DNA from: Kordia zhangzhouensis
Lineage (GTDB): Bacteria; Bacteroidota; Bacteroidia; Flavobacteriales; Flavobacteriaceae
Reading direction: 5' to 3'
DNA: 64,000 nt
NCBI RefSeq assembly: GCF_001005305.1
Contig: NZ_LBMH01000003.1
Coordinates: 248,001 to 312,000, forward strand
Under the pieces are notes generated by a model. That model did not search any database and was not told the origin of the DNA. It was given only the letters and a program-made list of their open reading frames with translations. The translations under genes were made by a program, and so were the position numbers. Numbering within the stretch: the first letter of the stretch is position 1; the number at the start of each line of letters is the position of its first letter. Of the stretch, positions 1 to 64,000 are shown in pieces.

Positions 1-16
1 ATAGCTTTTTTGCCAT
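1..16 (-). CDS. 5' end of a gene running off the left edge
   Basis: Only the first five codons (Met-Ala-Lys-Lys-Leu) and one extra base are inside the window, so the product cannot be named. The call rests on an ATG placed 28 bases downstream of a well-formed Bacteroidota promoter (44-75), in the 92-base gap after the aroA stop codon. The gene would be transcribed in the same direction as aroA but from its own promoter. Confidence 0.45.
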
Positions 17-43
17 AAGTTTTTCAAGTTTTTTTAAGAAGTG

Positions 44-75
44 CAAATATACAATCTCAAAATAGGGGTTGTCAA
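44..75 (-). promoter_or_regulatory. Bacteroidota-type promoter firing leftwards
   Basis: On the minus strand a TTG (73-75) is followed after 21 bases by TATATTTG (44-51), a full match to the -33/-7 consensus TTG-N-TAnnTTTG of this phylum. The start codon at position 16 lies at a normal distance downstream. Confidence 0.65.
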
Positions 76-92
76 GTATTTAGGGAGTTTTT

Positions 93-1322
93 TTAGATTT
101 CTTCCATTTGCACTCCGATTGATTGTAAATCACTCCAAAAGTCGGGATATGATTTTGAAACAACCTCCGCTTTTTCAATTTGAATTGGCACTCGCAGTGC
201 TAAAGGGGCAAATGCCATGGCCATTCGATGATCTTTGTAGGTTGAAATTGATATGTTTTTACGTATTGAATTCGTTTTTTCTAGATACAATGACACGTCT
301 GTTATCTCTACAGAAGCACCTAATTTTTCAAGTTCTGTTTTTAGTGCCACAAGACGATCCGTTTCTTTTATTTTTAGCGTATGCAAACCAATCATTTCAC
401 ATGAAAGTTGTAATCCAAAGGCTGTTACCGCTATGGTCTGTGCAATATCTGGAGCATTTTTAAGATCCAGTGTTATTTTTTCTTGAGTAGTTTCTTTTGT
501 TTTGGTAAGTGTAATTGATTTTTCTTCAAAAATAGTTTCTACACCAAATTTTGTATAAATTTCTGCCAAACACGAGTCTCCTTGCAAACTTTCTTTTTTA
601 TAGGATGAAAGAGTTATTGTTGTTCCCACTTCGCTTAACGCCACCAAGCTATAAAAGTAAGATGCGGAACTCCAATCAGATTCTACCGTAAATTCTTTTT
701 CTTCCGCAGGAGCATTATAAGGCACTACAGTAATAACATTGTTTTTAAAAGAAGTTTTTACACCTAATTCATTTAGCAAAGAAAGTGTCATTTCTATGTA
801 GGGAATCGAGGTGATTTTCCCTTCTAATGTTAATGTGATTCCTTTTTGTAAAGAAGGTGCAATAAGTAATAATGCAGAAATATACTGACTACTCACATTG
901 GCTTGAAGCGTTACCTCTTTTTTAGAAAGTTGAGTTCCTTTAATTAATAATGGTGGATATCCTTCATTTTTAGTGTACTGGATAGATGCGCCTAATTGAC
1001 GTAAAGCTTCCACCAATATTTGAATAGGTCGTTCCTGCATTCGCGAAGAGCCAGTGAGTAACACTTGTTGGCCTTTTTGAGTAGCGTAGTAAGCTGTTAA
1101 AAAACGCATGGCAGTACCCGCATGATGAATGTCTTTCGTTTCATTATCGGAATGCAACGCTTTTTGCATGAGAGTAGCATCATCTGAATTGGATATGTTA
1201 TGAATTCTGATTGTAGGATATAAAGCTTGTAATAACAATAATCGGTTAGACTCACTTTTAGAACCTGTTATATCAATCCTTGATTTTTTTTGAAGTCTTG
1301 ATTTTTGAAGCTTTATATTCAT
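93..1322 (-). CDS. aroA: 3-phosphoshikimate 1-carboxyvinyltransferase (EPSP synthase)
   Basis: This cytoplasmic enzyme transfers the enolpyruvyl group of PEP to shikimate-3-phosphate, the sixth step of the shikimate pathway. The 409-residue length fits the family. Visible motifs are GSKSESNR (20-27, shikimate-phosphate site), GTAMRF (69-74), the catalytic Asp in APDIAQT (about 291), KETDR (319-323) and DHRMAM (364-369). The start is an ATG directly before the GSKS region. It stands alone here; the other aromatic genes lie at 7.7-11.8 kb. The first GTAMRF residue pattern replaces the more common GTxxRF with no loss of the Arg, so an active enzyme is expected. Confidence 0.95.
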   Translation of the reverse strand: MNIKLQKSRLQKKSRIDITGSKSESNRLLLLQALYPTIRIHNISNSDDATLMQKALHSDNETKDIHHAGTAMRFLTAYYATQKGQQVLLTGSSRMQERPIQILVEALRQLGASIQYTKNEGYPPLLIKGTQLSKKEVTLQANVSSQYISALLLIAPSLQKGITLTLEGKITSIPYIEMTLSLLNELGVKTSFKNNVITVVPYNAPAEEKEFTVESDWSSASYFYSLVALSEVGTTITLSSYKKESLQGDSCLAEIYTKFGVETIFEEKSITLTKTKETTQEKITLDLKNAPDIAQTIAVTAFGLQLSCEMIGLHTLKIKETDRLVALKTELEKLGASVEITDVSLYLEKTNSIRKNISISTYKDHRMAMAFAPLALRVPIQIEKAEVVSKSYPDFWSDLQSIGVQMEEI

Positions 1323-1421
1323 AAGAAATTTTGAAATGTTTACTGTTATTTTTATCTCTCAATTGTGATTGATATCATAACAGCGATTTATATTCAATAT
1401 AATTTTTGCAATAGAGAAGTG

Positions 1422-1751
1422 TTATGATTTTAACTTGTCATTATTGTGATGACGATCGTGATCTCTCTTGGTTTTTTTATCCATTTTTTTATCAAAAGCC
1501 GTTTGCAGATTAATCCCTGTTTGATTTGCAAGACATAGCACTACAAATACAACATCTGCCAATTCTTCTCCAAGGTCTTTATCTTTATCGCTTTCTTTTT
1601 CGCTTTGTTCGCCATAACGTCTTGCAATAATTCTTGCTACCTCACCTACTTCTTCTGTAAGTTGTGCCATATTGGTAAGTTCGTTAAAATAACGAACTCC
1701 ATGTTCTTTAATCCATGTATCTACTGCAAGTTGTGCTCCTTGTATATTCAT
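1422..1751 (-). CDS. MazG-like nucleotide pyrophosphohydrolase
   Basis: A 109-residue all-alpha NTP-PPase of the MazG/HisE fold, expected to hydrolyse a (possibly modified) nucleoside triphosphate to the monophosphate and pyrophosphate. The Mg-binding pattern is visible as EEVGE (about 28-32) followed about 35 residues later by EELAD. The open frame extends six codons further up to a TTG, but the ATG at 1751 begins directly at the conserved MNIQGAQ segment and is preferred. The C-terminus is a basic, His/Asp-rich tail. Substrate cannot be read from sequence; housecleaning of non-canonical nucleotides is the usual role. Confidence 0.8.
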   Translation of the reverse strand: MNIQGAQLAVDTWIKEHGVRYFNELTNMAQLTEEVGEVARIIARRYGEQSEKESDKDKDLGEELADVVFVVLCLANQTGINLQTAFDKKMDKKTKRDHDRHHNNDKLKS

Positions 1752-1770
1752 GAGTTTAGTTTTGTTCAAA

Positions 1771-1808
1771 TAAAAAAGTGACTTTATACCAAACGCATAA
1801 AGTCACTT
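1771..1808 (-). terminator. Intrinsic terminator after the DUF3857 operon
   Basis: A 12-bp perfect stem (arms 1776-1787 and 1797-1808, AAGTGACTTTAT) with a 9-base loop. On the minus strand it ends in a run of U. It lies downstream of the leftward gene ending at 1873. Confidence 0.8.
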
Positions 1809-1872
1809 GTAAAATTAATGCTTTTCATGGAATTACAGGTTGCTTTTCACCAGAAACCTGCTGCATCCTTTT

Positions 1873-3876
1873 TTAAATCTTTTTTAAGACAACTTTTTCT
1901 TGCTCTTTTTCTACTAACACTTTATAAAATTCGCGCAAAGCACTGTATTTATCTGGTGTAATGATTGATGAGTTGATTTCTTTAGACATAACAACACTGA
2001 TTCCCATAGGAGTTTTAGAGATATTGAAAGTATATAATCCTAAGTTTTCAGGTAATCTCACTGCAGTTGCTTCTGGCAATGATTCTACTTCATATCCTTC
2101 AGGCAGTTTTATATTCATCATAATTTTTCGCTTCCACGGATATCCAAAATCTATAGGATATACTCTTTCTTCAGCTTTGAATATATTTTCAGAAGTTGCC
2201 AAGAAGAATAATGGTGAAAAGTAAATTTTATCGCCAATTACTTCGGCTTGAGATTCTTTTGTGAATGCATATGATTCTAAAACTGGCTTTCCAATCTTTT
2301 TAAGATTTTTGACATCGTGTTCATCTATTTCAATATCGCCAATATTATTTTCAAGTTTTTCTAAATAATCTTCTTTGTCTGCTTTGGCATATACTTCTCT
2401 AAATCCTAAGGCATTGTGTGATGTGAATTGCGTACGTTGTTTCCCTTCTATATCTCCATTTTCATTTAATGTTACATTTATACTTGTAACTCGCATAGCT
2501 GCTGTTCTAGGCATTAAGCTAATGTCGCTCCAACTTCCATCTTTTCGAATAAGTTTCCCTGACCAATTCAGTGCGCGCATTGGCAACACATTAGGCTCAC
2601 CATAATAATTAGTTGCATCTAGGAGAATTACTGCATTTTCTACCTCAATTGCAGCAATTACATAGTTAAATCCGTCTAATGTAGGGAACATTTTGATTCC
2701 ATGATTTCGAGAACTTAAAATTACAGGATTTGCATTAAGCCCTGCATGTCGTAACATAGCGGTAAGTATTAAATTCATTTCGGCAACATTCCCTGTGTTT
2801 TCTTTGTAAGCTTTTCGAACTCCTACATCTGTATATTTACCATAGTTTCCGTTCCACTTTACTTTATCTCTAATGAAATTGTAAATCATTGCTGCCTTTT
2901 TCATATCATCAGAAACTCCAGCAGTCAATTCATCAACATCATTTTCAAAGTACGAAGTTTTTGCAAGTTGTCCTCCGAAGTATTCACTTCTATATATCGT
3001 TTTTACTACATCATCCCAAGTTTTGGTTAGATATTGCGGAATATCATTGGGCATTTGTACTTGTGCAAGTTCAAATTTGACTGCACTTCGGTAGTTTTCT
3101 ATATTGCTTACAAAGTTTTCATCTTTGAGTGCTGGTACATTTTTGAGTTCAAATCTTGAAATTTTATAATCAAAATCGATTTCATCTTCACTTACACTGG
3201 TTCGATTTCCTGCCCAGCTTTTAGACTTTGACGTTAATCGTATTTTCCCAGAACGTATTTCTTCTTTCGGTTCTAATCGAAAATAGCCTTTGTAATGTTT
3301 TTTATATGTAAAATAATTATGCGCTTCAAATACAACTTCGATATGATCTACAGGAATATCGTATTGAAAGTAAATTTCGTTTACATTTTGCCAATAAGGC
3401 GATACTACTTTGTATTTATACTCAACGATAGAACCTTCTTTCACATTTGGCATGGTTAACTTTTCAAGTTCCCAATTTTCCGAACGATTTTCTGTAAAGA
3501 TTCCCTCTTTACGAAGTTTAGCTTTTTCTATTTTTCCATTTTCCAAGTTGTAGGTAAAAGCTTTTAGTCCAGAAACACGTTCATTTTCTCCCCTATCTTT
3601 GTAAAGTAAAATTGAATGATTGGCTTTTTCAAAACCTTCTTTAGTATATATCTTGATTCTTCTGTGTATGTTGGTTTCTAATTGAAATCCTTGTCCTTGA
3701 ATATAACGAGTAGTTATATATGTTTTTTCATACAATACAGCTGCGGAAGCTTCAGGATCATTAAGATGTTTTTCTTGTTGTAACATTTCTTTAGAGATGT
3801 CTCCAAATTCAACATCCTGCGCATAGATTGTGATAGTGCACAGAAATGTTAATATATACAGTATACTTTTTCTCAT
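1873..3876 (-). CDS. Exported DUF3857/transglutaminase-fold protein lacking the catalytic Cys
   Basis: A 667-residue secreted protein with a signal peptide (1-19, ending IYA-Q), an N-terminal DUF3857-type beta domain (about 50-250), a transglutaminase-like core (about 280-440) and a C-terminal beta domain. It aligns along its length with its downstream-family neighbour encoded at 3911-5818. Where that protein has GDC-K, this one has GNV-A (Val about 364), and the His of the active site is Tyr (about 405), while an Asp remains at about 420. From the known Cys-His-Asp mechanism I infer that it is not a peptidase or transglutaminase. It may be a non-catalytic partner. The spacing of 34 bases to the upstream gene implies one operon. 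No substrate can be inferred. Confidence 0.75.
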   Translation of the reverse strand: MRKSILYILTFLCTITIYAQDVEFGDISKEMLQQEKHLNDPEASAAVLYEKTYITTRYIQGQGFQLETNIHRRIKIYTKEGFEKANHSILLYKDRGENERVSGLKAFTYNLENGKIEKAKLRKEGIFTENRSENWELEKLTMPNVKEGSIVEYKYKVVSPYWQNVNEIYFQYDIPVDHIEVVFEAHNYFTYKKHYKGYFRLEPKEEIRSGKIRLTSKSKSWAGNRTSVSEDEIDFDYKISRFELKNVPALKDENFVSNIENYRSAVKFELAQVQMPNDIPQYLTKTWDDVVKTIYRSEYFGGQLAKTSYFENDVDELTAGVSDDMKKAAMIYNFIRDKVKWNGNYGKYTDVGVRKAYKENTGNVAEMNLILTAMLRHAGLNANPVILSSRNHGIKMFPTLDGFNYVIAAIEVENAVILLDATNYYGEPNVLPMRALNWSGKLIRKDGSWSDISLMPRTAAMRVTSINVTLNENGDIEGKQRTQFTSHNALGFREVYAKADKEDYLEKLENNIGDIEIDEHDVKNLKKIGKPVLESYAFTKESQAEVIGDKIYFSPLFFLATSENIFKAEERVYPIDFGYPWKRKIMMNIKLPEGYEVESLPEATAVRLPENLGLYTFNISKTPMGISVVMSKEINSSIITPDKYSALREFYKVLVEKEQEKVVLKKI

Positions 3877-3910
3877 AGGGATTTGTTTAATTGTAAATTG
3901 GTATTCGGAA

Positions 3911-5818
3911 TTATTTTTTGACTAATACGATTTTGGCAGCATCGAATTTGACAATTTTTTTGATAAATTTCCGATATTCTTTATAATCTTCTTTAGGATG
4001 TAAACCTTCTTTTATTTTTAGTGTTCTTTGATATTGAAGTGTTTGCTCATCTTTTTTTGTAATTGTGTATGAATAACTTCCATATTTTGTTTCATAAGTA
4101 ACATTTTCTGGAATTGCTTCAATTGTGTAACCTATTGGTAATTTGATTTCATATTGATCCTTATCAAAAAAGCTACGTTGAATTTCTAAGGGAAATCTTC
4201 TAGAACGATATCTATCAGGAATGTTTGTATAACGATTGAAAGCGTTTGGTGCAAACAACATACGATTTCCTGTAATAACACCATACGAGTCTGCATTGAA
4301 TTTTATTTTTTCATAAAATGTAATGGTTTCTTTATCATTTTCTAGTATGATTTCGTCTATATTCACATTATTTACTGTTTTGAAATAACGCTTGTAACGC
4401 TTATCTTTTTCTGTTTCAGACCAATCTTCTAAATAATAACGATTATCGTATTGAATTCCTTTGGTTTTTATTACAGTATTTGCTGTAATATTTCCATTGA
4501 CGTTAAGTGCATACGAACCTGTGGTTTCTTGTAAATTTTCTTCTAATGAATATTTTTTTGTACGTTTTATTTTTCCTCCTTCGGGAGTTATGACCAACAC
4601 ATTTCTATTATCGGTAAAGTCACCAATATGTCCAAAAGGAACTTTTTGACTTGTACATTCTAACCAAATATCATCTCCTTTGTTTGGTATATTCAAGATT
4701 ACATGATTTCCTTGAGCTAGCGAAGCAAAATCATCATAAAAACCTACTATTTCACTTCCTGCTTGTACATGCGTATAATAAGATTCAACACCTGCAATTT
4801 TTAGCAATGCCATCGTGTAATTAGTCAATCCTTTACAATCACCATATCCAACTTTATTTACTTCTTCCGCAGGTATGGGTTGAAATCCTCCAATTCCTAC
4901 TTGCACACTAATGTAACGAGTTTTGTTTTGCATAAATTCGTAGACAATTTTTGCTTTTTCACGATTGGAGGTTACACCGGCAACTAAATTTTCAATCTTT
5001 GCTTTGGTTTCATCATCTACTGTCGCACGGCCATCAAGTAAGTTATGATACATCCATTTTCCAAAGTCGTTCCAATTGTTGACTTCTCCAGTAACTCCAT
5101 CATAATTAAATTTATTGAGTGCAAATACTATTCTTGGCTTAATGTCTGCTTCCGAAGGACTTAATGCTTCAGGCTTAATTCCTGCCATATTTTGGATTGT
5201 ATAGGAAAGAACGCCTTCTTTTTCTTCCTTTACGACTCCAAACTCTTTTAGGTTGCGTTCTTTTTTATGTAGTGTAAAAGAAGTTGGGTATTGAATTTTA
5301 TAGGTACTTTTTTCTACTCCAACAAAATAACTTAGCGGATGAAAACTTGGCAAATTTGCAGTATTAGGAGTCTGAACTAAACTTGTAAATTCTGCAGTAA
5401 ACGGATATTCTGTAGGAGTATAATCCATATATTTCACTCTAGAATCGGAGTACATTGTACCTCCTTCTACTGCACTTACATCTTCAAAGTCACGTTCTTT
5501 AATTTTTTTTATTTGCTTTCCGTTTTTATCGTAAATTTTTACTTCAATGTCTTTTACACGAACGTGTGAATCATACCAAACAACTGCTCCAATTTTATTG
5601 ATTCCGTTTTCATTAAGCACCGTAACAATTCGTTTTTGAGAAATTTCCATGTCGTCGATAGCTTTTACATTTACCAAAGTTTCGTCTAAACGAACAACGG
5701 CATTTGCATTATCAGTAAGTTGTGTAGGAAGTGTTAAAAAACTAGTAAGATTTTCTTGAGCCCTTCCTGTAGTTTGAATGAGTATGATAGCGATAATCGC
5801 TAAAAATTTTATTCGCAT
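3911..5818 (-). CDS. Exported DUF3857 and transglutaminase-core protein
   Basis: A 635-residue periplasmic or surface protein. The signal peptide is residues 1-20 (cleavage after GRA), then DUF3857 (about 45-220) and a transglutaminase-like cysteine-protease core (about 265-400). The catalytic triad appears intact: Cys about 328 in GYGDCKGLT, His about 372 in GNHVIL, and Glu about 387 in the place of the usual Asp. A beta-rich C-terminal domain follows. It is the first gene of a two-gene operon with the inactive-looking paralogue at 1873-3876. Such proteins are widespread in Bacteroidota but their substrates are not known; cell-envelope protein or peptide processing is a reasonable guess only. 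Confidence 0.8.
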   Translation of the reverse strand: MRIKFLAIIAIILIQTTGRAQENLTSFLTLPTQLTDNANAVVRLDETLVNVKAIDDMEISQKRIVTVLNENGINKIGAVVWYDSHVRVKDIEVKIYDKNGKQIKKIKERDFEDVSAVEGGTMYSDSRVKYMDYTPTEYPFTAEFTSLVQTPNTANLPSFHPLSYFVGVEKSTYKIQYPTSFTLHKKERNLKEFGVVKEEKEGVLSYTIQNMAGIKPEALSPSEADIKPRIVFALNKFNYDGVTGEVNNWNDFGKWMYHNLLDGRATVDDETKAKIENLVAGVTSNREKAKIVYEFMQNKTRYISVQVGIGGFQPIPAEEVNKVGYGDCKGLTNYTMALLKIAGVESYYTHVQAGSEIVGFYDDFASLAQGNHVILNIPNKGDDIWLECTSQKVPFGHIGDFTDNRNVLVITPEGGKIKRTKKYSLEENLQETTGSYALNVNGNITANTVIKTKGIQYDNRYYLEDWSETEKDKRYKRYFKTVNNVNIDEIILENDKETITFYEKIKFNADSYGVITGNRMLFAPNAFNRYTNIPDRYRSRRFPLEIQRSFFDKDQYEIKLPIGYTIEAIPENVTYETKYGSYSYTITKKDEQTLQYQRTLKIKEGLHPKEDYKEYRKFIKKIVKFDAAKIVLVKK

Positions 5819-5856
5819 ATGGATTTTATATTATTGGTATTCGGGAGAATATATTG

Positions 5857-5918
5857 CGAATATAAGAAAAGTAATAAATTCAGCAAGAGAAACTTAACAA
5901 GCGTTACAATAAGTTAAT
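5857..5918 (-). promoter_or_regulatory. Promoter with three TTAA boxes at 10-bp spacing
   Basis: On the minus strand TTG (5884-5886), a 19-base spacer and TATATTCG (5857-5864, one mismatch to TAnnTTTG) form a promoter for the DUF3857 operon. Just upstream lie CTTAAC (5893), CGTTAC (5902) and GTTAAT (5913), whose TTAA/TTAC cores begin exactly 10 bases apart at 5894, 5904 and 5914. The same arrangement occurs before the two-component genes at 53.1 kb. Direct repeats on one helix face are typical of OmpR-family regulators. Confidence 0.45.
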
Positions 5919-5929
5919 AAACGTAGTTG

Positions 5930-6382
5930 TTATTCTTTGCTTTTGGTGTCAATTATAATTGTAACAGGTCCGTCATTTAGTAACGCAACTTTCATATCTG
6001 CTCCAAAAATACCTGTTTGTACTTTTTTGTGAATGTCTTTTTCAAACTGCGACACAAAATCTTCATAGAGAGGAATGGAAACATCTGGCTTAGCTGCCTT
6101 GATATAACTTGGGCGATTCCCTTTTTTTGTATTTGCATGTAGGGTAAATTGACTTACAACAATGGCCTCTCCATCAATATCAATTAAAGAGTTATTCATT
6201 ACATTATTCTCGTCATTGAAAATACGTAATCGAGCAATTTTATTAGAAAGCCATTTAATGTCTTCGTGTGTATCTTCGTGTTCAATTCCAAGAAGAATTA
6301 ATAGTCCTTCTTTAATATCTGCTACTTTTTTTTGATTTACTGTGACACTAGCTTCCGTTACTCTTTGAATGACTGCTCTCAT
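5930..6382 (-). CDS. dtd: D-aminoacyl-tRNA deacylase
   Basis: This cytoplasmic proofreading enzyme hydrolyses D-aminoacyl-tRNA (and glycyl-tRNA-Ala). The 150-residue length is standard. The two signature motifs that form the chiral pocket across the dimer are present: SQFTL (77-81) and NDGPVT (136-141, containing the Gly-Pro pair). It starts five bases after the rsgA stop codon, so the two are co-transcribed. Both act on translation. Confidence 0.95.
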   Translation of the reverse strand: MRAVIQRVTEASVTVNQKKVADIKEGLLILLGIEHEDTHEDIKWLSNKIARLRIFNDENNVMNNSLIDIDGEAIVVSQFTLHANTKKGNRPSYIKAAKPDVSIPLYEDFVSQFEKDIHKKVQTGIFGADMKVALLNDGPVTIIIDTKSKE

Positions 6383-6387
6383 AAAAT

Positions 6388-7341
6388 TTATTGTTCTTTA
6401 AATTCGTCTACACGGTAATTACTATCGTCTCCCTCAATGATTTGCAGGTAACTTTTGTAGCGTGACCAAGCAATTTCCCCATCTTCTACAGCATCTTTTA
6501 CAGCACATTTAGGCTCTTCAATGTGAATACAATTATTGAATTTACACTTACTTTTTAAGGCTAAAAATTCTGGAAAATAATCACCTATTTCTTCTTTTTC
6601 CATATCTACAATTCCAAAACCTTTGATTCCAGGTGTATCAATAATTTTAGCCCCAAATTCTAAATCGAACATTTCGGCAAATGTTGTGGTGTGCTGTCCT
6701 TGCTTATGTTGTTCGGATATTTCTTTGGTTTTTAGATTCAATTCTGGATCAATTGCATTGACCAAAGTTGATTTTCCAACTCCTGAATGACCTGCAAACA
6801 TACTTACCGTTCCTTTCATTCGTTGTTTGATGACCTCAACATTTTGTTGTTTTTTTGCTGAAATTTCAATGCACTCATACCCAATATTTTCATAGATATC
6901 TTTGAGATACATTACCTCTGCTCTACGTTCAATTTCTTTATACGAATCAATTTTATTGAAAACCAGAACACAAGGAATTGAGTAGGCTTCTGCAGTTACA
7001 AGAAAACGATCTATAAAGCTTGGAAATGTTGGTGGATTGTCAATTGTAATCAACAAGAATACTTGATCAATATTGGAAGCAATGATATGAGTTTGTTTTG
7101 ATAGATTAACAGACTTCCGAATGATATAGTTTTTTCGTTCTTTAATCTCATCAATAACACCTGTTTCTGTATTGTTACTTGTTTCAAGTGTAAAATGTAC
7201 TTGATCACCTACCGCAATAGGATTTGTACTTTTAATCCCTTTTAGTCGAAACTTTCCTTTGATTCTACATTCATATTCTTTCCCTTCTTCGGTTTTCACC
7301 AAATACCAACTTCCCGTAGATTTGTAAACAGTTCCTATCAT
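6388..7341 (-). CDS. rsgA: Ribosome small-subunit biogenesis GTPase
   Basis: A circularly permuted GTPase that checks late 30S assembly. Residues 1-65 form the OB fold. The G motifs appear in permuted order: NKID (129-132, G4), SAK (about 161, G5), GHSGVGKS (184-191, G1), the switch T region (218-220) and DTPG (235-238, G3). The C-terminal zinc knuckle has Cys266, Cys271, His273 and Cys279. At 317 residues it is the usual length. It forms a two-gene operon with dtd. Confidence 0.95.
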   Translation of the reverse strand: MIGTVYKSTGSWYLVKTEEGKEYECRIKGKFRLKGIKSTNPIAVGDQVHFTLETSNNTETGVIDEIKERKNYIIRKSVNLSKQTHIIASNIDQVFLLITIDNPPTFPSFIDRFLVTAEAYSIPCVLVFNKIDSYKEIERRAEVMYLKDIYENIGYECIEISAKKQQNVEVIKQRMKGTVSMFAGHSGVGKSTLVNAIDPELNLKTKEISEQHKQGQHTTTFAEMFDLEFGAKIIDTPGIKGFGIVDMEKEEIGDYFPEFLALKSKCKFNNCIHIEEPKCAVKDAVEDGEIAWSRYKSYLQIIEGDDSNYRVDEFKEQ

Positions 7342-7526
7342 CAGTACAAAGATTAGGATTATTATTAAAACTTACAATAGGTTTCTAAATCGCTTTGATA
7401 AAACCAATTACTCCTTTAAATATCTATTTACAAGCAGTTTAGAGTTGTTAAATAAGGTTTTCCCGTAAAAGAAAGTTTTTGATTTTTAGTAAGTTTCTGT
7501 AATTATTAACCAAAAACGTTTCTTTT

Positions 7527-7697
7527 ATGTTACAAAATATACTATTGTTAAATGGTGTGAAAGCCATTGAAAAGGCTCAACAAAAAAATATTATTGGACG
7601 AAGAGGGCAAATTTGTTGCGAATGGTGTCCTGATGGTACGTGTCTTGATTGGACAACTATCGGAGTTCCTTGCCCAATTTCGGCTGGTTGTCGATAA
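7527..7697 (+). CDS. Small cysteine-rich peptide with bacteriocin-like leader
   Basis: A 56-codon gene that standard length cut-offs miss. The N-terminal half (MLQNILLLNGVKAIEKAQQK) resembles the leaders of flavobacterial GG-type secreted peptides, in which a helical segment is followed by a glutamine-rich stretch and INGG. Here the expected double glycine reads IIGRRG (22-27). The C-terminal half carries six Cys (30, 31, 34, 39, 49, 55), Trp 33 and Trp 42, and ends in GCR. It is flanked by a strong terminator six bases after the stop and has its own 185-base upstream region, so it appears to be a single-gene unit. No modification or export gene adjoins it. I infer a secreted or modified peptide; the function is unknown. 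Confidence 0.6.
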   Translation: MLQNILLLNGVKAIEKAQQKNIIGRRGQICCEWCPDGTCLDWTTIGVPCPISAGCR

Positions 7698-7702
7698 AAA
7701 AG

Positions 7703-7727
7703 AAAGCGCGCTAGTTAGCGCGCTTTT
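7703..7727. terminator. Bidirectional terminator
   Basis: An 11-bp perfect inverted repeat (arms 7703-7713 and 7716-7726, core AGCGCGCTA) is flanked by an A run and a T run. It can stop the rightward peptide transcript and the leftward aromatic operon that ends at 7734. Confidence 0.85.
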
Positions 7728-7733
7728 ACCTAT

Positions 7734-8816
7734 TTATCCTTGCAATATTTTTTCTTGGTGATTAATTGATTCTTGGTGAATCGCTTTAAAAATTCGTAAT
7801 ACAAATTCTTCACTCAATTGATTTTGCTCTCCTTCTAAAATCATTTTTCCTAAAATCTCATTCCAACGTCTAGTTTGCAGAATTGCTACGTTTTTCTCTT
7901 TTTTGAGCGCTCCTATTTTATCTGCCACTTTCATTCGTTTGCCTAGCATTTCAATTAATTGATGATCAATTACGTCAATTTGTGTACGCAAAGTTCCAAG
8001 CGCATTTCGGTATTCTGCCTCTGTATCAGTAGCTTTTCTTATTTTTAAGTCACTCATAATCTGAACTAATCGATCTGGTGTAACTTGTTGTTTGGCATCA
8101 CTCCACGCATTGTCTGGATCAAAATGTGTTTCTACCATAAGTCCATCATAGCTTAAGTCTAATGCGGTTTGGCACAAATCAAAAATAATATCTCGTCGTC
8201 CAGCTATGTGAGAAGGATCTAATATTAATGGCAAATCAGGAAAACGATTTTGTAATTCAATTGGAATTTGCCATTCTGGATTATTGCGGTAGCGTGTTTT
8301 TTCATAAGTAGAAAAACCTCTATGAATCACTCCTAATTTTTCAATATTTGCTGAGTATAAACGTTCAACAGCACCTAACCAAAGTGGCAAATCAGGATTC
8401 ACAGGGTTTTTAACCAATACAATTTTATCTGTTCCTTGTAGAGAATCTGCAATTTCTTGAACAATGAATGGACTTACTGTAGATCGAGCACCGATCCACA
8501 ATATATCAATATCATGCTCTAATGCCAATCGCACATGGGTTGCATTGGCAACTTCGGTTGCTGTAAGCATTCCTGTTTCTTCTTTAGCTCTTTGCAACCA
8601 TTTTAATCCTAGAGCACCAACTCCTTCAAAGTTGCCTGGTCGTGTTCTAGGCTTCCATATTCCAGCACGAAGCACGGTAGCGTCTGTATCTTTAAGTTGA
8701 TGCGCAATTTTTAGCACTTGATCTTCTGTTTCTGCGCTGCATGGCCCTGCAATTACCAAAGGATGTGGTAACCCGAAAGCATCAATCCAATTTCTAAGTT
8801 CTTTTTTGTTTTCCAT
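7734..8816 (-). CDS. Bifunctional DAHP synthase / chorismate mutase
   Basis: The N-terminal domain (about 1-265) is a type I-beta 3-deoxy-D-arabino-heptulosonate-7-phosphate synthase; the motif VIAGPCSAE (20-28) marks the PEP site. The C-terminal domain (about 272-360) is an AroQ-type chorismate mutase with the helical LRTQIDVIDHQLIEML segment. It therefore makes the first shikimate-pathway product and also converts chorismate to prephenate. The frame is open 35 codons further up, but that stretch is repeat DNA (8829-8940), so the ATG at 8816 (360 residues, the usual size) is chosen. It is the last gene of the pheA operon. The fused mutase domain is the only chorismate mutase seen here. Confidence 0.93.
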   Translation of the reverse strand: MENKKELRNWIDAFGLPHPLVIAGPCSAETEDQVLKIAHQLKDTDATVLRAGIWKPRTRPGNFEGVGALGLKWLQRAKEETGMLTATEVANATHVRLALEHDIDILWIGARSTVSPFIVQEIADSLQGTDKIVLVKNPVNPDLPLWLGAVERLYSANIEKLGVIHRGFSTYEKTRYRNNPEWQIPIELQNRFPDLPLILDPSHIAGRRDIIFDLCQTALDLSYDGLMVETHFDPDNAWSDAKQQVTPDRLVQIMSDLKIRKATDTEAEYRNALGTLRTQIDVIDHQLIEMLGKRMKVADKIGALKKEKNVAILQTRRWNEILGKMILEGEQNQLSEEFVLRIFKAIHQESINHQEKILQG

Positions 8817-8828
8817 GGTTCTTTGTTT

Positions 8829-8940
8829 TTGCGTTAGGGATTGAGGCTTTGTTGGAGCTCCGAGTTCACCACTAAAAGTAAGCATTGTGAACGAGAGCGA
8901 CTGCCGAAAGCCCGCCTCCAACTTAATTGGAGGAACGCCC
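8829..8940 (+). repeat. Dispersed flavobacterial repeat, copy 1
   Basis: This 112-base element opens with TTGCGTTAGGGATTGAGGC and closes with GCGACTGCCGAAAGCC, a small hairpin (arms 8915-8921 and 8927-8933) and AACGCCC. The same two ends bound a second copy at 22093-22250, with different inner sequence. It occupies the whole gap between tyrA and the DAHP synthase gene and reads through without a stop codon there, which explains the falsely long open frame. I recall similarly ended elements in many flavobacterial genomes, but I cannot confirm this here. Confidence 0.7.
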
Positions 8941-8949
8941 TTATTATTG

Positions 8950-9798
8950 TTACTTGATTCCTTTTAATATTTTTTTAATATGATTTGTGTTTTCCATTTC
9001 TTGATAAATTTTTTCAAAATTATCTTGTAACATGAGTTTTTTAAACTCTTGTAAGTTATGAATGTACTCATTTAACGTTTCGATGACATTGGTTTTGTTT
9101 TGCTCAAAAATAGGTGTCCACATTGCTGGAGAACTTTTTGCCAAACGTACAGTAGAAGCAAATCCACTTCCTGCCAAATCAAAGATATCACGTTCGTTTT
9201 TTTCTTTTTCAATTACTGTTTTTCCTAACATGAATGAACTTATATGTGATAGATGTGAGACATAGGCAATATGTTTATCGTGTGATTTTGGGTCCATATA
9301 TCGAATTCGCATTCCTAATATTTTGAATAATTCCAATGCTTTTTCTTGCAAACTGAACGCCGTTTTCTCAACTTCACAAATAATATTGGTTTTGCCATGA
9401 AATAATCCTTTAACAGCAGCTTTAGGTCCCGAAAATTCGGTTCCAGCAATTGGATGAGTCGCTAGAAAATTTCTACGTTTAGGATGATTTTCAATACTTT
9501 GACAGATTTGTTCTTTCGTAGAACCTGCATCAATCACCAATGTATCGTCTTTGACCTCATTTAATACGTGTTCAATAACTTTTATTGATGCTTGTACTGG
9601 AATTGAAATTATTACAATGTCAGCATTTTTTACTTGAGGAAGTGTTGCTTTTTGATGAATGAGTTTTCGCTGCAATGCTTCTTCCAAGTGTGCTGTATCT
9701 GAATCAATCCCATAGATAGTTGCTTCAGAAAAATGCTCCTGAATGTCAAGCGATATACTACCACCAATAAGTCCGACTCCTATAATATAAACGTTCAT
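8950..9798 (-). CDS. tyrA: Prephenate dehydrogenase
   Basis: An NAD(P)-dependent oxidative decarboxylase turning prephenate into 4-hydroxyphenylpyruvate for tyrosine. The Rossmann motif is IGVGLIGGS (6-14). The central region has THPIAGTEFSGP (about 115-126) with the catalytic His, and HDKHIAYVSHLSH (about 172-184) with further family His residues. At 282 residues it is the short monofunctional form without a regulatory ACT domain. It begins two bases after the aminotransferase gene ends, so translation is probably coupled. Confidence 0.93.
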   Translation of the reverse strand: MNVYIIGVGLIGGSISLDIQEHFSEATIYGIDSDTAHLEEALQRKLIHQKATLPQVKNADIVIISIPVQASIKVIEHVLNEVKDDTLVIDAGSTKEQICQSIENHPKRRNFLATHPIAGTEFSGPKAAVKGLFHGKTNIICEVEKTAFSLQEKALELFKILGMRIRYMDPKSHDKHIAYVSHLSHISSFMLGKTVIEKEKNERDIFDLAGSGFASTVRLAKSSPAMWTPIFEQNKTNVIETLNEYIHNLQEFKKLMLQDNFEKIYQEMENTNHIKKILKGIK

Positions 9799-9800
9799 TT

Positions 9801-10952
9801 TTATGATTCAATTCTATGAATAACTTCTTTAATTTTTTGCTCTGTGACACATAATGAAAATCGCACGTATCCTTCTCCTTGTGTCCCAAAAATACTTCCA
9901 GGTGTTATAAAAACATCTTTTTCATATAGCAATTTATCTACATATTCTTCAGAACTCAATGTGTTCTTTTTCGGTAATTTTGCCCAAACAAACATTCCTG
10001 AAGTTTCCTTACTGAATGTACACTGCAACTTGGTCGCTAATTCCCATATAAGCTGACGTCGTTTTTCGTAGATTTTGTTAAGCTCAACAAACCAACTTTG
10101 AGAGCTTGCTAATGCTTTGATAGCTCCTTTTTGAATTCCGTAAAACATCCCAGAGTCCATATTACTTTTTACTTTAAGCACATGCTGAATATGTGTTGCC
10201 TTTCCCATTACCATTCCTGTGCGCCATCCGGCCATATTAAACGATTTGCTAAGTGAGTTTAGCTCTAAAGCTACTTCCTTTGCTCCTTTTATTGATAGTA
10301 TACTTATTGGTTCATCATTAAGAATGAAGCTGTACGGATTGTCATTAACAATTAATATTTGATGTTTTTGTGCAAAGGTTATTAATTGTTCAAAGAAATG
10401 TGCTGTTGCTTTTACTCCCGTAGGCATATGTGGATAATTAACCCACATAATTTTGACCTTACTTAAATCTTCTTTTGATAGTGCTTCTAAATTTGGCAAC
10501 CAATCATTTTCTTCGTTTAAATCGTAAAATCGAGGAATGGCTCCTAATAATTTTGTTACAGATGTATATGTTGGATAGCTCGGATTGGCAATTAAAACCT
10601 CATCTCCTTCATCTAAGTATGCCATCGAAATGTGCATAATCCCTTCTTTACTTCCCATTAATGGTAATACTTCTTCGTCTGCATTGAGGGAAACTTGATA
10701 GTTTTGTTGGTAGAAATCTGCAATTGCATTCCTTAATTCAGGAATCCCTTGATAGCTTTGGTACTTGTGTGCCATTTCATCATGCAAACTGTTTTCCAAC
10801 GCATCAACTACAACTCTTGGCGGTTGTAAATCAGGGCTTCCAATTCCTAAATTAATGATTGGTTTTCCCAAAGCAACTAGCTTTCGTACTTCTCTCAATT
10901 TTATAGAAAAGTAGTATTCTTCTACTGTATGTATGCGTTTTGCTGGAATCAT
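9801..10952 (-). CDS. PLP-dependent aminotransferase (aromatic or aspartate type)
   Basis: A fold-type I aminotransferase of 383 residues. The PLP-binding Lys is about 236 in SLSKSFNMAGWRTG, and the Arg that binds the substrate carboxylate is in VRFSLC near the C-terminus. The sequence NYPHMPTG corresponds to the NPxNPTG loop, with the conserved Asn replaced by His-Met-Pro variation. Its place between pheA and tyrA, overlapping the pheA stop by four bases, suggests that it transaminates phenylpyruvate and 4-hydroxyphenylpyruvate. The family also holds LL-diaminopimelate aminotransferases, so specificity is inferred from context. Confidence 0.85.
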   Translation of the reverse strand: MIPAKRIHTVEEYYFSIKLREVRKLVALGKPIINLGIGSPDLQPPRVVVDALENSLHDEMAHKYQSYQGIPELRNAIADFYQQNYQVSLNADEEVLPLMGSKEGIMHISMAYLDEGDEVLIANPSYPTYTSVTKLLGAIPRFYDLNEENDWLPNLEALSKEDLSKVKIMWVNYPHMPTGVKATAHFFEQLITFAQKHQILIVNDNPYSFILNDEPISILSIKGAKEVALELNSLSKSFNMAGWRTGMVMGKATHIQHVLKVKSNMDSGMFYGIQKGAIKALASSQSWFVELNKIYEKRRQLIWELATKLQCTFSKETSGMFVWAKLPKKNTLSSEEYVDKLLYEKDVFITPGSIFGTQGEGYVRFSLCVTEQKIKEVIHRIES

Positions 10953-11779
10953 AAGCCTTGTCGGTTTTTATAAGTTCCTAATACTTTTAGTTTGGTTGTC
11001 ATAATTTCTAATACAGAAACTGCTTTTTCATAATCTTCATAAGCATCAAAAGTTACATCGACAAAAAAAGCGTATTTCCAAGGAGTTTCAATGATTGGTA
11101 ACGACTGTATTTTGGTTAAGTTCAGTTTGCAATCACTCATTACATTCAATATGGTTGCCAAGCTTCCTTTTTTATGTTCTAATTCAAATCGTAAAGATGC
11201 TTTATCAATTTGATCTATCCCATTACTTGGTTTTTGTTTTTGAAGAATCACAAAACGGGTTTCATTCGTTTTAATGGTTTGAATTTCACTTGATAGAATT
11301 TCCAATTCAAAAAGTTCTGCAGCCATCTTTGTAGCTATTGCAGCAACTCCCAAACGTTGTTCTTCCTGAATTCTTTGAGCTACGGCAGCCGTATCTACAT
11401 CTTCTACCAACTTAATATGTGGATATTTTTTAAAAAACTCTTTGCATTGCAATAATGCCATTGGATGCGAACATACTTCTTTAATATCTTCCATCGTTTG
11501 ATTGGGCAATGCCATTAAATTATGGTGAATACTTAAGTAAAATTCTCCGTTAATGTGAATATTATATGCATCAATTAATGCATAGTTTGGAATTATAGAA
11601 CCTGCAATCGTATTTTCTAAAGCCATGATTGCATAGTTACTTTTTTCCTCCATTAGGCTGTTTACTAAAGCATCAAATGACAAGCACTCGTCTAAGAGCA
11701 CATCTTCTCCGAAGTATGACTGAGCTACTTTGTGATGATTTGAACCTTGAACTCCTTGTATTGCGATGGTTTGTTTCAT
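10949..11779 (-). CDS. pheA: Prephenate dehydratase
   Basis: It converts prephenate to phenylpyruvate. Two periplasmic-binding-like lobes carry the catalytic TRF motif (Thr-Arg-Phe, about 174-176 in NETRFVIL), and a C-terminal ACT domain begins with the segment KKGSLATILNVM, which in the family binds phenylalanine for feedback inhibition. The frame is open to a TTG at 11794, but that codon sits at the edge of the attenuator terminator. The ATG at 11779 (276 residues) is used. It is the first gene of the operon pheA-aminotransferase-tyrA-DAHP synthase/mutase and is preceded by a leader peptide and terminator. Confidence 0.93.
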   Translation of the reverse strand: MKQTIAIQGVQGSNHHKVAQSYFGEDVLLDECLSFDALVNSLMEEKSNYAIMALENTIAGSIIPNYALIDAYNIHINGEFYLSIHHNLMALPNQTMEDIKEVCSHPMALLQCKEFFKKYPHIKLVEDVDTAAVAQRIQEEQRLGVAAIATKMAAELFELEILSSEIQTIKTNETRFVILQKQKPSNGIDQIDKASLRFELEHKKGSLATILNVMSDCKLNLTKIQSLPIIETPWKYAFFVDVTFDAYEDYEKAVSVLEIMTTKLKVLGTYKNRQGL

Positions 11780-11792
11780 ATCATTTTTGTTC

Positions 11793-11826
11793 AAAAAAAA
11801 AGTTCCGAAATATCTTCGGAACTTTT
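11793..11826 (-). terminator. Attenuator terminator before pheA
   Basis: A 12-bp stem (arms 11798-11809 and 11815-11826) with a five-base loop and a U run on the minus strand lies between the leader peptide stop and pheA. The leader RNA contains GGAACU (from 11868-11873), which can pair with AGUUCC in the 5' arm and so block the hairpin. Confidence 0.8.
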
Positions 11827-11854
11827 ATTATATGTTAGATGTTATTACACTAAA

Positions 11855-11932
11855 CTATACAACAAGGAGTTCCAACTTCTTTCCAAAAAAGAAGTAAAAA
11901 TATCCTTGCCAAAAATAATTTGTGTGCAACAT
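11855..11932 (-). CDS. Phe/Tyr-rich leader peptide of the pheA operon
   Basis: A 25-codon frame with the run YFWQGYFYFFF at residues 6-16: five Phe, three Tyr and one Trp in eleven residues. It starts about 15 bases downstream of the predicted transcription start and stops 28 bases before the terminator hairpin. Scarcity of charged tRNA-Phe or tRNA-Tyr would stall the ribosome over these codons, leave the GGAACU segment free, and favour read-through into pheA. This is the classical attenuation layout of pheL/trpL, inferred here from sequence alone. The C-terminus is KKLELLVV. Confidence 0.75.
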   Translation of the reverse strand: MLHTNYFWQGYFYFFFGKKLELLVV

Positions 11933-11952
11933 GTTGTTTTCGTTTGTTATAG

Positions 11953-11981
11953 CTAAAGTATAGATTAATTTTTAGAATCAA
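11953..11981 (-). promoter_or_regulatory. Promoter of the pheA operon
   Basis: On the minus strand TTG (11979-11981), an 18-base spacer and TACTTTAG (11953-11960; one mismatch to TAnnTTTG) precede the leader peptide ATG by about 20 bases. Confidence 0.6.
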
Positions 11982-12045
11982 AATGTTTTTCAATATTTTT
12001 TTGATTTATCCGTTTTAGCTTAGAGTAAGCTGCTAAATTTTTATG

Positions 12046-12053
12046 TAGTTTTG
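12046..12053 (+). promoter_or_regulatory. -7 element upstream of gldA
   Basis: TAGTTTTG matches TAnnTTTG, 19 bases before the gldA ATG. The -33 position has TTA rather than TTG, 23 bases upstream, so the promoter is only probable. Confidence 0.4.
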
Positions 12054-12072
12054 GAATCCAAAAATTGTATGT

Positions 12073-12966
12073 ATGTCTATTGTCGTTGAAAATATCACCA
12101 AAGTTTACGGAACACAGAAAGCACTGAACAATGTTTCTTTCCAGGTTAAAAAAGGAGAAATTGTTGGTTTTTTAGGTCCTAACGGCGCTGGAAAGTCAAC
12201 AATGATGAAGATTTTAACCACCTATTTAAAAGCAAATTCCGGAACAGCCATCGTAAATGAATTTGACACTATAACATCTCCTCGATCTGTACAAAAAAGT
12301 GTCGGTTATCTGGCTGAACATAATCCGTTGTATCTAGATATGCATGTTCGTGAATATTTGGCGTTCAATGCCAGTGTGTATCGCGTAGCAAAATCAAGAA
12401 TAAACGACGTGATTGAAATGACGGGATTAACTCCTGAATCACATAAAAAGATTGGCGCATTGTCCAAAGGATATCGCCAACGTGTTGGATTGGCCAATGC
12501 ATTGCTACATGATCCAGAGGTTTTAATTTTGGACGAGCCTACTACTGGTCTCGATCCAAATCAATTGGTTGATATTCGAAACTTAATTACTTCTATTGGT
12601 CAGGAAAAAACTATTTTTCTTTCCACTCATATTATGCAAGAAGTAGAAGCTATTTGTGATCGTGTCATCATTATCAATAAAGGTGAAATTGTTGCTGATA
12701 CTACTTTGGCAAAACTTCAAGAGAACCAATTACAAGTTATTGAAGTAGAATTTGATTATCGTATAGAAGATGTTTTGTTAAAGCAATTACCTCATGTTGT
12801 ACAAGTTGTAAACACTCATGAATTGGTATATGAAATTACTTTTGATACAACCAAAGATATGCGTCCTACCGTTTTTGATTTTGCACACGATACTAATTTG
12901 AAAGCATTACAAATCAACCAAAAAAATAAGAATTTAGAAAGCATGTTTAGAGAACTAACTTCTTAA
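12073..12966 (+). CDS. gldA: Gliding motility ABC transporter ATPase
   Basis: A 297-residue ABC ATPase matching GldA, which in flavobacteria works with the membrane proteins GldF and GldG in gliding and type IX secretion-related functions. Walker A is GPNGAGKST (35-43), the signature is the variant LSKGYRQ (130-136), Walker B is LILDEP (151-156) with TGLD following, and the switch His lies in FLSTHIMQE (about 184-188). The GldA-like C-terminal extension (about 225-297) is present. As in many flavobacteria it is not next to gldFG. Both neighbours are transcribed leftwards, so it is a monocistronic unit. Confidence 0.88.
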   Translation: MSIVVENITKVYGTQKALNNVSFQVKKGEIVGFLGPNGAGKSTMMKILTTYLKANSGTAIVNEFDTITSPRSVQKSVGYLAEHNPLYLDMHVREYLAFNASVYRVAKSRINDVIEMTGLTPESHKKIGALSKGYRQRVGLANALLHDPEVLILDEPTTGLDPNQLVDIRNLITSIGQEKTIFLSTHIMQEVEAICDRVIIINKGEIVADTTLAKLQENQLQVIEVEFDYRIEDVLLKQLPHVVQVVNTHELVYEITFDTTKDMRPTVFDFAHDTNLKALQINQKNKNLESMFRELTS

Positions 12967-12985
12967 GTTTGGTTGTAATTACTTT

Positions 12986-13165
12986 TTAGTGTTTCCATTT
13001 TGGACATTTTGTAATTCTTCTTCTGAGTCTTTTGCAATTGTTTTCTATACTACATTTTCGCCCTATTGACAAGAACCCTTTTATCAATTGATTTTCCACA
13101 TTTAAAGCTGCAATTTTTTCTTTGTTGATTTTTAATTCAGCTCTTAATTCCTTTTCGATTTCCAT
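12986..13165 (-). CDS. Possible small basic protein
   Basis: A 59-codon frame that begins MEIEKELRAELKINKEKIAA, predicted to form a charged amphipathic helix. It is followed by a hydrophobic turn (IKGFLSIG) and a strongly basic Cys-containing tail (RKC, NNCKRLRRR, KCPKWKH). The helix-then-basic pattern and the ATG start make it look more like a gene than chance, but there is no homologue I recognise and no clear promoter (TTTATTTG upstream is one mismatch from the -7 consensus). It fills the gap between the convergent gldA and the GIN-domain gene. Confidence 0.4.
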   Translation of the reverse strand: MEIEKELRAELKINKEKIAALNVENQLIKGFLSIGRKCSIENNCKRLRRRITKCPKWKH

Positions 13166-13270
13166 AATGTTTAATTTATATGTTACTCTACAAATAAATT
13201 AAACCTACTAATCATTTTATAGGGCTTAACCACCCTTTACATAAGGAGTAAAACACTTATTTTTAAGGAA

Positions 13271-14014
13271 TTAATCTAAAAAAACCAACATCCCTGTATA
13301 GTGAGCCGTAAAATCGACTACAGACGGACGATTGTATGAAATTACATTTCCTGTACCATATATATCACCTCTTAGTTCAAGTTGAGGGTGAATAATGATA
13401 TCATTGCTACTTCTTGAGGATATGACCACTGTTTCTACAATAAAATTTTCGGCTTCTACTCGCGCATTTCCTCCAGGAAAACTGATAATGAATTCATTTG
13501 AACTTCCAGAGATGAATAGATTAGATAAGTTATTGAATAGGATATTTACTTCTTGATTTTGTACTTGAAGATTAAAATTTCCAGAAGCGGCATTGTCATT
13601 GGTAAAATTTTCAGACACCAGTTTTAAGCTTGGAAACGTCAAAATACCATCTGAACGTACATCAAACTGTGTTTTACTAATAATTTCTGTAATGTTGGGA
13701 GAAGTCACATAAATAGTTGTATTTCCGTAGTCACGAACATAATTACAATTATTATTATCTGATAAGAATACTGTATCACCAACTACTTTTACTTCTATAT
13801 CATTCATTAAATTTGCGCCCGTTTCAACTAAAATTTCTTGATTTGTCCCTTCTTTTACAATAAGATGAATTCCTTCATTTACTTCTATTTTTGAGAACTC
13901 ATTTACACGAAATTCTTCCCTGATGAGACTTCCTGTCGTTTGGAAACAATCGGCAGCATCTTCAGAACTACACGAAATACAAAGTATGAGTACTATAAAA
14001 TATATTTTTTTCAT
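13271..14014 (-). CDS. GIN-domain (DUF2807) lipoprotein
   Basis: A 247-residue lipoprotein: a short signal ending LILCISC gives a lipobox with Cys about 14. The rest is a right-handed beta-solenoid typical of DUF2807/head-GIN proteins (recognisable in FSKIEVNEGIHLIVKEG near residue 35 and repeated strand-turn units). Family function is not known, and adhesion or surface display is usually suggested. The frame can also start at a GTG (14023) overlapping the upstream stop, but the ATG at 14014 gives a normal signal peptide. Six bases separate it from the PagL-like gene, so the two form an operon of envelope proteins. Confidence 0.75.
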   Translation of the reverse strand: MKKIYFIVLILCISCSSEDAADCFQTTGSLIREEFRVNEFSKIEVNEGIHLIVKEGTNQEILVETGANLMNDIEVKVVGDTVFLSDNNNCNYVRDYGNTTIYVTSPNITEIISKTQFDVRSDGILTFPSLKLVSENFTNDNAASGNFNLQVQNQEVNILFNNLSNLFISGSSNEFIISFPGGNARVEAENFIVETVVISSRSSNDIIIHPQLELRGDIYGTGNVISYNRPSVVDFTAHYTGMLVFLD

Positions 14015-14019
14015 TGTTG

Positions 14020-15132
14020 TCACAATCTAATTCCAACTCCTAATTCTACTGCTTCCGCTTTTGCTGCATGTGATTTTAATGTAAGTGCTGCAAACCATTT
14101 TTTATTAAAGTAATGTTTCATTCCCACACGAATATAGGTTCTTCCCTCAAAATCAACAGGATAATATGCGTAGTACCCTACTTGTGTAATAACAGATAGT
14201 TTATTGATAAAGAGCTCATGCCCCACAAAAATTCCAATTCGTTTATAATCTTCATCTCCTTTCACGCTTTCATTAGGAAACGCAATAGATCGGTAACGAA
14301 TCCATTCTTTTAAGAAATTGGAGAAAAAAACTTCTGTCCCTAACTGAATTGCACTTTTTCGTCCCAAACGTTTATCTGCATAAGCAGAGAGTATATAAAA
14401 CCCATATTGACCGCTTCCTATAGCATCACTTTCATTAATTCCTGCACGAACAACGAGATTCAATTTGATAGGCTCGGCAAAGTTGGTTGTCACTTCTTGT
14501 TGTTGATAATCCAGCAAAGAAGTATCATTTAAATTATAGTTGACACCGACATTTACTGCCCAAGTATTGATACTTGTGTTTGGGGCTTTGATATTGGCAT
14601 TCGAATAATGAATAAAAGAAAAACCTGCTTGTATACCTATTCGCTTAAAGAGATTTTCTTTTTTGTAATTAAGCATTACGTATGTACTACTCATGAATCG
14701 AGAACCAAAAGCAATGTTTCTAAAGTTTCTTTCCTTATGATAAGGATTGCTAGTGTGGGCAATTCCTTGTCCTATACGGAACATGAGATTGCGTTTTAAA
14801 AAGTAAAAATTATAATGTCCGTATAGTGCTATATTTTCGCCTAAATATTGATTTTGTAAGTTTTGGTAACTCATTGATATACCATAGTCAGGATAATTAT
14901 AGAACTGAGACCAATTGTCATTTCCAAATGTTTTTTGATTATAGCTTATAATAAAACCTTCGGGATGTCCTGTGATAAGATGTAAAATATCACTATTATG
15001 CTCAAGTATTGTCCCTGTAAAATAATTGATATCAATCGTAGCTGCCTGATGCTGCAACGACTTTTTAAAAGTAGATTCTTGTGCAAGACCTATACAAGAA
15101 CACAGGATAATAAAGAAAGTTACTTTTTTCAT
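14020..15132 (-). CDS. Outer-membrane acyloxyacyl hydrolase (PagL-like lipid A 3-O-deacylase)
   Basis: A 370-residue protein with signal peptide (1-17, ending GLA-Q) followed by an eight-stranded-barrel-like sequence of alternating aromatic strands. The family motif H-x-S-N-A is present as IHYSNANIKAPN with His about 175, Ser about 177 and Asn about 178, the residues that form the PagL active site and oxyanion hole. It would remove an acyl chain from lipid A in the outer membrane. It is longer than PagL (about 170 residues), with an extra C-terminal barrel-like region. It is the first gene of a pair with the GIN lipoprotein. Confidence 0.75.
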   Translation of the reverse strand: MKKVTFFIILCSCIGLAQESTFKKSLQHQAATIDINYFTGTILEHNSDILHLITGHPEGFIISYNQKTFGNDNWSQFYNYPDYGISMSYQNLQNQYLGENIALYGHYNFYFLKRNLMFRIGQGIAHTSNPYHKERNFRNIAFGSRFMSSTYVMLNYKKENLFKRIGIQAGFSFIHYSNANIKAPNTSINTWAVNVGVNYNLNDTSLLDYQQQEVTTNFAEPIKLNLVVRAGINESDAIGSGQYGFYILSAYADKRLGRKSAIQLGTEVFFSNFLKEWIRYRSIAFPNESVKGDEDYKRIGIFVGHELFINKLSVITQVGYYAYYPVDFEGRTYIRVGMKHYFNKKWFAALTLKSHAAKAEAVELGVGIRL

Positions 15133-15442
15133 TCTAGCGGCAAATGTAGTTTTTTTTGCTTTCTCAACTACTTTTTTTTGAGGAATGACCTATTTCACAC
15201 TATGTATTACATTTTTTTTATTCTTTTCGGATAGACTTTAGCAAAAATAGCTATTATTAAAATTTGCTTTAAAAATGCCCTTTTTAATGACAAATAAGGC
15301 AGTTTTCACCACTTTTTATAGTTTTTAGACAATTTTAACAGTTTTATCTTTTTTTATTAAAAGTAAGTTAAGTGCGGTAAAACCCTACTTATTAGATAAG
15401 CTAAATACTTAATTTTAAGTATAATCAAAAAATTATAAAACA
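15133..15442. other. Gene-free stretch between divergent genes
   Basis: This 310-base region separates the PagL-like gene (leftward) from the first precursor peptide gene (rightward). It is very AT-rich. I see no conserved RNA, no full promoter match and no credible small frame. It presumably holds both promoters. Confidence 0.5.
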
Positions 15443-15643
15443 ATGAAAAAGAGAACATTAAAAAAGTTAAGATTAAAGAAATCAGCAATTGCAAAATTTT
15501 CGACCAAAGCACTTACGGGAGGTAATGGACAAAGTGACTTTGATGTGTATTGTATTTCAGTGAATTTTTGTGAAACCAAAGATTTTTCAAGATGTTTTGG
15601 GGAAGCAGAATGCCAAATTTATCAACCACATACCGAGAGATAA
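15443..15643 (+). CDS. RiPP-like precursor peptide 1 of the tandem array
   Basis: A 66-residue peptide. Residues 1-27 form a basic leader (MKK-rTLKKLrLKKSaIAKF) ending in Gly-Gly at 26-27, the cleavage pattern used by peptidase-containing ABC exporters. The core follows: C-I-S-x4-C-E-T-x3-S-R-C-F-G-x3-C, i.e. C-x5-C-x7-C-x5-C with Ser/Thr at fixed places. The leader resembles the Bacteroidota natural-product precursor family (TIGR04149-like), often annotated as class I lanthipeptide precursors in related genomes. It is set 717 bases apart from the other three copies. No dehydratase, cyclase, radical SAM enzyme or exporter is encoded nearby. Confidence 0.8.
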   Translation: MKKRTLKKLRLKKSAIAKFSTKALTGGNGQSDFDVYCISVNFCETKDFSRCFGEAECQIYQPHTER

Positions 15644-15715
15644 ATAGAGAGATTACTTTTTTAGGATGTGAAAACTATATGCTTCTAGCTAGTTACAGCA
15701 TCCTTTTGCCTATGG

Positions 15716-15828
15716 AAATGCGGAATCCTCCTATAATTATTTAATTTTCTAGTTTAATTGATTATTAGGTTAATAATTTTTAGACTCCTTTAAATTAAGA
15801 ATCCTATTTATAGTTGGTTTCCGCATTT
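15716..15828. repeat. Inverted-repeat-bounded 113-base segment
   Basis: AAATGCGGAATCC at 15716-15728 faces GGTTTCCGCATTT at 15816-15828 (12 of 13 pairs). The inner 87 bases are AT-rich and non-coding. No target-site duplication is evident. It could be a miniature transposable element or simply a long RNA hairpin. Confidence 0.35.
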
Positions 15829-16080
15829 ATTATTTCATATTACCTCTACGAGTAGATTTAAAATTTCTTAGACTCCATACTGCTGAATAAAATACATGAA
15901 TGTATAATTTTGCTCTTCCTTAAATTTACACGACACAAAACCAAACATTACCTCACTGACAAACAACAACTTACAGCAATAACGTAGGAGAAGTATTGTA
16001 AAACCTTTACAGTCTACGCTATTTAATATGTAGATTTACAGTATCAAAATAATTTTAAGAAACTAAATAGTTTGCTATAG

Positions 16081-16224
16081 GGCTTATATTTTAGTACATC
16101 TATAAAAAGAGTGATCTTAAATTACTACCATACCCAATTTTTCAAATTGGAATCACTAAAAACTACTTCAGATGTGCAAAATTATAGTGAACTGATTTCT
16201 AAAATAATTCGATTTTATGTTTAG
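16081..16224 (+). pseudogene. Possible 3' remnant of an unknown gene
   Basis: A stop-free fragment of 47 codons beginning after an in-frame TAG. It has protein-like composition (for example KLESLKTTSDVQNYSELISK) and ends four bases before a strong terminator. There is no start codon within it and no recognisable family. It may be the tail of a deleted gene of the peptide locus, or chance. Confidence 0.25.
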
Positions 16225-16228
16225 TTAG

Positions 16229-16260
16229 AAAAAGAGGAATTTAGGGTTTCCTCTTTTTTT
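16229..16260 (+). terminator. Intrinsic terminator
   Basis: An 11-bp stem (arms 16229-16239 and 16248-16258, AAAAAGAGGAA) with a long T run on the plus strand. It ends whatever transcript crosses the peptide 1 to peptide 2 gap and isolates peptides 2-4 as a separate unit. Confidence 0.8.
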
Positions 16261-16360
16261 ATGTTAAATACAGACAAAGCATACTATCGGTATTGGAAAA
16301 CCCACTCTTTTCGCATACTATTCTTTTTATATTTAAAATCAACTAAAACAATCTAATACC

Positions 16361-16561
16361 ATGAAAAAAAGATCTTTTAAAAAGTTAAAACTGAAAAAGG
16401 CTTCTATTTCTACTTTGAACGAAAAATCACTGACAGGAGGCGCAATTACGAATACTCTTTTTTGCCAGTCTAACAACTTTTGTGAAACTATTGATTATAC
16501 CCGATGCAGGGGCGAATTGAATTGTCAAATATATCCTTATCCAACAGATGGTACTTTTTAA
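16361..16561 (+). CDS. RiPP-like precursor peptide 2 of the tandem array
   Basis: A 66-residue paralogue with leader MKKRSFKKLKLKKASISTL and Gly-Gly at 26-27. Its core has C-Q-S-x3-C-E-T-I-D-Y-T-R-C-R-G-x3-C, the same C-x5-C-x7-C-x5-C spacing. The tail (YPYPTDGTF) is proline-rich like that of peptide 1. It begins a new run of three genes separated by only 37 and 19 bases. The Ser two residues after the first Cys, the Thr two after the second and the Thr two before the third are candidates for dehydration if this is a lanthipeptide. That is inference. Confidence 0.8.
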   Translation: MKKRSFKKLKLKKASISTLNEKSLTGGAITNTLFCQSNNFCETIDYTRCRGELNCQIYPYPTDGTF

Positions 16562-16598
16562 AACAGTTTAGTAATCAATTAAATACCTAAATATACTC

Positions 16599-16796
16599 AT
16601 GAAAAAAAAGTCCCTTAAAAAATTGAAGATTAACAAAGCCTCTATTTCTGCACTAGATGCTACAAATGTTAAAGGCGGATTTGGAGACTCAGTATACATC
16701 TGTGATTCTGTACAATTATGTGAAACAATCCATGTAACCAGATGTTATGGAAATTACAATTGTGGATTATTCGATGCAAATACCATAGAATGCTAA
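16599..16796 (+). CDS. RiPP-like precursor peptide 3 of the tandem array
   Basis: A 65-residue paralogue. Leader MKKKSLKKLKINKASISAL, Gly-Gly at 26-27, core C-D-S-x3-C-E-T-x3-T-R-C-Y-G-x3-C. It shares the segment KGGFGDSVYIC with peptide 4, so 3 and 4 are the most recent duplicates. The first residue group after Gly-Gly (FGDSVY) is more acidic than in peptides 1 and 2. It has a fifth Cys at its very end (IEC), which the other three lack. Confidence 0.8.
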   Translation: MKKKSLKKLKINKASISALDATNVKGGFGDSVYICDSVQLCETIHVTRCYGNYNCGLFDANTIEC

Positions 16797-16815
16797 TATT
16801 AAATTAAATACAACC

Positions 16816-17007
16816 ATGAAAAAAAAGTCAATTGCAAAATTAAAATTAAACAGAGCTTCAGTTTCTAACTTGAATGCTAATGCTGTTAAAGGTGGATTTG
16901 GAGATTCAGTATATATTTGTGAATCTGTGAATTGGTGTGAAACCAGAGATTATACTCGATGCTATGGAAATAGAGTCTGTGGTATTTTCAACCCTAATGA
17001 TTTATAG
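16816..17007 (+). CDS. RiPP-like precursor peptide 4 of the tandem array
   Basis: A 63-residue paralogue, the last of the array. Leader MKKKSIAKLKLNRASVSNL, Gly-Gly at 26-27, core C-E-S-V-N-W-C-E-T-R-D-Y-T-R-C-Y-G-x3-C. It lies 19 bases after peptide 3 and is followed 22 bases later by a strong terminator, so peptides 2-4 are probably one transcript. The core is almost as conserved as the leader, which suggests purifying selection on the mature product rather than diversification. Confidence 0.8.
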   Translation: MKKKSIAKLKLNRASVSNLNANAVKGGFGDSVYICESVNWCETRDYTRCYGNRVCGIFNPNDL

Positions 17008-17029
17008 AAAAGAAAATATTAATATTCAT

Positions 17030-17060
17030 AAAAAAGAGAGGAAAAAATCCTCTCTTTTTT
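17030..17060. terminator. Bidirectional terminator
   Basis: A 13-bp perfect stem (arms 17030-17042 and 17048-17060, AAAAAAGAGAGGA) with A and T runs, placed between the convergent peptide array and metF. Confidence 0.88.
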
Positions 17061-17061
17061 G

Positions 17062-18018
17062 TTAAAAAACTTCTTTTGCGATTGCTTCAATATTACTAGA
17101 GCGTCCCATTGAATAATAATGTAAAATTGGCACGCCTGCTTCTACCAATTCTTTACTTTGGTTGATACACCATTCAATTCCAACTTGACGAACCGCCTTG
17201 TTATCCTTACATCCTACGACTTCCATAATTAAATCATCTGGAAGATCTACTTTAAAACGATGCGGAATCAAATTCAATTGTTTTCGAGTTGCAATAGGTT
17301 TCAGTCCTGGAATGATTGGTACCGTAATTCCTTCTTTCCTACACTTGTCAACAAAAGCAAAAAACTTCTTATTGTCAAAAAACATTTGTGTTACTATGTA
17401 TGAAGCTCCTGCTTTGATTTTTTTCTTTAAAAAGTAAATATCTGAGTCCAAACTCGGAGCTTCCATGTGTTTTTCAGGATAGCCAGCCACTCCAATACAA
17501 AAATTGGTTTTGGAAGAGTTTTGTAATTCTTCGTCCAAATATTTTCCTTCATTCAAGTCCTGTATTTGACTTACCAATTCAGATGCATATCGATGCCCTT
17601 CTTTTTCAGGTTTAAAATAAATTTCACTTTTCACAGCATCACCACGCAATGCTACAACATTATCAATTCCTAAAAAGTCAAGATCAATTAAAAAGTTTTC
17701 GGTATCTTCTTTCGTGAATCCACCGCATAAAATGTGCGGAATAGCATCTACTTGATATTTATTTTGAATTGCTGCACAAATACCGACTGTTCCTGGTCGT
17801 TTTTTTACAACTTGTTTTTTTAACAATCCATTATCTAATTCCTTAAATGTATATTCTTCTCGGTGATAAGTTACATCTATGAACGGTGGTTTATGTTCCA
17901 TTAGTGGATCGATATTATCAAAAATCGATTTGATATCTTGTCCTTTTAACGGAGGTAAAATTTCAAACGAAAAAAGTGTTTTTCCATTCGCCTGTGAAAT
18001 ATGATCTGTTACTTTCAT
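17062..18018 (-). CDS. metF: 5,10-methylenetetrahydrofolate reductase
   Basis: A flavoenzyme that reduces methylene-THF to methyl-THF, the methyl donor for MetH. The 318-residue length and the barrel motifs fit the family: FEILPP (18-23, catalytic Glu region), FIDVTYHRE (46-54), VALRGD (about 127-132) and YIVTQMFFDN (about 208-217). It is the third gene behind the two metH genes and the SAM-I riboswitch, separated from the upstream metH part by 183 bases with no visible terminator. SAM control of the whole unit is inferred. Confidence 0.93.
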   Translation of the reverse strand: MKVTDHISQANGKTLFSFEILPPLKGQDIKSIFDNIDPLMEHKPPFIDVTYHREEYTFKELDNGLLKKQVVKKRPGTVGICAAIQNKYQVDAIPHILCGGFTKEDTENFLIDLDFLGIDNVVALRGDAVKSEIYFKPEKEGHRYASELVSQIQDLNEGKYLDEELQNSSKTNFCIGVAGYPEKHMEAPSLDSDIYFLKKKIKAGASYIVTQMFFDNKKFFAFVDKCRKEGITVPIIPGLKPIATRKQLNLIPHRFKVDLPDDLIMEVVGCKDNKAVRQVGIEWCINQSKELVEAGVPILHYYSMGRSSNIEAIAKEVF

Positions 18019-18201
18019 GTTTTTCTTAGATGTTAGTACTGAGTATGAGTTGCGAGACTTGTGTACTCGGTTCTATTTATTTTTTAACTCGTTTGTTTTT
18101 TGTTTACTTATTAGGCGTTTCCTCTAGTAGTTGTATCCTAATTCTTTTTTGTATTTTATACTAAAACTTGATTCAACATTTTATGATAATACTCCTGCGC
18201 A

Positions 18202-20877
18202 TTAATCTGCCAATACAGGATGCAGCCATTTTTGTGCCTTTTCGACACTAATTCCTTTTCGTTTCGCAAAATCTTCTACTTGATCTTTTGTAATTTTTCC
18301 TAATCCGAAGTACTTTGCTTCCTCATTGGCAAAATAATACCCTGAAACTGCTGCTGCTGGCCACATTGCTAAGCTTTCTGTTAACGAAACACCAATAACT
18401 TTTTCAACGTCCAATAATTCCCAAATAGTTTCTTTTTCTAAATGATCTGGACATGCAGGATACCCTGGCGCAGGGCGAATTCCTTTGTACTGTTCTTTGA
18501 TTAGTTGTTCATTGTTTAATGCTTCATCTGCAATATAGCCCCAATGCTTAGTACGTACTTGTTCATGTAAGTATTCGGCAAAAGCTTCCGCAAAACGATC
18601 GGCAATGGCTTGTACCATAATGGCGTTGTAGTCATCTTGTTGTTCTTTGTACATATTAGCCAAAATATCTGCCCCAAAAATGGCAACACAAAAAGCACCC
18701 ATATAATCTTTTCTTTTACTCTTTTTAGGTGCAATAAAATCTGCCAATGCTATGTTTGGAACTTCTTCCCGTTTTTCTAATTGTTGACGAAGCGTTCTGA
18801 ATACGGCAATTTCTTTACCATTTTTCTGAATAGAAATATCATCATCATTGATAGTATTGGCTTCAAACAATCCGAAAATGGCTTTTGCTTTTAAGGATTG
18901 TTTTGCAATAACTTCATCAATCATTTTGGTAGCATCTTTATATAATTGGGAAGCTTGCTCTCCTACTAGCTCATCTTCGAGAATCGCAGGGAAACGACCA
19001 TGCAAATCCCACGAACGAAAAAAAGGACTCCAATCAATATATGGCACCAATTCTTTCAAACTCAATTGCGTAAGTTTTTGAATTCCTAACTCTTTAGGTT
19101 TTACAATAGTTGCAGCTTCCCAATCAATTTTATATTTCTTTTTTCGTGCTTCCGTAAGAGATATGTACGATTTGTGCTTTTTACGTTTTAAGAATTTTTC
19201 TCGGAATTCGTCATAATCCTTTTTGAGCTGCTCCCGATATGTTTTAGATTTCTTTTTATTTAATAGATCGCCCACAACTGTAACTGCTCTTGAAGCGTCA
19301 TTTACATGTACAACCGCATTTTTGTATTCTGGATCAATTTTTACTGCGGTATGTGCCTTTGATGTTGTTGCTCCTCCAATCAATAAAGGAATCTCAAGAT
19401 TTTGACGTTCCATTTCTTTTGCCAAATACACCATTTCATCTAGAGAAGGCGTGATAAGTCCTGACAATCCAATTATATCAACATTTTCTGCTTTTGCCGT
19501 TTCGATTATCTTTTCAGGTGGCACCATGACACCTAAATCAACAATTTCGTAGTTATTACAGCCTAATACAACACTTACAATATTTTTTCCAATATCATGA
19601 ACGTCACCTTTCACAGTAGCCATCAGTACTTTTCCTATTGCTTGTTGTTGTTCACCTTTTTCTGCTTCAATGAATGGTTGCAAATACGCTACTGCTTTTT
19701 TCATCACACGAGCAGATTTTACTACTTGTGGCAAGAACATTTTACCAGAACCAAACAAATCACCTACAACATTCATTCCTGTCATGAGTTGTCCTTCTAT
19801 GACTTCTATTGGTTTTTTGGCTAGTTGACGGGCTTCTTCCACATCTTCAATGATATATGCGTCAATTCCTTTGACAAGCGAATGTGTGATTCGTTCTTGC
19901 AATTCATAACTGCGCCATTCTTGTACCGTTTCTACATCTGTTTTTTTAGTGTCTTTGTACGATTCTGCCAAGTCCAACAATCGTTCCGTTGCATCATCAC
20001 GACGGTCAAGAATAACATCTTCTACGTGATCTAGTAGGTCTTTAGGAATGTCGTCATACACTTCTAACATTGTAGGGTTTACGATTCCCATGTTCATTCC
20101 TGCTTGAATGGCGTGATACAGAAATACCGAATGCATGGCTTCACGCACCACATTGTTTCCACGGAATGAAAATGACACATTACTCACACCACCACTCACA
20201 CTTACGTTTGGGTATTTTTGGCGTGTCCAACGGGTTGCTTCAATAAAATCGATTGCATTTTTACGATGCTCTTCCATTCCTGTAGCAACGGGGAATATAT
20301 TTAAGTCGAAAATGATATCTTCTTCAGGAAAACCAACCTTGTTTACTAATACATCGTAGGAACGTGCAACAATTTCCAAACGACGTTCGTAATTATCAGC
20401 TTGTCCAACTTCATCGAATGCCATTACGATTACTGCGGCTCCATATCGTTTGATTTGTGTTGCTTCCCAAATAAATTTTTCTTCTCCTTCTTTCAATGAA
20501 ATCGAATTGACCACACATTTTCCTTGTACAACTTGCAATCCTGCTTCAATAATCTCCCATTTAGAGCTATCAATCATAATTGGCACACGACAAATATCAG
20601 GTTCAGCTGCAATAAGATTAAGGAATTTGACCATGGCTTCTTTTCCATCAATCAATCCGTCGTCCATATTGATATCTATAATCTGTGCACCGCCATCTAC
20701 CTGGTGTCGAGCAATTGCAAGTGCTTCATCATATTTTTCTTCTTTGATGAGTCGTAAAAACTTTCTAGACCCTGCTACATTGGTACGTTCTCCTACATTG
20801 ATGAAGTTGCTATTTTCGTTGAGAACCAAGGGTTCTAATCCTGAAAGTCGCATGAATTTTGTTTGTCTATTTTTCAT
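18202..20877 (-). CDS. metH: Methionine synthase, folate/cobalamin/reactivation part of split MetH
   Basis: The 891 residues contain the pterin-binding barrel (about 20-290; [14 protein letters not shown] at 27-40), the helical cap, the B12 domain with DVHDIGKN (425-432, His 427 as lower cobalt ligand) and [11 protein letters not shown] (about 472-482), and the C-terminal SAM-dependent reactivation domain with [12 protein letters not shown] (about 805-816). Together with the homocysteine-binding protein of the neighbouring gene it makes methionine from homocysteine and methyl-THF. Splitting MetH after the homocysteine domain is common in Bacteroidota. The gap to the upstream part is 148 bases and contains a weak hairpin. 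Confidence 0.95.
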
Positions 20878-21025
20878 AATTTAATTCTTCTTTTTTATGT
20901 TCATTTTCTTTGTTTGTTTAAAGAAAACACACTAAAAGAAAGGATGCTTTTACAAGATTTTTTTCGCTTATTCTGTGTACTAAAGTTGTTTTCATGTTTT
21001 TAGTTAATTAGTAGTCAAAAAACAA

Positions 21026-22027
21026 CTAGCAACTAATCATTAATTTTCTCGGTTTGTATTTTGCAGCTACTTCTGCAATAGCTTTGATGTGCGCTGGTGT
21101 GGTACCACAACAACCTCCAATGATATTGATTAAGTTCTTTTTGAGATATTCTTCAATTTGAGCCGCCATTTCAGTTGGTGATTCGTCATATTCTCCAAAA
21201 GCATTAGGCAGTCCCGCATTTGGATGTGCAGAGATTGCAAAGTCTGTTTTGTTGGCAATTGCTTCTAAGTGCGGTTGTAATAAATTAGCTCCAAGTGCAC
21301 AATTGAATCCAACGGAAAGTAATGGAATATGAGATACAGAAATTAGAAATGCTTCTGCAGTTTGTCCTGAAAGTGTACGTCCACTAGCATCAGTAATGGT
21401 TCCGCTGAGCATCACTGGAATATTAATATTACGCGCTGCCTTTACTTCTTCAATTGCAAACAACGCTGCTTTTGCATTAAGTGTATCAAAAACCGTTTCT
21501 ACCAACAAAATATCTACACCGCCATCAAGTAACGCCTCTACTTGTTGCTTATACGCAATGCGTAGTTCATCAAAAGTAATAGCGCGATATCCAGGATCAT
21601 TCACGTCTGGAGACATGCTAGCCGTTTTATTGGTTGGTCCAATAGAACCTGCAACAAATCGTGGTTTGTGAGGTTCTTTTTTGGTAAACTCATCGGCTAC
21701 TTCTTTGGCAATTTTAGCAGATTCAAAGTTTAATTCATATACTAAATTTTCCATTTGGTAATCTGCCATCGCAATGGTTGTACCCGAAAAAGTATTCGTT
21801 TCAACTATGTCTGCACCTGCTTCAAAATACTTGGCATGAACTTCTTTGATTGCTTGTGGCTGTGTAATTGATAGCAAGTCATTATTCCCTTGTAAAGGCA
21901 CAGGAAAATCTTTGAATCGTTCTCCGCGAAAGTCAGCTTCTGTAAATTTGTATGCTTGTAGCATGGTTCCCATAGCGCCGTCTAAAACCAGAATTCGCTT
22001 TTCTATTTCGTTCCAGATATTTTTCAT
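21026..22027 (-). CDS. metH: Methionine synthase, homocysteine-binding part of split MetH
   Basis: A 333-residue homocysteine methyltransferase domain. The three zinc-binding Cys are visible: Cys 243 in GFNCALGA, and Cys 306-307 in GGCCGTTPAHI. The N-terminal LDGAMGTMLQ (15-24) is typical. It corresponds to the first domain of one-piece MetH and must work with the protein encoded at 18202-20877. It is the first gene after the SAM-I riboswitch, 272 bases downstream of it, and the space between is mostly a dispersed repeat. Confidence 0.94.
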   Translation of the reverse strand: MKNIWNEIEKRILVLDGAMGTMLQAYKFTEADFRGERFKDFPVPLQGNNDLLSITQPQAIKEVHAKYFEAGADIVETNTFSGTTIAMADYQMENLVYELNFESAKIAKEVADEFTKKEPHKPRFVAGSIGPTNKTASMSPDVNDPGYRAITFDELRIAYKQQVEALLDGGVDILLVETVFDTLNAKAALFAIEEVKAARNINIPVMLSGTITDASGRTLSGQTAEAFLISVSHIPLLSVGFNCALGANLLQPHLEAIANKTDFAISAHPNAGLPNAFGEYDESPTEMAAQIEEYLKKNLINIIGGCCGTTPAHIKAIAEVAAKYKPRKLMISC

Positions 22028-22092
22028 TTTTTATTTTTTGTTTATATCTCTTCTGTGAGATTTTCATTTTCATGAGATATTTACTTAGAAAT

Positions 22093-22250
22093 TTGCGTTA
22101 AGGATAGAGGCAACTGCGCTCAGCGCAAGTATTGTTGAAGCTTTTTGTATGATGAAACTTTATTTGTACTGAGTTTAGTTACGCAGTAGTTACAAAAACC
22201 AAATCATACAAAAGCGACTGCCGAAAGCCTGACCCGTTAGGGTAACGCCC
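22093..22250 (+). repeat. Dispersed flavobacterial repeat, copy 2
   Basis: This 158-base element has the same ends as copy 1 (8829-8940): TTGCGTTAAGGATAGAGGC at the start, and GCGACTGCCGAAAGCC, a small ACCC/GGGT hairpin (22232-22243) and AACGCCC at the end. The middle holds further inverted repeats: GCGCT/AGCGC near 22116-22126, and a long pair (22141-22153 with 22203-22214). It lies between the SAM-I aptamer and metH, on the antisense side relative to copy orientation, and so is part of the metH leader RNA. Confidence 0.7.
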
Positions 22251-22298
22251 AAGTTAAGTTATCAAAAAAGTATAAGGAAATGTGGTAGATTTCTTTTT

Positions 22299-22397
22299 GT
22301 TATCTATCTGCTTTTGCAGTAGAATGTAGCACCTTCTTTAAGTATAAAGGGTTGCTAAGGCTTCACCGGGTCTATTCCCTCTGCCTTTCTTGATAAC
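22299..22397 (-). ncRNA. SAM-I riboswitch controlling metH-metF
   Basis: On the minus strand the conserved SAM-I aptamer is plain: P1 GTTATC (22392-22397) pairs with GATAAC (22299-22304). Then come AAGAAAGGCAGAGGGA, ACCCGGTGAAGCC, TTAGCAACC, and GGTGCTACATTCTACTGC with a short GCA-AAAG-C stem (P4). These match the kink-turn, P3 and J3/4 consensus of S-box RNAs. A possible promoter (TTG, 20 bases, TTAATTTG) lies upstream near 22424-22455. When SAM is bound, expression of the split metH and metF is expected to fall. No classical U-tract terminator follows at once; the next structured stretch is the dispersed repeat. Confidence 0.93.
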
Positions 22398-22551
22398 GAC
22401 AATAAATTCATGAACTATTTGTTGCAAATTAACGGTATAGCCGATGAAGATGCAAATTTTTGAAATGATTTTTTATTATTTTAAAGTTGCATCACAAAAA
22501 TTCTTTATTAAGTTTTTGAAAATAATAGTGAGTGTTGTAAATAGTAAACGA

Positions 22552-23529
22552 TTAGTTTTTAAGTTTGAGCTCTACCGAAGGCTTGAGTTGATAAAAGAAC
22601 GTAACGTTTGGCGCATCAAGAGGATAAGCTATTTCCATTTCAAGTGGAATACTTAGTGAGGATTCATTACGAGTTAACCAAATATCATTATTGATATGAA
22701 CTTTTGTATCAACAATCATTGTATGATATCGTTGGTTTCCTTCTAGATTGATTGTGATGGGTTCAAATGATTCTGGTAAAGGCTTGTTTCCATCACTTTG
22801 TTGTACAGCTTCACGAACATTCAATATTGTTGCTACTTCTTTTTCCTGACGTGTTTTTTCTGTTTCTTTTTGAGGGAATGTAAGGCTCGCTTGCACAATA
22901 ACATTGTTAGGAATTATAGAACAATCCTTTGAGAGTTGGGGAAGCATATTCCATAGTATTGGCACGTAAGATTCTCGGTACAATAATGCATCTAGCGTTT
23001 CACTAAATAGGATATGATATTTTTTTGCTTCAGGAATTTGAAAGGTAACAGCATCTGCTGTGTAATAATTTTTTACATAGGCAGTAAGTTCCATTTTTTC
23101 AATTAACGTCTTTGCCATGTTTATGGAAGCAGCGTTAATTTCAAGTAATGAAAATTGAACTTCTGAAGCGTCAAATAGAGGAGCTACCAAAGTTAAAAAA
23201 GGAGCATATGGTCCGCAACCTGCATAGAATATGTGAATAGTTTCATTTGGATACTGTTGTTGTTTTTCTTGAATGAGCGTTACCATTCCTTTTAGCAATT
23301 TGGCAGTACGATGATAATCAATTAAACATGCTGCTGCATGATTGAGAGATAAAGCCATACCGCTTGCTGTTGGAACAGCAGCTACATGTTGAATTCCATC
23401 TAAACTTTCAATATTTGTATGTTCCAAAAAGTGTTTGTGAATTGTATCGACCGTATCTTTTATTTGGTTATAATGTTCTGTGTTATTAAGTAAGGTGGTT
23501 GAAAGTTCCTTGATGGTATTGCGTAACAT
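22552..23529 (-). CDS. PRMT-like class I SAM-dependent methyltransferase
   Basis: A 325-residue protein with an N-terminal helical region (1-95), a Rossmann SAM-binding core and a C-terminal beta domain. Motif I is IHIFYAGCGPYAP (98-110), with the acidic residue ending strand 2 in SLLEIN (about 130). The segment LFSETLDALLYRES (174-187) closely follows the double-Glu loop of protein arginine methyltransferases, and IIPNNVIVQASL (206-217) resembles the strand after it. I infer a PRMT-type or related N/O-methyltransferase; the substrate is not known. The small-peptide genes elsewhere in the window are possible but unproven substrates. It stands alone between terminators. Confidence 0.6.
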   Translation of the reverse strand: MLRNTIKELSTTLLNNTEHYNQIKDTVDTIHKHFLEHTNIESLDGIQHVAAVPTASGMALSLNHAAACLIDYHRTAKLLKGMVTLIQEKQQQYPNETIHIFYAGCGPYAPFLTLVAPLFDASEVQFSLLEINAASINMAKTLIEKMELTAYVKNYYTADAVTFQIPEAKKYHILFSETLDALLYRESYVPILWNMLPQLSKDCSIIPNNVIVQASLTFPQKETEKTRQEKEVATILNVREAVQQSDGNKPLPESFEPITINLEGNQRYHTMIVDTKVHINNDIWLTRNESSLSIPLEMEIAYPLDAPNVTFFYQLKPSVELKLKN

Positions 23530-23636
23530 TGATATGATTGTTTTGTATAAAAGTAAGTGAACCTTTTTGAATTCGCAACCCGTATTTCCCTGTGTTTTTT
23601 ATATTGTAGAATTTTCTGAAAAGAATTTGATGAGTT

Positions 23637-23680
23637 AAAAAAGCACGTTAATGAAACAGGTTCACTAACGTGCTTTTTTT
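23637..23680 (-). terminator. Terminator after the T9SS cargo gene
   Basis: A 14-bp perfect stem (arms 23637-23650 and 23666-23680, core GCACGTTA) with U runs possible on both strands. It separates the large secreted-protein gene from the methyltransferase gene. Confidence 0.88.
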
Positions 23681-23700
23681 GGGAAATATATCCTTTATTT

Positions 23701-26700
23701 TTAATAAATAATTTTTTGAATTTTTTGTTTGCCATTTTTCAAAATTACTTTGACAATGAGGGTACTCGTTGTATGTTTCAAACTTGTTATATTGTAGATT
23801 TCCTCATTGATATTTTTACGATCAAGTAGACGTTTTCCTACTATATCGTATATCGTAATTTCATCAATTTTGCTATTGTAAGAATGTACTCTTATTTTAT
23901 CTTTATTTGTAGTAATGACAACACCTACATTTTCATTAAATTCATCAAGATCGAGCGTACCATTATTATTATCTGCGATATACTTTAATACAAAACGATC
24001 GTCATAGTTTCCGCTTTCAGAGAAAAAACTATATGGTGAAAGACGAAGATCATGAGTTGTACTTGTATATAAATCTTCTAAATATATTCCTTGAGATGTA
24101 TTTAGAAATACACCATCTAAAGCATTGATTGCAATTGTATAATTTCCATTGTGTGCAATTTTTACTCCTAAAGGAACTTGATCTGTATCTTGAAATGGTA
24201 ATGCTTTTCCTTGAATAATTACACTTTCATCTGCTATTAATGAATAAATATGCGTAGGTGAATTACTGAGGTTATTTCCATCATACAAAGCATCTTTTGC
24301 ATTGGTAGCCCCAGTTACATATCCTATTAAAGTAGAAGCAGCTTTATTATTTGAAGTAATTATATCTAACCATATTCGATGTTTTTCAATCGTATTTGTA
24401 CTTTCTGTTTCCGTTTCTGCCCCATTTTCAAATTGTCCTATATTTGAGTGACCTTGTCTATAAAATTGATTGTTTGTATAAGCAACTCCACGCATGGAAT
24501 TATTGAATTGAACTGTTGTAGACGCAGGTGCTGCATCATCTACAAAGACAAAAAATCCTTGTCCGGCAGCAATATTACCGTTAAATCCTATCGGATTAGA
24601 TCCTGTGCTATTGTATTGAATGTAATCGTTTTCGTTGTAGTTATACGCATAATTACTGTAAAATGGATCACTGTAAGCATCGCTTGGAGTACTTAAATGG
24701 CGCCACAAATATACTGTTCCGGAAATCGTTCCTGTGTTTGCTGTTATAAAAGCATCTGCCGAAATAGCGGAAGGATAAGGATTTCCTATTAAGTTCCAAT
24801 TATCATCTTCTGCAGTCGCATTGGTTCCTCCTGCCCCAGGATAGTCTACTCCTGTGTAAGTTCCTCTGCTTACAGTTGTATGAATGATACCATTGCTTGG
24901 ACGCCCAGTAAATTCAGCCGTATTGGCTACACTTGTTCCCGATATTCCTCGTACAATGTACCCATTTCCAATACCCATATTACCAGAAGCATTTTCCCAT
25001 TGTCCATAATTACCGATACCGTTTCCAGCAACTGATGGATTCCATCGAAATATTAACCCTGGGGAAGTTCCTGGAGAAATACTTCCTACATTAAACCCTT
25101 CTACAGGTGAAGACCAGTAGATATAATCGGATGGATTGACTCCTGAAGGGGTTCTATCCATAATGATTTCTCCTGTGTTGTTATTTGTTGCGACATCTGT
25201 TATTTGTATCAAGTTAGCACCTTCTCTTACATGAAGTGTTCCGCCAGCTTCTACAGTAATCCAATCGGTAACTGTAATTGACCAACCTGGCTCTATTTCA
25301 AGATACCCTCCATTTTTTATGGTAATATTTTTGGCTACTCCATTTGCGGAAGCTCTTGTGTCTACTGGCATTCCAGTATCTTTTATAATTACACAATCTT
25401 CTGAGGTTGGCACTAGATTTTGAGCCCAGTTAGAGGCGACTCCCCAAGCATCTAAGGTGTTTTCGAATATTCGTGTTTTGTTTGTGATTTCAAAATCATA
25501 ACTTACTGCTCCACAGCCATTCGCAAAGTTGGCATTAATTGTAAAGGAGTAAAATGGCACATTAAGTTGAGCTAATGTTGGCATAGCAAATACCTTTGCA
25601 TAACTTCCAGAAACATATGCTGTATCGCCAATTCCATCACCTGTGGTGTCAATGAACAAATCTACAACTCCTGAAGGTGTCGTTGTCCAATCTACAGCAG
25701 TAACATCTTTGTCTCCAAATAATTTTACATTATCTACTGCAATACCATCTGACCAAAGCGCATAGAATCGAATACGCACACTTACTGTTGGCTCATTTAT
25801 ATAAGCAGATAAATCATATGAAAGATTTTGAAATTTTGTTCCTATACCCACATCTGCTATAATATCAGAAGTAACAGCTGTCCACGTGCTACCATCTGTT
25901 GAAACTTCTACTGTAAAATAATCATCTGCTCCACCAACACCATCTTGTAAATAGTGAGAATAGTAACAATCAAAACTTAATGTGAGGTTTACATAATCAG
26001 TCGTATCGTAGGAACTTGTTGATTGCAATGCGTTGTGTGTTATATAGGAGTTTCCTGAGCCATCTGCACCAACATCTGAGTTGCTAATAACAAAGTGATC
26101 CGTTCCAAATCCTGAGGAAATTGCAGGAAACCATACTTCTTCTGACGGAACAAAAGTACTTACTTGATTTTGCCAAGCTGTTCGAGCATTTGTCGTTGCT
26201 CCATTGTCTATAATGAATACATTTGAGAAAGCGCCTAATCCTCCTGATTCAAAATCTTCATCAATTAAATAGACATCTTCTACATCACCCGTTGCTGATA
26301 TTTCAAGCATATCATTTTCTCCACAAACAACTCTATCGGATGCATCTGGTGTTACTGTTAGTATTGGTGTTGGATTAAATTTTGCAGTTATAGGTTCTCG
26401 CACCCAAGATTCGCATACACCGTTCCAAACTGTCACGTAGTAGGTAGTTGTTGTTGATATTGATGGAGTTGTCCAATTACCAGTAATAGTTTCCGCCAGC
26501 ATAGTTCCACCTGTTTCAGCATCGTACCATCTAAATCGCTGAAAACCCGTAACCGTTGATGTTGCTGATAATGCTACTGTTCCAGCTCCGCACGTTTCTC
26601 CTTCAGTAATTGTATCAATCAACGCATCACAGTAAGGCTCAACAGTAAATAAATAATCTTCTGCTTCGCCGTAACGATTAATTGTACTTCCTGTATTGGT

Positions 26701-27984
26701 AAAGTTTTCACATGGTGTATAATCGTATGTAGTAGTGTAATCTCCAATAGAATAATTATATCCTGAATAATTGCGAATTCTCAACCTGTAATCGCCTGCA
26801 GCAGTTCCTAAAGGAATAACAAACCCAAATGTTGTTGTCGTAGTTCCGATTCCATTAGTGTCATAAACTTTTTCAGTAGATTCATCAAATACATCATCTC
26901 CATTCCAATCTACCCAAGCTTTCCATCTACATCTAAAGTTTGCTTCCACATATACATTTACTCCTTCTCCTTCTACTTGACGTGATAAAGTAGCCAAGCC
27001 AGTATGATCTTGAAACCCTGTACTGTAACTAGTTCCTGAATTGACAACATCTTCTAAAGTTCCAAGAAAAGCTACCTCATCAATATAAAGTGTACTAGGA
27101 GTATCTGTGGTTGGCTGACAAGGTCCTACTACCGGAATTGGTGTTGTAACACAAATGTCAAAAGTTCCTTGATTTGTTGCATTTCCATAACTGTATACGC
27201 GAACGTAATAAGTAGTACCTATAGACAAGCCAGTTGCATTGATTACTTCTGCGGAACTTCCTGTTGTAAGATCGGCACATGCAATATTGGTACCATTACA
27301 CGTTCCAGATCGTAAATCAACAACTGCATCATTCAGAGTTCCTGGAGTAACCGTAATGGTGTGAGATGTAGAAGTTGCTGTAAAACTATACCAAACATCG
27401 TCATCAGCATTTCCTGTAAAACCTCCACAGCTAATTGCAGATATACTTTGTGAAGCATTTACTGTTGTTCCTGAAGTACTCGTTGTACATGTAATTCCTG
27501 AATTGACAGTTAGTGTTGTGGCTGTAGCACAGGTATCATTTGCTGGTGCTGGATTTGACATTAATGTTACAACAATATCTCCATTAAGATTATTTGTTGT
27601 CGCACAATTATATCTGTTTAGATGAATTCGATAGTTTCCTGTAGTTGCAGGCGTAAAATCTATAGAAGCAGCAGTACCCGCACATGCAGGTCCGTTATCA
27701 TCATTAAAAGCTACAGTAGTACCTGCTGCATTTCGAATGGTCATTTGTGTATCGAAGCCTGAACCACAGTTTGAAATTCTGTATGTGGCACCTGCAATCA
27801 TATTAGTGACTAGAAAATTTCGTCTACCTCCTTGATTGGCTGGTGGTGTACAAGTAACTGAATTTCCAATTACTGTTGGCGCTGCACTTGAGCATGCATT
27901 TGTATTAATTCCTGCGCATTGTGCAGTTGCATTTGTGTATGTAAAAAAAATGACGAATAATATCGACCAATGGGAAAATCTCAT
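23701..27984 (-). CDS. Large secreted protein with GEVED domain and type IX sorting signal
   Basis: A 1427-residue exported protein. It has a signal peptide (1-21, ending ATA-Q). Two pre-peptidase C-terminal-like beta domains follow (about 25-145 and 150-285, each with a GTYYVRV- or NYRIHL-type strand), then a GEVED-type domain (about 340-450; WVDWNGDDVFD, GEAEDYLFTV). Next is an Ig-like module (about 455-540; FRWYDAETGG) and a jelly-roll region with FESGG and DNVKLFGD (about 575-760). A repeat-rich beta region leads to an EF-hand-like DNNNGTLDLDEFNE (about 1340-1353). The last 70 residues form a type A T9SS C-terminal domain (VHSYNSKIDEITIYDIVGK). No catalytic motif is seen. I infer a surface adhesin or matrix protein carried by the T9SS. 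Confidence 0.82.
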   Translation of the reverse strand: MRFSHWSILFVIFFTYTNATAQCAGINTNACSSAAPTVIGNSVTCTPPANQGGRRNFLVTNMIAGATYRISNCGSGFDTQMTIRNAAGTTVAFNDDNGPACAGTAASIDFTPATTGNYRIHLNRYNCATTNNLNGDIVVTLMSNPAPANDTCATATTLTVNSGITCTTSTSGTTVNASQSISAISCGGFTGNADDDVWYSFTATSTSHTITVTPGTLNDAVVDLRSGTCNGTNIACADLTTGSSAEVINATGLSIGTTYYVRVYSYGNATNQGTFDICVTTPIPVVGPCQPTTDTPSTLYIDEVAFLGTLEDVVNSGTSYSTGFQDHTGLATLSRQVEGEGVNVYVEANFRCRWKAWVDWNGDDVFDESTEKVYDTNGIGTTTTTFGFVIPLGTAAGDYRLRIRNYSGYNYSIGDYTTTYDYTPCENFTNTGSTINRYGEAEDYLFTVEPYCDALIDTITEGETCGAGTVALSATSTVTGFQRFRWYDAETGGTMLAETITGNWTTPSISTTTTYYVTVWNGVCESWVREPITAKFNPTPILTVTPDASDRVVCGENDMLEISATGDVEDVYLIDEDFESGGLGAFSNVFIIDNGATTNARTAWQNQVSTFVPSEEVWFPAISSGFGTDHFVISNSDVGADGSGNSYITHNALQSTSSYDTTDYVNLTLSFDCYYSHYLQDGVGGADDYFTVEVSTDGSTWTAVTSDIIADVGIGTKFQNLSYDLSAYINEPTVSVRIRFYALWSDGIAVDNVKLFGDKDVTAVDWTTTPSGVVDLFIDTTGDGIGDTAYVSGSYAKVFAMPTLAQLNVPFYSFTINANFANGCGAVSYDFEITNKTRIFENTLDAWGVASNWAQNLVPTSEDCVIIKDTGMPVDTRASANGVAKNITIKNGGYLEIEPGWSITVTDWITVEAGGTLHVREGANLIQITDVATNNNTGEIIMDRTPSGVNPSDYIYWSSPVEGFNVGSISPGTSPGLIFRWNPSVAGNGIGNYGQWENASGNMGIGNGYIVRGISGTSVANTAEFTGRPSNGIIHTTVSRGTYTGVDYPGAGGTNATAEDDNWNLIGNPYPSAISADAFITANTGTISGTVYLWRHLSTPSDAYSDPFYSNYAYNYNENDYIQYNSTGSNPIGFNGNIAAGQGFFVFVDDAAPASTTVQFNNSMRGVAYTNNQFYRQGHSNIGQFENGAETETESTNTIEKHRIWLDIITSNNKAASTLIGYVTGATNAKDALYDGNNLSNSPTHIYSLIADESVIIQGKALPFQDTDQVPLGVKIAHNGNYTIAINALDGVFLNTSQGIYLEDLYTSTTHDLRLSPYSFFSESGNYDDRFVLKYIADNNNGTLDLDEFNENVGVVITTNKDKIRVHSYNSKIDEITIYDIVGKRLLDRKNINEEIYNITSLKHTTSTLIVKVILKNGKQKIQKIIY

Positions 27985-28337
27985 GGCTATTTAGGGTTAG
28001 GGCTTTAAAATCAGTTAAAAGTAGAAAAATTATCTTTTCGTTCATCCTTGCAATACTGCATTTCATCTTTGATTTTAAACCTTTTACCGAAACAGAAAGC
28101 GCCTATCACCTTATAAAAGCGCATTATATTCACTTAAAAATAAGCAACTTGCATTTTTTAACACGTAAAATACTTCTGATGTTAATTTTTCTCAGAAAAA
28201 GATTACTTTTAAATGTTGAAAAACACATAACTAACCTTGGTATTTTTATACAATAACAACAAGCCGTTTCAAATAAAAGAAACGACTTGTAGGATACTTT
28301 TTACTGTTTGAATACTTCTTATCGAGTTGAACTCAAT
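27985..28337. other. Gene-free stretch before the T9SS cargo gene
   Basis: These 353 bases hold the upstream region of the leftward cargo gene and the 3' side of the sulfur operon. Apart from the hairpin at 28259-28290 I see no conserved RNA, no small gene and no full TAnnTTTG promoter. Confidence 0.5.
28259..28290 (-). terminator. Hairpin ending the sulfur operon
   Basis: A 12-bp stem with one G-U pair (arms 28259-28270 and 28279-28290, core AAGYCGTTTC) 47 bases after the ferredoxin reductase stop codon. The following U content is modest, so termination strength is uncertain. Confidence 0.5.
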
Positions 28338-29393
28338 CTAGTGAATGGCTTGTACAATTTCCTTTTTGGCTTCTTTTTTTGAACCATCAAAACCTTCAAC
28401 CCCTGAAACTGTAGTATATTTCATAAGATATTTTTTATCAGGATGAATCCGTTGATAGGCACTCTGACACATAACCGCAGCTTCATGAAATCCTGACAGA
28501 ATGAGTTTTAGTTTGCCCTTATAAGTATTTACATCACCAATAGCATATACTCCCGGAATATTGGTTTGGTAATCATACGAGTTATTCACTTTTATGGCAT
28601 TTTTTTCAATTTCCAATCCCCAATTTCCCAAAGGTCCAAGTTTAGGAGATAATCCAAATAATGGTATAAAGTGATCCGTTTCTAAGTAAGTAAGTGCTTC
28701 CCCATTTTTTACAATACTTACTCCTGTAAGTTGTTGTTCCCCATGCAAATCTGTAATTTCTGCTGGTGTTATTAAATTTACTTTCCCTTGATTTTTAAGT
28801 GCTTGAACTTTTTCGACAGAATCTAAAGCGCCTCTAAATTCATTTCTACGATGTACTAAAGTGACTTCACTAGCAATTTTTGCTAACTCTATCGTCCAAT
28901 CAAGAGCAGAATCACCTCCTCCAGCAATGACTACTTTTTGATTGCGGTATTTTTCAGGATCACGAATTATATATGCTACTCCATTGTCTTCATATTTTTC
29001 CAATCCTTTTATGGGTGGTTTTCTCGGTTCAAAAGAACCTAATCCGCCAGCAATAACTACAACAGGCGCATGGTGTTGAGTACCCTTATTTGTTGTTACT
29101 ATAAATGTATCGTCTTCTAATCTTTCTAGTGTTTCTGCACGTTCCCCAAGCGTAAAACCTGGTTTAAATGATTCGATTTGTGCTAGTAAATTTTTGATAA
29201 GATCGCCTGCCAATATTTCTGGAAAACCAGGTATATCGTAAATTGGTTTTTTGGGATATATTTCGGCACACTGCCCTCCAGGTTGCGGCAATGCATCTAT
29301 TAAGTGCGTTTTTAATTTTAGCAAACCCGCTTCAAATACGGTAAATAAACCTGTTGGTCCTGCTCCTATTATCAGAATATCTGTTTGTATCAT
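28338..29393 (-). CDS. Ferredoxin/flavodoxin-NADP reductase (thioredoxin-reductase-like)
   Basis: A 351-residue FAD/NAD(P) oxidoreductase. The FAD site is IIGAGPTGLF (8-17) and the NADPH site is VIAGGGDSALD (about 154-164), with the C-terminal FAD motif GVYAIGDVNTYKGK (about 285-298). The CxxC redox pair of true thioredoxin reductases is absent, which points to the ferredoxin-NADP reductase subgroup. As last gene of the siroheme/sulfite reductase operon it most likely provides electrons via ferredoxin for the six-electron reduction of sulfite. That role is inferred from position. Confidence 0.82.
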   Translation of the reverse strand: MIQTDILIIGAGPTGLFTVFEAGLLKLKTHLIDALPQPGGQCAEIYPKKPIYDIPGFPEILAGDLIKNLLAQIESFKPGFTLGERAETLERLEDDTFIVTTNKGTQHHAPVVVIAGGLGSFEPRKPPIKGLEKYEDNGVAYIIRDPEKYRNQKVVIAGGGDSALDWTIELAKIASEVTLVHRRNEFRGALDSVEKVQALKNQGKVNLITPAEITDLHGEQQLTGVSIVKNGEALTYLETDHFIPLFGLSPKLGPLGNWGLEIEKNAIKVNNSYDYQTNIPGVYAIGDVNTYKGKLKLILSGFHEAAVMCQSAYQRIHPDKKYLMKYTTVSGVEGFDGSKKEAKKEIVQAIH

Positions 29394-29399
29394 TTGTAT

Positions 29400-29993
29400 T
29401 TAGTTATTGATGTTGTTTTTATGTAAAAGTGTTTCGGTCAATTCGTTTAATGAATGTATTTTTTGTTCAAAGTTACCTTTCAGTCTTTTCCGGTAACTAT
29501 GTAAGTTTTGCACCAATTCGTCGATGCTTTCTGGTAAAATGTCTTCAAAAAATTGGCGCAAACGTTTGGCGGTTGTTGGAGATTTTCCATTGGTAGAAAT
29601 AGCGATTTTTACATTTCCTTTGGTAACAATTCCTCCCATATAAAAGTCACAGTATTGTGGCTGATCGGCAAGATTTACCAATATGTGTCTCCGTTTGGCT
29701 TCTAAAAAAACATGCAAATTGACCATTTGATCATTCGTAGCTGCTATTACAATATGTTTTTCATCGAGATAATCATGCTCATAGCTTTCTTCAATTAGTA
29801 CTACTGACATATGTTTTTTTGCTAGCTCATAGATTTCTTCTTTAATTGCTGGTGCTAATACATATACTTTTGCGTGCGGACTAGATTTGAGAAGAAAATT
29901 TAGTTTTTCCAATCCTACGTTTCCGCCTCCTACTATTAAAATGTTAAGTTGTGCTGCTTTTAGAAATATTGGATAGAGTTCGTTTGTTTCCAT
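29400..29993 (-). CDS. Precorrin-2 dehydrogenase / sirohydrochlorin ferrochelatase
   Basis: A 197-residue protein equivalent to the N-terminal half of CysG (Met8/SirC family), which oxidises precorrin-2 with NAD and may insert iron to give siroheme. The Rossmann motif is ILIVGGGNVGLEK (18-30); NDQMVNLHVF (about 92-101) and the STNGKSPTTAKRLR segment (about 132-145) are typical. It follows cobA by five bases. Siroheme is the cofactor of the reductase two genes upstream. Confidence 0.88.
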   Translation of the reverse strand: METNELYPIFLKAAQLNILIVGGGNVGLEKLNFLLKSSPHAKVYVLAPAIKEEIYELAKKHMSVVLIEESYEHDYLDEKHIVIAATNDQMVNLHVFLEAKRRHILVNLADQPQYCDFYMGGIVTKGNVKIAISTNGKSPTTAKRLRQFFEDILPESIDELVQNLHSYRKRLKGNFEQKIHSLNELTETLLHKNNINN

Positions 29994-29998
29994 AGTTT

Positions 29999-30775
29999 TT
30001 AAATAACTTCTTTGAGTGAGAAAAGATTTTTAGTAGGAACAGATTGGGAGTGACTTGAAGTAAAAGCTTCCTGAACAACTTCTCCAATTACAATAATGGC
30101 AGGCGCTCCTATATTTTTCTCTGCCACTTTATCTACGATAGATTCAACAGTTCCAAAAACGGACTTTTCTATGTCGGTCGTGCCATTTTGAATTATACTT
30201 ACTGGTGTAGTACGTTTACCTGCAATGGTAAAAAGCGAGGTTATTTCTTGAAGTTTACTCATTCCCATTAAAATGACAACTGTCGCTGAAGATTGTGCCG
30301 CTAGCGCCACATCTTTTGATAGTTTTCTTTGCGATGTTGTACCAGTAATTACCCAAAAACTTTCTGATATACCACGTTTTGTCAATGGTATTCCTACCGA
30401 TGCTGGTACTGCAATGGCAGATGTGATACCAGAAACTACTTCCGTTTCAAGTCCATATTGTTTGGCATACGCAATTTCTTCTGCTCCACGACCAAAAATA
30501 AACGGATCTCCTCCTTTTAAACGAACAACATGTCCAAACTTTTGTGCTTTTTCAACAATTAGCTCATTGATTTCATTTTGTGTATATCGATGAAATCCTT
30601 TGCGTTTTCCCACAAAAATATGAACTGCATTCGGTGCATATTCAAGAAGCTCACGATTGATTAGTGCATCGTATAATACTACATTAGCATTTTGCAATGT
30701 GTTGATTCCTTTTAAGGTCATAAGTTCTGGGTCTCCAGGACCAGCACCTAATACTGTAAGTTTGGGTTTATACAT
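29999..30775 (-). CDS. cobA: Uroporphyrinogen-III C-methyltransferase
   Basis: A 258-residue SUMT that methylates uroporphyrinogen III twice with SAM to precorrin-2. Family motifs are VLGAGPGDPELMTLKG (8-23), LKGGDPFIFGRGAEE (about 84-98) and the VSGITSAIAVPASVGIPLT region (about 114-132). Its start overlaps the end of the reductase gene by eight bases, which indicates translational coupling. Here it serves siroheme rather than cobalamin synthesis. Confidence 0.93.
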   Translation of the reverse strand: MYKPKLTVLGAGPGDPELMTLKGINTLQNANVVLYDALINRELLEYAPNAVHIFVGKRKGFHRYTQNEINELIVEKAQKFGHVVRLKGGDPFIFGRGAEEIAYAKQYGLETEVVSGITSAIAVPASVGIPLTKRGISESFWVITGTTSQRKLSKDVALAAQSSATVVILMGMSKLQEITSLFTIAGKRTTPVSIIQNGTTDIEKSVFGTVESIVDKVAEKNIGAPAIIVIGEVVQEAFTSSHSQSVPTKNLFSLKEVI

Positions 30776-32861
30776 GAGTCAACTCCTCCCTTCTGTATGC
30801 TTTTAACTGAGTTACAAACCATGTCGCATCTAAAATGTATTGTTTAGCGAATGCTTCGGATGGTTCATTTTCTCGAATTTGATAAATGAATTTTGCAAAA
30901 GACTCAGACAATGCTATTTTTTGAGTTTCAACAAATACTTTGTCAAATTGTTCAATGATGCTAGCGTGTGAGTTTGTTTTTTCATGTATGGAAAGTAATA
31001 ATGCTTTTGCGGCATTAACCATAGACGCATATGCATGGTAAATACTGTCACTATAACATTGAACTGTAAATGCTTCTTTTGAATTTACAATTTTTTCTTC
31101 ACTTTCTAGAAGTAAAGTTTCTACAAGATCAATGACAACTCCAGCACACTCTCCTATGCCAACTGCTTTAACATATGGAGTTTCATGTCCCCAATCTATA
31201 AAATCATTTTCTGCTAAATTCGTACTGTCTGAAAGAGATTTTAGCAAATCATAAAAGTATAGTTTTTCTTTTCGCTGATAATAAGCCGTATATGTTTCTG
31301 TTTGAGTTGCATTTGCCTGATAGTCATTTAGTATGACTCGTAATGCTTCTGGTCCGCGTTTGCTAGGAATTTTTAGTACCTTATCTGCAAAGAGTCCTTT
31401 TCCATTACCTAAAACACCTCCTCCTAATAATATTTGCAATGCTGGCGCTACTAATTTCCCAGACTTGATAGTCATTCCCTGAAATCCTATTTCGGCCATG
31501 TTATGTTGACCACATCCATTCATGCAACCACTTATTTTTATAGTTATATTCTTAGCGGTGACCAATTCTTGATATTCTTCAGAAATGACACTTTCAAGTT
31601 TTTTGGCTATTCCAGTACTGCTAGCTATTCCAAGATTACATGTGTCTGTACCAGGACAAGCCGTAATATCTACCAATTTATTGTAGCCTATTTTAGTATA
31701 TCCTAGTTTTTGTAACTCTTGATAAAAGTAAGGCAGCCAAGCTTCTCGCACATGGCGTATTAAAATATTTTGTCGTAATGTGAATCGTAGTTCATCAGCA
31801 GCATATTTTTGAATTAAATCTGCCAATAATCGTGCTTTATCTGTATAAAAATCTCCTAATGATATACGAATCCCAATTGCAAATAACCCGGGTTGTTTTT
31901 GTGGAATGACATTGCTTTTTTTCCATTCTTCATAAGCTTCAACGTCTTTTATAACAACTTCTGTAGGTATATCCTGCTGAAATGTAGGTGCTTTATCAAA
32001 AGTAGTTGTTTCAATCGCTATTTTATGAGTTGATAATGCTTTTCGTTCATCATCAATTAATTTGGTAAAAGCTTCCAAACCCAATTCTTTTATTAAAAAC
32101 TTCATTCGCGCTTTTCCTCTTTTACTTCTTTCCCCGTGCCTATCAAAAATTCGCAATACGCCTTCTATCAACGGAATTATTTCATCCGTAGGTAAAAACT
32201 CATAGAGTACATCTGCGTGTCGAGGTTGTGAACCTAATCCTCCTCCAAGCATTACTTTAAACCCCCGAATTTCTTTTTCTAGTTTTGCTATAAATCCAAG
32301 GTCATGGATATAGCTCAAAGCAGAATCAGCATCTGTAGCCGAAAAAGAGATTTTAAATTTTCTACCCATTTCTTGAGAGATTGGATTACGCAAAAAGTAT
32401 TTGAAAACCGCATCTGCATACGGAGAAACGTCAAACGGTTCGTCAATATCAATCCCAGCCGTAGCACTCGCTGTTACATTGCGTACAGTGTTTCCACATG
32501 CTTCTCTAAGTGTGATATCATCTTTTTCTAGTTGCGCCCACAATTCTGGTGTTCTGTCTAAACCCACATAGTGAATTTGAATATCTTGTCGTGTGGTAAT
32601 ATGCAACCTCCCTGTAGAATATTCGTCGGCTACATCGGCTATTCGATGTAATTGCGCACTGGTTACTTTTCCAAAAGGCAGTTTGATACGAATCATTTGA
32701 ACGCCAGGTTGTCGTTGACCATATACGCCTCTTGCTAATCGAAGACTCCTAAATTTTTCTTCGTCTACTTTTCCTTCTTTAAATAAGCGGATTTTTTGTT
32801 CCAATTCGATAATGTCTTTTTCTACGATTGGATTTTCTATTTCTGTTCTAAAGCTTTGCAT
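30768..32861 (-). CDS. Siroheme sulfite (or nitrite) reductase with C-terminal HEPN domain
   Basis: A 697-residue fusion. Residues 1-560 form the duplicated ferredoxin-like and siroheme/4Fe-4S fold of assimilatory sulfite/nitrite reductases. The cluster ligands are Cys 402, 408, 446 and 450 (ACPGTDTCNLG and SGCMNGCGQHN), and TTRQDIQIHY (88-97) lines the siroheme. Residues about 565-697 are an all-helical HEPN-type domain. Operon context (cysHDN, siroheme genes, ferredoxin reductase) argues for sulfite. The frame is open 46 codons further up, but that part reads through the attenuator hairpin and starts at a leucine-rich non-conserved stretch. The ATG at 32861, just after the terminator, is chosen. 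Confidence 0.85.
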   Translation of the reverse strand: MQSFRTEIENPIVEKDIIELEQKIRLFKEGKVDEEKFRSLRLARGVYGQRQPGVQMIRIKLPFGKVTSAQLHRIADVADEYSTGRLHITTRQDIQIHYVGLDRTPELWAQLEKDDITLREACGNTVRNVTASATAGIDIDEPFDVSPYADAVFKYFLRNPISQEMGRKFKISFSATDADSALSYIHDLGFIAKLEKEIRGFKVMLGGGLGSQPRHADVLYEFLPTDEIIPLIEGVLRIFDRHGERSKRGKARMKFLIKELGLEAFTKLIDDERKALSTHKIAIETTTFDKAPTFQQDIPTEVVIKDVEAYEEWKKSNVIPQKQPGLFAIGIRISLGDFYTDKARLLADLIQKYAADELRFTLRQNILIRHVREAWLPYFYQELQKLGYTKIGYNKLVDITACPGTDTCNLGIASSTGIAKKLESVISEEYQELVTAKNITIKISGCMNGCGQHNMAEIGFQGMTIKSGKLVAPALQILLGGGVLGNGKGLFADKVLKIPSKRGPEALRVILNDYQANATQTETYTAYYQRKEKLYFYDLLKSLSDSTNLAENDFIDWGHETPYVKAVGIGECAGVVIDLVETLLLESEEKIVNSKEAFTVQCYSDSIYHAYASMVNAAKALLLSIHEKTNSHASIIEQFDKVFVETQKIALSESFAKFIYQIRENEPSEAFAKQYILDATWFVTQLKAYRREELTHV

Positions 32862-32878
32862 GATTTGATTTTCAAGTA

Positions 32879-32919
32879 TTAAAAAAGTCCTTTTGAAATG
32901 GAGTATCAAAAGGACTTTT
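32879..32919 (-). terminator. Attenuator terminator before sulfite reductase gene
   Basis: A 14-bp perfect stem (arms 32883-32896 and 32906-32919, core AGTCCTTTTGA) with a U run on the minus strand, 18 bases before the reductase ATG and inside the cys operon. The upstream leader frame contains UCAAAAGG (from 32954-32961), an 8-base copy of the 3' arm that can pair with the 5' arm and prevent the hairpin. Confidence 0.85.
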
Positions 32920-32941
32920 GTAAAATATAGATATGACCATT

Positions 32942-33028
32942 TTACTTCATATGCCTTTTGATGGTATGAATTGTACATGAGCAACACATGATGCAACATG
33001 AATTTGTATGTTTTTTGTTCTGGTTCAC
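32942..33028 (-). CDS. Cysteine-rich leader peptide of the sulfite reductase attenuator
   Basis: A 28-codon frame starting at GTG (33028) with the run SCCIMCCSC at residues 10-18: five Cys in about nine codons plus one Met. An internal ATG (32989) would give a 15-residue version beginning MCCSC. It lies between cysN and the reductase gene, stops 22 bases before the terminator, and its later codons (ACC ATC AAA AGG) supply the antiterminator copy. Stalling at Cys codons when cysteinyl-tRNA is scarce would allow read-through. Which start is used cannot be decided from sequence. Confidence 0.65.
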   Translation of the reverse strand: MNQNKKHTNSCCIMCCSCTIHTIKRHMK

Positions 33029-33040
33029 GTATTTTCTTGT

Positions 33041-34288
33041 TTATTTAATGAATCCAACACCTGCGGTTGTATTGGTTTGTAAGTCTATTAAAATAAAACC
33101 TCCGTTGTGCTTGTTTTGATGGTAGCTGTCATAAAAAATAGGTTTATTTAGTTTTAGTCGAATGTTTCCTATTTCATTAAGTTGTAATGCATGTTGGTTA
33201 GTTATTGTTTCTGAGAAGTTTGCTTCTTCATGAGTTTCTACTGTTATCACTTTTGCTAATACATTGTGTACTCCATGCTGCAAACCGTATTTTGTAGCGG
33301 TTGTAAGTGGTTTTTTATCCATCCAGCAAATTGTTGCTTCCAATTCTTTACCAACCGTAGGTTGTTCATTGGTTTTTACAATCATGTCTCCTCTACTTAC
33401 ATTGACATCATCCGTAAGGGTAAGCACAAATGAGCTTCCTTTTTCAGCGCTTTCAAAAGTTTCTTCGTAAAAGAAAATTTCTTTTACTGTAGATTGAGTT
33501 CCTGAAGGCAAAACGGTTACTTTATCTCCTATTGTTAATCTTCCACCATACAGTTTCCCCGCATATCCTCTAAAATCATGAAAGTTGTCTGTTTTAGGTC
33601 TTATTACTGTTTGAACAGGAAAACGTGTTGCAGCTTCTTCATACACATCTTGCGCCTGAATATGCTCTAGATGTTCTACTAACGTTTTTCCTGTATACCA
33701 AGGCATTTTGTTTGACTTTTTTACAACATTATCGCCATGTAAAGCACTCACAGGAATACAAGTGCTATTTTGTCCTTTGTAACTAGATCCGTCAATTAGC
33801 GTTTGGATTTCCTCTTTTACTTTATTGAATTTTTCTTCATCAAATGCAACAAGGTCCATTTTATTAACTGCTACTATTATATCTTTTACTTGTAGCAAAT
33901 TGTTGATGTAAAAGTGCCTTTTGGTTTGCTCTATAACACCTTTTCTTGCATCTATAAGTATGATTGCTACCTGCGAAGTTGATGCACCAGTTACCATGTT
34001 TCGTGTATATTCTACATGTCCAGGTGTATCGGCTATAATGTAGCTTCTGTTTTGTGTTGAAAAATAAATATGAGCAACATCAATTGTGATTCCTTGTTCA
34101 CGTTCAGCCACAAGTCCATCAGTTGCAAGAGAAAAATCTAAATAATCAAATCCTTTTTGCCTGCTGTTACGTTCAATTGCTTCCAACTTATCATCTGTAA
34201 GCGAATGCGTATCGTATAATATTCTGCCGATCAACGTACTTTTCCCGTCGTCTACACTTCCTGCCGTAGCTATTTTAAGTACTTCCAT
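33041..34288 (-). CDS. cysN: Sulfate adenylyltransferase subunit 1 (GTPase)
   Basis: An EF-Tu-like GTPase of 415 residues that couples GTP hydrolysis to APS formation by CysD. G1 is GSVDDGKST (10-18), G3 is DTPGHVEYTRN (about 88-98) and G4 is NKMD (about 143-146). The two beta-barrel domains follow. It ends without a fused APS kinase domain, unlike CysNC. It starts nine bases after cysD. Confidence 0.95.
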   Translation of the reverse strand: MEVLKIATAGSVDDGKSTLIGRILYDTHSLTDDKLEAIERNSRQKGFDYLDFSLATDGLVAEREQGITIDVAHIYFSTQNRSYIIADTPGHVEYTRNMVTGASTSQVAIILIDARKGVIEQTKRHFYINNLLQVKDIIVAVNKMDLVAFDEEKFNKVKEEIQTLIDGSSYKGQNSTCIPVSALHGDNVVKKSNKMPWYTGKTLVEHLEHIQAQDVYEEAATRFPVQTVIRPKTDNFHDFRGYAGKLYGGRLTIGDKVTVLPSGTQSTVKEIFFYEETFESAEKGSSFVLTLTDDVNVSRGDMIVKTNEQPTVGKELEATICWMDKKPLTTATKYGLQHGVHNVLAKVITVETHEEANFSETITNQHALQLNEIGNIRLKLNKPIFYDSYHQNKHNGGFILIDLQTNTTAGVGFIK

Positions 34289-34297
34289 TTTTTTCTA

Positions 34298-35203
34298 TTA
34301 AAAATATCCTTGTTGTTTTCTTTTTTCCATTGCTGCTTCCGAACGTTTATCATCAATTCGTGCACCTCGCTCAGAAATGGTAGATCGTCGTATTTCTTGC
34401 ACAACTGAAGCAATATCGTATGCATTAGAAAGTACTGCTGCTGTACAACTCATATCCCCAACCGTGCGAAATCGTATGACACGTTCTTCTGTTTTTTCAT
34501 CATCTTCTCGGTATACTACCTCATCATTGGCAGACCAAATAAGTCCATCACGTAAGAATGTTTCTCGGGTATGCGCAAAGTAGATAGAAGGTATGTCTAT
34601 TTGTTCCTTTTCAATGTAACTCCAAACATCGAGCTCTGTCCAGTTGGAGATTGGAAATACTCGTACATTTTGTCCATGATCAATTTTTCCATTAAGCATA
34701 TCAAAAACTTCTGGACGTTGATTTTTTTCATCCCACTGTCCAAAATCATCACGAACGGAAAATATACGTTCTTTTGCTCTTGCTTTTTCTTCATCGCGAC
34801 GCGCACCACCTATACATGCATCAAAACCAAATTCCTCTATTGCATCTAGCAAAGTTTCTGTTTGCAGTATATTACGACTTGCATATTTCCCTGTTTCTTC
34901 AGTTACTTTACCTGCATCAATTGTGTCTTGCACTTTTCTTACGATAAGCTGCAATCCTAGTTTTTTGACCAATTGATCTCTAAATTCGATGGTTTCGGGG
35001 AAATTGTGTCCTGTATCAATATGTAATAGAGGGAATGGAATTTTTGCTGGAAAAAAAGCTTTTTGAGCTAATCTTACCAATGTAATAGAATCTTTTCCGC
35101 CTGAGAATAATAAAACAGGTTTTTCAAATTGTGCAACTACTTCTCTAAGAATGTATATTGCCTCACTTTCTAATATATTTGCTTGTAATACGTTTGTACT
35201 CAT
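34298..35203 (-). CDS. cysD: Sulfate adenylyltransferase subunit 2
   Basis: The catalytic subunit (301 residues) that adenylates sulfate to APS in the cytoplasm. The PP-loop is FSGGKDS (33-39), and DTGHNFPET (about 63-71) and GGARRDEEKARAKER (about 132-146) are typical of CysD. It lies nine bases behind cysH and nine before cysN, a tight cysH-cysD-cysN unit. Confidence 0.96.
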   Translation of the reverse strand: MSTNVLQANILESEAIYILREVVAQFEKPVLLFSGGKDSITLVRLAQKAFFPAKIPFPLLHIDTGHNFPETIEFRDQLVKKLGLQLIVRKVQDTIDAGKVTEETGKYASRNILQTETLLDAIEEFGFDACIGGARRDEEKARAKERIFSVRDDFGQWDEKNQRPEVFDMLNGKIDHGQNVRVFPISNWTELDVWSYIEKEQIDIPSIYFAHTRETFLRDGLIWSANDEVVYREDDEKTEERVIRFRTVGDMSCTAAVLSNAYDIASVVQEIRRSTISERGARIDDKRSEAAMEKRKQQGYF

Positions 35204-35212
35204 GTTTATTCA

Positions 35213-35827
35213 TTAGGAATGTAGTCCACATTCTCGGTTTTCTAAAACTTTTGTTGGATCAAAATAATTGAACTCATTTGGTATCTTATACTCTTCAAGG
35301 TATGCATCTAATTCTGCATCAGACCAATGATAGAAAGGGCTTACCTTTAAGATTCCATCTTTCCCTTGAGAAACGATATCAATCGAATCTCGAAAAGCCG
35401 TTTGCCCTTTCCGTAAATTGGTAAACCAAATTGATGGTTTATGTGCTTGCATGGCACGTGCAAAAGGTTCCAGCTTTACTTGTTCCGTAAAGAGTTGATG
35501 TTTTCCATCATCGACATTAGGAATTCCTAATACGACATCGCGATGGGCAGTGGTTTGTTTAGGCACATAAAGATCAATGTTCAAATTGAGTTGCTGTATC
35601 AATGTCTCTGCATGCCTGTATGTGTTTGGTGTATTATATCCTGTGTCGCACCAAATCACATCTATATTAGGAAAAACGTGTGTACACGCATGTAAAATAG
35701 CTCCTTCATACGGCCTGAAGTTTGTTGTAACGACCGCTTTTCCTTTTTGTTGAATAGCCCACAAAATAATTTCCTTAGGAGATTTGTCTCGTAATTTTTT
35801 ATTGATATGTTGTAAATCTATGCTCAT
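35213..35827 (-). CDS. cysH: PAPS/APS reductase family protein
   Basis: A 204-residue reductase that converts activated sulfate to sulfite with thioredoxin. It has the adenylyl-binding fold (VTTNFRPYEGA near 32-42, WCDTGYNT near 69-76) and the catalytic C-terminal ECGLH (199-203). The Cys-Cys and CxxC pairs that hold the 4Fe-4S cluster of APS reductases are absent, which normally indicates a PAPS substrate. However, no APS kinase (cysC) is visible in this cluster. Substrate therefore remains open. It overlaps nothing but follows the DUF2061 gene by one base. Confidence 0.88.
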   Translation of the reverse strand: MSIDLQHINKKLRDKSPKEIILWAIQQKGKAVVTTNFRPYEGAILHACTHVFPNIDVIWCDTGYNTPNTYRHAETLIQQLNLNIDLYVPKQTTAHRDVVLGIPNVDDGKHQLFTEQVKLEPFARAMQAHKPSIWFTNLRKGQTAFRDSIDIVSQGKDGILKVSPFYHWSDAELDAYLEEYKIPNEFNYFDPTKVLENRECGLHS

Positions 35828-35828
35828 A

Positions 35829-36080
35829 TTATTTTCCCCATTTTATAATGTTCCATAATCGTTCGTGAAAAAAATACAGTATCATTTTAGTAACCATTTC
35901 AATAGAACCAATTGCAAAAGCCATTTGTAATGTTCCTGTTACTAGCCAAGAAATCACGATTGTATCTAACGTACCTATTATTCGCCAGCTAATGGATTTA
36001 CACAGGCTTCTCAACGGTCTTTCAGAATTAATATCTGATTTGTAATCACTTTTATGTTTTGTTATTTGTTGTAAAATCAT
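35829..36080 (-). CDS. DUF2061 membrane protein
   Basis: An 83-residue protein with two likely membrane segments (about 36-53 and 54-73) in the DUF2061 pattern: LCKSISWRIIGTLDT and FFHERLWN. In many Bacteroidota a DUF2061 gene, sometimes fused to other parts, travels with cys genes, and sulfate or sulfite handling at the membrane has been supposed. Nothing in the sequence fixes the role. It is the first gene of the cysH-cysD-cysN unit, directly behind a promoter with an operator-like palindrome. Confidence 0.8.
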   Translation of the reverse strand: MILQQITKHKSDYKSDINSERPLRSLCKSISWRIIGTLDTIVISWLVTGTLQMAFAIGSIEMVTKMILYFFHERLWNIIKWGK

Positions 36081-36103
36081 AGCAGATTTTTATTAATACT
36101 ATT

Positions 36104-36135
36104 ACCCTATCGATTTAATAGAGTATTCAAATATA
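36104..36135 (-). promoter_or_regulatory. Promoter -7 element and palindromic operator of the cys operon
   Basis: On the minus strand TATATTTG (36128-36135) matches the -7 consensus. Four bases downstream begins ACTCTAT-TAAATCG-ATAGGGT (36104-36124), a 7-7-7 inverted repeat with one mismatch. It covers the expected transcription start, so a bound protein would repress. Shape and place recall Rrf2-family (CymR/IscR-type) operators, an inference. No TTG is found at the ideal -33 distance. Confidence 0.5.
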
Positions 36136-36168
36136 TTTGTTTTTTTAAGGATAAACATGAATTTTATA

Positions 36169-37356
36169 TTAAATTTTTATTTCGATTTTAGCGTATAGCG
36201 CTTGTTTAATGTCTTGTATAATATCATTAACATTTTCTAGCCCAACAGATACACGAATCAATCCGTCTGTTATGCTTGTTTCCAACCGGTCTTCAATTGA
36301 AAGTTTACTATGAGTAGTAGAAGCTGGATGTGTTACAATACTACGTGTGTCTCCTAGATTTGCTGACAATGAACACAGTCGAATATTGTTTAAAAATTCC
36401 CTACCTGCCTCTACACCTCCTTTGATTTCAAATGACACAATGTTGCCTCCTAGTTTCATTTGCTTTTTTGCTGTTTCATATTGAGGATGTGATGGTAAAA
36501 AGGGATATTTGACCCAATTTACTTCTGGTTGCTCTTCTAAGAATTGAGCTACTTTTAATGCATTTTCACAGTGACGCTCTACTCTAACAATCAAAGTTTC
36601 TAGACTTTTTGATAAAATCCAAGCATTGAAAGGAGACAAAGCAGGGCCTGTATTTCGAGAAAATAAATAAATTTCCCGAATAAGATCTGAGCGACCTACC
36701 GTAACTCCTCCTAGAACACGACCTTGCCCATCAATTAGCTTGGTTGCTGAATGTATTACTAAATCAGCGCCAAATCGAATTGGTTGTTGCAAATAAGGTG
36801 TTGCAAAGCAATTGTCTACAATGAAAATTAAGCCATGCTTTTTAGCAATGTTTCCCAAAATTTCCAAGTCTAAGATATCTACTGCAGGATTGGTTGGCGA
36901 TTCTGCATAAATCACTTTTGTATTGGGTTGAATTAGTGATTCTATTTGATCTATTTCATCTACTTTAAAATAGCTTGTTTCAATATTCCATTTTGGCAAG
37001 TATTTGGTAAATAAGCTATGTGTGGATCCAAAAATCGAACGAGATGATACTATGTGATCGCCACTATTCAGTAGTGCCGCAAAAGTTGAGAATACAGCCG
37101 ACATTCCAGTAGCAAAAGCATGTCCGTCTTCGGCTCCTTCCATTTTACAAATCTTTGATACAAATTCTGAAGTATTGGGATTGGTAAACCTACTATATAT
37201 ATTTCGCTTTTTTTCTTCTGCAAAGGAAGCGCGCATATCTTCAGCATCTTCAAATATAAAACTTGAGGTTAGATATAATGGATTGGAATGCTCTAAGAAT
37301 TCTGTGCGTTCAATTTGTGTTCGAATAGCTTCTGTTTCTATATGTTTTGAATTCAT
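36169..37356 (-). CDS. metZ: O-succinyl/O-acetylhomoserine sulfhydrylase
   Basis: A 395-residue PLP enzyme of the Cys/Met metabolism family. The PLP Lys is about 206 in HSATKLIDGQGR; the preceding FIVDNCFATPYLQQP (about 178-192) and YAESPTNP (150-157) form the cofactor pocket. The subgroup resembles MetZ, which makes homocysteine directly from an acylhomoserine and sulfide. With MetX making the acetyl ester and MetY also present, two sulfhydrylases are encoded within 6 kb; division of labour is unclear. Cystathionine enzymes belong to the same family, so specificity is moderately certain. Confidence 0.82.
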   Translation of the reverse strand: MNSKHIETEAIRTQIERTEFLEHSNPLYLTSSFIFEDAEDMRASFAEEKKRNIYSRFTNPNTSEFVSKICKMEGAEDGHAFATGMSAVFSTFAALLNSGDHIVSSRSIFGSTHSLFTKYLPKWNIETSYFKVDEIDQIESLIQPNTKVIYAESPTNPAVDILDLEILGNIAKKHGLIFIVDNCFATPYLQQPIRFGADLVIHSATKLIDGQGRVLGGVTVGRSDLIREIYLFSRNTGPALSPFNAWILSKSLETLIVRVERHCENALKVAQFLEEQPEVNWVKYPFLPSHPQYETAKKQMKLGGNIVSFEIKGGVEAGREFLNNIRLCSLSANLGDTRSIVTHPASTTHSKLSIEDRLETSITDGLIRVSVGLENVNDIIQDIKQALYAKIEIKI

Positions 37357-37431
37357 TTTTGATTGTTTGTTGCTTGTTTGAGTAGCATGTACAGTATTGT
37401 GACATACTTTTTTACTTGTTTAAAAATGTAT

Positions 37432-39831
37432 TTATAGTTTTTCTGTTAATCGTAAAATATCACCAAAAACTCCTCTGGCAGTTACTGCTGCTCCAGCTCC
37501 AGCTCCTTGTATGACTAATGGTTGATCTGTATACGCTTCTGTATAAATTTCAAAAATAGAGTCAGAGCCTTTTATTTGTCCCAGCGCACTATTACTTGGT
37601 GTTGAAATGAGTTTTACTTCTAAAACACCTGTTTCTGTTGACAAGTCGCCCACATAACGTAACACATGATTTTCTTGTTGATTTTGCTTGATGAGTTGAT
37701 ATGTTTGATCTAAATCCTTGATATTGGTTTTGAATTGCTCTACTGAAATGCTTTGTAAATGTGCAGGCAATAGATTTTGAATGATAATATCTGAAAATTC
37801 GTGTTGTAAGTCTAATTCTCTGGCGAGGATTAACAGTTTTCTTGCAACATCATTCCCCGATAAATCTTCTCGCGGATCAGGCTCTGTATACCCTTTGTTT
37901 TCAGCTTGTTGTATTACCGAGCTAAACGATACATCTTCTACAGAAAATGTGTTGAAAATATAGCTTAAAGAACCTGAAAAAACACCTCTAATTTTTTTAA
38001 TTTTTTCTCCTGACTTGTGCAATAGTTTGATTGTATCAATGAGAGGCAATCCAGCTCCTACATTGGTTTCGTACAAATAATTTTTTTGATGCTTCTTGAG
38101 TTCTTTTCGCAACATTTTATAAAATGAGTACTCAACAGTGTTCGCAATTTTATTTGCCGAAACCAAATCGAAGCCGTTGGTAACTAAACTAATATAATTA
38201 TGAATAAAATCTTTACTAGCAGTTGCATCTACCGCAATTAAGTTTTCTAAGTGATGTGTATTTGCATAATCAATGATTTGTTGTAAGGTATACGCTGTTT
38301 TTTCTTTTAGAAATGCTTCTTCCCATTGATTATCAATACCGTTTTTATCTAAATATACATATTGTGAATCTGCTACTGCAAACACTGTAAGCTTGATATT
38401 GTTTTTTTCTAAAATGTCATTTTTACTTTGTATAATTTGATTTAATAAAGTTCCTCCAACGAGTCCTTTTCCAAAAACAGCAATATTTATTTTTTTAGAG
38501 ATTCCAAAAATTTGTCCATGAATTACATTAATCGCTTTGTATAACTGAGATTTTTTTACAACTAAGCTTACATTTTTTCCTGAAATAGTATTGTTGAATA
38601 GTATTGGTATGATTTGATTTTTAATCAATGCATTGTACGGTTTATGAAACTTACTCAAATCTTGTCCAATAATAGAAATGACCGCCACATCACTAGTAAC
38701 AGAAATCTTATTAACATCTTTGGTATAAAATTCATTCTCAAACTCTTTTTCTAAAGCGCTTACTGCTTTTGATGCTTTTTCGGCAGCAATTACCAATCCA
38801 ATTCCTCGCTCTGAAGATCCTTGAGAAATGATACTTACGTTGATATTGTTTTCGCCAAGTGTTTTGAATATTCGTGCATCAATCCCTACTTGCCCAAGCA
38901 AACCTCTTCCTTCTATATTGATTAACGCAACATGATCGGATACTGAGATTGATTTGATTCCTTTTTTAGTTTTGTGTGTCACGACAGTTCCTTTATCAGC
39001 ACTATTAAAAGTATTTAAAATGCGTAACGGAATATTTTTTTCAAGTAAAGGAACAATTGTTTTTGCGTGTAAAATGTTAGCTCCAAAAGTTGCCAATTCA
39101 TTTGCTTCTGTAAATGACAGTTCTGTAATTTTTTTAGCATCTGGCACCCATTCTGGATTCGCAGTAAAAATTCCATCTACGTGTGTATAATTCTGCATTT
39201 CTTCCGCATCTAAAAAATTAGCCAATAAAGCAGCTGTATAATTACTTCCGTTTCTACCCAAAGTAGTCGTTTCATTATTTTCATTGGAACCAATAAACCC
39301 CGTAACGATGTTAACTGTTGTGCCGTTATGTGACTTAAAGTGGTTTATGATATTTTTTTTAGAAATCAATTCTAATGGACGCGCATTCCCAAAGGTATTA
39401 TCTGTCTTAATTAGATTTCGAGTATCCGTAAAGTGTGCATTTACACCTTCTTTTTTAAGTAAGTGTGTAACAAGTTTTGCTGAAATAATTTCTCCATACG
39501 AAGCAACTTGATCTCTAATTTTTTCACTATAATCTCCTAAAAGGGAAACTCCTTGAAATATATTCTCAAGAGTAGAAAACTCTTCTGAAAAATCTTGAGA
39601 ACGATCTATTTGGCTTTGATACGCTTTGAACGCTGTAAATTGTTCATGATACGATTCTTTCTGTGCTGCTTTCTCTAGCATTTCCAGCAATTCATCAGTA
39701 GCATTTCCCCTTGCAGACAAAACTACCGCAATATGCTCTTGCTTTTTTGCTTTTTCAGTTATGATTTGAATCGTATTTTTAATTCCTTTTCCATTGGCAA
39801 GTGATTTGCCTCCAAATTTTAATATTTTCAT
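37432..39831 (-). CDS. thrA: Bifunctional aspartate kinase / homoserine dehydrogenase
   Basis: A 799-residue fusion. Residues 1-about 290 are the kinase (KFGGKSLANG at 5-14, the FIGSNENNETTTLGRNGSN phosphate loop near 180), followed by ACT regulatory repeats (about 310-445), and homoserine dehydrogenase from about 455 (NIAVFGKGLVGG; KIANTVEY; GAGAGAAVTARGVFGD near the end). It provides homoserine for methionine. Its place between metX and metZ suggests a methionine-linked isozyme, which might be called MetL; feedback specificity cannot be read. It lies 24 bases behind metX. Confidence 0.93.
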   Translation of the reverse strand: MKILKFGGKSLANGKGIKNTIQIITEKAKKQEHIAVVLSARGNATDELLEMLEKAAQKESYHEQFTAFKAYQSQIDRSQDFSEEFSTLENIFQGVSLLGDYSEKIRDQVASYGEIISAKLVTHLLKKEGVNAHFTDTRNLIKTDNTFGNARPLELISKKNIINHFKSHNGTTVNIVTGFIGSNENNETTTLGRNGSNYTAALLANFLDAEEMQNYTHVDGIFTANPEWVPDAKKITELSFTEANELATFGANILHAKTIVPLLEKNIPLRILNTFNSADKGTVVTHKTKKGIKSISVSDHVALINIEGRGLLGQVGIDARIFKTLGENNINVSIISQGSSERGIGLVIAAEKASKAVSALEKEFENEFYTKDVNKISVTSDVAVISIIGQDLSKFHKPYNALIKNQIIPILFNNTISGKNVSLVVKKSQLYKAINVIHGQIFGISKKINIAVFGKGLVGGTLLNQIIQSKNDILEKNNIKLTVFAVADSQYVYLDKNGIDNQWEEAFLKEKTAYTLQQIIDYANTHHLENLIAVDATASKDFIHNYISLVTNGFDLVSANKIANTVEYSFYKMLRKELKKHQKNYLYETNVGAGLPLIDTIKLLHKSGEKIKKIRGVFSGSLSYIFNTFSVEDVSFSSVIQQAENKGYTEPDPREDLSGNDVARKLLILARELDLQHEFSDIIIQNLLPAHLQSISVEQFKTNIKDLDQTYQLIKQNQQENHVLRYVGDLSTETGVLEVKLISTPSNSALGQIKGSDSIFEIYTEAYTDQPLVIQGAGAGAAVTARGVFGDILRLTEKL

Positions 39832-39855
39832 GATAATTTGGTCTATTGTCTTTGT

Positions 39856-40845
39856 TTAGATGGATGATTTTTGTACTTGAAATATATTCCTAAGAATGAG
39901 ATTTAATTGCTCATACTCAATCAGAAAAGCGTCGTGTCCATGAATTGACTGAATTTCATCGTGATAAACATTGTGCTTGATTTTTTTAAGTCTTTCATAA
40001 GACTCTTTATCCTCTTCAGGAGAAAAAAACAAATCACTATTGATACTTATCATATGAATTGCTCCTGTAATTTTGGAAGCTACACTTTCAAACGATTCCC
40101 GCCCTCTTGTAATATCAATTGTTTTTAACAATTGATTCATGAGTTTATACGCTCCTAATTGATAACGCTGTTGTAATTTTTTCCCGTGATGAATTAACCA
40201 GCTCTCTGTGTTAAATATCTTTTTTTCTCTATGCTTGGTTCGTTGAAATTTTACTTTCAGTGAAAATGGCGTTCGATAGCATAACATTGCGTGAATACGA
40301 GCGTCTTCAATTGGATTGTTTGAATTTGCCAAAATTCGCTCTTGCAAAAAGCAATTGGCAATTAACCAATCGGAAGACTTCCAATCGGAAGCAATTGGAA
40401 TTACATTCTTTATCAAATTTGGCTCTAAAACAGCCATTTCCCATGCAATTCCTCCTCCTAACGACCCTCCAATTGCAGCAAATAGTTTGTGAATCTTCAA
40501 ATTTTCCAATCCTCTAATGAAGAGTTTAGCTATATCTCTAGCTACAAAATCATGACACCGCTTAATCAAGCCTGTTTCCTTAGAAAAACCATTGCCAGGA
40601 ATATCAAAGCTTAAAATTTTAAAATCGTTTGTATCAATGCATTTCCCTTCTCCAATCAGGTTATTCCACCAACCGTTTTCCCCAGTCACTACCGAGTTTC
40701 CTGTAAGCGCATGATTTACCAACACAATCGGCGCTTTTGCATCTTCAGAGCCTACCAATTGATAGCTTAGTTTAAGATTGGGATAATACGCTCCACTTTC
40801 CGTGAAGAAATCAGAAATGGTTATATGTTTTAGCTGTTCTTCCAC
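39856..40845 (-). CDS. metX: Homoserine O-acetyltransferase (short form)
   Basis: An alpha/beta-hydrolase of 329 residues, shorter than the typical 370-380. The oxyanion/early region VNHALTGNS (43-51) and the nucleophile elbow GGSLGG (126-131, Ser 128) match MetX. A catalytic Asp in INSDLFFSPEED (about 269) and His in HGHDAFLIE (about 304) complete the triad. It starts with GTG, ten bases after the metY stop codon. Family members can use succinyl-CoA, but the partner metY argues for the acetyl ester. Confidence 0.85.
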   Translation of the reverse strand: MEEQLKHITISDFFTESGAYYPNLKLSYQLVGSEDAKAPIVLVNHALTGNSVVTGENGWWNNLIGEGKCIDTNDFKILSFDIPGNGFSKETGLIKRCHDFVARDIAKLFIRGLENLKIHKLFAAIGGSLGGGIAWEMAVLEPNLIKNVIPIASDWKSSDWLIANCFLQERILANSNNPIEDARIHAMLCYRTPFSLKVKFQRTKHREKKIFNTESWLIHHGKKLQQRYQLGAYKLMNQLLKTIDITRGRESFESVASKITGAIHMISINSDLFFSPEEDKESYERLKKIKHNVYHDEIQSIHGHDAFLIEYEQLNLILRNIFQVQKSSI

Positions 40846-40855
40846 AATTGTATTA

Positions 40856-42151
40856 TTAAGAAGCTGGTATTCCGGAAGTTATTTTTTCAAACACTGTTTG
40901 CAAATCTGCCTTCAAATCCTCTACATTTTCTAATCCAACAGATAAACGAATCAAATCTTGGGTTACTCCTGTAGATATTTGCTGTTCTTCCGTTAATTGT
41001 TGATGGGTTGTACTTGCTGGATGAATAATTAATGATTTAGTATCACCAATGTTTGCTAGTAGCGAAAAAATCTGAGTTTCATCAGCAATGCGTTTAGCTG
41101 CTTCATAACCCGCCTTTATTCCAAACGTAACTATACCGCTTTGCCCTTCTGGTAAATATTTTTCTGCTATTTTTTTGTATTTGCTAGTTTCTAGTCCAGG
41201 ATAGTTTACCCAAGCTACTGCCTCTTGTTGTTGCAACCATTGAGCAAGTTCTAAAGCATTTTGACTGTGTTGTTTGATTCGAATTGGTAAAGTTTCTAAC
41301 CCTTGAATAATTTGAAATGCGTTAAATGGGCTCAATGCCGAACCAAAATCACGCAATCCTTCAATACGAACTTTGGCAATAAATGCAGCTGCTTCCAATG
41401 CCTCACTATATACTAAGCCATGATATCCTGGTGATGGTTCTGTAAATTCAGGAAATTTTCCATTAGTCCAGTCAAAAGTCCCTGCATCAATTATGGCGCC
41501 GCCTAAAGCAGTTCCGTTTCCATTGATGTATTTTGTAAGTGAGTGAATGACGATATTTGCGCCGTATTTGATAGGATTCAATAAGTAAGGAGTGGCAATG
41601 GTGTTATCGACAATAAGTGGTAATTTGTTAGCTTTGGCTTGCACTGAAATTGCTTCAATGTCAAGGACATCTAGTTTTGGGTTTCCTAATGACTCGATAA
41701 AAACAGCTCTTGTGTTTTCTTGCACAGCTTCACTAAAGCTATTTTCTTCGGCAGGATCAACGAATGTCGTTGTAATTCCGAGTCTTGGCAACGTAACATT
41801 AAGTAAATTATAAGTGCCACCGTACAAACTGTTGGAAGCTACAATATGGTCGCCTGTTCTCAATAAGGTTAGTAGTGTTGTTGCAATAGCTGAAGTTCCC
41901 GAAGCAGTTACCACTGCTGCAATTCCACCTTCTAGAGCTGCTAATCTTTGTTCTAAAATATCATTTGTAGGGTTGTTAATTCTGGTATAGATATTCCCTG
42001 TTTCTGCCAAGGAAAACAAATTGGATGCATGATCAGAGTTATTGAAAACATAGGCAGTAGATTGGTAAATTGGTACTGCTCGGGTTCCTCCATTGAGTGT
42101 CGTATCATGTCCCGAATGTAAAGCTTTTGTTGCGAATTTTTGTGTACTCAT
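40856..42151 (-). CDS. metY: O-acetylhomoserine sulfhydrylase
   Basis: A 431-residue PLP enzyme that combines O-acetylhomoserine with sulfide to homocysteine. The PLP Lys is about 207 in HSLTKYINGNGTALGG, and the length with the extra C-terminal region is typical of MetY. FIESLGNPKLDV (151-162) and LIVDNTIATPYL (179-190) fit. It is the first gene of the metY-metX-thrA-metZ operon, placed behind two successive Met/Cys leader-peptide attenuators. Confidence 0.93.
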   Translation of the reverse strand: MSTQKFATKALHSGHDTTLNGGTRAVPIYQSTAYVFNNSDHASNLFSLAETGNIYTRINNPTNDILEQRLAALEGGIAAVVTASGTSAIATTLLTLLRTGDHIVASNSLYGGTYNLLNVTLPRLGITTTFVDPAEENSFSEAVQENTRAVFIESLGNPKLDVLDIEAISVQAKANKLPLIVDNTIATPYLLNPIKYGANIVIHSLTKYINGNGTALGGAIIDAGTFDWTNGKFPEFTEPSPGYHGLVYSEALEAAAFIAKVRIEGLRDFGSALSPFNAFQIIQGLETLPIRIKQHSQNALELAQWLQQQEAVAWVNYPGLETSKYKKIAEKYLPEGQSGIVTFGIKAGYEAAKRIADETQIFSLLANIGDTKSLIIHPASTTHQQLTEEQQISTGVTQDLIRLSVGLENVEDLKADLQTVFEKITSGIPAS

Positions 42152-42220
42152 TTTTCTAGTATTTGATAATTGTGTGATTTATTTTTTTGAATTTCGATTC
42201 ATTTTGAGTGTCAACCAACG

Positions 42221-42265
42221 AAAAAAGGCCTTTTTGGATGTGTATTACCAAAAAGACCTTTTTTT
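42221..42265 (-). terminator. Attenuator terminator T1 before metY
   Basis: A 17-bp stem with one mismatch (arms 42221-42237 and 42248-42264, core AGGCCTTTTTGG) and a long U run on the minus strand, 70 bases before metY. The 5' arm can pair, less perfectly, with CGAAAAGUUCC in the last codons of leader L1. Confidence 0.85.
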
Positions 42266-42283
42266 ATGCTTACGATAAACGAA

Positions 42284-42412
42284 TTACCATTTATCAGGAA
42301 CTTTTCGATAATAGCAAGTGTGACCACAACACATCATGCATGCAGTCATCATCATACAACAACACATAGTCATGGTTGTCTTGATAGTTACTATTTGAAA
42401 AATTCGATTCAT
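42284..42412 (-). CDS. Met/Cys-rich leader peptide L1 of the metY operon
   Basis: A 42-codon frame whose middle reads MTMCCCMMMTACMMCCGHTC (residues 14-33): seven Met and seven Cys in twenty codons. It stops 19 bases before the T1 hairpin. Such runs hardly occur by chance and mark a ribosome-stalling sensor of charged tRNA-Met and tRNA-Cys, the end products of the operon it precedes. A second ATG at codon 14 could also start a shorter form. No promoter is seen between T2 and L1, so L1 appears to be read only by transcripts that pass T2. Confidence 0.78.
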   Translation of the reverse strand: MNRIFQIVTIKTTMTMCCCMMMTACMMCCGHTCYYRKVPDKW

Positions 42413-42446
42413 TGGTTCTTAAAAAATTAACTTAAAATATAATCAT

Positions 42447-42475
42447 GAAAAAAGCCTCTGCGTTTGCAGAGGCTT
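42447..42475 (-). terminator. Attenuator terminator T2 upstream of leader L1
   Basis: A 10-bp GC-rich stem (arms 42452-42461 and 42466-42475, AAGCCTCTGC) with a four-base loop and six U on the minus strand. The L2 coding region holds GCAGAGG (from 42522-42528), identical to the 3' arm and able to pair with CCUCUGC of the 5' arm. Confidence 0.85.
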
Positions 42476-42501
42476 GAATTTATTGATAATGCTTTTAAAA
42501 G

Positions 42502-42579
42502 TTAGCGTAATACAATAGTGTCCTCTGCGGCATTTCTGCTACACATCATACAACACATATTACAAACTTTAATAAACAT
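42502..42579 (-). CDS. Met/Cys-rich leader peptide L2 of the metY operon
   Basis: A 25-codon frame with the run CNMCCMMC at residues 6-13 (four Cys, three Met). It starts about 14 bases after the predicted transcription start and stops 26 bases before T2. Codons 17-19 (GCC GCA GAG, then G) provide the antiterminator strand. A ribosome stalled in the Met/Cys run would leave this strand free, while one that reaches the stop would cover it and let T2 form. This geometry is classical attenuation. Confidence 0.78.
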   Translation of the reverse strand: MFIKVCNMCCMMCSRNAAEDTIVLR

Positions 42580-42598
42580 ACTTCGTCTTTGTTTGTGA

Positions 42599-42630
42599 CA
42601 AAGGTAATGTCATAATTTTTTAAAATCCAA
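42599..42630 (-). promoter_or_regulatory. Promoter of the metY operon leader
   Basis: On the minus strand TTG (42628-42630), a 21-base spacer and TACCTTTG (42599-42606), a full match to TTG-N-TAnnTTTG. It gives a very short 5' UTR before leader peptide L2. Confidence 0.75.
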
Positions 42631-42698
42631 ATATTTTTTCATAAAAAGTTGATTTTAACAGTTTTTAAAAGAAAAATGAAATTCTATTTTTTTGTTGT

Positions 42699-42727
42699 TT
42701 GTTTATGAACAGATTTTTATACATTTG
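42699..42727 (+). promoter_or_regulatory. Promoter of metK
   Basis: TTG (42699-42701), an 18-base spacer and TACATTTG (42720-42727), a full consensus match. Transcription would begin at about 42733, exactly at the first base of the structured leader RNA. Confidence 0.75.
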
Positions 42728-42732
42728 CAGCT

Positions 42733-42806
42733 GATTTGAGGAAAAATTTGAACTGATTGCAACCTCAAATCCTGAAAATTCAGGATATTAAAAAATGCTA
42801 AAGCAG
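42733..42806 (+). ncRNA. Structured metK leader, probable SAM riboswitch (SAM-I/IV-like)
   Basis: The predicted transcript starts with GATTTGAGG (42733-42741), which pairs perfectly with CCTCAAATC (42763-42771). The closing strand of this stem contains GCAACC (42759-42764), as in P3 of SAM-I. A second hairpin TCCTGAA/TTCAGGA (42770-42785) follows, and then TGCTAAAGCAG (42796-42806), resembling the GGTGCTAA-x-TCC-x-GCAG segment of SAM-I. These elements and the position before SAM synthetase suggest a member of the SAM-I/SAM-IV superfamily variants. The match is partial, so another metabolite or a new class is possible. The ATG of metK is 78 bases further on with no strong terminator between, which hints at translational control. 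Confidence 0.55.
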
Positions 42807-42884
42807 TAATTTTCTACTTCTTTAGTCGACCAAGCAATCACTCTTAGTTTTCTTCATCATTTTAATCATAAAAGAAGATTTATT

Positions 42885-44141
42885 ATGTCATATTTTTTTA
42901 CCTCTGAGTCGGTTTCAGAAGGACATCCAGACAAAGTAGCAGATCAAATTTCTGATGCATTAATTGATAATTTTTTAGCATTCGATCCTGAATCAAAAGT
43001 AGCTTGTGAAACCTTAGTAACTACTGGACAAGTAATCCTTGCTGGTGAAGTGAAATCAAACACCTATCTAGACGTTCAAAAAATCGCTAGAGAGGTTGTA
43101 AACAAAATCGGTTATACGAAGAGTGAATATATGTTTGATGGAAATTCTTGTGGAGTATTATCAGCTATTCACGAACAATCGGAAGATATCAATCGTGGTG
43201 TTGATAGAGAAACCAAAGAAGAACAAGGTGCAGGAGATCAAGGAATGATGTTTGGTTACGCTACTAAGGAAACTGAAAACTTAATGCCTCTAGCTTTGGA
43301 TCTTTCTCACTTAATCCTTATCGAATTGGCGGCATTGCGTAGAGAAAATGAAGACATCACTTACTTACGTCCAGACGCGAAGAGTCAGGTAACAATTGAA
43401 TATAATGATGACAATGTCCCTTCAAGAGTTGAAGCAATCGTTGTATCTACACAGCATGATGATTTTGCTGATACAGACGAAGAAATGTTAGCTAAAATTC
43501 GTGAAGACATTATTCAAATTTTAATTCCTCGTGTAAAGTCTAAATTAAAACCAGAAATTCAAGCACTATTTGGTGATGATATTAAATATCATATCAATCC
43601 TACAGGAAAGTTTGTAATTGGAGGCCCTCATGGAGACACTGGGTTAACAGGTAGAAAAATTATTGTAGATACGTACGGAGGAAAAGGAGCCCATGGAGGT
43701 GGTGCTTTTTCTGGAAAAGACCCAAGTAAAGTAGATAGAAGTGCTGCGTATGCAACTAGACACGTAGCAAAAAACTTAGTTGCCGCAGGAGTTGCTGATG
43801 AAATTTTAGTACAAGTTTCATATGCAATTGGAGTGGTTGAACCAATGGGAATTTTTGTTGACACATATGGAACCGCAAAAGTAAATATGACTGATGGTGA
43901 AATTGCTAAGAAAGTTTCTGAAGTATTTGATATGCGCCCTGCTGCTATTGAAAGCCGTTTGAAGTTACGTACACCTATGTATAGTGAAACAGCTGCTTAT
44001 GGACACATGGGACGTAAAAATGAAGTTGTAGAGAAAACATTTACTACTCCAAATGGTGAAAGCAAAACGATGCAAGTAGAATTGTTTACTTGGGAAAAGT
44101 TAGACTATGTTGATAAGGTAAAATCTGCTTTCGGATTGTAA
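42885..44141 (+). CDS. metK: S-adenosylmethionine synthetase
   Basis: A 418-residue cytoplasmic enzyme forming SAM from methionine and ATP. Motifs are [15 protein letters not shown] (9-23), [12 protein letters not shown] (about 116-127) and [19 protein letters not shown] (about 262-280). It is monocistronic, divergent from the metY operon, and lies behind its own structured leader. Confidence 0.97.
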
Positions 44142-44167
44142 AATATCACAAACTTAGTTATATATGT

Positions 44168-44205
44168 AAAAACCGCTTTTGTACTCTATACAAAAGCGGT
44201 TTTTA
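44168..44205 (+). terminator. Terminator after metK
   Basis: A 16-bp perfect stem (arms 44168-44183 and 44189-44204, core CCGCTTTTGTA) with a U run, 27 bases after the metK stop codon. Confidence 0.9.
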
Positions 44206-44275
44206 TTTGTAATCATAGTAATATCTCTATTTGTTGCAAAAATAAAAATTGTAACTTCTCAAAAAATATAAAATC

Positions 44276-45250
44276 ATGTCACAAAAAGTGTATTGGGGAA
44301 TTATTGGCTTAGGGAAAATTGCACACAAATTTGCTGCCGACTTGCAATATTCTGAAGTAGCAGTATTGCATGCTGTTGCTTCTCGAAGTATAGAAAAAGC
44401 AACTGATTTTGCCAAAACTTATCAAGTTTCAAAAGCATACCATTCATACGAAGATTTAGTCAATGACCCCAAAATTGATGTAGTATATATTGCCACTCCG
44501 CATACATTACATTTTGAGAATTCAATGTTGTGTTTACAGCATCACAAAAGTGTTTTGTGTGAGAAACCTCTTGGTATTAATTCTACACAAGTGCAAACCA
44601 TAATTCAAGAAGCTCGAGTAAGAAAATTGTTTTTGATGGAAGCTATTTGGACACGATTTATGCCCGCAATTGAAAAAATGATTTCTCTACTAGACGCAAA
44701 AGCAATTGGTGATATTATCAGTGTGCAAGCTGATTTTGGCTTTCAAAGTGAATTCAACACTGAAAGTCGCTTGTACAACAAAAAATTAGGCGGAGGTTCC
44801 TTGTTAGATATTGGATTGTATCCTATTTTTTTAAGTTTACTTGTTCTTGGTATTCCTTCAGATGTTAAGGCAATGGCTCGTATGACTAAAACTGATGTTG
44901 ATTCTTTTTGTGCTATGTTATTTGACTATGAGAATAATGCAAAAGCAATCCTAACATCAACGCTAGAAGCAAATACTCCAACAGAAGCTTACCTATATGG
45001 AACGAAAGGTAGTATTAAATTACATCGCAGATTCCATCAACCAAGCACAATTACAGTATCGCAAAATGGTAAAGAAACTATTTATGAACTTCCGTTTAGC
45101 GGAAACGGCTATATTCATGAAATTGAAGAAGTAAATTCATGTATTTTACATAAGCAACACGAAAGCACTAAACTGCCACTACATCTAAGTGAAAAATTAA
45201 TGGCTATTATAGAACGTGTCAAATCAAAAATTGGATTACAGTACGAATGA
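44276..45250 (+). CDS. Gfo/Idh/MocA-family oxidoreductase
   Basis: A 324-residue NAD(P)-dependent dehydrogenase. The N-terminal Rossmann motif is GIIGLGKIAHKFA (7-19), the family motif CEKPLGIN (94-101) carries the catalytic Lys, and the C-terminal dimer/substrate domain begins at about 123. The GSLLDIGLYP segment (about 177-186) is typical of the glucose-fructose oxidoreductase/dihydrodiol dehydrogenase branch. The substrate is probably a sugar or cyclic polyol but is not defined by context. It stands alone between metK and the PqiA-like gene. Confidence 0.85.
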   Translation: MSQKVYWGIIGLGKIAHKFAADLQYSEVAVLHAVASRSIEKATDFAKTYQVSKAYHSYEDLVNDPKIDVVYIATPHTLHFENSMLCLQHHKSVLCEKPLGINSTQVQTIIQEARVRKLFLMEAIWTRFMPAIEKMISLLDAKAIGDIISVQADFGFQSEFNTESRLYNKKLGGGSLLDIGLYPIFLSLLVLGIPSDVKAMARMTKTDVDSFCAMLFDYENNAKAILTSTLEANTPTEAYLYGTKGSIKLHRRFHQPSTITVSQNGKETIYELPFSGNGYIHEIEEVNSCILHKQHESTKLPLHLSEKLMAIIERVKSKIGLQYE

Positions 45251-45318
45251 TTTACTAAAAACCTGAAACAAATTGAGTAGCCAATCGTCTTACTTCTGTC
45301 TCGTTACATTATTACCAA

Positions 45319-46593
45319 GTGCAAAAGCCATTATTTTCACATATCATCCTAATTATCCTACTCGTTAGTATTAGTGTTTCAACATTTTTATCATACACAT
45401 TAGAGACGAAAAAAAGACATTTAAAAAATGATCACATTGAACTTTCTGATATAAAATATGGAATGTTTAATATAGATGCTTGGGAAGAACAATTTGCTGT
45501 AATCATCACCAAGAAATTGAATGAACTTAAACTTTCAGGAAACGATCGAGAAGAAGCAAGGATTAAGATTGAAACTTTTTTATACGAATCTATTGATAAA
45601 TTTGAAACTACTTATAAAGCAGAGAATGAACGAGAAGCCAATTATGGCTTTTCATTAAAAAATTTTGGAGCTGATTTCTTTGAAATCTTTGGAGAATTGA
45701 AACAACATGTTCCGATTATTACGGAAGATATTCTCAATTTTCTTGAAGAAGAAGAGAATCGTGATAGTATTAAAGAATATATTTTAGCGCAAATTAATTC
45801 GTATACCGACAGTACGTTTCAAAAATTAGATTATACAAGATATCAAGATATACTTTTCTCTTACAACGCTTTAACTAAAGAAAAGTGTAAAAAAATCATT
45901 TCTAAACAAATTCATGATATTACAAAAGAGCAAACCATACTAAACATAATTTTGGGGCTCGCTTTGTTGAGTATCTTACTTTTTTTATGGAGCAATAAAA
46001 CACTTTCTCCCTATAAAATAACCATTTGTATACTTGCAATATTGCATGTTCTTGTTTTAGGTGTTTTTTTACCAATGATTGCTATTGATGCACGTATTTC
46101 AAGTATGGAATTGCAACTAATGGGAGAACCTATCGTCTTTAAAGATCAAGTGTTATATTATAAAAGCAAAAGTATAATGGAAGTCGCCAATGTAATGCTT
46201 TCACAAGGGAAAATAAAAATCATACTTGTTGGGATTTTAGTTGTACTTTTTAGTGTTATTTTTCCATTAGTAAAATTAATTTCTAGTGTATTATTACTAT
46301 TTAATCACTCATTAAAAAATAATAAAGTTATTCGTTTTATGGTGTTTAAAAGCGGAAAATGGTCAATGGCAGATGTTTTTGTAGTGGCTATTTTTATGGC
46401 ATATATCGGATTTTCAGGAATCATTTCAAGTCAACTTACTCAGCTAGAAAATGTATCGAATCATTTAGATATTCTGACAACCAATCAATCTGAATTACAA
46501 AACGGTTTTTTCTTCTTCATGGCATTTGTACTTTGTAGTATTTTTGTATCGCAATCCATTCAAAAATATATCAATTTCAAAAAAGCACTTTAG
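45319..46593 (+). CDS. PqiA-like integral membrane protein
   Basis: A 424-residue inner-membrane protein starting at GTG. It has one N-terminal membrane segment (about 6-25), a charged helical periplasmic region (about 30-210), and four more membrane segments (about 211-227, 235-255, 297-330, 347-367) with a last one near 396-415. The stretch VFKSGKWSMADVFVVAIF (about 339-356) is the hallmark of paraquat-inducible protein A. PqiA proteins work with MCE-domain PqiB in lipid movement between membranes in Proteobacteria. No MCE gene is next to it, so its partner is unknown. The long N-terminal soluble region is unusual for the family. Confidence 0.72.
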   Translation: MQKPLFSHIILIILLVSISVSTFLSYTLETKKRHLKNDHIELSDIKYGMFNIDAWEEQFAVIITKKLNELKLSGNDREEARIKIETFLYESIDKFETTYKAENEREANYGFSLKNFGADFFEIFGELKQHVPIITEDILNFLEEEENRDSIKEYILAQINSYTDSTFQKLDYTRYQDILFSYNALTKEKCKKIISKQIHDITKEQTILNIILGLALLSILLFLWSNKTLSPYKITICILAILHVLVLGVFLPMIAIDARISSMELQLMGEPIVFKDQVLYYKSKSIMEVANVMLSQGKIKIILVGILVVLFSVIFPLVKLISSVLLLFNHSLKNNKVIRFMVFKSGKWSMADVFVVAIFMAYIGFSGIISSQLTQLENVSNHLDILTTNQSELQNGFFFFMAFVLCSIFVSQSIQKYINFKKAL

Positions 46594-46594
46594 T

Positions 46595-46621
46595 AAAAAA
46601 AAGCGAACCGAAGTTCGCTTT
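46595..46621 (-). terminator. Terminator after the orphan peptide gene at 46627
   Basis: A 9-bp perfect stem (arms 46600-46608 and 46613-46621, AAAGCGAAC) with a CGAA loop. On the minus strand an eight-base U run follows. It also lies directly behind the PqiA-like gene on the other strand, where the U run is short. Confidence 0.82.
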
Positions 46622-46626
46622 ATATG

Positions 46627-46845
46627 CTATTTATCACCACTTGGGCAAAGTTGTCCGCCCCACCATGATGGACAAATAAAACTTTCACATACTGAGGAAG
46701 GACAATAATCACACGAATTGAAAATTGTTGGAGGTTGACACGGTTCTCCTATCATTGTTTGTTCTGCAACACCACCTGAAACATGTTTTAGACTAGAAAT
46801 TGACTTTTTGTTCAATGCTAAAGATCTTAAATTCTTTTTTTTCAT
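46627..46845 (-). CDS. Orphan GG-leader cysteine-rich peptide
   Basis: A 72-residue peptide with the same leader type as the array at 15.4-17 kb (MKKKNLRSLALNKKSISSL, Gly-Gly at 24-25). The core is unrelated: it has six Cys arranged as C-x8-C-x2-C-x4-C-x4-C-x8-C (EPCQPP, SCDYCPSSVC, FICPSWWGG, LCPSGDK) and several Cys-Pro pairs. Export by a peptidase-type ABC transporter and some modification are inferred from the leader. It forms a single-gene unit with its own terminator; no maturation gene is next to it. Confidence 0.72.
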   Translation of the reverse strand: MKKKNLRSLALNKKSISSLKHVSGGVAEQTMIGEPCQPPTIFNSCDYCPSSVCESFICPSWWGGQLCPSGDK

Positions 46846-47207
46846 AATGAATTAAATTTTGACGTTGTTAATACTCTTAAATTTAGCAATGTAAATCTCT
46901 TAACACAAGAAACCTTATTTACGATTTATGAATTGTAAGCACAAAAAGCGCCCTTCATTTTAATTCTCTTTTAAAACAAACGCAACCTTTTTAAAGCTTT
47001 TCTATCTAATCAATAACAACACTGCCAAAATGAAAAATCAAAATGCTATTCTATTGAAAAGGTTCAAATTATAATAGGCACAATTTCGCTTTTACATCTA
47101 GTAAGAGAACATAAATAGTAATGTATTGCGGTTTTTAATTATTTTCTTCAAAAAAGAAAGCCTTTCTGTTCAAGTACAGAAAGGCTTTTAATTGAATATA
47201 GCTATTC
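46846..47207. other. Gene-free stretch between the peptide gene and the OMP gene
   Basis: These 362 bases include the upstream region of the orphan peptide gene and the terminator at 47157-47190. The 15 bases before the peptide ATG (CAAAATTTAATTCAT) recur almost unchanged before the other orphan peptide at 57202. Otherwise I see no gene or RNA. Confidence 0.5.
47157..47190 (-). terminator. Terminator of the GLPGLI/OMP operon
   Basis: A 13-bp perfect stem (arms 47157-47169 and 47176-47188, core GCCTTTCTGT) followed by U-rich sequence on the minus strand, just after the stop codon at 47208. Confidence 0.88.
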
Positions 47208-49925
47208 TTATAAATTATATTTTACACTAAAGATAAAGTAGCGAGGTTGAATAAAATATTCGCTTGTACTAGTTAAAAAATTATTAGAATTATCTTGATT
47301 CAAGGATTTAGTATTCAATAAGTTGGTTCCTCGTACGGCATATTCCCACGAACTGTCTTTTTTCTGATATGACAATTCTGCCTTTAAAAAATTATAGCTA
47401 TTGATTGTTCGTTCTTCATTTTTGTAATTAAAGTATGAATAATCAGCCGTAAAGATAAAGCTCTTCAAAAAATACGCATCTACATTAACGAACGGACTAC
47501 TTGTTATAAATCGATTTGAATTTTGCCCTTGATCATAATCATTAATTGTCAAATTGTACCCAACTTCAATATTCGGAGCATTTCTAAAATTGGTACTGAT
47601 GCGTGTTTGATAGCTTTGCGAAAACGATTCATTCACACTTCTGTTTCCGTTAATTTCTTGATTGAACTTTGAGAGCGAAAAATTTCCTCCTAAGGAAGCT
47701 TTAACTTTTCCAAACATGCGTTCAAAGCGACCATTTGCCGAAAAAGTTTCATCCGCAAAGTTAGAATTAAACGGTGTTGATACACTGTTAGTACTTACTA
47801 CATCAGGAGCGTTTGGATCTGTACCAGGAATTGTCAAAAATTGGGAACGATTTCGAATTGGGTCGATTCGTTTGTTATAATTTAAAAATGCAAAAATGTT
47901 TGTGTAATTAAATAAATTGAAGCTAAAGTAACTTAAGTTTATGTTGTGCGACAATGCATTTTCTAACGTTCTATTTCCTCTGTACAAAGAATTATAGTTA
48001 TTAAAAACCAAGCCTTCCGCCAAATTGTTCACATTCGTAAAATCAGTTTGCATCTGGTAATTAAAGTTTATGTTTTCTGAACTTTTTAATTGTATTCGAA
48101 TATTCATGTCTGGCAAGAAACGGGTAAAGGTTTCTTTAAATTCTGAACCAAACTGCGTATTTTTAGTACTATACGCATGCGCAGTAATTCCTGGTGTGAA
48201 TGTAAATTTTCCCGATTTTATCTTATAGTGTGCTCCCAAAAATGCATCACTAAAGTTATAACGAACATCATTGATTACGTCTTGTTGTGGAGCTTGAAGC
48301 GGCAATTTACTTCCGCTATCTAACAACTGGAATATCTCTGAGTTAAAATTTTGAGTGCTAAGCGTTGTTCCCGCCGTCAAATTGATATTGCTTTTTTGAT
48401 TTAATACATACCAATAATCCAAGCGGACATCAAATTTATTAGTCTTCACACGTTTGTCTTGCGCAATATCTAAGAATGATTGTGTTGTATTGAGATCCAA
48501 TACTTCTGTAAAGCGAAATTGCTCACTTTGCGCCAATCGTGCATTGTAAAATGGATCTTCATCTTGGAGTAAATGTTGAGCTTCTAATGCAAAAATATGA
48601 TTATCACTAGCAGTGTAATAATAGTTAAGATTTTGATTGATACTAAACGGATTCTGCGATTGTCGTTCGTCTATATTTCCCAATAATGAAGAGAAAAAAT
48701 CTTGAGTTTCGGTTTGTTCTGACACTTTGGCAAACACATCATAATCTAATTGATTATTCGAATTTGGTTTATACGTAGTACTTAACTTAAATAGTCCAAG
48801 ATCACTTTTTTGTCGTGTTGTAGTGGTTGTAATTTCATCAGGTGTGGTTTCATCAATATAATTGTTAATACTATTTTCCTGCAATTCTGTTCGTGAACCT
48901 GAGTAGATTGCAAATCCACTAATATCCCACGTTTTTTTAGGAGAATAGCTAAAGTTTGTTGCAGCAAATTTAGAGTATATATTTTTCGCTCGATTGTTTC
49001 GTAACGTTAAAAATCCAATATCACTTGATGTTACATTAAAATTTGTTCCAGTATTTCTGGACACACTTCTAAATCCGCCCGAAAAATTAAAATAATCACG
49101 TCGTGTAAACGGAATAGAACCTATATTATTGAAATCTGTAATGATGTTTACACTATATTTTGGACTGTAATAAAAAAGTCTTGGATTGGCAAGATAACGC
49201 TCATCAGGACCAAGTCCTCCAGTGATTTCACCAAACCAAAAATTCTTCTTCCCTTCTTTTAATTTAATATTGATTGCCACATTATCTTGATCGTTTCCTA
49301 ATCCTCGCATTTGCGATACATCGTTATGATTTTTAAGCACTTCTACTTTGTCAATTGCGTCCGCAGGAATATTTTTTGTTGCTAATTTACTATCGCCATC
49401 AAAAAAATCTTTTCCTTCAACCATAACTTTGGTTACGTCTTTCCCTTCTACTTTTATTTCTCCTTCATCATCAACTTCTACTCCTGGCAGCTTTTTTAAA
49501 ACATCTCCCAGTTTTTTTTCTGAACCATTTTTAAAAGAATCTGCATTGTAAACAATTGTATCTCCTTTGATTGTTACTGGCATTTCATAGGTAAGTTCAA
49601 CCGCATCAAGAGTTTCATCGGTTTTCATTACAAAATCTTTTTGGATGTCCGACTCTTTCGTTACTAAGGAATCATTGATTGTTGCCAAACCAATAAAACT
49701 TACTTTAATCGTATAACTGGTGTGTTTTTTTAATGCGAGTCTATAACGTCCTTCATTGTTGGTAATACCATAAGATTCAAGTGCATTTGTATCTTTGTTA
49801 AGTGCAATCACATTGGCCAATTCTAGAGGGTTGCCTAATGTATCTTTTACAATACCTTCTAGTTTTATTTGGGCAATAGTTTCCTGTGCTATGAAACATA
49901 GCAATACAAATAATATGTTTTTCAT
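47208..49925 (-). CDS. Outer-membrane beta-barrel protein with carboxypeptidase-regulatory-like and plug domains
   Basis: A 905-residue protein. It has a signal peptide (1-18), a carboxypeptidase regulatory-like domain (about 20-105; LEGIVKDTLGNPLELANV), a TonB-receptor-type plug (about 120-225; DVLKKLPGVEVDDEGEI, VMVEGKDFFDG) and a long barrel (about 240-905) ending in the aromatic strand FSVKYNL. It belongs to the outer membrane beta-barrel family related to TonB-dependent receptors. Ligand is unknown. In Bacteroidota such genes very often follow a GLPGLI gene, as here (41 bases). I infer that it is the membrane partner of the GLPGLI proteins. Confidence 0.83.
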   Translation of the reverse strand: MKNILFVLLCFIAQETIAQIKLEGIVKDTLGNPLELANVIALNKDTNALESYGITNNEGRYRLALKKHTSYTIKVSFIGLATINDSLVTKESDIQKDFVMKTDETLDAVELTYEMPVTIKGDTIVYNADSFKNGSEKKLGDVLKKLPGVEVDDEGEIKVEGKDVTKVMVEGKDFFDGDSKLATKNIPADAIDKVEVLKNHNDVSQMRGLGNDQDNVAINIKLKEGKKNFWFGEITGGLGPDERYLANPRLFYYSPKYSVNIITDFNNIGSIPFTRRDYFNFSGGFRSVSRNTGTNFNVTSSDIGFLTLRNNRAKNIYSKFAATNFSYSPKKTWDISGFAIYSGSRTELQENSINNYIDETTPDEITTTTTRQKSDLGLFKLSTTYKPNSNNQLDYDVFAKVSEQTETQDFFSSLLGNIDERQSQNPFSINQNLNYYYTASDNHIFALEAQHLLQDEDPFYNARLAQSEQFRFTEVLDLNTTQSFLDIAQDKRVKTNKFDVRLDYWYVLNQKSNINLTAGTTLSTQNFNSEIFQLLDSGSKLPLQAPQQDVINDVRYNFSDAFLGAHYKIKSGKFTFTPGITAHAYSTKNTQFGSEFKETFTRFLPDMNIRIQLKSSENINFNYQMQTDFTNVNNLAEGLVFNNYNSLYRGNRTLENALSHNINLSYFSFNLFNYTNIFAFLNYNKRIDPIRNRSQFLTIPGTDPNAPDVVSTNSVSTPFNSNFADETFSANGRFERMFGKVKASLGGNFSLSKFNQEINGNRSVNESFSQSYQTRISTNFRNAPNIEVGYNLTINDYDQGQNSNRFITSSPFVNVDAYFLKSFIFTADYSYFNYKNEERTINSYNFLKAELSYQKKDSSWEYAVRGTNLLNTKSLNQDNSNNFLTSTSEYFIQPRYFIFSVKYNL

Positions 49926-49966
49926 AAATTGTTTTTTCTTCTGATTGTTTAGTTGTCAGTACTGTA

Positions 49967-50848
49967 TTAGCCTCTTCCTCGTCCTCGACCTCTTCCGCGT
50001 CCACGATACATTTCTTGCATTTCCTGCATCTTGTTTTTCACGATTTCATTGTATTCCTTTCGAGTGACTTCTTCTCCTTTTGTTGGTTTTTCAATAGGAT
50101 CTTTTTCTGCTGGATTCATTACAATTTTAGAGCATAATATTGTGGTTCGGTATGCATTTACTTCCAATATTAATCCTGGCAAGCCCCAATATTCTCCTGG
50201 CCCTTGATTTACAGGAATATCAAGTGTATACCAAGCGGTAACCAATATTTCTTTTGGAATATCTATTTGACTGAACGGATCTTTTGCAGCTTTGATAGAA
50301 TCTTGTTTTTTTTCTTCAGGTGTTTTCTCTTTATCATTATCTCTTCTTCTAGGTCGCATACTGTTAAAATCCAATTCGTCAACTTTTTTTAATGCTGTTG
50401 CTTTAAAACATAAATATTGACCAATCTGTTTGGTTTCACCCTCCATTTTCCATTCTAACTTCTGCAAACTGTCTTTGATTAAAAATTTTTTACCAAAAAA
50501 CTCCTTCGATTCTAAAATTTCACCATTCTGAATATCCTTGTACTGATTTCCTTGAGAAAAACTTCCCATCATCATTCTACCAAATCCGCCGCGTCCTTGC
50601 CCAGGAGCTTCAACACGTTCTTCTTCTTTATATACAGAAGATGTTCTATTAAAATCGAGTACATATACTTTTTCTAAAAAGCTTTTCATACGTTCTTGAA
50701 TACGTTTTTTTTGCTCTTCAGACAATTCTCTTCCGCCCCAATTCATATCCATAGTTGTTTTGGATTGATAGTAGGCTTTCCCTTGAAAATTTTGAGCAAA
50801 TATACTAGTCGTACATAAAACCAAGCTCCATAGTAGTAATCGTTTCAT
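49967..50848 (-). CDS. GLPGLI-family exported protein with Arg-Gly repeat tail
   Basis: A 293-residue secreted protein. The signal peptide is residues 1-18 (ending IFA-Q). The name-giving motif is GEYWGLPGLILEV (about 217-229), and the conserved YLDIP-like and KIVMNP segments surround it. Its C-terminus consists of five and more Arg-Gly pairs (residues about 282-293), an odd low-complexity tail not seen in the paralogue at 52186. The family has no defined function; it is usually encoded next to an outer-membrane barrel protein, as here. About 140 bases separate it from the upstream protease gene, with a TTTAGTAC-GTTA-GTACCAAA palindrome at 50878-50897 between them. Confidence 0.8.
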   Translation of the reverse strand: MKRLLLWSLVLCTTSIFAQNFQGKAYYQSKTTMDMNWGGRELSEEQKKRIQERMKSFLEKVYVLDFNRTSSVYKEEERVEAPGQGRGGFGRMMMGSFSQGNQYKDIQNGEILESKEFFGKKFLIKDSLQKLEWKMEGETKQIGQYLCFKATALKKVDELDFNSMRPRRRDNDKEKTPEEKKQDSIKAAKDPFSQIDIPKEILVTAWYTLDIPVNQGPGEYWGLPGLILEVNAYRTTILCSKIVMNPAEKDPIEKPTKGEEVTRKEYNEIVKNKMQEMQEMYRGRGRGRGRGRG

Positions 50849-50987
50849 CTGGTAAATCTTTATGTGTTTTAATTATATTTAGTACGTTAGTACCAAATAG
50901 TGCAAAAAGTTACACTTTTAATTTTAGTAAGACTTACATTTTGGAAGGAAGTTTAATCTGCTTTTGTTAATTTTTCATTTGTTTTTA

Positions 50988-52169
50988 TTAAATAAGCCTC
51001 TTTAGTATAATTGTTATTCTTTTTATATTTCCTTGTTGATCTTTTATTGTAAGTTCAACGGCTTTATCTTCTTGTTTCAATAATTTACGACACTCTTTTA
51101 TATTACGGGCTTCTACTTGATTTATTTGCAATAGTTCATCTCCTACCCGAACTCCTTTTTGGTAGGCTTCCGATGTTTCCACCACATTGCTGATATTAAT
51201 TGTTTCAGCATTTTTTTCAAGAGCAATTCCACTTGTAGGAAACTCAAAAAGTTCTCCAAAAGTAGTATTAGGTTGCATGTATATTTTTTGGTTTTTGTAA
51301 TCGAGAATTGTATTAAATCTACTAATGATTTTGATTCCAAGTATCCCAGTATATTCTTCAGAAGCCATTACGCCTGCTTCGCTATTGGACAAGTTCATTG
51401 GCATTTCTCCAAACTGATAATTACCAAAACGTACATTGGCAACTTTTCCTATTTTAAAGCTAGAAGAAGTTGTTAAGCTTTCAGCTCGATTTTCGATTGT
51501 CGTCCCTATTTTAGAAGCTATTTTCTGTTTATTCACAAAAGGTGTATTGAGTAAGAATGTAAAATTTGCACCAGAATCAAATAAAAAATTTCCACTGAAT
51601 TTTTCTTTGGTATTTAATGTAAATTCTAATTGAACTTGTGGAATTGAACTATAATCCATTACTATGGGCGTTTCTGTATATTTTTCAACTCCCGCAACTT
51701 CATTGATATCATTATACAATTCGATAACTTTTTTGTCAAAATCAAGTTGTGTTATAAATCGTTTCATAATATCTGCTCCAATAATTCCATCAATTGGCAG
51801 ATTTCCTTTTTTTGATAAACGTTCTAAGTCAATTAACACTATGTGTGTTTCTGATAATGTTATGTTTTCAACCTGAACTTTTTGAAACAACGCTATATCA
51901 TACATTTCCGTTCCTGCTGCTCCTTCAGTAGGTTGTTGATAATTAGATTTTACACCTATTTTTTCTGCTATTTTAGTATCTATTACTGTAGTTGACGCTC
52001 CTGTATCAAAGACAAAATTTAATTCTTCTGGATATTCATTTACTTTTACCTTAACATACATCAATCCGTCATGCACAAAAGGAATTTGTGCTTGCTGAGC
52101 TAAAAGTGCAAAAGGAAAATTGATGATGAATGACACTATAAGTAAGCTATATATAATTCTATTTTTCAT
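50988..52169 (-). CDS. Exported retropepsin-like aspartic protease with PDZ domain
   Basis: A 393-residue protein with a signal peptide (1-24). Two aspartyl-protease half-sites are present: FVFDTGASTTVID (about 52-64) and FLFDSGANFTFLL (about 189-201), so a full active site may form within one chain. A C-terminal PDZ domain (about 305-390; GVRVGDELLQINQVEARNI) follows. It is set between two GLPGLI genes (16 bases behind the first), so it may process them or a shared substrate. That is inference. The family is common and uncharacterised in Bacteroidota. Confidence 0.8.
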   Translation of the reverse strand: MKNRIIYSLLIVSFIINFPFALLAQQAQIPFVHDGLMYVKVKVNEYPEELNFVFDTGASTTVIDTKIAEKIGVKSNYQQPTEGAAGTEMYDIALFQKVQVENITLSETHIVLIDLERLSKKGNLPIDGIIGADIMKRFITQLDFDKKVIELYNDINEVAGVEKYTETPIVMDYSSIPQVQLEFTLNTKEKFSGNFLFDSGANFTFLLNTPFVNKQKIASKIGTTIENRAESLTTSSSFKIGKVANVRFGNYQFGEMPMNLSNSEAGVMASEEYTGILGIKIISRFNTILDYKNQKIYMQPNTTFGELFEFPTSGIALEKNAETINISNVVETSEAYQKGVRVGDELLQINQVEARNIKECRKLLKQEDKAVELTIKDQQGNIKRITIILKRLI

Positions 52170-52185
52170 TTGTGTTGTGTATAAA

Positions 52186-53034
52186 TTAACCGCCTATTCG
52201 AATTTCAATATGATTTCCATCTCCTCTCCCATTCCCTCGATAACGCTCCATCATTTCTTCAGATTTTTTACGCATAATCTCTTCAAATTTTGCTTGTGTT
52301 ACTTCCTTTCCTTTCGTTGGTTCTTCAATAGCAATCTTATCTTTTGGATTTAAAACAATCTTGCTACACACAATCGTTTGTCTACCATCATTTACTTCTA
52401 AAATTAGACCTGGCAATCCCCAATACATATCTGGTCCTGCATTTACAGGTATTTCTGGTGTATACCACGCTGTAATAGTTGTCGTTTCTTTTTTAGTTTC
52501 TTCAGTAGTAGCTTCATTTACAGATGAAGAGGTTATCCGTTCAACTTCAATAGTTCGAGTTGCTTTATAACATTGGTACTGTCCAATAAACTTAGTTTCC
52601 TTTTCAAGATTCCATTCTTGTTTCTCTAATTTGTCTTTTACTAAGAATTTTTTTCCTAAAATCTCTTGAGCATTGGCAAAGCGTTTATCTTTAGTATTCT
52701 TATACAATATTGCAGATTCACTTCCTCCCATTACCATAACTTGCATCCCAGCGGCTTGTGGTGATGGCGCTGCTAATTTTTCTTCTTCTTTGTATACAGA
52801 CTCTGTAGTATTGAATGTGAGCTTGTATTCCTTTTGAAATTGTTTTTGAAGCATTTCATTGAGTTTTTCTTGCATTTCTTTGTCAATTCCTTGCTTCTGA
52901 CCTAAACTGTCAATTTTTAAATCCATTTTCATATTTGTTTTATATGTGGCTACTCCTTGAAAGTCTTGCGCATTCAAAAAAGCATTCATCAATACAAATA
53001 CAAAAACGATAATTGATTTAGTATAATTTTTCAT
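52186..53034 (-). CDS. GLPGLI-family exported protein
   Basis: A 282-residue secreted protein: signal peptide (1-22, ending LNA-Q), a charged helical region (about 40-80), and the motif DMYWGLPGLILEV (about 205-217) with the flanking ITAWYTPEIPVNAGP segment. It is a paralogue of the protein at 49967-50848 and the first gene of the leftward operon GLPGLI - protease - GLPGLI - barrel protein. Its promoter region is shared with the divergent two-component system and contains triple TTAAC repeats. Confidence 0.82.
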   Translation of the reverse strand: MKNYTKSIIVFVFVLMNAFLNAQDFQGVATYKTNMKMDLKIDSLGQKQGIDKEMQEKLNEMLQKQFQKEYKLTFNTTESVYKEEEKLAAPSPQAAGMQVMVMGGSESAILYKNTKDKRFANAQEILGKKFLVKDKLEKQEWNLEKETKFIGQYQCYKATRTIEVERITSSSVNEATTEETKKETTTITAWYTPEIPVNAGPDMYWGLPGLILEVNDGRQTIVCSKIVLNPKDKIAIEEPTKGKEVTQAKFEEIMRKKSEEMMERYRGNGRGDGNHIEIRIGG

Positions 53035-53067
53035 AACTATTTGTGTTTTTAGTTTTTTGATGGCACA

Positions 53068-53157
53068 AATATGAATTAGAAATTACTAGTTTTTGGTTAA
53101 CGAACGTTAACGAGTGTTAAGCGATACGCTTGTTTTATGATTTTGTTCTTACTTTTG
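53068..53157. promoter_or_regulatory. Divergent promoter region with triple TTAAC repeats
   Basis: Rightward: TTG (53130-53132), 17 bases, TACTTTTG (53150-53157), a full consensus promoter for the kinase gene. Just upstream lie GTTAACGA (53096), GTTAACGA (53106) and GTTAAGCGA (53116), three direct repeats with an exact 10-base period. Leftward, a CATATTTG (near 53068) one base off consensus precedes the GLPGLI gene. Direct repeats in helical phase are the usual binding sites of OmpR-type regulators, and the kinase's own regulator is the obvious candidate. Confidence 0.6.
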
Positions 53158-53175
53158 AAGTGTAACAAATAGAAA

Positions 53176-54651
53176 ATGAAGCAAAAACGCTCTTCTTGGA
53201 TTTTATATACGATTATGGCAACGATTGCCATTACCGTCGCAGTACAAATCTATTGGAACTACAAAAACTATCAAGTCAATAAACAGCAATTCATCAATCA
53301 AGTTCAAATTAGTTTGGATAATGCTGTAGAAGCTTACTACGCTGATTTTGCCAAGCAAGAAAAAATGATGTTGATTAGTATGAACGACACTTCTCATACG
53401 CACAACTCAAAGACTTTTGAAAAATTACGTGACCTAAATCTGGATTCAATTTTTCAAACTATAGAAGCGCGTATCAAAACAAGTACTGATACTATTATTA
53501 TTGACGCTCGAAATAGTACTGGGTTTTCTAAAGCAGACTCTACACAACTTGTTGAATTTAACAAACGATTCAGCATTCCTAACCTAATGAAAAGTAAAGA
53601 CAGTATTCGAATGTTTAATCAAATTTCATCTTTATATATTTCTATTTCTGAAGATTCATTAGATTTTGACAAACTAAAAACATTCTTAGACACTGAGTTC
53701 AAGCGCAAACAAATTGAGCTCTCATATAATCTTAACCAATATGTGAATGAAACGTTAGTAAGACAGGTCTCTAACCATCAAATTTCTAATGATTTTTTAA
53801 AAACAAATTCAAAATCAGCCTACTTAAAACCTGGAGAAAAACTAGAATTGCAATATGCCAATATTTCTAAAGTAATATGGAAAAAAAGTGTTTTAGGAAT
53901 TCTTATCTCTACTCTATTATCATTGGCAATTATTAGTTCCTTATTGTATTTACTTCATATTATTCGTCAGCAGAAACAACTAGCTGAAATTAAAAATGAC
54001 CTAATTAGCAATATTACTCATGAATTCAAAACACCTATCACAACTATTTCCACGGCTTTAGAGGCAATACAACATTTTGACGCTTTGAAAGATCCTGAAA
54101 AAGCTAAAAAATATTTATCCATTTCCGAAAAACAATTAAAAAAACTACATCTCATGGTCGAGAAATTGTTGGAAACGGCTACTCTTGACAGTGAAAAACT
54201 TTTATTAAAAAAAGAGATGCTTGATATTGTTGATTTTATCCAAAAAACGACAGAAAAACAACAAGCACTTTCTTCAAACAAAACTATTTCTTTTCGAAGT
54301 AATGTAAAAGAACTACTACTAGAATTGGACTCTTTTCATTTTGAAAATGCAATTACAAATTTGATTGACAATGCATTAAAATACGGAGGAAATCAAATTG
54401 AAGTACAGGTAAATAAAGTATTAGATACCGTCGAAATTACTGTAACTGACAATGGCAATACCATTGATAAATCACAACGAGAAAAGATTTTTGATAAGTT
54501 TTACCGTATTCCAAAAGGAAACACACACGATGTGAAAGGTTTTGGAATCGGATTGTATTACACTAAAAAAATTATTGAGAAACATGGAGGTACTATACAA
54601 TTAGTTCCAAGTACTAACCATACCATTTTTAAAATTGCTTTGTTAGGATGA
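53176..54651 (+). CDS. Sensor histidine kinase
   Basis: A 491-residue inner-membrane kinase. TM1 is about 7-27, a periplasmic sensor region of about 205 residues follows, and TM2 is about 238-261. The phosphoacceptor is His 282 in SNITHEFKTPI. The ATPase domain has NLIDNALKYGG (N box, about 395-405), VTDNGN (G1) and GFGIGLYYTKKI (G2). The periplasmic part has no recognisable domain. It overlaps the regulator gene by four bases (ATGA). Located divergently from the GLPGLI operon, it may sense a signal linked to that system. Confidence 0.92.
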   Translation: MKQKRSSWILYTIMATIAITVAVQIYWNYKNYQVNKQQFINQVQISLDNAVEAYYADFAKQEKMMLISMNDTSHTHNSKTFEKLRDLNLDSIFQTIEARIKTSTDTIIIDARNSTGFSKADSTQLVEFNKRFSIPNLMKSKDSIRMFNQISSLYISISEDSLDFDKLKTFLDTEFKRKQIELSYNLNQYVNETLVRQVSNHQISNDFLKTNSKSAYLKPGEKLELQYANISKVIWKKSVLGILISTLLSLAIISSLLYLLHIIRQQKQLAEIKNDLISNITHEFKTPITTISTALEAIQHFDALKDPEKAKKYLSISEKQLKKLHLMVEKLLETATLDSEKLLLKKEMLDIVDFIQKTTEKQQALSSNKTISFRSNVKELLLELDSFHFENAITNLIDNALKYGGNQIEVQVNKVLDTVEITVTDNGNTIDKSQREKIFDKFYRIPKGNTHDVKGFGIGLYYTKKIIEKHGGTIQLVPSTNHTIFKIALLG

Positions 54652-55331
54652 AAAAAAATCGCATCAAATTAGTGCTGGCAGAAGACGAACCTGCTTTAGG
54701 ACAAATTGTAAAAGAGAGTCTAGAATCACGCCATTTTGAGGTTTTTTTATGTGAAAATGGTGAAGAAGCATATGAAACATATCAAACTAAACAACCTGAC
54801 ATCTTAGTTTTGGATGTAATGATGCCCAAAAAGGATGGGTTTACACTTGCCCAAGAAATTCGAAAGGAAAATGCAACCATTCCTATTATATTTTTAACAG
54901 CCAAATCGCAAGTAAAAGATGTTGTAGAAGGTTTTGAACACGGCGGAAATGACTACTTAAAAAAACCTTTTAGCATGGAAGAACTAATTGTTCGCATACA
55001 TGCTTTGTTGAATCGTATTCATCTAAAACAAGACGAAACAAAAATACCTATTGGAACTTATATTTTTAATCACACACAACAACAATTGATTTGGAACGAA
55101 ACACCGGTGCAACTCACTCATCGCGAAGCCGAATTACTTTACCATTTATCAGAAAAACGAAATGCTGTTCTTGATCGCACTTTTATTTTAAATAAACTAT
55201 GGGGAGATGATGATTTTTTCAATGCGCGTAGTATGGACGTTTTTATTACAAAACTTCGCAAAAAACTGAAAAACGATCCTGAAATTCAAATTGTAAATGT
55301 ACGCGGTTTTGGATATAAGTTGATTTGCTAA
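54648..55331 (+). CDS. OmpR-family response regulator
   Basis: A 227-residue regulator: receiver domain (1-125) with Asp 56 in VLDVMMPKKDG as phosphoacceptor, acidic pocket EDE (12-14) and Lys in FLTAKS (about 104), then a winged-helix DNA-binding domain (about 130-227; LLYHLSEKRNAVLDR, MDVFITKLRKKLK, VRGFGYKL). It is the cognate partner of the upstream kinase. Its likely targets carry 10-base-phased TTAAC repeats, as found upstream of its own operon and of the DUF3857 operon. Confidence 0.94.
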   Translation: MKKNRIKLVLAEDEPALGQIVKESLESRHFEVFLCENGEEAYETYQTKQPDILVLDVMMPKKDGFTLAQEIRKENATIPIIFLTAKSQVKDVVEGFEHGGNDYLKKPFSMEELIVRIHALLNRIHLKQDETKIPIGTYIFNHTQQQLIWNETPVQLTHREAELLYHLSEKRNAVLDRTFILNKLWGDDDFFNARSMDVFITKLRKKLKNDPEIQIVNVRGFGYKLIC

Positions 55332-55423
55332 CCACAAATGGCAAATACTAATGTTTTTTCAATTCAATAGTAAATTATATATTACTATCTTAATAATGGC
55401 GTATTTTTTGTACTTTGCCAAGT

Positions 55424-56215
55424 ATGAAGCAACTGACTTTTTTAGTGTTTTTCTGCTGTTCAATAATGGGATTTGGTCAAAAAACATTGACTACAACACT
55501 TATAGAACAAGATAGTTTAGCCGTAGACCATTTTGTGTCAGTTGATAGCTTTGGTGCTTTGTATACAATCAACGACCATATTCTTACCAAACGAAAAGAT
55601 CAAAAAACATGGGAATATAAAAATTTACAACTAGGGAAAATTACCTCTGTTGACATTCTCAATCCATTGAAGATTACTGTTTTTTATGAAGATTTTAATA
55701 CTGTCATTGTTTTAGACAATACACTTAATGAAATCAAACGAATTGATTTCAATCTAACGACAGAATTCAAAAATTTAGCTGCCGCGACTACTGCCAACGA
55801 TCGAAATTTATGGATTTTTGATACCAACACCCAACAACTAGAAGTTTTTAATTATAATCAAGAAAAAACCTTAGTGAAAAATTTACCTATTCCCGAAAAA
55901 TTTATCACTCAAAAAAGTAATTACAATTTTTGTAAAGTACTAACTAACAAAACATTATACACCTACAATATTTATGGAAGTTTGCTAACTCAACAAGAAT
56001 TAGTTGACATAAGCGATTTCTCAATGAGTAACTCGGACACTATTTTTTTAAAAGATGGACAATTATTTTTAATGATAAATGATGACATTTATCCTGTGAA
56101 TATGCCCTCCGACCGAATTGCAATAAAACAGTTTTCGCTTCACAATGATATCTTGTATATTTACGACGGAATTGTATTGTATCAGTTTCAACTCAAAAAA
56201 CCAACAAAAGAATAA
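55424..56215 (+). CDS. Exported beta-propeller-like protein of unknown function
   Basis: A 263-residue protein with a signal peptide (about 1-18, MKQLTFLVFF...GFG-Q). The rest is a series of short beta-strand repeats (for example VSVDSFGALYTI, NLWIFDTNTQQLEVF, TLYTYNIYGSLL, ILYIYDGIVLYQF) that suggest a WD/NHL-like propeller. No enzyme motif is seen. The frame opens three codons earlier at a TTG, but the ATG at 55424 gives the best signal peptide. It precedes the deoxynucleoside kinase gene by 80 bases; the pairing may be only positional. Confidence 0.65.
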   Translation: MKQLTFLVFFCCSIMGFGQKTLTTTLIEQDSLAVDHFVSVDSFGALYTINDHILTKRKDQKTWEYKNLQLGKITSVDILNPLKITVFYEDFNTVIVLDNTLNEIKRIDFNLTTEFKNLAAATTANDRNLWIFDTNTQQLEVFNYNQEKTLVKNLPIPEKFITQKSNYNFCKVLTNKTLYTYNIYGSLLTQQELVDISDFSMSNSDTIFLKDGQLFLMINDDIYPVNMPSDRIAIKQFSLHNDILYIYDGIVLYQFQLKKPTKE

Positions 56216-56295
56216 AAAGAATACTATTTTTCTTAATTTCAATTATAAAATTCCATTAATCTGATATTAAGAACAACACCTAATTACACAATCAC

Positions 56296-56910
56296 ATGCA
56301 TGTTGCAATAGCAGGAAATATTGGCGCAGGAAAAACAACGTTAACTAAATTATTAGCAAAACACTACCAATGGGAACCCCATTTTGAAGATGTCGTTGAC
56401 AATCCATACTTGGATGATTTTTATACTCAGATGGAACGTTGGAGTTTTAATCTTCAAATTTATTTCTTGAACAGTCGTTTCCGACAAGTATTACAAATTC
56501 GCGAAAGTGGCAAAAAGATTATTCAAGATCGTACCATTTATGAAGATGCACATATTTTTGCCCCGAATTTGCACGCAATGGGACTTATGACCAATCGCGA
56601 TTATGAAAATTATCAATCGTTATTTGAATTGATGCAAAAATTGGTTGATGCACCCGATCTGTTAATTTATTTACGAGCAGACATTTCTACCTTAGTTGCG
56701 CAAATTCACAAACGTGGACGCGATTATGAAAACTCGATAAGTATTGATTATTTAAGTAGATTGAATGAGCGCTATGAAGCCTGGATTTCAAAATACGATA
56801 AAGGAAAATTATTAATTATCGATGTAGACAATCTTGATTTTGTAGATAACCCTGAAGATCTTGGAAGTGTAATCAATAAGATTGATGCTGAGATTCACGG
56901 ATTGTTTTAA
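56296..56910 (+). CDS. Deoxynucleoside kinase
   Basis: A 204-residue salvage kinase of the dCK/dGK family that phosphorylates deoxynucleosides with ATP. The P-loop is GNIGAGKTT (7-15), the base-binding and catalytic region is IIQDRTIYEDAHIF (about 75-88; DRS-type motif as DRT), and the lid region is QIHKRGRDYEN (about 136-146). The length fits the family. The exact base preference cannot be told. Confidence 0.88.
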   Translation: MHVAIAGNIGAGKTTLTKLLAKHYQWEPHFEDVVDNPYLDDFYTQMERWSFNLQIYFLNSRFRQVLQIRESGKKIIQDRTIYEDAHIFAPNLHAMGLMTNRDYENYQSLFELMQKLVDAPDLLIYLRADISTLVAQIHKRGRDYENSISIDYLSRLNERYEAWISKYDKGKLLIIDVDNLDFVDNPEDLGSVINKIDAEIHGLF

Positions 56911-56922
56911 AAAATATATTAT

Positions 56923-56948
56923 AAAAGGTCGCTAAAAAGCGACCTTTT
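56923..56948. terminator. Bidirectional terminator
   Basis: A 10-bp perfect stem (arms 56923-56932 and 56939-56948, AAAAGGTCGC) with T runs on both strands, between the convergent kinase gene and the orphan peptide gene. Confidence 0.85.
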
Positions 56949-56953
56949 GTGTT

Positions 56954-57202
56954 TTAGCAACCTGTATGACACGTTCTGCAATGCAATGGATCACTTAATG
57001 GATGTGCATTGGTAATGCAATTTCCGCATGTTTGTCCGCTACAATTATTCGTATACGTACCGCCACTTCCGCCGCTTCCGCCACCTTCGCAGTCAACATC
57101 ATAAGTTTCGTATGGAGGGACATATCCTCCAAGAACATTTGAAAGATTAGAAATATTGCTCTTTTTAAATGCTAATTTACTTTCGAACTTCTTTTTTTTC
57201 AT
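56954..57202 (-). CDS. Orphan GG-leader peptide with glycine-rich core
   Basis: An 82-residue peptide with leader MKKKKFESKLAFKKSNISNL and Gly-Gly at 25-26, of the same type as the array at 15.4-17 kb. The core begins YVPPYETYDVDC, goes through a glycine-serine linker (GGGSGGSGG) and ends in a dense Cys region (NNC, GQTCGNC, LHCRTCHTGC) with two CxxC pairs and two His, a possible metal or disulfide knot. The 5' UTR repeats the CAAAATTTAA-y-TCAT element found before the peptide gene at 46845. No maturation genes adjoin it. Confidence 0.72.
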   Translation of the reverse strand: MKKKKFESKLAFKKSNISNLSNVLGGYVPPYETYDVDCEGGGSGGSGGTYTNNCSGQTCGNCITNAHPLSDPLHCRTCHTGC

Positions 57203-57357
57203 GAGTTAAATTTTGTGGTTAATAGATTATAAGTTATAAAAATTATATCTCTACAAATCAATATTTTACCATAGATTTTATACGTGTATTCATTAAAAAA
57301 TTACTACATCAACTTAAAAATGTGTATTTTACTATCACTAAAAGCTGCTACTCTACT

Positions 57358-59847
57358 ATGCTTCATTTTTTTAAAGATTCACAGGAACACAATCTGAAAA
57401 ACCAAGCCAGATTATATGTAAAACCTCATTTTTCCGTGAATAATCTGCGAGGTTTTTTGAGTGATTTTTACAACAGAGCGCTTACTTTTAGAGAAACTTC
57501 TAAAGGATTTATTGTAGATATTGATATACATACGAATAATCAGAAAGAAACTGTTCATAAAACACGAGTTCAATGTTTACAAAATGAAACTGTTATTTAT
57601 GTAATTGCCGAGTCAGTTTTGATAGATCTTTCTTCATATAAAGAAACTACAAAACCAGCTTCTTTTGACCTTCGAAAGCAAGCATTTTTTGTGTATTTAC
57701 AAACGCAATTATTAATTTTACAGAACGATCAGCTTTATGCCTTACACAACAAAGAGCAACTTCCTTTTGTAACAACTATTGATTTAGAAATACAAAATTT
57801 TTTGTTCCATCAATTCACTCCACAAGAATATGTACTCTCTATTTTAGGTGTTAATGATGTCATTGTAAAGGATGCAAATAAACATGTTTCTAAAAAAGAG
57901 GTAGAGTATTTTATCGTTACTTCCAAACGACAGTTCTTACTACAAAGAGATATAAAACATGACTTTCAGATAATTTCGATTGCTCGTAATGAATTAACTA
58001 TTTTCGATAAAACAGGTAAAGATTTGGTTTCTACACAAAAGCTATCTTTTTACACAGAATTCATGAATGATTATTTGTTTCACGAATTGTTACCTGTTAT
58101 TAAAAGCGCACAAAATCGTTTGGAAGTTTTTGCAGATTTGTTAGTAAAAAAATATTCTAAAAAAGAAGCCCATCTAGCATTAGCTTCTCGCATATTTCAT
58201 TTACAAAATGACGCAATGTTCTCGTCACTGAATACACTAAAAGCTGATGTCGCAGTTCTATTCAAAAATTTATCAATACACAAACAAAAAGAGGAAACAC
58301 TATTTGCAATTTTAACTAAACATGCCACGTCTGATTTTAATTTTGGCGACAATCTAGTAACAATTGCTCAAAACTGGCAGCTTTCTTTCAAAACACAAAA
58401 AGAGCTCTTAAAAATTATACGTCCTTTACAGCAAAAGTCTACAGCAAAACATAGTATTGCTTTTCATCAACATGTGTATGAACAATTTCAAGATAAAAAG
58501 AGAAAAGAGACAGAAACTTTTGAGTTCAATTTGAATTATGCCAGGCATTTGACCAATGCTGAACGTTTTTCAGAAGCTGTTGCTCTGTACAAAATAATTT
58601 ATCAATTATTACCAGACGATAGTATTACGGACTTGTTACCTACTAAAAACACCAATTTATTAGAAGGTGAAGGTGGACAGCAGTTAAAAATTACTGTGTT
58701 AGAAGCAATTTTATATAACCAAAAACAATTGGGAGAAAATACTTCTGAAACCATTCACAAATTGGCCGAATTGCAACCTTTAGTTCATCGTAGAATTGAT
58801 GATTTGCTTACAATTGAAGCTCTCAAGTATAAAGCAAAAGCGATTCAAGAAACTTTTCAGGAAAGTAATTTTTCTAGTTTAAAAACCCATTCAACTTCCT
58901 TGTATCAACCACTAAATAAGAAAGAAATTTTACAAAAAGTAGTGCCTAGTTGTTTTAAGGACGCCAAAGGTTTTTTTGACTCGCTTCATAATTTCATTGC
59001 TGCACTTAATCCTCCTGACTATGATGCTGTAATTTCGTTCTCTGATGAATTAAACTCAACGAATTATCCAGAAATCACTTCACGAATCTCCGCCATTTGT
59101 CATGCATTACAAATACAAGCTCCTGAATGTTATATAGGTCGCGGAAACTATTCTGATGTAGTAATAGGTGTTGAAGGAAAACCTGCTTTTTTAATAATTG
59201 GAATTGATTTTTTAGATTCTAAAAGTTCGCAATTCTTAGAAATTAATTCACTGTTATTTTTAATTGCTATTGAATTGGCACATATTTACTTTGAACATTC
59301 CAAAATTACCTCAACAGATGTTTGGCGAGGTGCTACTGACAAAGGTTTTACCGTTGTAAATTTGCTGCTTTCTGTACTGCCATTTGCAGGAAACATCGGA
59401 ACTATTTTTGGAAATATTGCTAATGTAGAAAAATACAAAACAATCATTAATCGTGTGGAACAAGTTGCTAATGTTGCTGAAAAAGGGAAAGAGATAATGG
59501 AAGTGAGTGAACGGTATAATTTGAATCCTTTTAAGAAAGAAAAATCTCAGCAAGATCATTCTGAAAATTTACTCATCACTTCTCGTTTGATGGAAATTGT
59601 AGCCGATAAAGTAGCTCTTTTATTTTGTGATGACGTAAAAGCTGCTGTAAAAGCATTAGTGTATAGTAAGCCAAATTTTGAAACCTCTCAAAAATTAATT
59701 GACACGCATGGTTTGGAAACTTTTTTAGCACAAACTAATGAAGCTGGAGAGTTTATTCATCAAGAGCTAATCATTCGTATTAGAAATGTTTTTTCTTTTT
59801 ATCTATCAGACACTTTTGAAACATTAAAAAAGCAATTACATAACTAA
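57358..59847 (+). CDS. Large protein with degenerate M48-type peptidase motif
   Basis: An 829-residue protein without signal peptide, mostly helical in the middle (about 240-560, tetratricopeptide-like helix pairs such as AERFSEAVALYKIIYQLLPDD). Near the C-terminus IAIELAHIYFEH (about 636-647) has the layout of an M48 HExxH helix with the first His replaced by Ile, and MEIVADKVALLF (about 745-756) resembles the ExxxD third-ligand helix. A hydrophobic hairpin (about 666-690) lies between, as in membrane-associated M48 proteins. Loss of the first zinc His argues against activity. The frame opens 12 codons earlier at a GTG; the ATG at 57358 is preferred. It is alone, between a peptide gene and hppA. 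No function can be assigned. Confidence 0.6.
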   Translation: MLHFFKDSQEHNLKNQARLYVKPHFSVNNLRGFLSDFYNRALTFRETSKGFIVDIDIHTNNQKETVHKTRVQCLQNETVIYVIAESVLIDLSSYKETTKPASFDLRKQAFFVYLQTQLLILQNDQLYALHNKEQLPFVTTIDLEIQNFLFHQFTPQEYVLSILGVNDVIVKDANKHVSKKEVEYFIVTSKRQFLLQRDIKHDFQIISIARNELTIFDKTGKDLVSTQKLSFYTEFMNDYLFHELLPVIKSAQNRLEVFADLLVKKYSKKEAHLALASRIFHLQNDAMFSSLNTLKADVAVLFKNLSIHKQKEETLFAILTKHATSDFNFGDNLVTIAQNWQLSFKTQKELLKIIRPLQQKSTAKHSIAFHQHVYEQFQDKKRKETETFEFNLNYARHLTNAERFSEAVALYKIIYQLLPDDSITDLLPTKNTNLLEGEGGQQLKITVLEAILYNQKQLGENTSETIHKLAELQPLVHRRIDDLLTIEALKYKAKAIQETFQESNFSSLKTHSTSLYQPLNKKEILQKVVPSCFKDAKGFFDSLHNFIAALNPPDYDAVISFSDELNSTNYPEITSRISAICHALQIQAPECYIGRGNYSDVVIGVEGKPAFLIIGIDFLDSKSSQFLEINSLLFLIAIELAHIYFEHSKITSTDVWRGATDKGFTVVNLLLSVLPFAGNIGTIFGNIANVEKYKTIINRVEQVANVAEKGKEIMEVSERYNLNPFKKEKSQQDHSENLLITSRLMEIVADKVALLFCDDVKAAVKALVYSKPNFETSQKLIDTHGLETFLAQTNEAGEFIHQELIIRIRNVFSFYLSDTFETLKKQLHN

Positions 59848-59904
59848 CATAAAAAAGCCACAATCCGAAAATTGTGGCTCAACTGTATAAAAATATGTCG
59901 GTTT

Positions 59905-62178
59905 TTATAAGTTTTCTTCTTTCATTGTGATGATATTAAGCGCTACATCTGCTTCATTCGTTTCTTGTGTACTTACTTGAATCACGTTTTTATCAACTTC
60001 TTCTGCTGTAGCAGTTTCATCAGTGTGTCCACCTAAAATTGGTGCAATTACTAAGCCTACTAAACACGTTAGTTTAATTAAGATATTCATAGATGGTCCT
60101 GAGGTATCTTTAAATGGATCTCCAACTGTATCACCTGTTACTGCCGCCTTGTGCGCATCAGACCCTTTATAAGTCATTTCTCCATTAATTTCAACACCTG
60201 CTTCAAAAGATTTCTTAGCGTTATCCCAAGCTCCTCCAGCATTGTTTTGGAAAATTGCCCACATTACACCAGATACACAAACTCCTGCCATATATCCTCC
60301 TAAAGCTTCTGCTTGGAAAAATACACCAATTAGAATTGGAGTAATAATTGTAATTAACCCAGGGATTAGCATTTCTTTTAAAGCTGCTTTCGTAGAAATA
60401 TCCACACATTTTCCATACTCTGGCGTTCCTTTACCTTCCATAATTCCTGGAATTTCTCTAAACTGTCGACGTACTTCTTCTACCATTTCCATTGCTGCTT
60501 TTCCTACCGACTCCATTGCCAATGCTGAGAAAATTACTGGAATCATTCCTCCTACAAATAAGGCCGCTAATACGTCTGCTTTGAAGATATTAATTCCATC
60601 AATTCCTGTAAAAGTTACATACGCTGCAAATAAAGCTAATGCTGTCAATGCCGCTGAAGCGATAGCAAATCCTTTTCCAACAGCTGCAGTTGTATTTCCT
60701 ACAGAATCTAAAATATCAGTACGTTCGCGTACATGTGGTTCTAATTCGCTCATTTCCGCAACTCCACCAGCGTTATCCGCAATTGGTCCGAATGCGTCGA
60801 TTGCTAATTGCATTGCTGTTGTCGCCATCATTGCAGAGGCCGCTAACGCAACTCCATAGAATCCTGCTAATGCATATGAACCATAGATTGCTGCAGCGAA
60901 TAATAATACTGATAAGAAAGTAGATTTCATCCCTACTGCCAAACCTGCAATAATATTTGTTGCCGCTCCAGTAGAACTATTTTGTACAATATCTAAAACT
61001 GGTTTTTTACCCAAACTGGTGTAATAAGCTGTTACCATTGATATTAATGCTCCTACTGCCAATCCAATACAAGATGCATAAAACACATTCATACTAGAAA
61101 CTTCTCTAGCTGCTGCTTCTCCAAAAAACTTCATTTGCATCGTTTCTGGCAACATCCACTTGATTAAGAAGAAACTTGCTACTAATGTTAAAAGAATTGA
61201 AACCCAATTCCCCATATCTAATGCTTTTTGAACTTGTGCTTCTTTAGCTTCATTATTTGATATTTTTACTAAGAACGTTCCTATGATTGACGCTAAAATT
61301 CCAACACCGGCAATTACTAATGGTAGTAAAATTGGTCCCATATTTGAAAAGTTGTCTGTAAATGGAGCTCCTGAAAGTGTAGCGATATCACGAATTACAT
61401 AATTTCCTAGCACCATAGCTGCCAATACTGTTGCTACGTAAGAACCAAATAAGTCAGCTCCCATTCCAGCTACATCTCCTACGTTGTCTCCCACATTGTC
61501 TGCAATCGTTGCTGGGTTACGCGGATCATCTTCTGGAATTCCAGCTTCTACTTTTCCAACAAGATCTGCCCCAACATCGGCTGCCTTTGTGTAGATTCCT
61601 CCTCCAACACGTGCAAATAGTGCTATTGATTCTGCACCAAGTGAAAATCCTGCCAAGGCTTCTAAAACTACTGTCATTTCAGTATAAAAATCGCCTCCAG
61701 TAAGGAATTGCTTCATGAATAATAAAAAGAATAGACTCAGTCCTAAAACAGCCAAACCTGCTACACCAAGTCCCATTACAGTTCCACCACCAAACGACAC
61801 TTTTAAGGCTTGTGGCAAACTTGTTTTTGCTGCTTCTGCTGTGCGTGCATTTGCATCAGTTGCAATACGCATTCCGATGTTTCCTGCCAAAGCTGAGAAA
61901 ATTGCTCCGATAATAAATGCTAAGATGATCATGTAACTTGTAGTTTCTACTTTCCAAGCTACAAATCCTAACAATGCGGATGCAATGACAACAAATATTG
62001 CCAATAATCTGTATTCTGCATTCAAAAATGCCAACGCTCCTTCCTTGATACTTTTTGAGATTGATTGCATTTTTTCATTTCCTGCAGCCTGTTTTTTTAC
62101 CCAACTCATTTTGATGAGCATAAAAACGAGACCCAAGACTGCCAAAGCTATTGGCACATAAATCATGTAAGATTCCAT
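59905..62178 (-). CDS. hppA: Membrane-bound proton/sodium-translocating pyrophosphatase
   Basis: A 757-residue inner-membrane pump with about 16 membrane segments that couples PPi hydrolysis to ion export. The catalytic loop is visible as [13 protein letters not shown] (about 204-216), followed by [19 protein letters not shown] (about 219-237), and later the acidic EDNA-like [14 protein letters not shown] (about 485-498) and DTVGDPFKD (about 700-708). The [18 protein letters not shown] segment around 410 has Ala-Thr-Asn at the site that distinguishes K-dependent forms (Ala for K-dependent). Its ion, Na or H, is not decided by me. A soluble pyrophosphatase gene lies just upstream, separated by a terminator. 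Confidence 0.95.
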
Positions 62179-62236
62179 ATTCTAATTAGTTTGATTAGTT
62201 ATTAAGCGGCATAAATGTAACAAAATCAAGCAGAAA

Positions 62237-62272
62237 AAAAAACCTTCTAAATCGCTTTAGAAGGTTTTTTTT
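62237..62272. terminator. Terminator between ppa and hppA
   Basis: A 15-bp perfect stem (arms 62237-62251 and 62256-62270, core CCTTCTAAA) with a TCGC loop and T runs on both strands. It ends the ppa transcript, so hppA is expressed separately. Confidence 0.9.
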
Positions 62273-62295
62273 ACATATTTTATGTTGTCATGTTT

Positions 62296-62823
62296 CTATA
62301 TTGTGAAGTCTCCGTTTGTTTTATGCTCGCTCGCTTCATAACGCTCAATACATTTATCAACAATTTCGTAGGCTTCTTCAGCATTTCCCCAACCACCAAC
62401 ATCAACTTTTTTCTTTTCAAGATCTTTATATACTTGGAAAAAGTGTGTAATTTCTTTTATTCGGTGCGGATTTAAGTCTTCAATGTCTTTATAATTATTC
62501 CAAATTGGATCACTTACTGGCACACACACAATTTTTTCGTCTGGTCCTTTTTCATCTGCCATATGGAATACTCCAATTGGTTTTACTTCCATTACACACA
62601 TTGGAAATGTAGGTTCTGTTCCTAAAACCAATACGTCAAGCGGATCGCCATCAAGAGCTAATGTTTGAGGAATAAATCCATAATCTCCTGGGTACATCAT
62701 AGACGAAAATAACATTCTGTCGAATCGAATTTTCTTAAGATCGAAGTCATATTCGTATTTATTTCTACTTCCTTTTGGAATTTCAATTAGTGCATCAAAC
62801 GTTATCTTTTCTTTCGCTGTCAT
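62296..62823 (-). CDS. ppa: Soluble inorganic pyrophosphatase (family I)
   Basis: A 175-residue cytoplasmic enzyme hydrolysing PPi. The metal-binding signature is DGDPLDVL (59-66, three Asp). The EIPKGSRNKYEYD (14-26) and YPGDYGFIPQT (44-54) motifs fit family I. The open frame runs 22 codons further up, but those codons lack conservation, and the ATG at 62823 gives the usual length. Having both ppa and hppA next to each other means that PPi can be either wasted as heat or used to drive an ion gradient. Confidence 0.95.
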   Translation of the reverse strand: MTAKEKITFDALIEIPKGSRNKYEYDFDLKKIRFDRMLFSSMMYPGDYGFIPQTLALDGDPLDVLVLGTEPTFPMCVMEVKPIGVFHMADEKGPDEKIVCVPVSDPIWNNYKDIEDLNPHRIKEITHFFQVYKDLEKKKVDVGGWGNAEEAYEIVDKCIERYEASEHKTNGDFTI

Positions 62824-63056
62824 ATTTCTTTTGTTATACGTTTTGTAAAAATCGGCTGCAAATGTACGTAAAACACAGAGATTGACCAATTAGGTTTCCT
62901 CTTAATTTTGAGTTTCTATGTTACCTTTTCTTTAAGTTTTATAAGAACCTCTTTTTTTATTCTCTTTTAATTCAATAGAGAATCTTTTCAAGTTTGCCCA
63001 AGAAAGCAAAGAGAAAAAAATTACATATTTACTATATGTATTTCTTTTATAGGTTT

Positions 63057-64000
63057 TTAGAAATGAAAACCAAAGGCTCCTGTGACACCAAATTGGCGCG
63101 CATCAATATTGTCTTTATAATTTCCTCTGAAATTGAAATCGATTCTAAATATTTTGAAGATATTCCCAATTCCAAATGAGTATTCCCAATAAATTTTATC
63201 ATTAGGAGCAATTCCTTCTGGTGTTAAACTTCTAAAAGGTAAGCTTTGAAATGCTGGAGTATTTAATGCAATATTATCGTTAGATATTTGTCCCCAAACA
63301 CCTCGAATTCCTACGATTTCACGTAGATTTAATTTTCTCAATAGTGGAATCCTTGAAAAAATACGTCCATTAAAGTTATGTTCAATATGTAATGAAGCGT
63401 ACGTATCTGTTACAAATTCGTAGTAATTTAGCTGCGCAAATGTATTGTAAATAGAGAAATACGATTGGTTCCCTGGTACTACACTCAATAAACTTAGTGG
63501 AACTTCTCCATATGTTTTTCCCACTTCGATTGTTGTGTATAAACGACCAAATCCACCTACTTGAAATGGTTGTCTGTAAAAGAATTGTAAACGAGAATAG
63601 TTGAAGTCGCTGTTCAATGCTCCTTCTATCCCTTGACTATATTTTAAGAATATGCGAGGAAAATCGTCATTTACAATTTTACGCTCTACTCCATGACGAA
63701 TCGTTTTCCTTCCCGGAGTAATATCAATCGCAAAATTTACTTCTGTTTGACGTAATTCGTCTGCAATTCCTGTTGGAGAATTTGGATCAATGTATGATAG
63801 ACTAAATGTATTGGGAGAAGCTGATTTGGTTGTTTTGTATGAGCTATTTAAACTTAACGTCACATTTTTCCATGGTTCCATTTGCAACCCAAAAGTCGTT
63901 AAATTAATATCTGTTAATCGATCACTATTTCCACTAGCCAATAATGCAGACGAGGCAAAACTTCTTCCTAACACATCATCATTTGTCGTTAAACTTACGC
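63057..64000 (-). CDS. DUF5686-family outer-membrane protein, C-terminal part
   Basis: The gene continues beyond the right edge; about 314 codons of its 3' end are in the window. The visible part is a run of amphipathic beta-strands (for example RLQFFYRQPFQVGGFGRLYTT, trimmed here to its core FFYRQPFQVGGFG) with LPLRSL-like and PNDKIYWEYSFGIGNIFKIF segments near the end, and finishes in FGFHF, a typical outer-membrane C-terminal strand. It matches the barrel part of DUF5686 proteins, which carry an N-terminal carboxypeptidase-regulatory-like domain (outside the window). Function is unknown. Confidence 0.72.
   Translation of the reverse strand, partial: VSLTTNDDVLGRSFASSALLASGNSDRLTDINLTTFGLQMEPWKNVTLSLNSSYKTTKSASPNTFSLSYIDPNSPTGIADELRQTEVNFAIDITPGRKTIRHGVERKIVNDDFPRIFLKYSQGIEGALNSDFNYSRLQFFYRQPFQVGGFGRLYTTIEVGKTYGEVPLSLLSVVPGNQSYFSIYNTFAQLNYYEFVTDTYASLHIEHNFNGRIFSRIPLLRKLNLREIVGIRGVWGQISNDNIALNTPAFQSLPFRSLTPEGIAPNDKIYWEYSFGIGNIFKIFRIDFNFRGNYKDNIDARQFGVTGAFGFHF

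Follow-up and report, generated by a model that had tools for sequence, protein, structure and literature searches.

The window analysed here is a stretch of 64,000 nucleotides from the flavobacterium Kordia zhangzhouensis, and the locus of interest is the leader region upstream of metY (Table 1). Behind metY lie genes that serve methionine synthesis and the supply of sulfide for cysteine. Ahead of it are two small open reading frames rich in Met and Cys codons, each with a terminator hairpin behind it and each with a strand that could pair with the 5' arm of that hairpin.

Table 1. Features of the metY locus and nearby switches; antiterminator strands and the promoter are predictions
Feature	Position	Strand	Remarks
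Promoter-like element, Bacteroidota type, TTG-N21-TAnnTTTG	42630-42599	minus	TTG, 21 nt, TACCTTTG
Leader ORF 1 (uORF1)	42502-42579	minus	25 codons, MFIKVCNMCCMMCSRNAAEDTIVLR
Met/Cys run CNMCCMMC of uORF1	42564-42541	minus	
Unit-1 antiterminator strand GCAGAGG	42528-42522	minus	starts 12 nt past the last Cys codon of the run
Terminator hairpin 1	42475-42452	minus	10 pairs; T tail from 42451
Leader ORF 2 (uORF2)	42284-42412	minus	42 codons
Met/Cys stretch Met14-Cys33 of uORF2	42373-42314	minus	7 Met and 7 Cys in 20 codons
Unit-2 antiterminator strand	42313-42301	minus	TATTATCGAAAAG
Partner of the unit-2 antiterminator	42255-42243	minus	CTTTTTGGTAATA; end of the terminator 5' arm and part of the loop
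Terminator hairpin 2	42262-42223	minus	-17.8 kcal/mol; T tail from 42222
metY, O-acetylhomoserine sulfhydrylase	40856-42151	minus	TIGR01326, above its cut-off
metX-like homoserine O-acetyltransferase	39856-40845	minus	under curated cut-offs
Bifunctional aspartate kinase/homoserine dehydrogenase	37432-39831	minus	
O-succinylhomoserine sulfhydrylase-like PLP enzyme	36169-37356	minus	slightly under cut-off
Sulfate-assimilation genes	28338-35827	minus	cysH-like, cysD, cysN, sulfite/nitrite reductase-like, two cysG parts, TrxB-like
Terminator-like longer hairpin	28290-28259		behind the last gene
SAM-II riboswitch	42732-42811	plus	before metK (42885, plus)
SAM-I riboswitch	22297-22399	minus	before metH (two ORFs, 21026-22027 and 18202-20877) and a metF-like gene

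A first-pass annotation had described the promoter, both leader ORFs, both terminators and the GCAGAGG copy of the terminator arm, and all of them lie where it placed them; its count of Met and Cys codons in uORF2 was exact, and its view that terminator and antiterminator exclude one another in unit 1 agrees with the use of one common arm by both structures. The present analysis adds the antiterminator of unit 2, which would consist of 13 contiguous pairs. Terminator 2 is missing from a simple hairpin scan because its loop has 10 nt and the scan permits 8. The same promoter arrangement precedes uORF1 in nine of the ten other Kordia genomes, L018 being the one without the full motif, and no second TAnnTTTG occurs between the two units within the window.

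The Met/Cys content of the leaders is exceptional when measured over spans of 12 residues with at least two of each residue. When the 489-nt leader was shuffled 5,000 times with its dinucleotides preserved, no small ORF with seven or more Met/Cys in such a span arose, and uORF1 and uORF2 are the only ones with six or more when every ORF of 8-80 codons is counted on either strand of the window (1,892 in all); a chance origin of these leaders is thereby ruled out. Between 42152 and 42731 no Rfam family reaches its cut-off, so that a known riboswitch in the leader is rejected. The SAM-I covariance model (RF00162) finds no match there, its only match in the window being the one before metH, and the T-box model has no match at gathering score anywhere in the window.

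We infer that metY and the genes through to the end of the sulfate-assimilation cluster form one long operon. A terminator scan from 28000 to 42700 gave 9 candidates against 7.4 in shuffles, which is no excess, and a few weak matches lie within genes. The SAM-II riboswitch before metK is divergent from the leaders and occupies the same intergenic region; SAM-II matches upstream of metY on the opposite strand recur in many relatives. With SAM-I at metH and SAM-II at metK, this genome has SAM-I, SAM-II and the putative attenuators at different met genes. A search of the genome for leaders with His codons found three places, none of them a clear leader.

To follow the leaders among relatives we used a script that calls a unit where a small Met/Cys-rich ORF has a T-tailed hairpin behind it. 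It was applied to named or MAG records, the 80 most similar in MetY out of 575 relatives listed, and at least one unit was present at 41 of these 80 metY loci: both kinds at 19, the second only at 12 and the first only at 10. Thus 22 of the 41 have a single unit by script, and one of them, L087, has an upstream sequence of just 167 nt. Both uORFs, with both runs and both hairpins, are present in each of the ten other Kordia genomes searched (units called directly in six, and in four through records L019-L022, which have the same peptides at the same distances), and units occur in genera other than Kordia. The earlier annotation had named a lack of conserved Met/Cys runs as an outcome that would refute its reading, and that outcome did not occur. 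Peptides of the first kind typically carry the motif NMCCMM..(P/S)..SAE or NMCMMMWNNPQR, and those of the second kind in Flavobacterium typically carry MMMCCMM.MC..CYCQK. A terminator follows each leader 18-45 nt past its stop codon.

To assess the pairing of both hairpin systems, 27 sequences of unit 1 and 31 of unit 2 were aligned (the window with 26 of 32 and 30 of 33 others, those omitted being mostly near copies). Terminator pairing is kept in 99.3% of cells in unit 1, with three pairs changed on both sides, and in 90.7% in unit 2, with eight such pairs, which strongly supports both hairpins. Predicted antiterminator pairing is kept in 91.4% and 89.2% of cells, compared with at most 47.2% and 57.8% when slid by one to three columns, a control that is biased toward the antiterminators since the structures were derived from the window row. 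Antiterminator covariation within these alignments is weak: one and two pairs are changed on both sides, and 134 and 223 of 500 shuffles reach these numbers. In wider sampling the antiterminator and terminator arms have changed together in other genera; the combinations seen are GCAGAGG/CCTCTGC, GCAGCG(G)/C(C)GCTGC, GCAAGGGC/GCCCTTGC, GCGAAGGC/GCCTTTGC (with one G-U), GCAGGG/CCCTGC and GGAGGTT/AGCCTCC. These co-changed arms are stronger evidence for the predicted antiterminators than the counts within the alignments.

From the last codon of the run to the antiterminator strand the gap is 10-14 nt in 54 of the 58 class-1 rows, which include three actual second units (L001, L059 and L119), and in 53 of the 55 true first units; the count leaves out L160, a near copy of L064, and L184 and L215, which have odd second hairpins. 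When the duplex between leader and terminator arm was compared with 200 letter shuffles for each of 106 units, a set that does include L160, L184 and L215, p was at most 0.05 in 77 units (at most 0.01 in 30) and above 0.05 in 29, for example in F. psychrophilum L060 (0.445) and in unit 2 of Kordia L018 (0.305). The units have common ancestry and are not independent, so these counts are descriptive.

The sequence GCAGAG encodes Ala-Glu in Kordia and lies inside Pro-Gln-Arg, in another frame, in several Flavobacterium, and in L077, L081, L083 and L085 the unit-2 antiterminator strand ends 9-12 nt past the stop codon; hence the RNA is conserved and the peptide is not. The post-run RNA CCGCAGAG is likewise mostly kept while its reading frame differs among relatives. 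The best conserved stretches of the leaders are the codon run, the antiterminator and the terminator. Three other ways of reading the locus can be weighed here. The leaders might encode functional Cys/Met-rich small proteins, for thiol or copper binding for example, with hairpins that merely end short transcripts. Cys and Met are soft metal ligands, and some other bacteria have copper-responsive leaders that are translated and contain Cys motifs, but the part behind the run shifts frame while the RNA stays, each stop codon is followed at short distance by a terminator whose arm most leaders copy, and met and cys genes lie behind; we regard this explanation as scarcely credible, and a conserved peptide function is rejected by the frame change. 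It is very improbable, if a little less so, that the ribosome is stalled in the run by the nascent peptide itself or by redox damage instead of by uncharged tRNA: both residues are prone to oxidation, but the order and number of Met and Cys vary among relatives, which argues against a specific arrest peptide. We give next to no weight to sensing by an undiscovered riboswitch or a protein-bound leader element with passive ORFs. A riboswitch does stand at that position before many metY genes of the family, but no Rfam family scores above its cut-off in the leader, whose conservation peaks at the codon run and the two alternative structures.

Attenuation by a translating ribosome is compatible with the predicted folding of the nascent RNA. 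When the edge of the ribosome was placed before the antiterminator strand and the polymerase just past the 5' arm, unit 1 formed seven antiterminator pairs and unit 2 formed 13, and when the antiterminator strand was masked the terminators formed in both units. Once the RNA reaches past the terminator the terminator fold wins, in the stalled case too, so the decision would have to be taken during transcription, as it is held to be in known attenuators. In folds without a ribosome neither antiterminator is part of the best structure, and a protector-like structure of the trp type appears only in single-sequence folds of this sort.

We consider it very probable, from the sequence evidence, that the leader contains two serial ribosome-mediated transcription attenuators that sense charged tRNA-Met, and usually tRNA-Cys, and control genes for methionine synthesis and sulfate assimilation. 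The leader ORFs, the terminators, the predicted antiterminators with their common arm, the conservation and the lack of overlap with SAM-I at the loci seen can all be read from the DNA itself; what they would entail is that transcription starts at the promoter, that the leaders are translated, that ribosomes stall where tRNA is uncharged and that the response is multiplied. In such a circuit the polymerase would start at the promoter and transcribe uORF1. A shortage of charged tRNA-Met, usually also of charged tRNA-Cys, would stall the ribosome in the Met/Cys run, its leading edge halting just ahead of the antiterminator strand 10-14 nt downstream; the strand, left free, would pair with the 5' arm of the terminator and the polymerase would read on. 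With both charged tRNAs plentiful, the ribosome would reach the stop codon and cover the antiterminator strand, the terminator would form and transcription would end. Unit 2 would impose the same test again before metY, and only transcripts passing both units would become mRNA for metY, metX, the aspartate kinase/homoserine dehydrogenase and the sulfhydrylase, perhaps with the sulfate-assimilation genes behind.

The earlier annotation had proposed that the operon reads both Met and Cys, twice. The sequence evidence supports this proposal and refines it. In the runs Met is constant and Cys optional, a predicted antiterminator belongs to unit 2 as well, and by script both units occur at only 19 of the 41 leader loci. 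Met is present in the densest ten residues of every class-1 and class-2 row, and Cys is absent from them in four of 58 class-1 rows and in one of 44 class-2 rows (L051, whose Cys residues follow just behind). It is conceivable, and in our judgement unlikely, that the leaders sense methionine only, the Cys codons being a by-product of drift or serving to slow the ribosome. The constancy of Met speaks for this, as do the class-1 rows without Cys and the copies in G153 and G448 that have Met only, but the densest ten residues hold on average 2.2 Cys in class-1 and 3.0 in class-2 rows, and a Cys-rich leader pair precedes a cysH-like gene in L254.

The genes behind the leaders suggest that the codon mix follows the downstream pathway, in small numbers and with the cysD stretches described below standing apart. 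Met-only leaders precede a metX-like gene in G153 (by eye) and, in G448, a fragmented gene with a PLP domain of Cys/Met metabolism; among six such leaders five lie before met genes, and the contig breaks off shortly behind the remaining one, L112 in G017. Leaders that are Cys-rich or mixed precede cysH-like genes in G302 and G323 and, in G339, a hexapeptide-transferase gene with a PLP gene of cysteine-synthase fold. Six other Kordia have Cys-rich leaders without a near-identical cysD (at E 1e-60 five match nothing, and the cysD match of the sixth is just 59% identical), so the Cys codons do not closely track the sulfate-assimilation genes. In a test with cysD across 73 genomes, these six Kordia leave it unsupported, as a rule, that Cys codons are a mark of sulfate-assimilation clusters. 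For 20 of the 57 genomes that match cysD, the roughly 6 kb ending with cysD were scanned, and the script called no Met/Cys unit in any of them. Upstream of cysH/cysD genes in 17 of the loci L264-L283 (not L277, L278 or L281) we observed a conserved protein of 135-138 aa starting M(L/I)S(K/R)KTKYG, which we take to resemble the Rrf2-family regulators.

A covariance model of unit 1, R1, was used to survey the wider distribution. In the family, 22 of 249 genomes match at E 1e-6 or below; weaker matches were left uncounted (93 of the 249 match at 1e-3, many over the terminator end only). Within the counted range G237 (L120) and the second match of G041 (L237) have no Met/Cys unit by script. Across the order, the model matches 22 out of 196 genomes at 1e-5, namely our own genome, 16 of the genus taken as Flavobacterium and five from four other families. 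Among these five, G302, G435 and G280 hold a script-called unit, which precedes a cysH-like gene in G302 (Pfam) and a metY-like gene in G435 (by eye); G313 and G345 have none by script. The second match of G443 is likewise without a script-called unit. Units also stand before genes other than metY. Tandem Met/Cys leaders stand before cysH-like genes at L254 and L257, in G302 (of another family of the order) and G323. At L230 in G208 a tandem precedes an OsmC-like and a metX-like gene, and although the unit-1 terminator there is quite different in sequence, the leader still carries a copy of its arm. At L253 in G448, from about 3595 to 6390 on the minus strand, an EamA transporter and an amino acid permease are preceded by two leader ORFs rich in Met/Cys and by their terminators; when the EamA protein was traced in 39 genomes, the one full match was itself and two others reached 42-43% identity, which gives no support for conservation of this arrangement.

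At metY the leader device occupies the position where other genera have a SAM-I riboswitch. The first 80 loci comprise 41 with a leader, 37 with SAM-I (Rfam scan, within 700 nt before metY), none with both and two with neither, L063, where SAM-I lies farther up before the gene that precedes metY, and L094. A SAM-II riboswitch was seen directly before metY at L094 (2373-2432, Rfam). A second set, overlapping the first in part, started from 249 genomes of the family, 171 of which have a MetY match; 100 of these were taken and gave 14 leader loci, 80 SAM-I loci (by model R2), none with both and six with neither; its first 80 were taken by similarity with few gaps and its last 20 were hand-picked, some for their R1 match, so the leader share is not a frequency. 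The first script called units at 12 of the 14, and L148 and L227, added by eye, were called under a looser threshold. Among the six loci with neither, L190 and L228 have a SAM-II-like element before metY (by eye), metY seems to follow directly on metK in L167, L204 and L219, and nothing was seen in L200. Under one rule for all loci, at least four Met/Cys in ten residues and a hairpin, units appeared in none of 117 SAM-I loci (80 and 37) and in 13 of 20 others; with at least three in ten, they appeared in two of the 117 (L165 and L069, both without a Met/Cys run) and in 14 of the 20. To explain the leader label on a MetY tree of 183 rows, built by a quick method with identical proteins entered once, 10 changes are needed, and well-supported branches force at least four of them; the tree does not give the direction of change.

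Leader-peptide attenuators of amino-acid operons have a run of regulated codons in a short ORF, an antiterminator that overlaps it and an intrinsic terminator. The metY leaders are like those of trp, his, phe, thr and leu in all these features and in the biosynthetic genes behind; they differ in having Met and Cys codons, in their two full units in series and in having no clear conserved protector hairpin. SAM-I (S-box, RF00162), which senses SAM through an aptamer, has the same position before the same gene in other genera and is never found with the leaders at metY among the loci seen. A T-box binds tRNA directly, without leader translation. In Firmicutes, loss of a SAM riboswitch likewise goes with other controls of Met/Cys genes, including the tRNA-sensing Met-specific T-boxes; CymR, MtaR and the Smk box are also involved there.

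Cys-codon leaders have been described elsewhere. In Rhodobacterales the Cys-codon uORFC-8-2 and a terminator precede cysS, and ribosome-mediated attenuation was proposed; it differs from the metY leaders in having two tandem Cys codons, one unit, a tRNA synthetase target and an alpha-proteobacterial host, and its description mentions no Met run (PMC8632094). Actinobacterial cys operons resemble the metY leaders in their leader peptides with Cys-codon runs and differ in having no conserved terminator hairpin, rho having been suggested; for the methionine operons of Actinobacteria the account reports no conserved upstream RNA structure (PMC1262725). The metXZ element of beta-proteobacteria also places a terminator and antiterminator before metX or metZ, but it was proposed as a pseudoknotted conserved RNA, in a text from which the term 'leader peptide' is absent (PMC4239095). 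Tandem attenuation with two short ORFs in one leader is known from Salmonella mgtCBR, a Mg2+ transporter and virulence operon and not one of amino-acid biosynthesis (PMC3641672). Closer to Kordia, the 2021 transcriptome of Flavobacterium psychrophilum gave strong clues for leader-peptide attenuation before amino-acid biosynthesis operons; its main text does not contain the word methionine or name the metY leader, which its supplement may list (PMC9723704). In Bacteroides, long 5' UTRs with small ORFs were found reminiscent of leader peptides (PMC7366714). Amino-acid attenuators, Cys-codon leaders, tandem attenuators and the replacement of SAM riboswitches among Firmicutes are already known separately; in the titles and abstract openings that our literature search listed, most subscription papers aside, none describes a Met/Cys tandem attenuator.

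These observations could be drawn together, tentatively and at somewhat less than even confidence, as a modular leader regulon for sulfur amino acids in the Flavobacteriales. In it, interchangeable Met/Cys units would act alone or in series and would have been swapped with SAM-I at metY several times, in either direction. Their codon mix would follow the genes behind (Met-only before met genes, Cys-rich before a cysH operon and mixed where both pathways follow), and they would also stand before cysteine-synthase-type genes and, in one genome, before amino-acid transporters. The leader device at metY, if it works as proposed, would sense Met and Cys charging by way of translation, and would do so in a phylum whose attenuators of this kind have been little studied. 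It would also offer a natural exchange experiment, metY being placed under either a SAM aptamer or a codon run read by the ribosome and never under both at the loci seen. Such either-or control makes it testable what a bacterium may gain by sensing charged tRNA as against SAM, and opens to experiment why Met and Cys would be read together and whether attenuators in series would sharpen the response.
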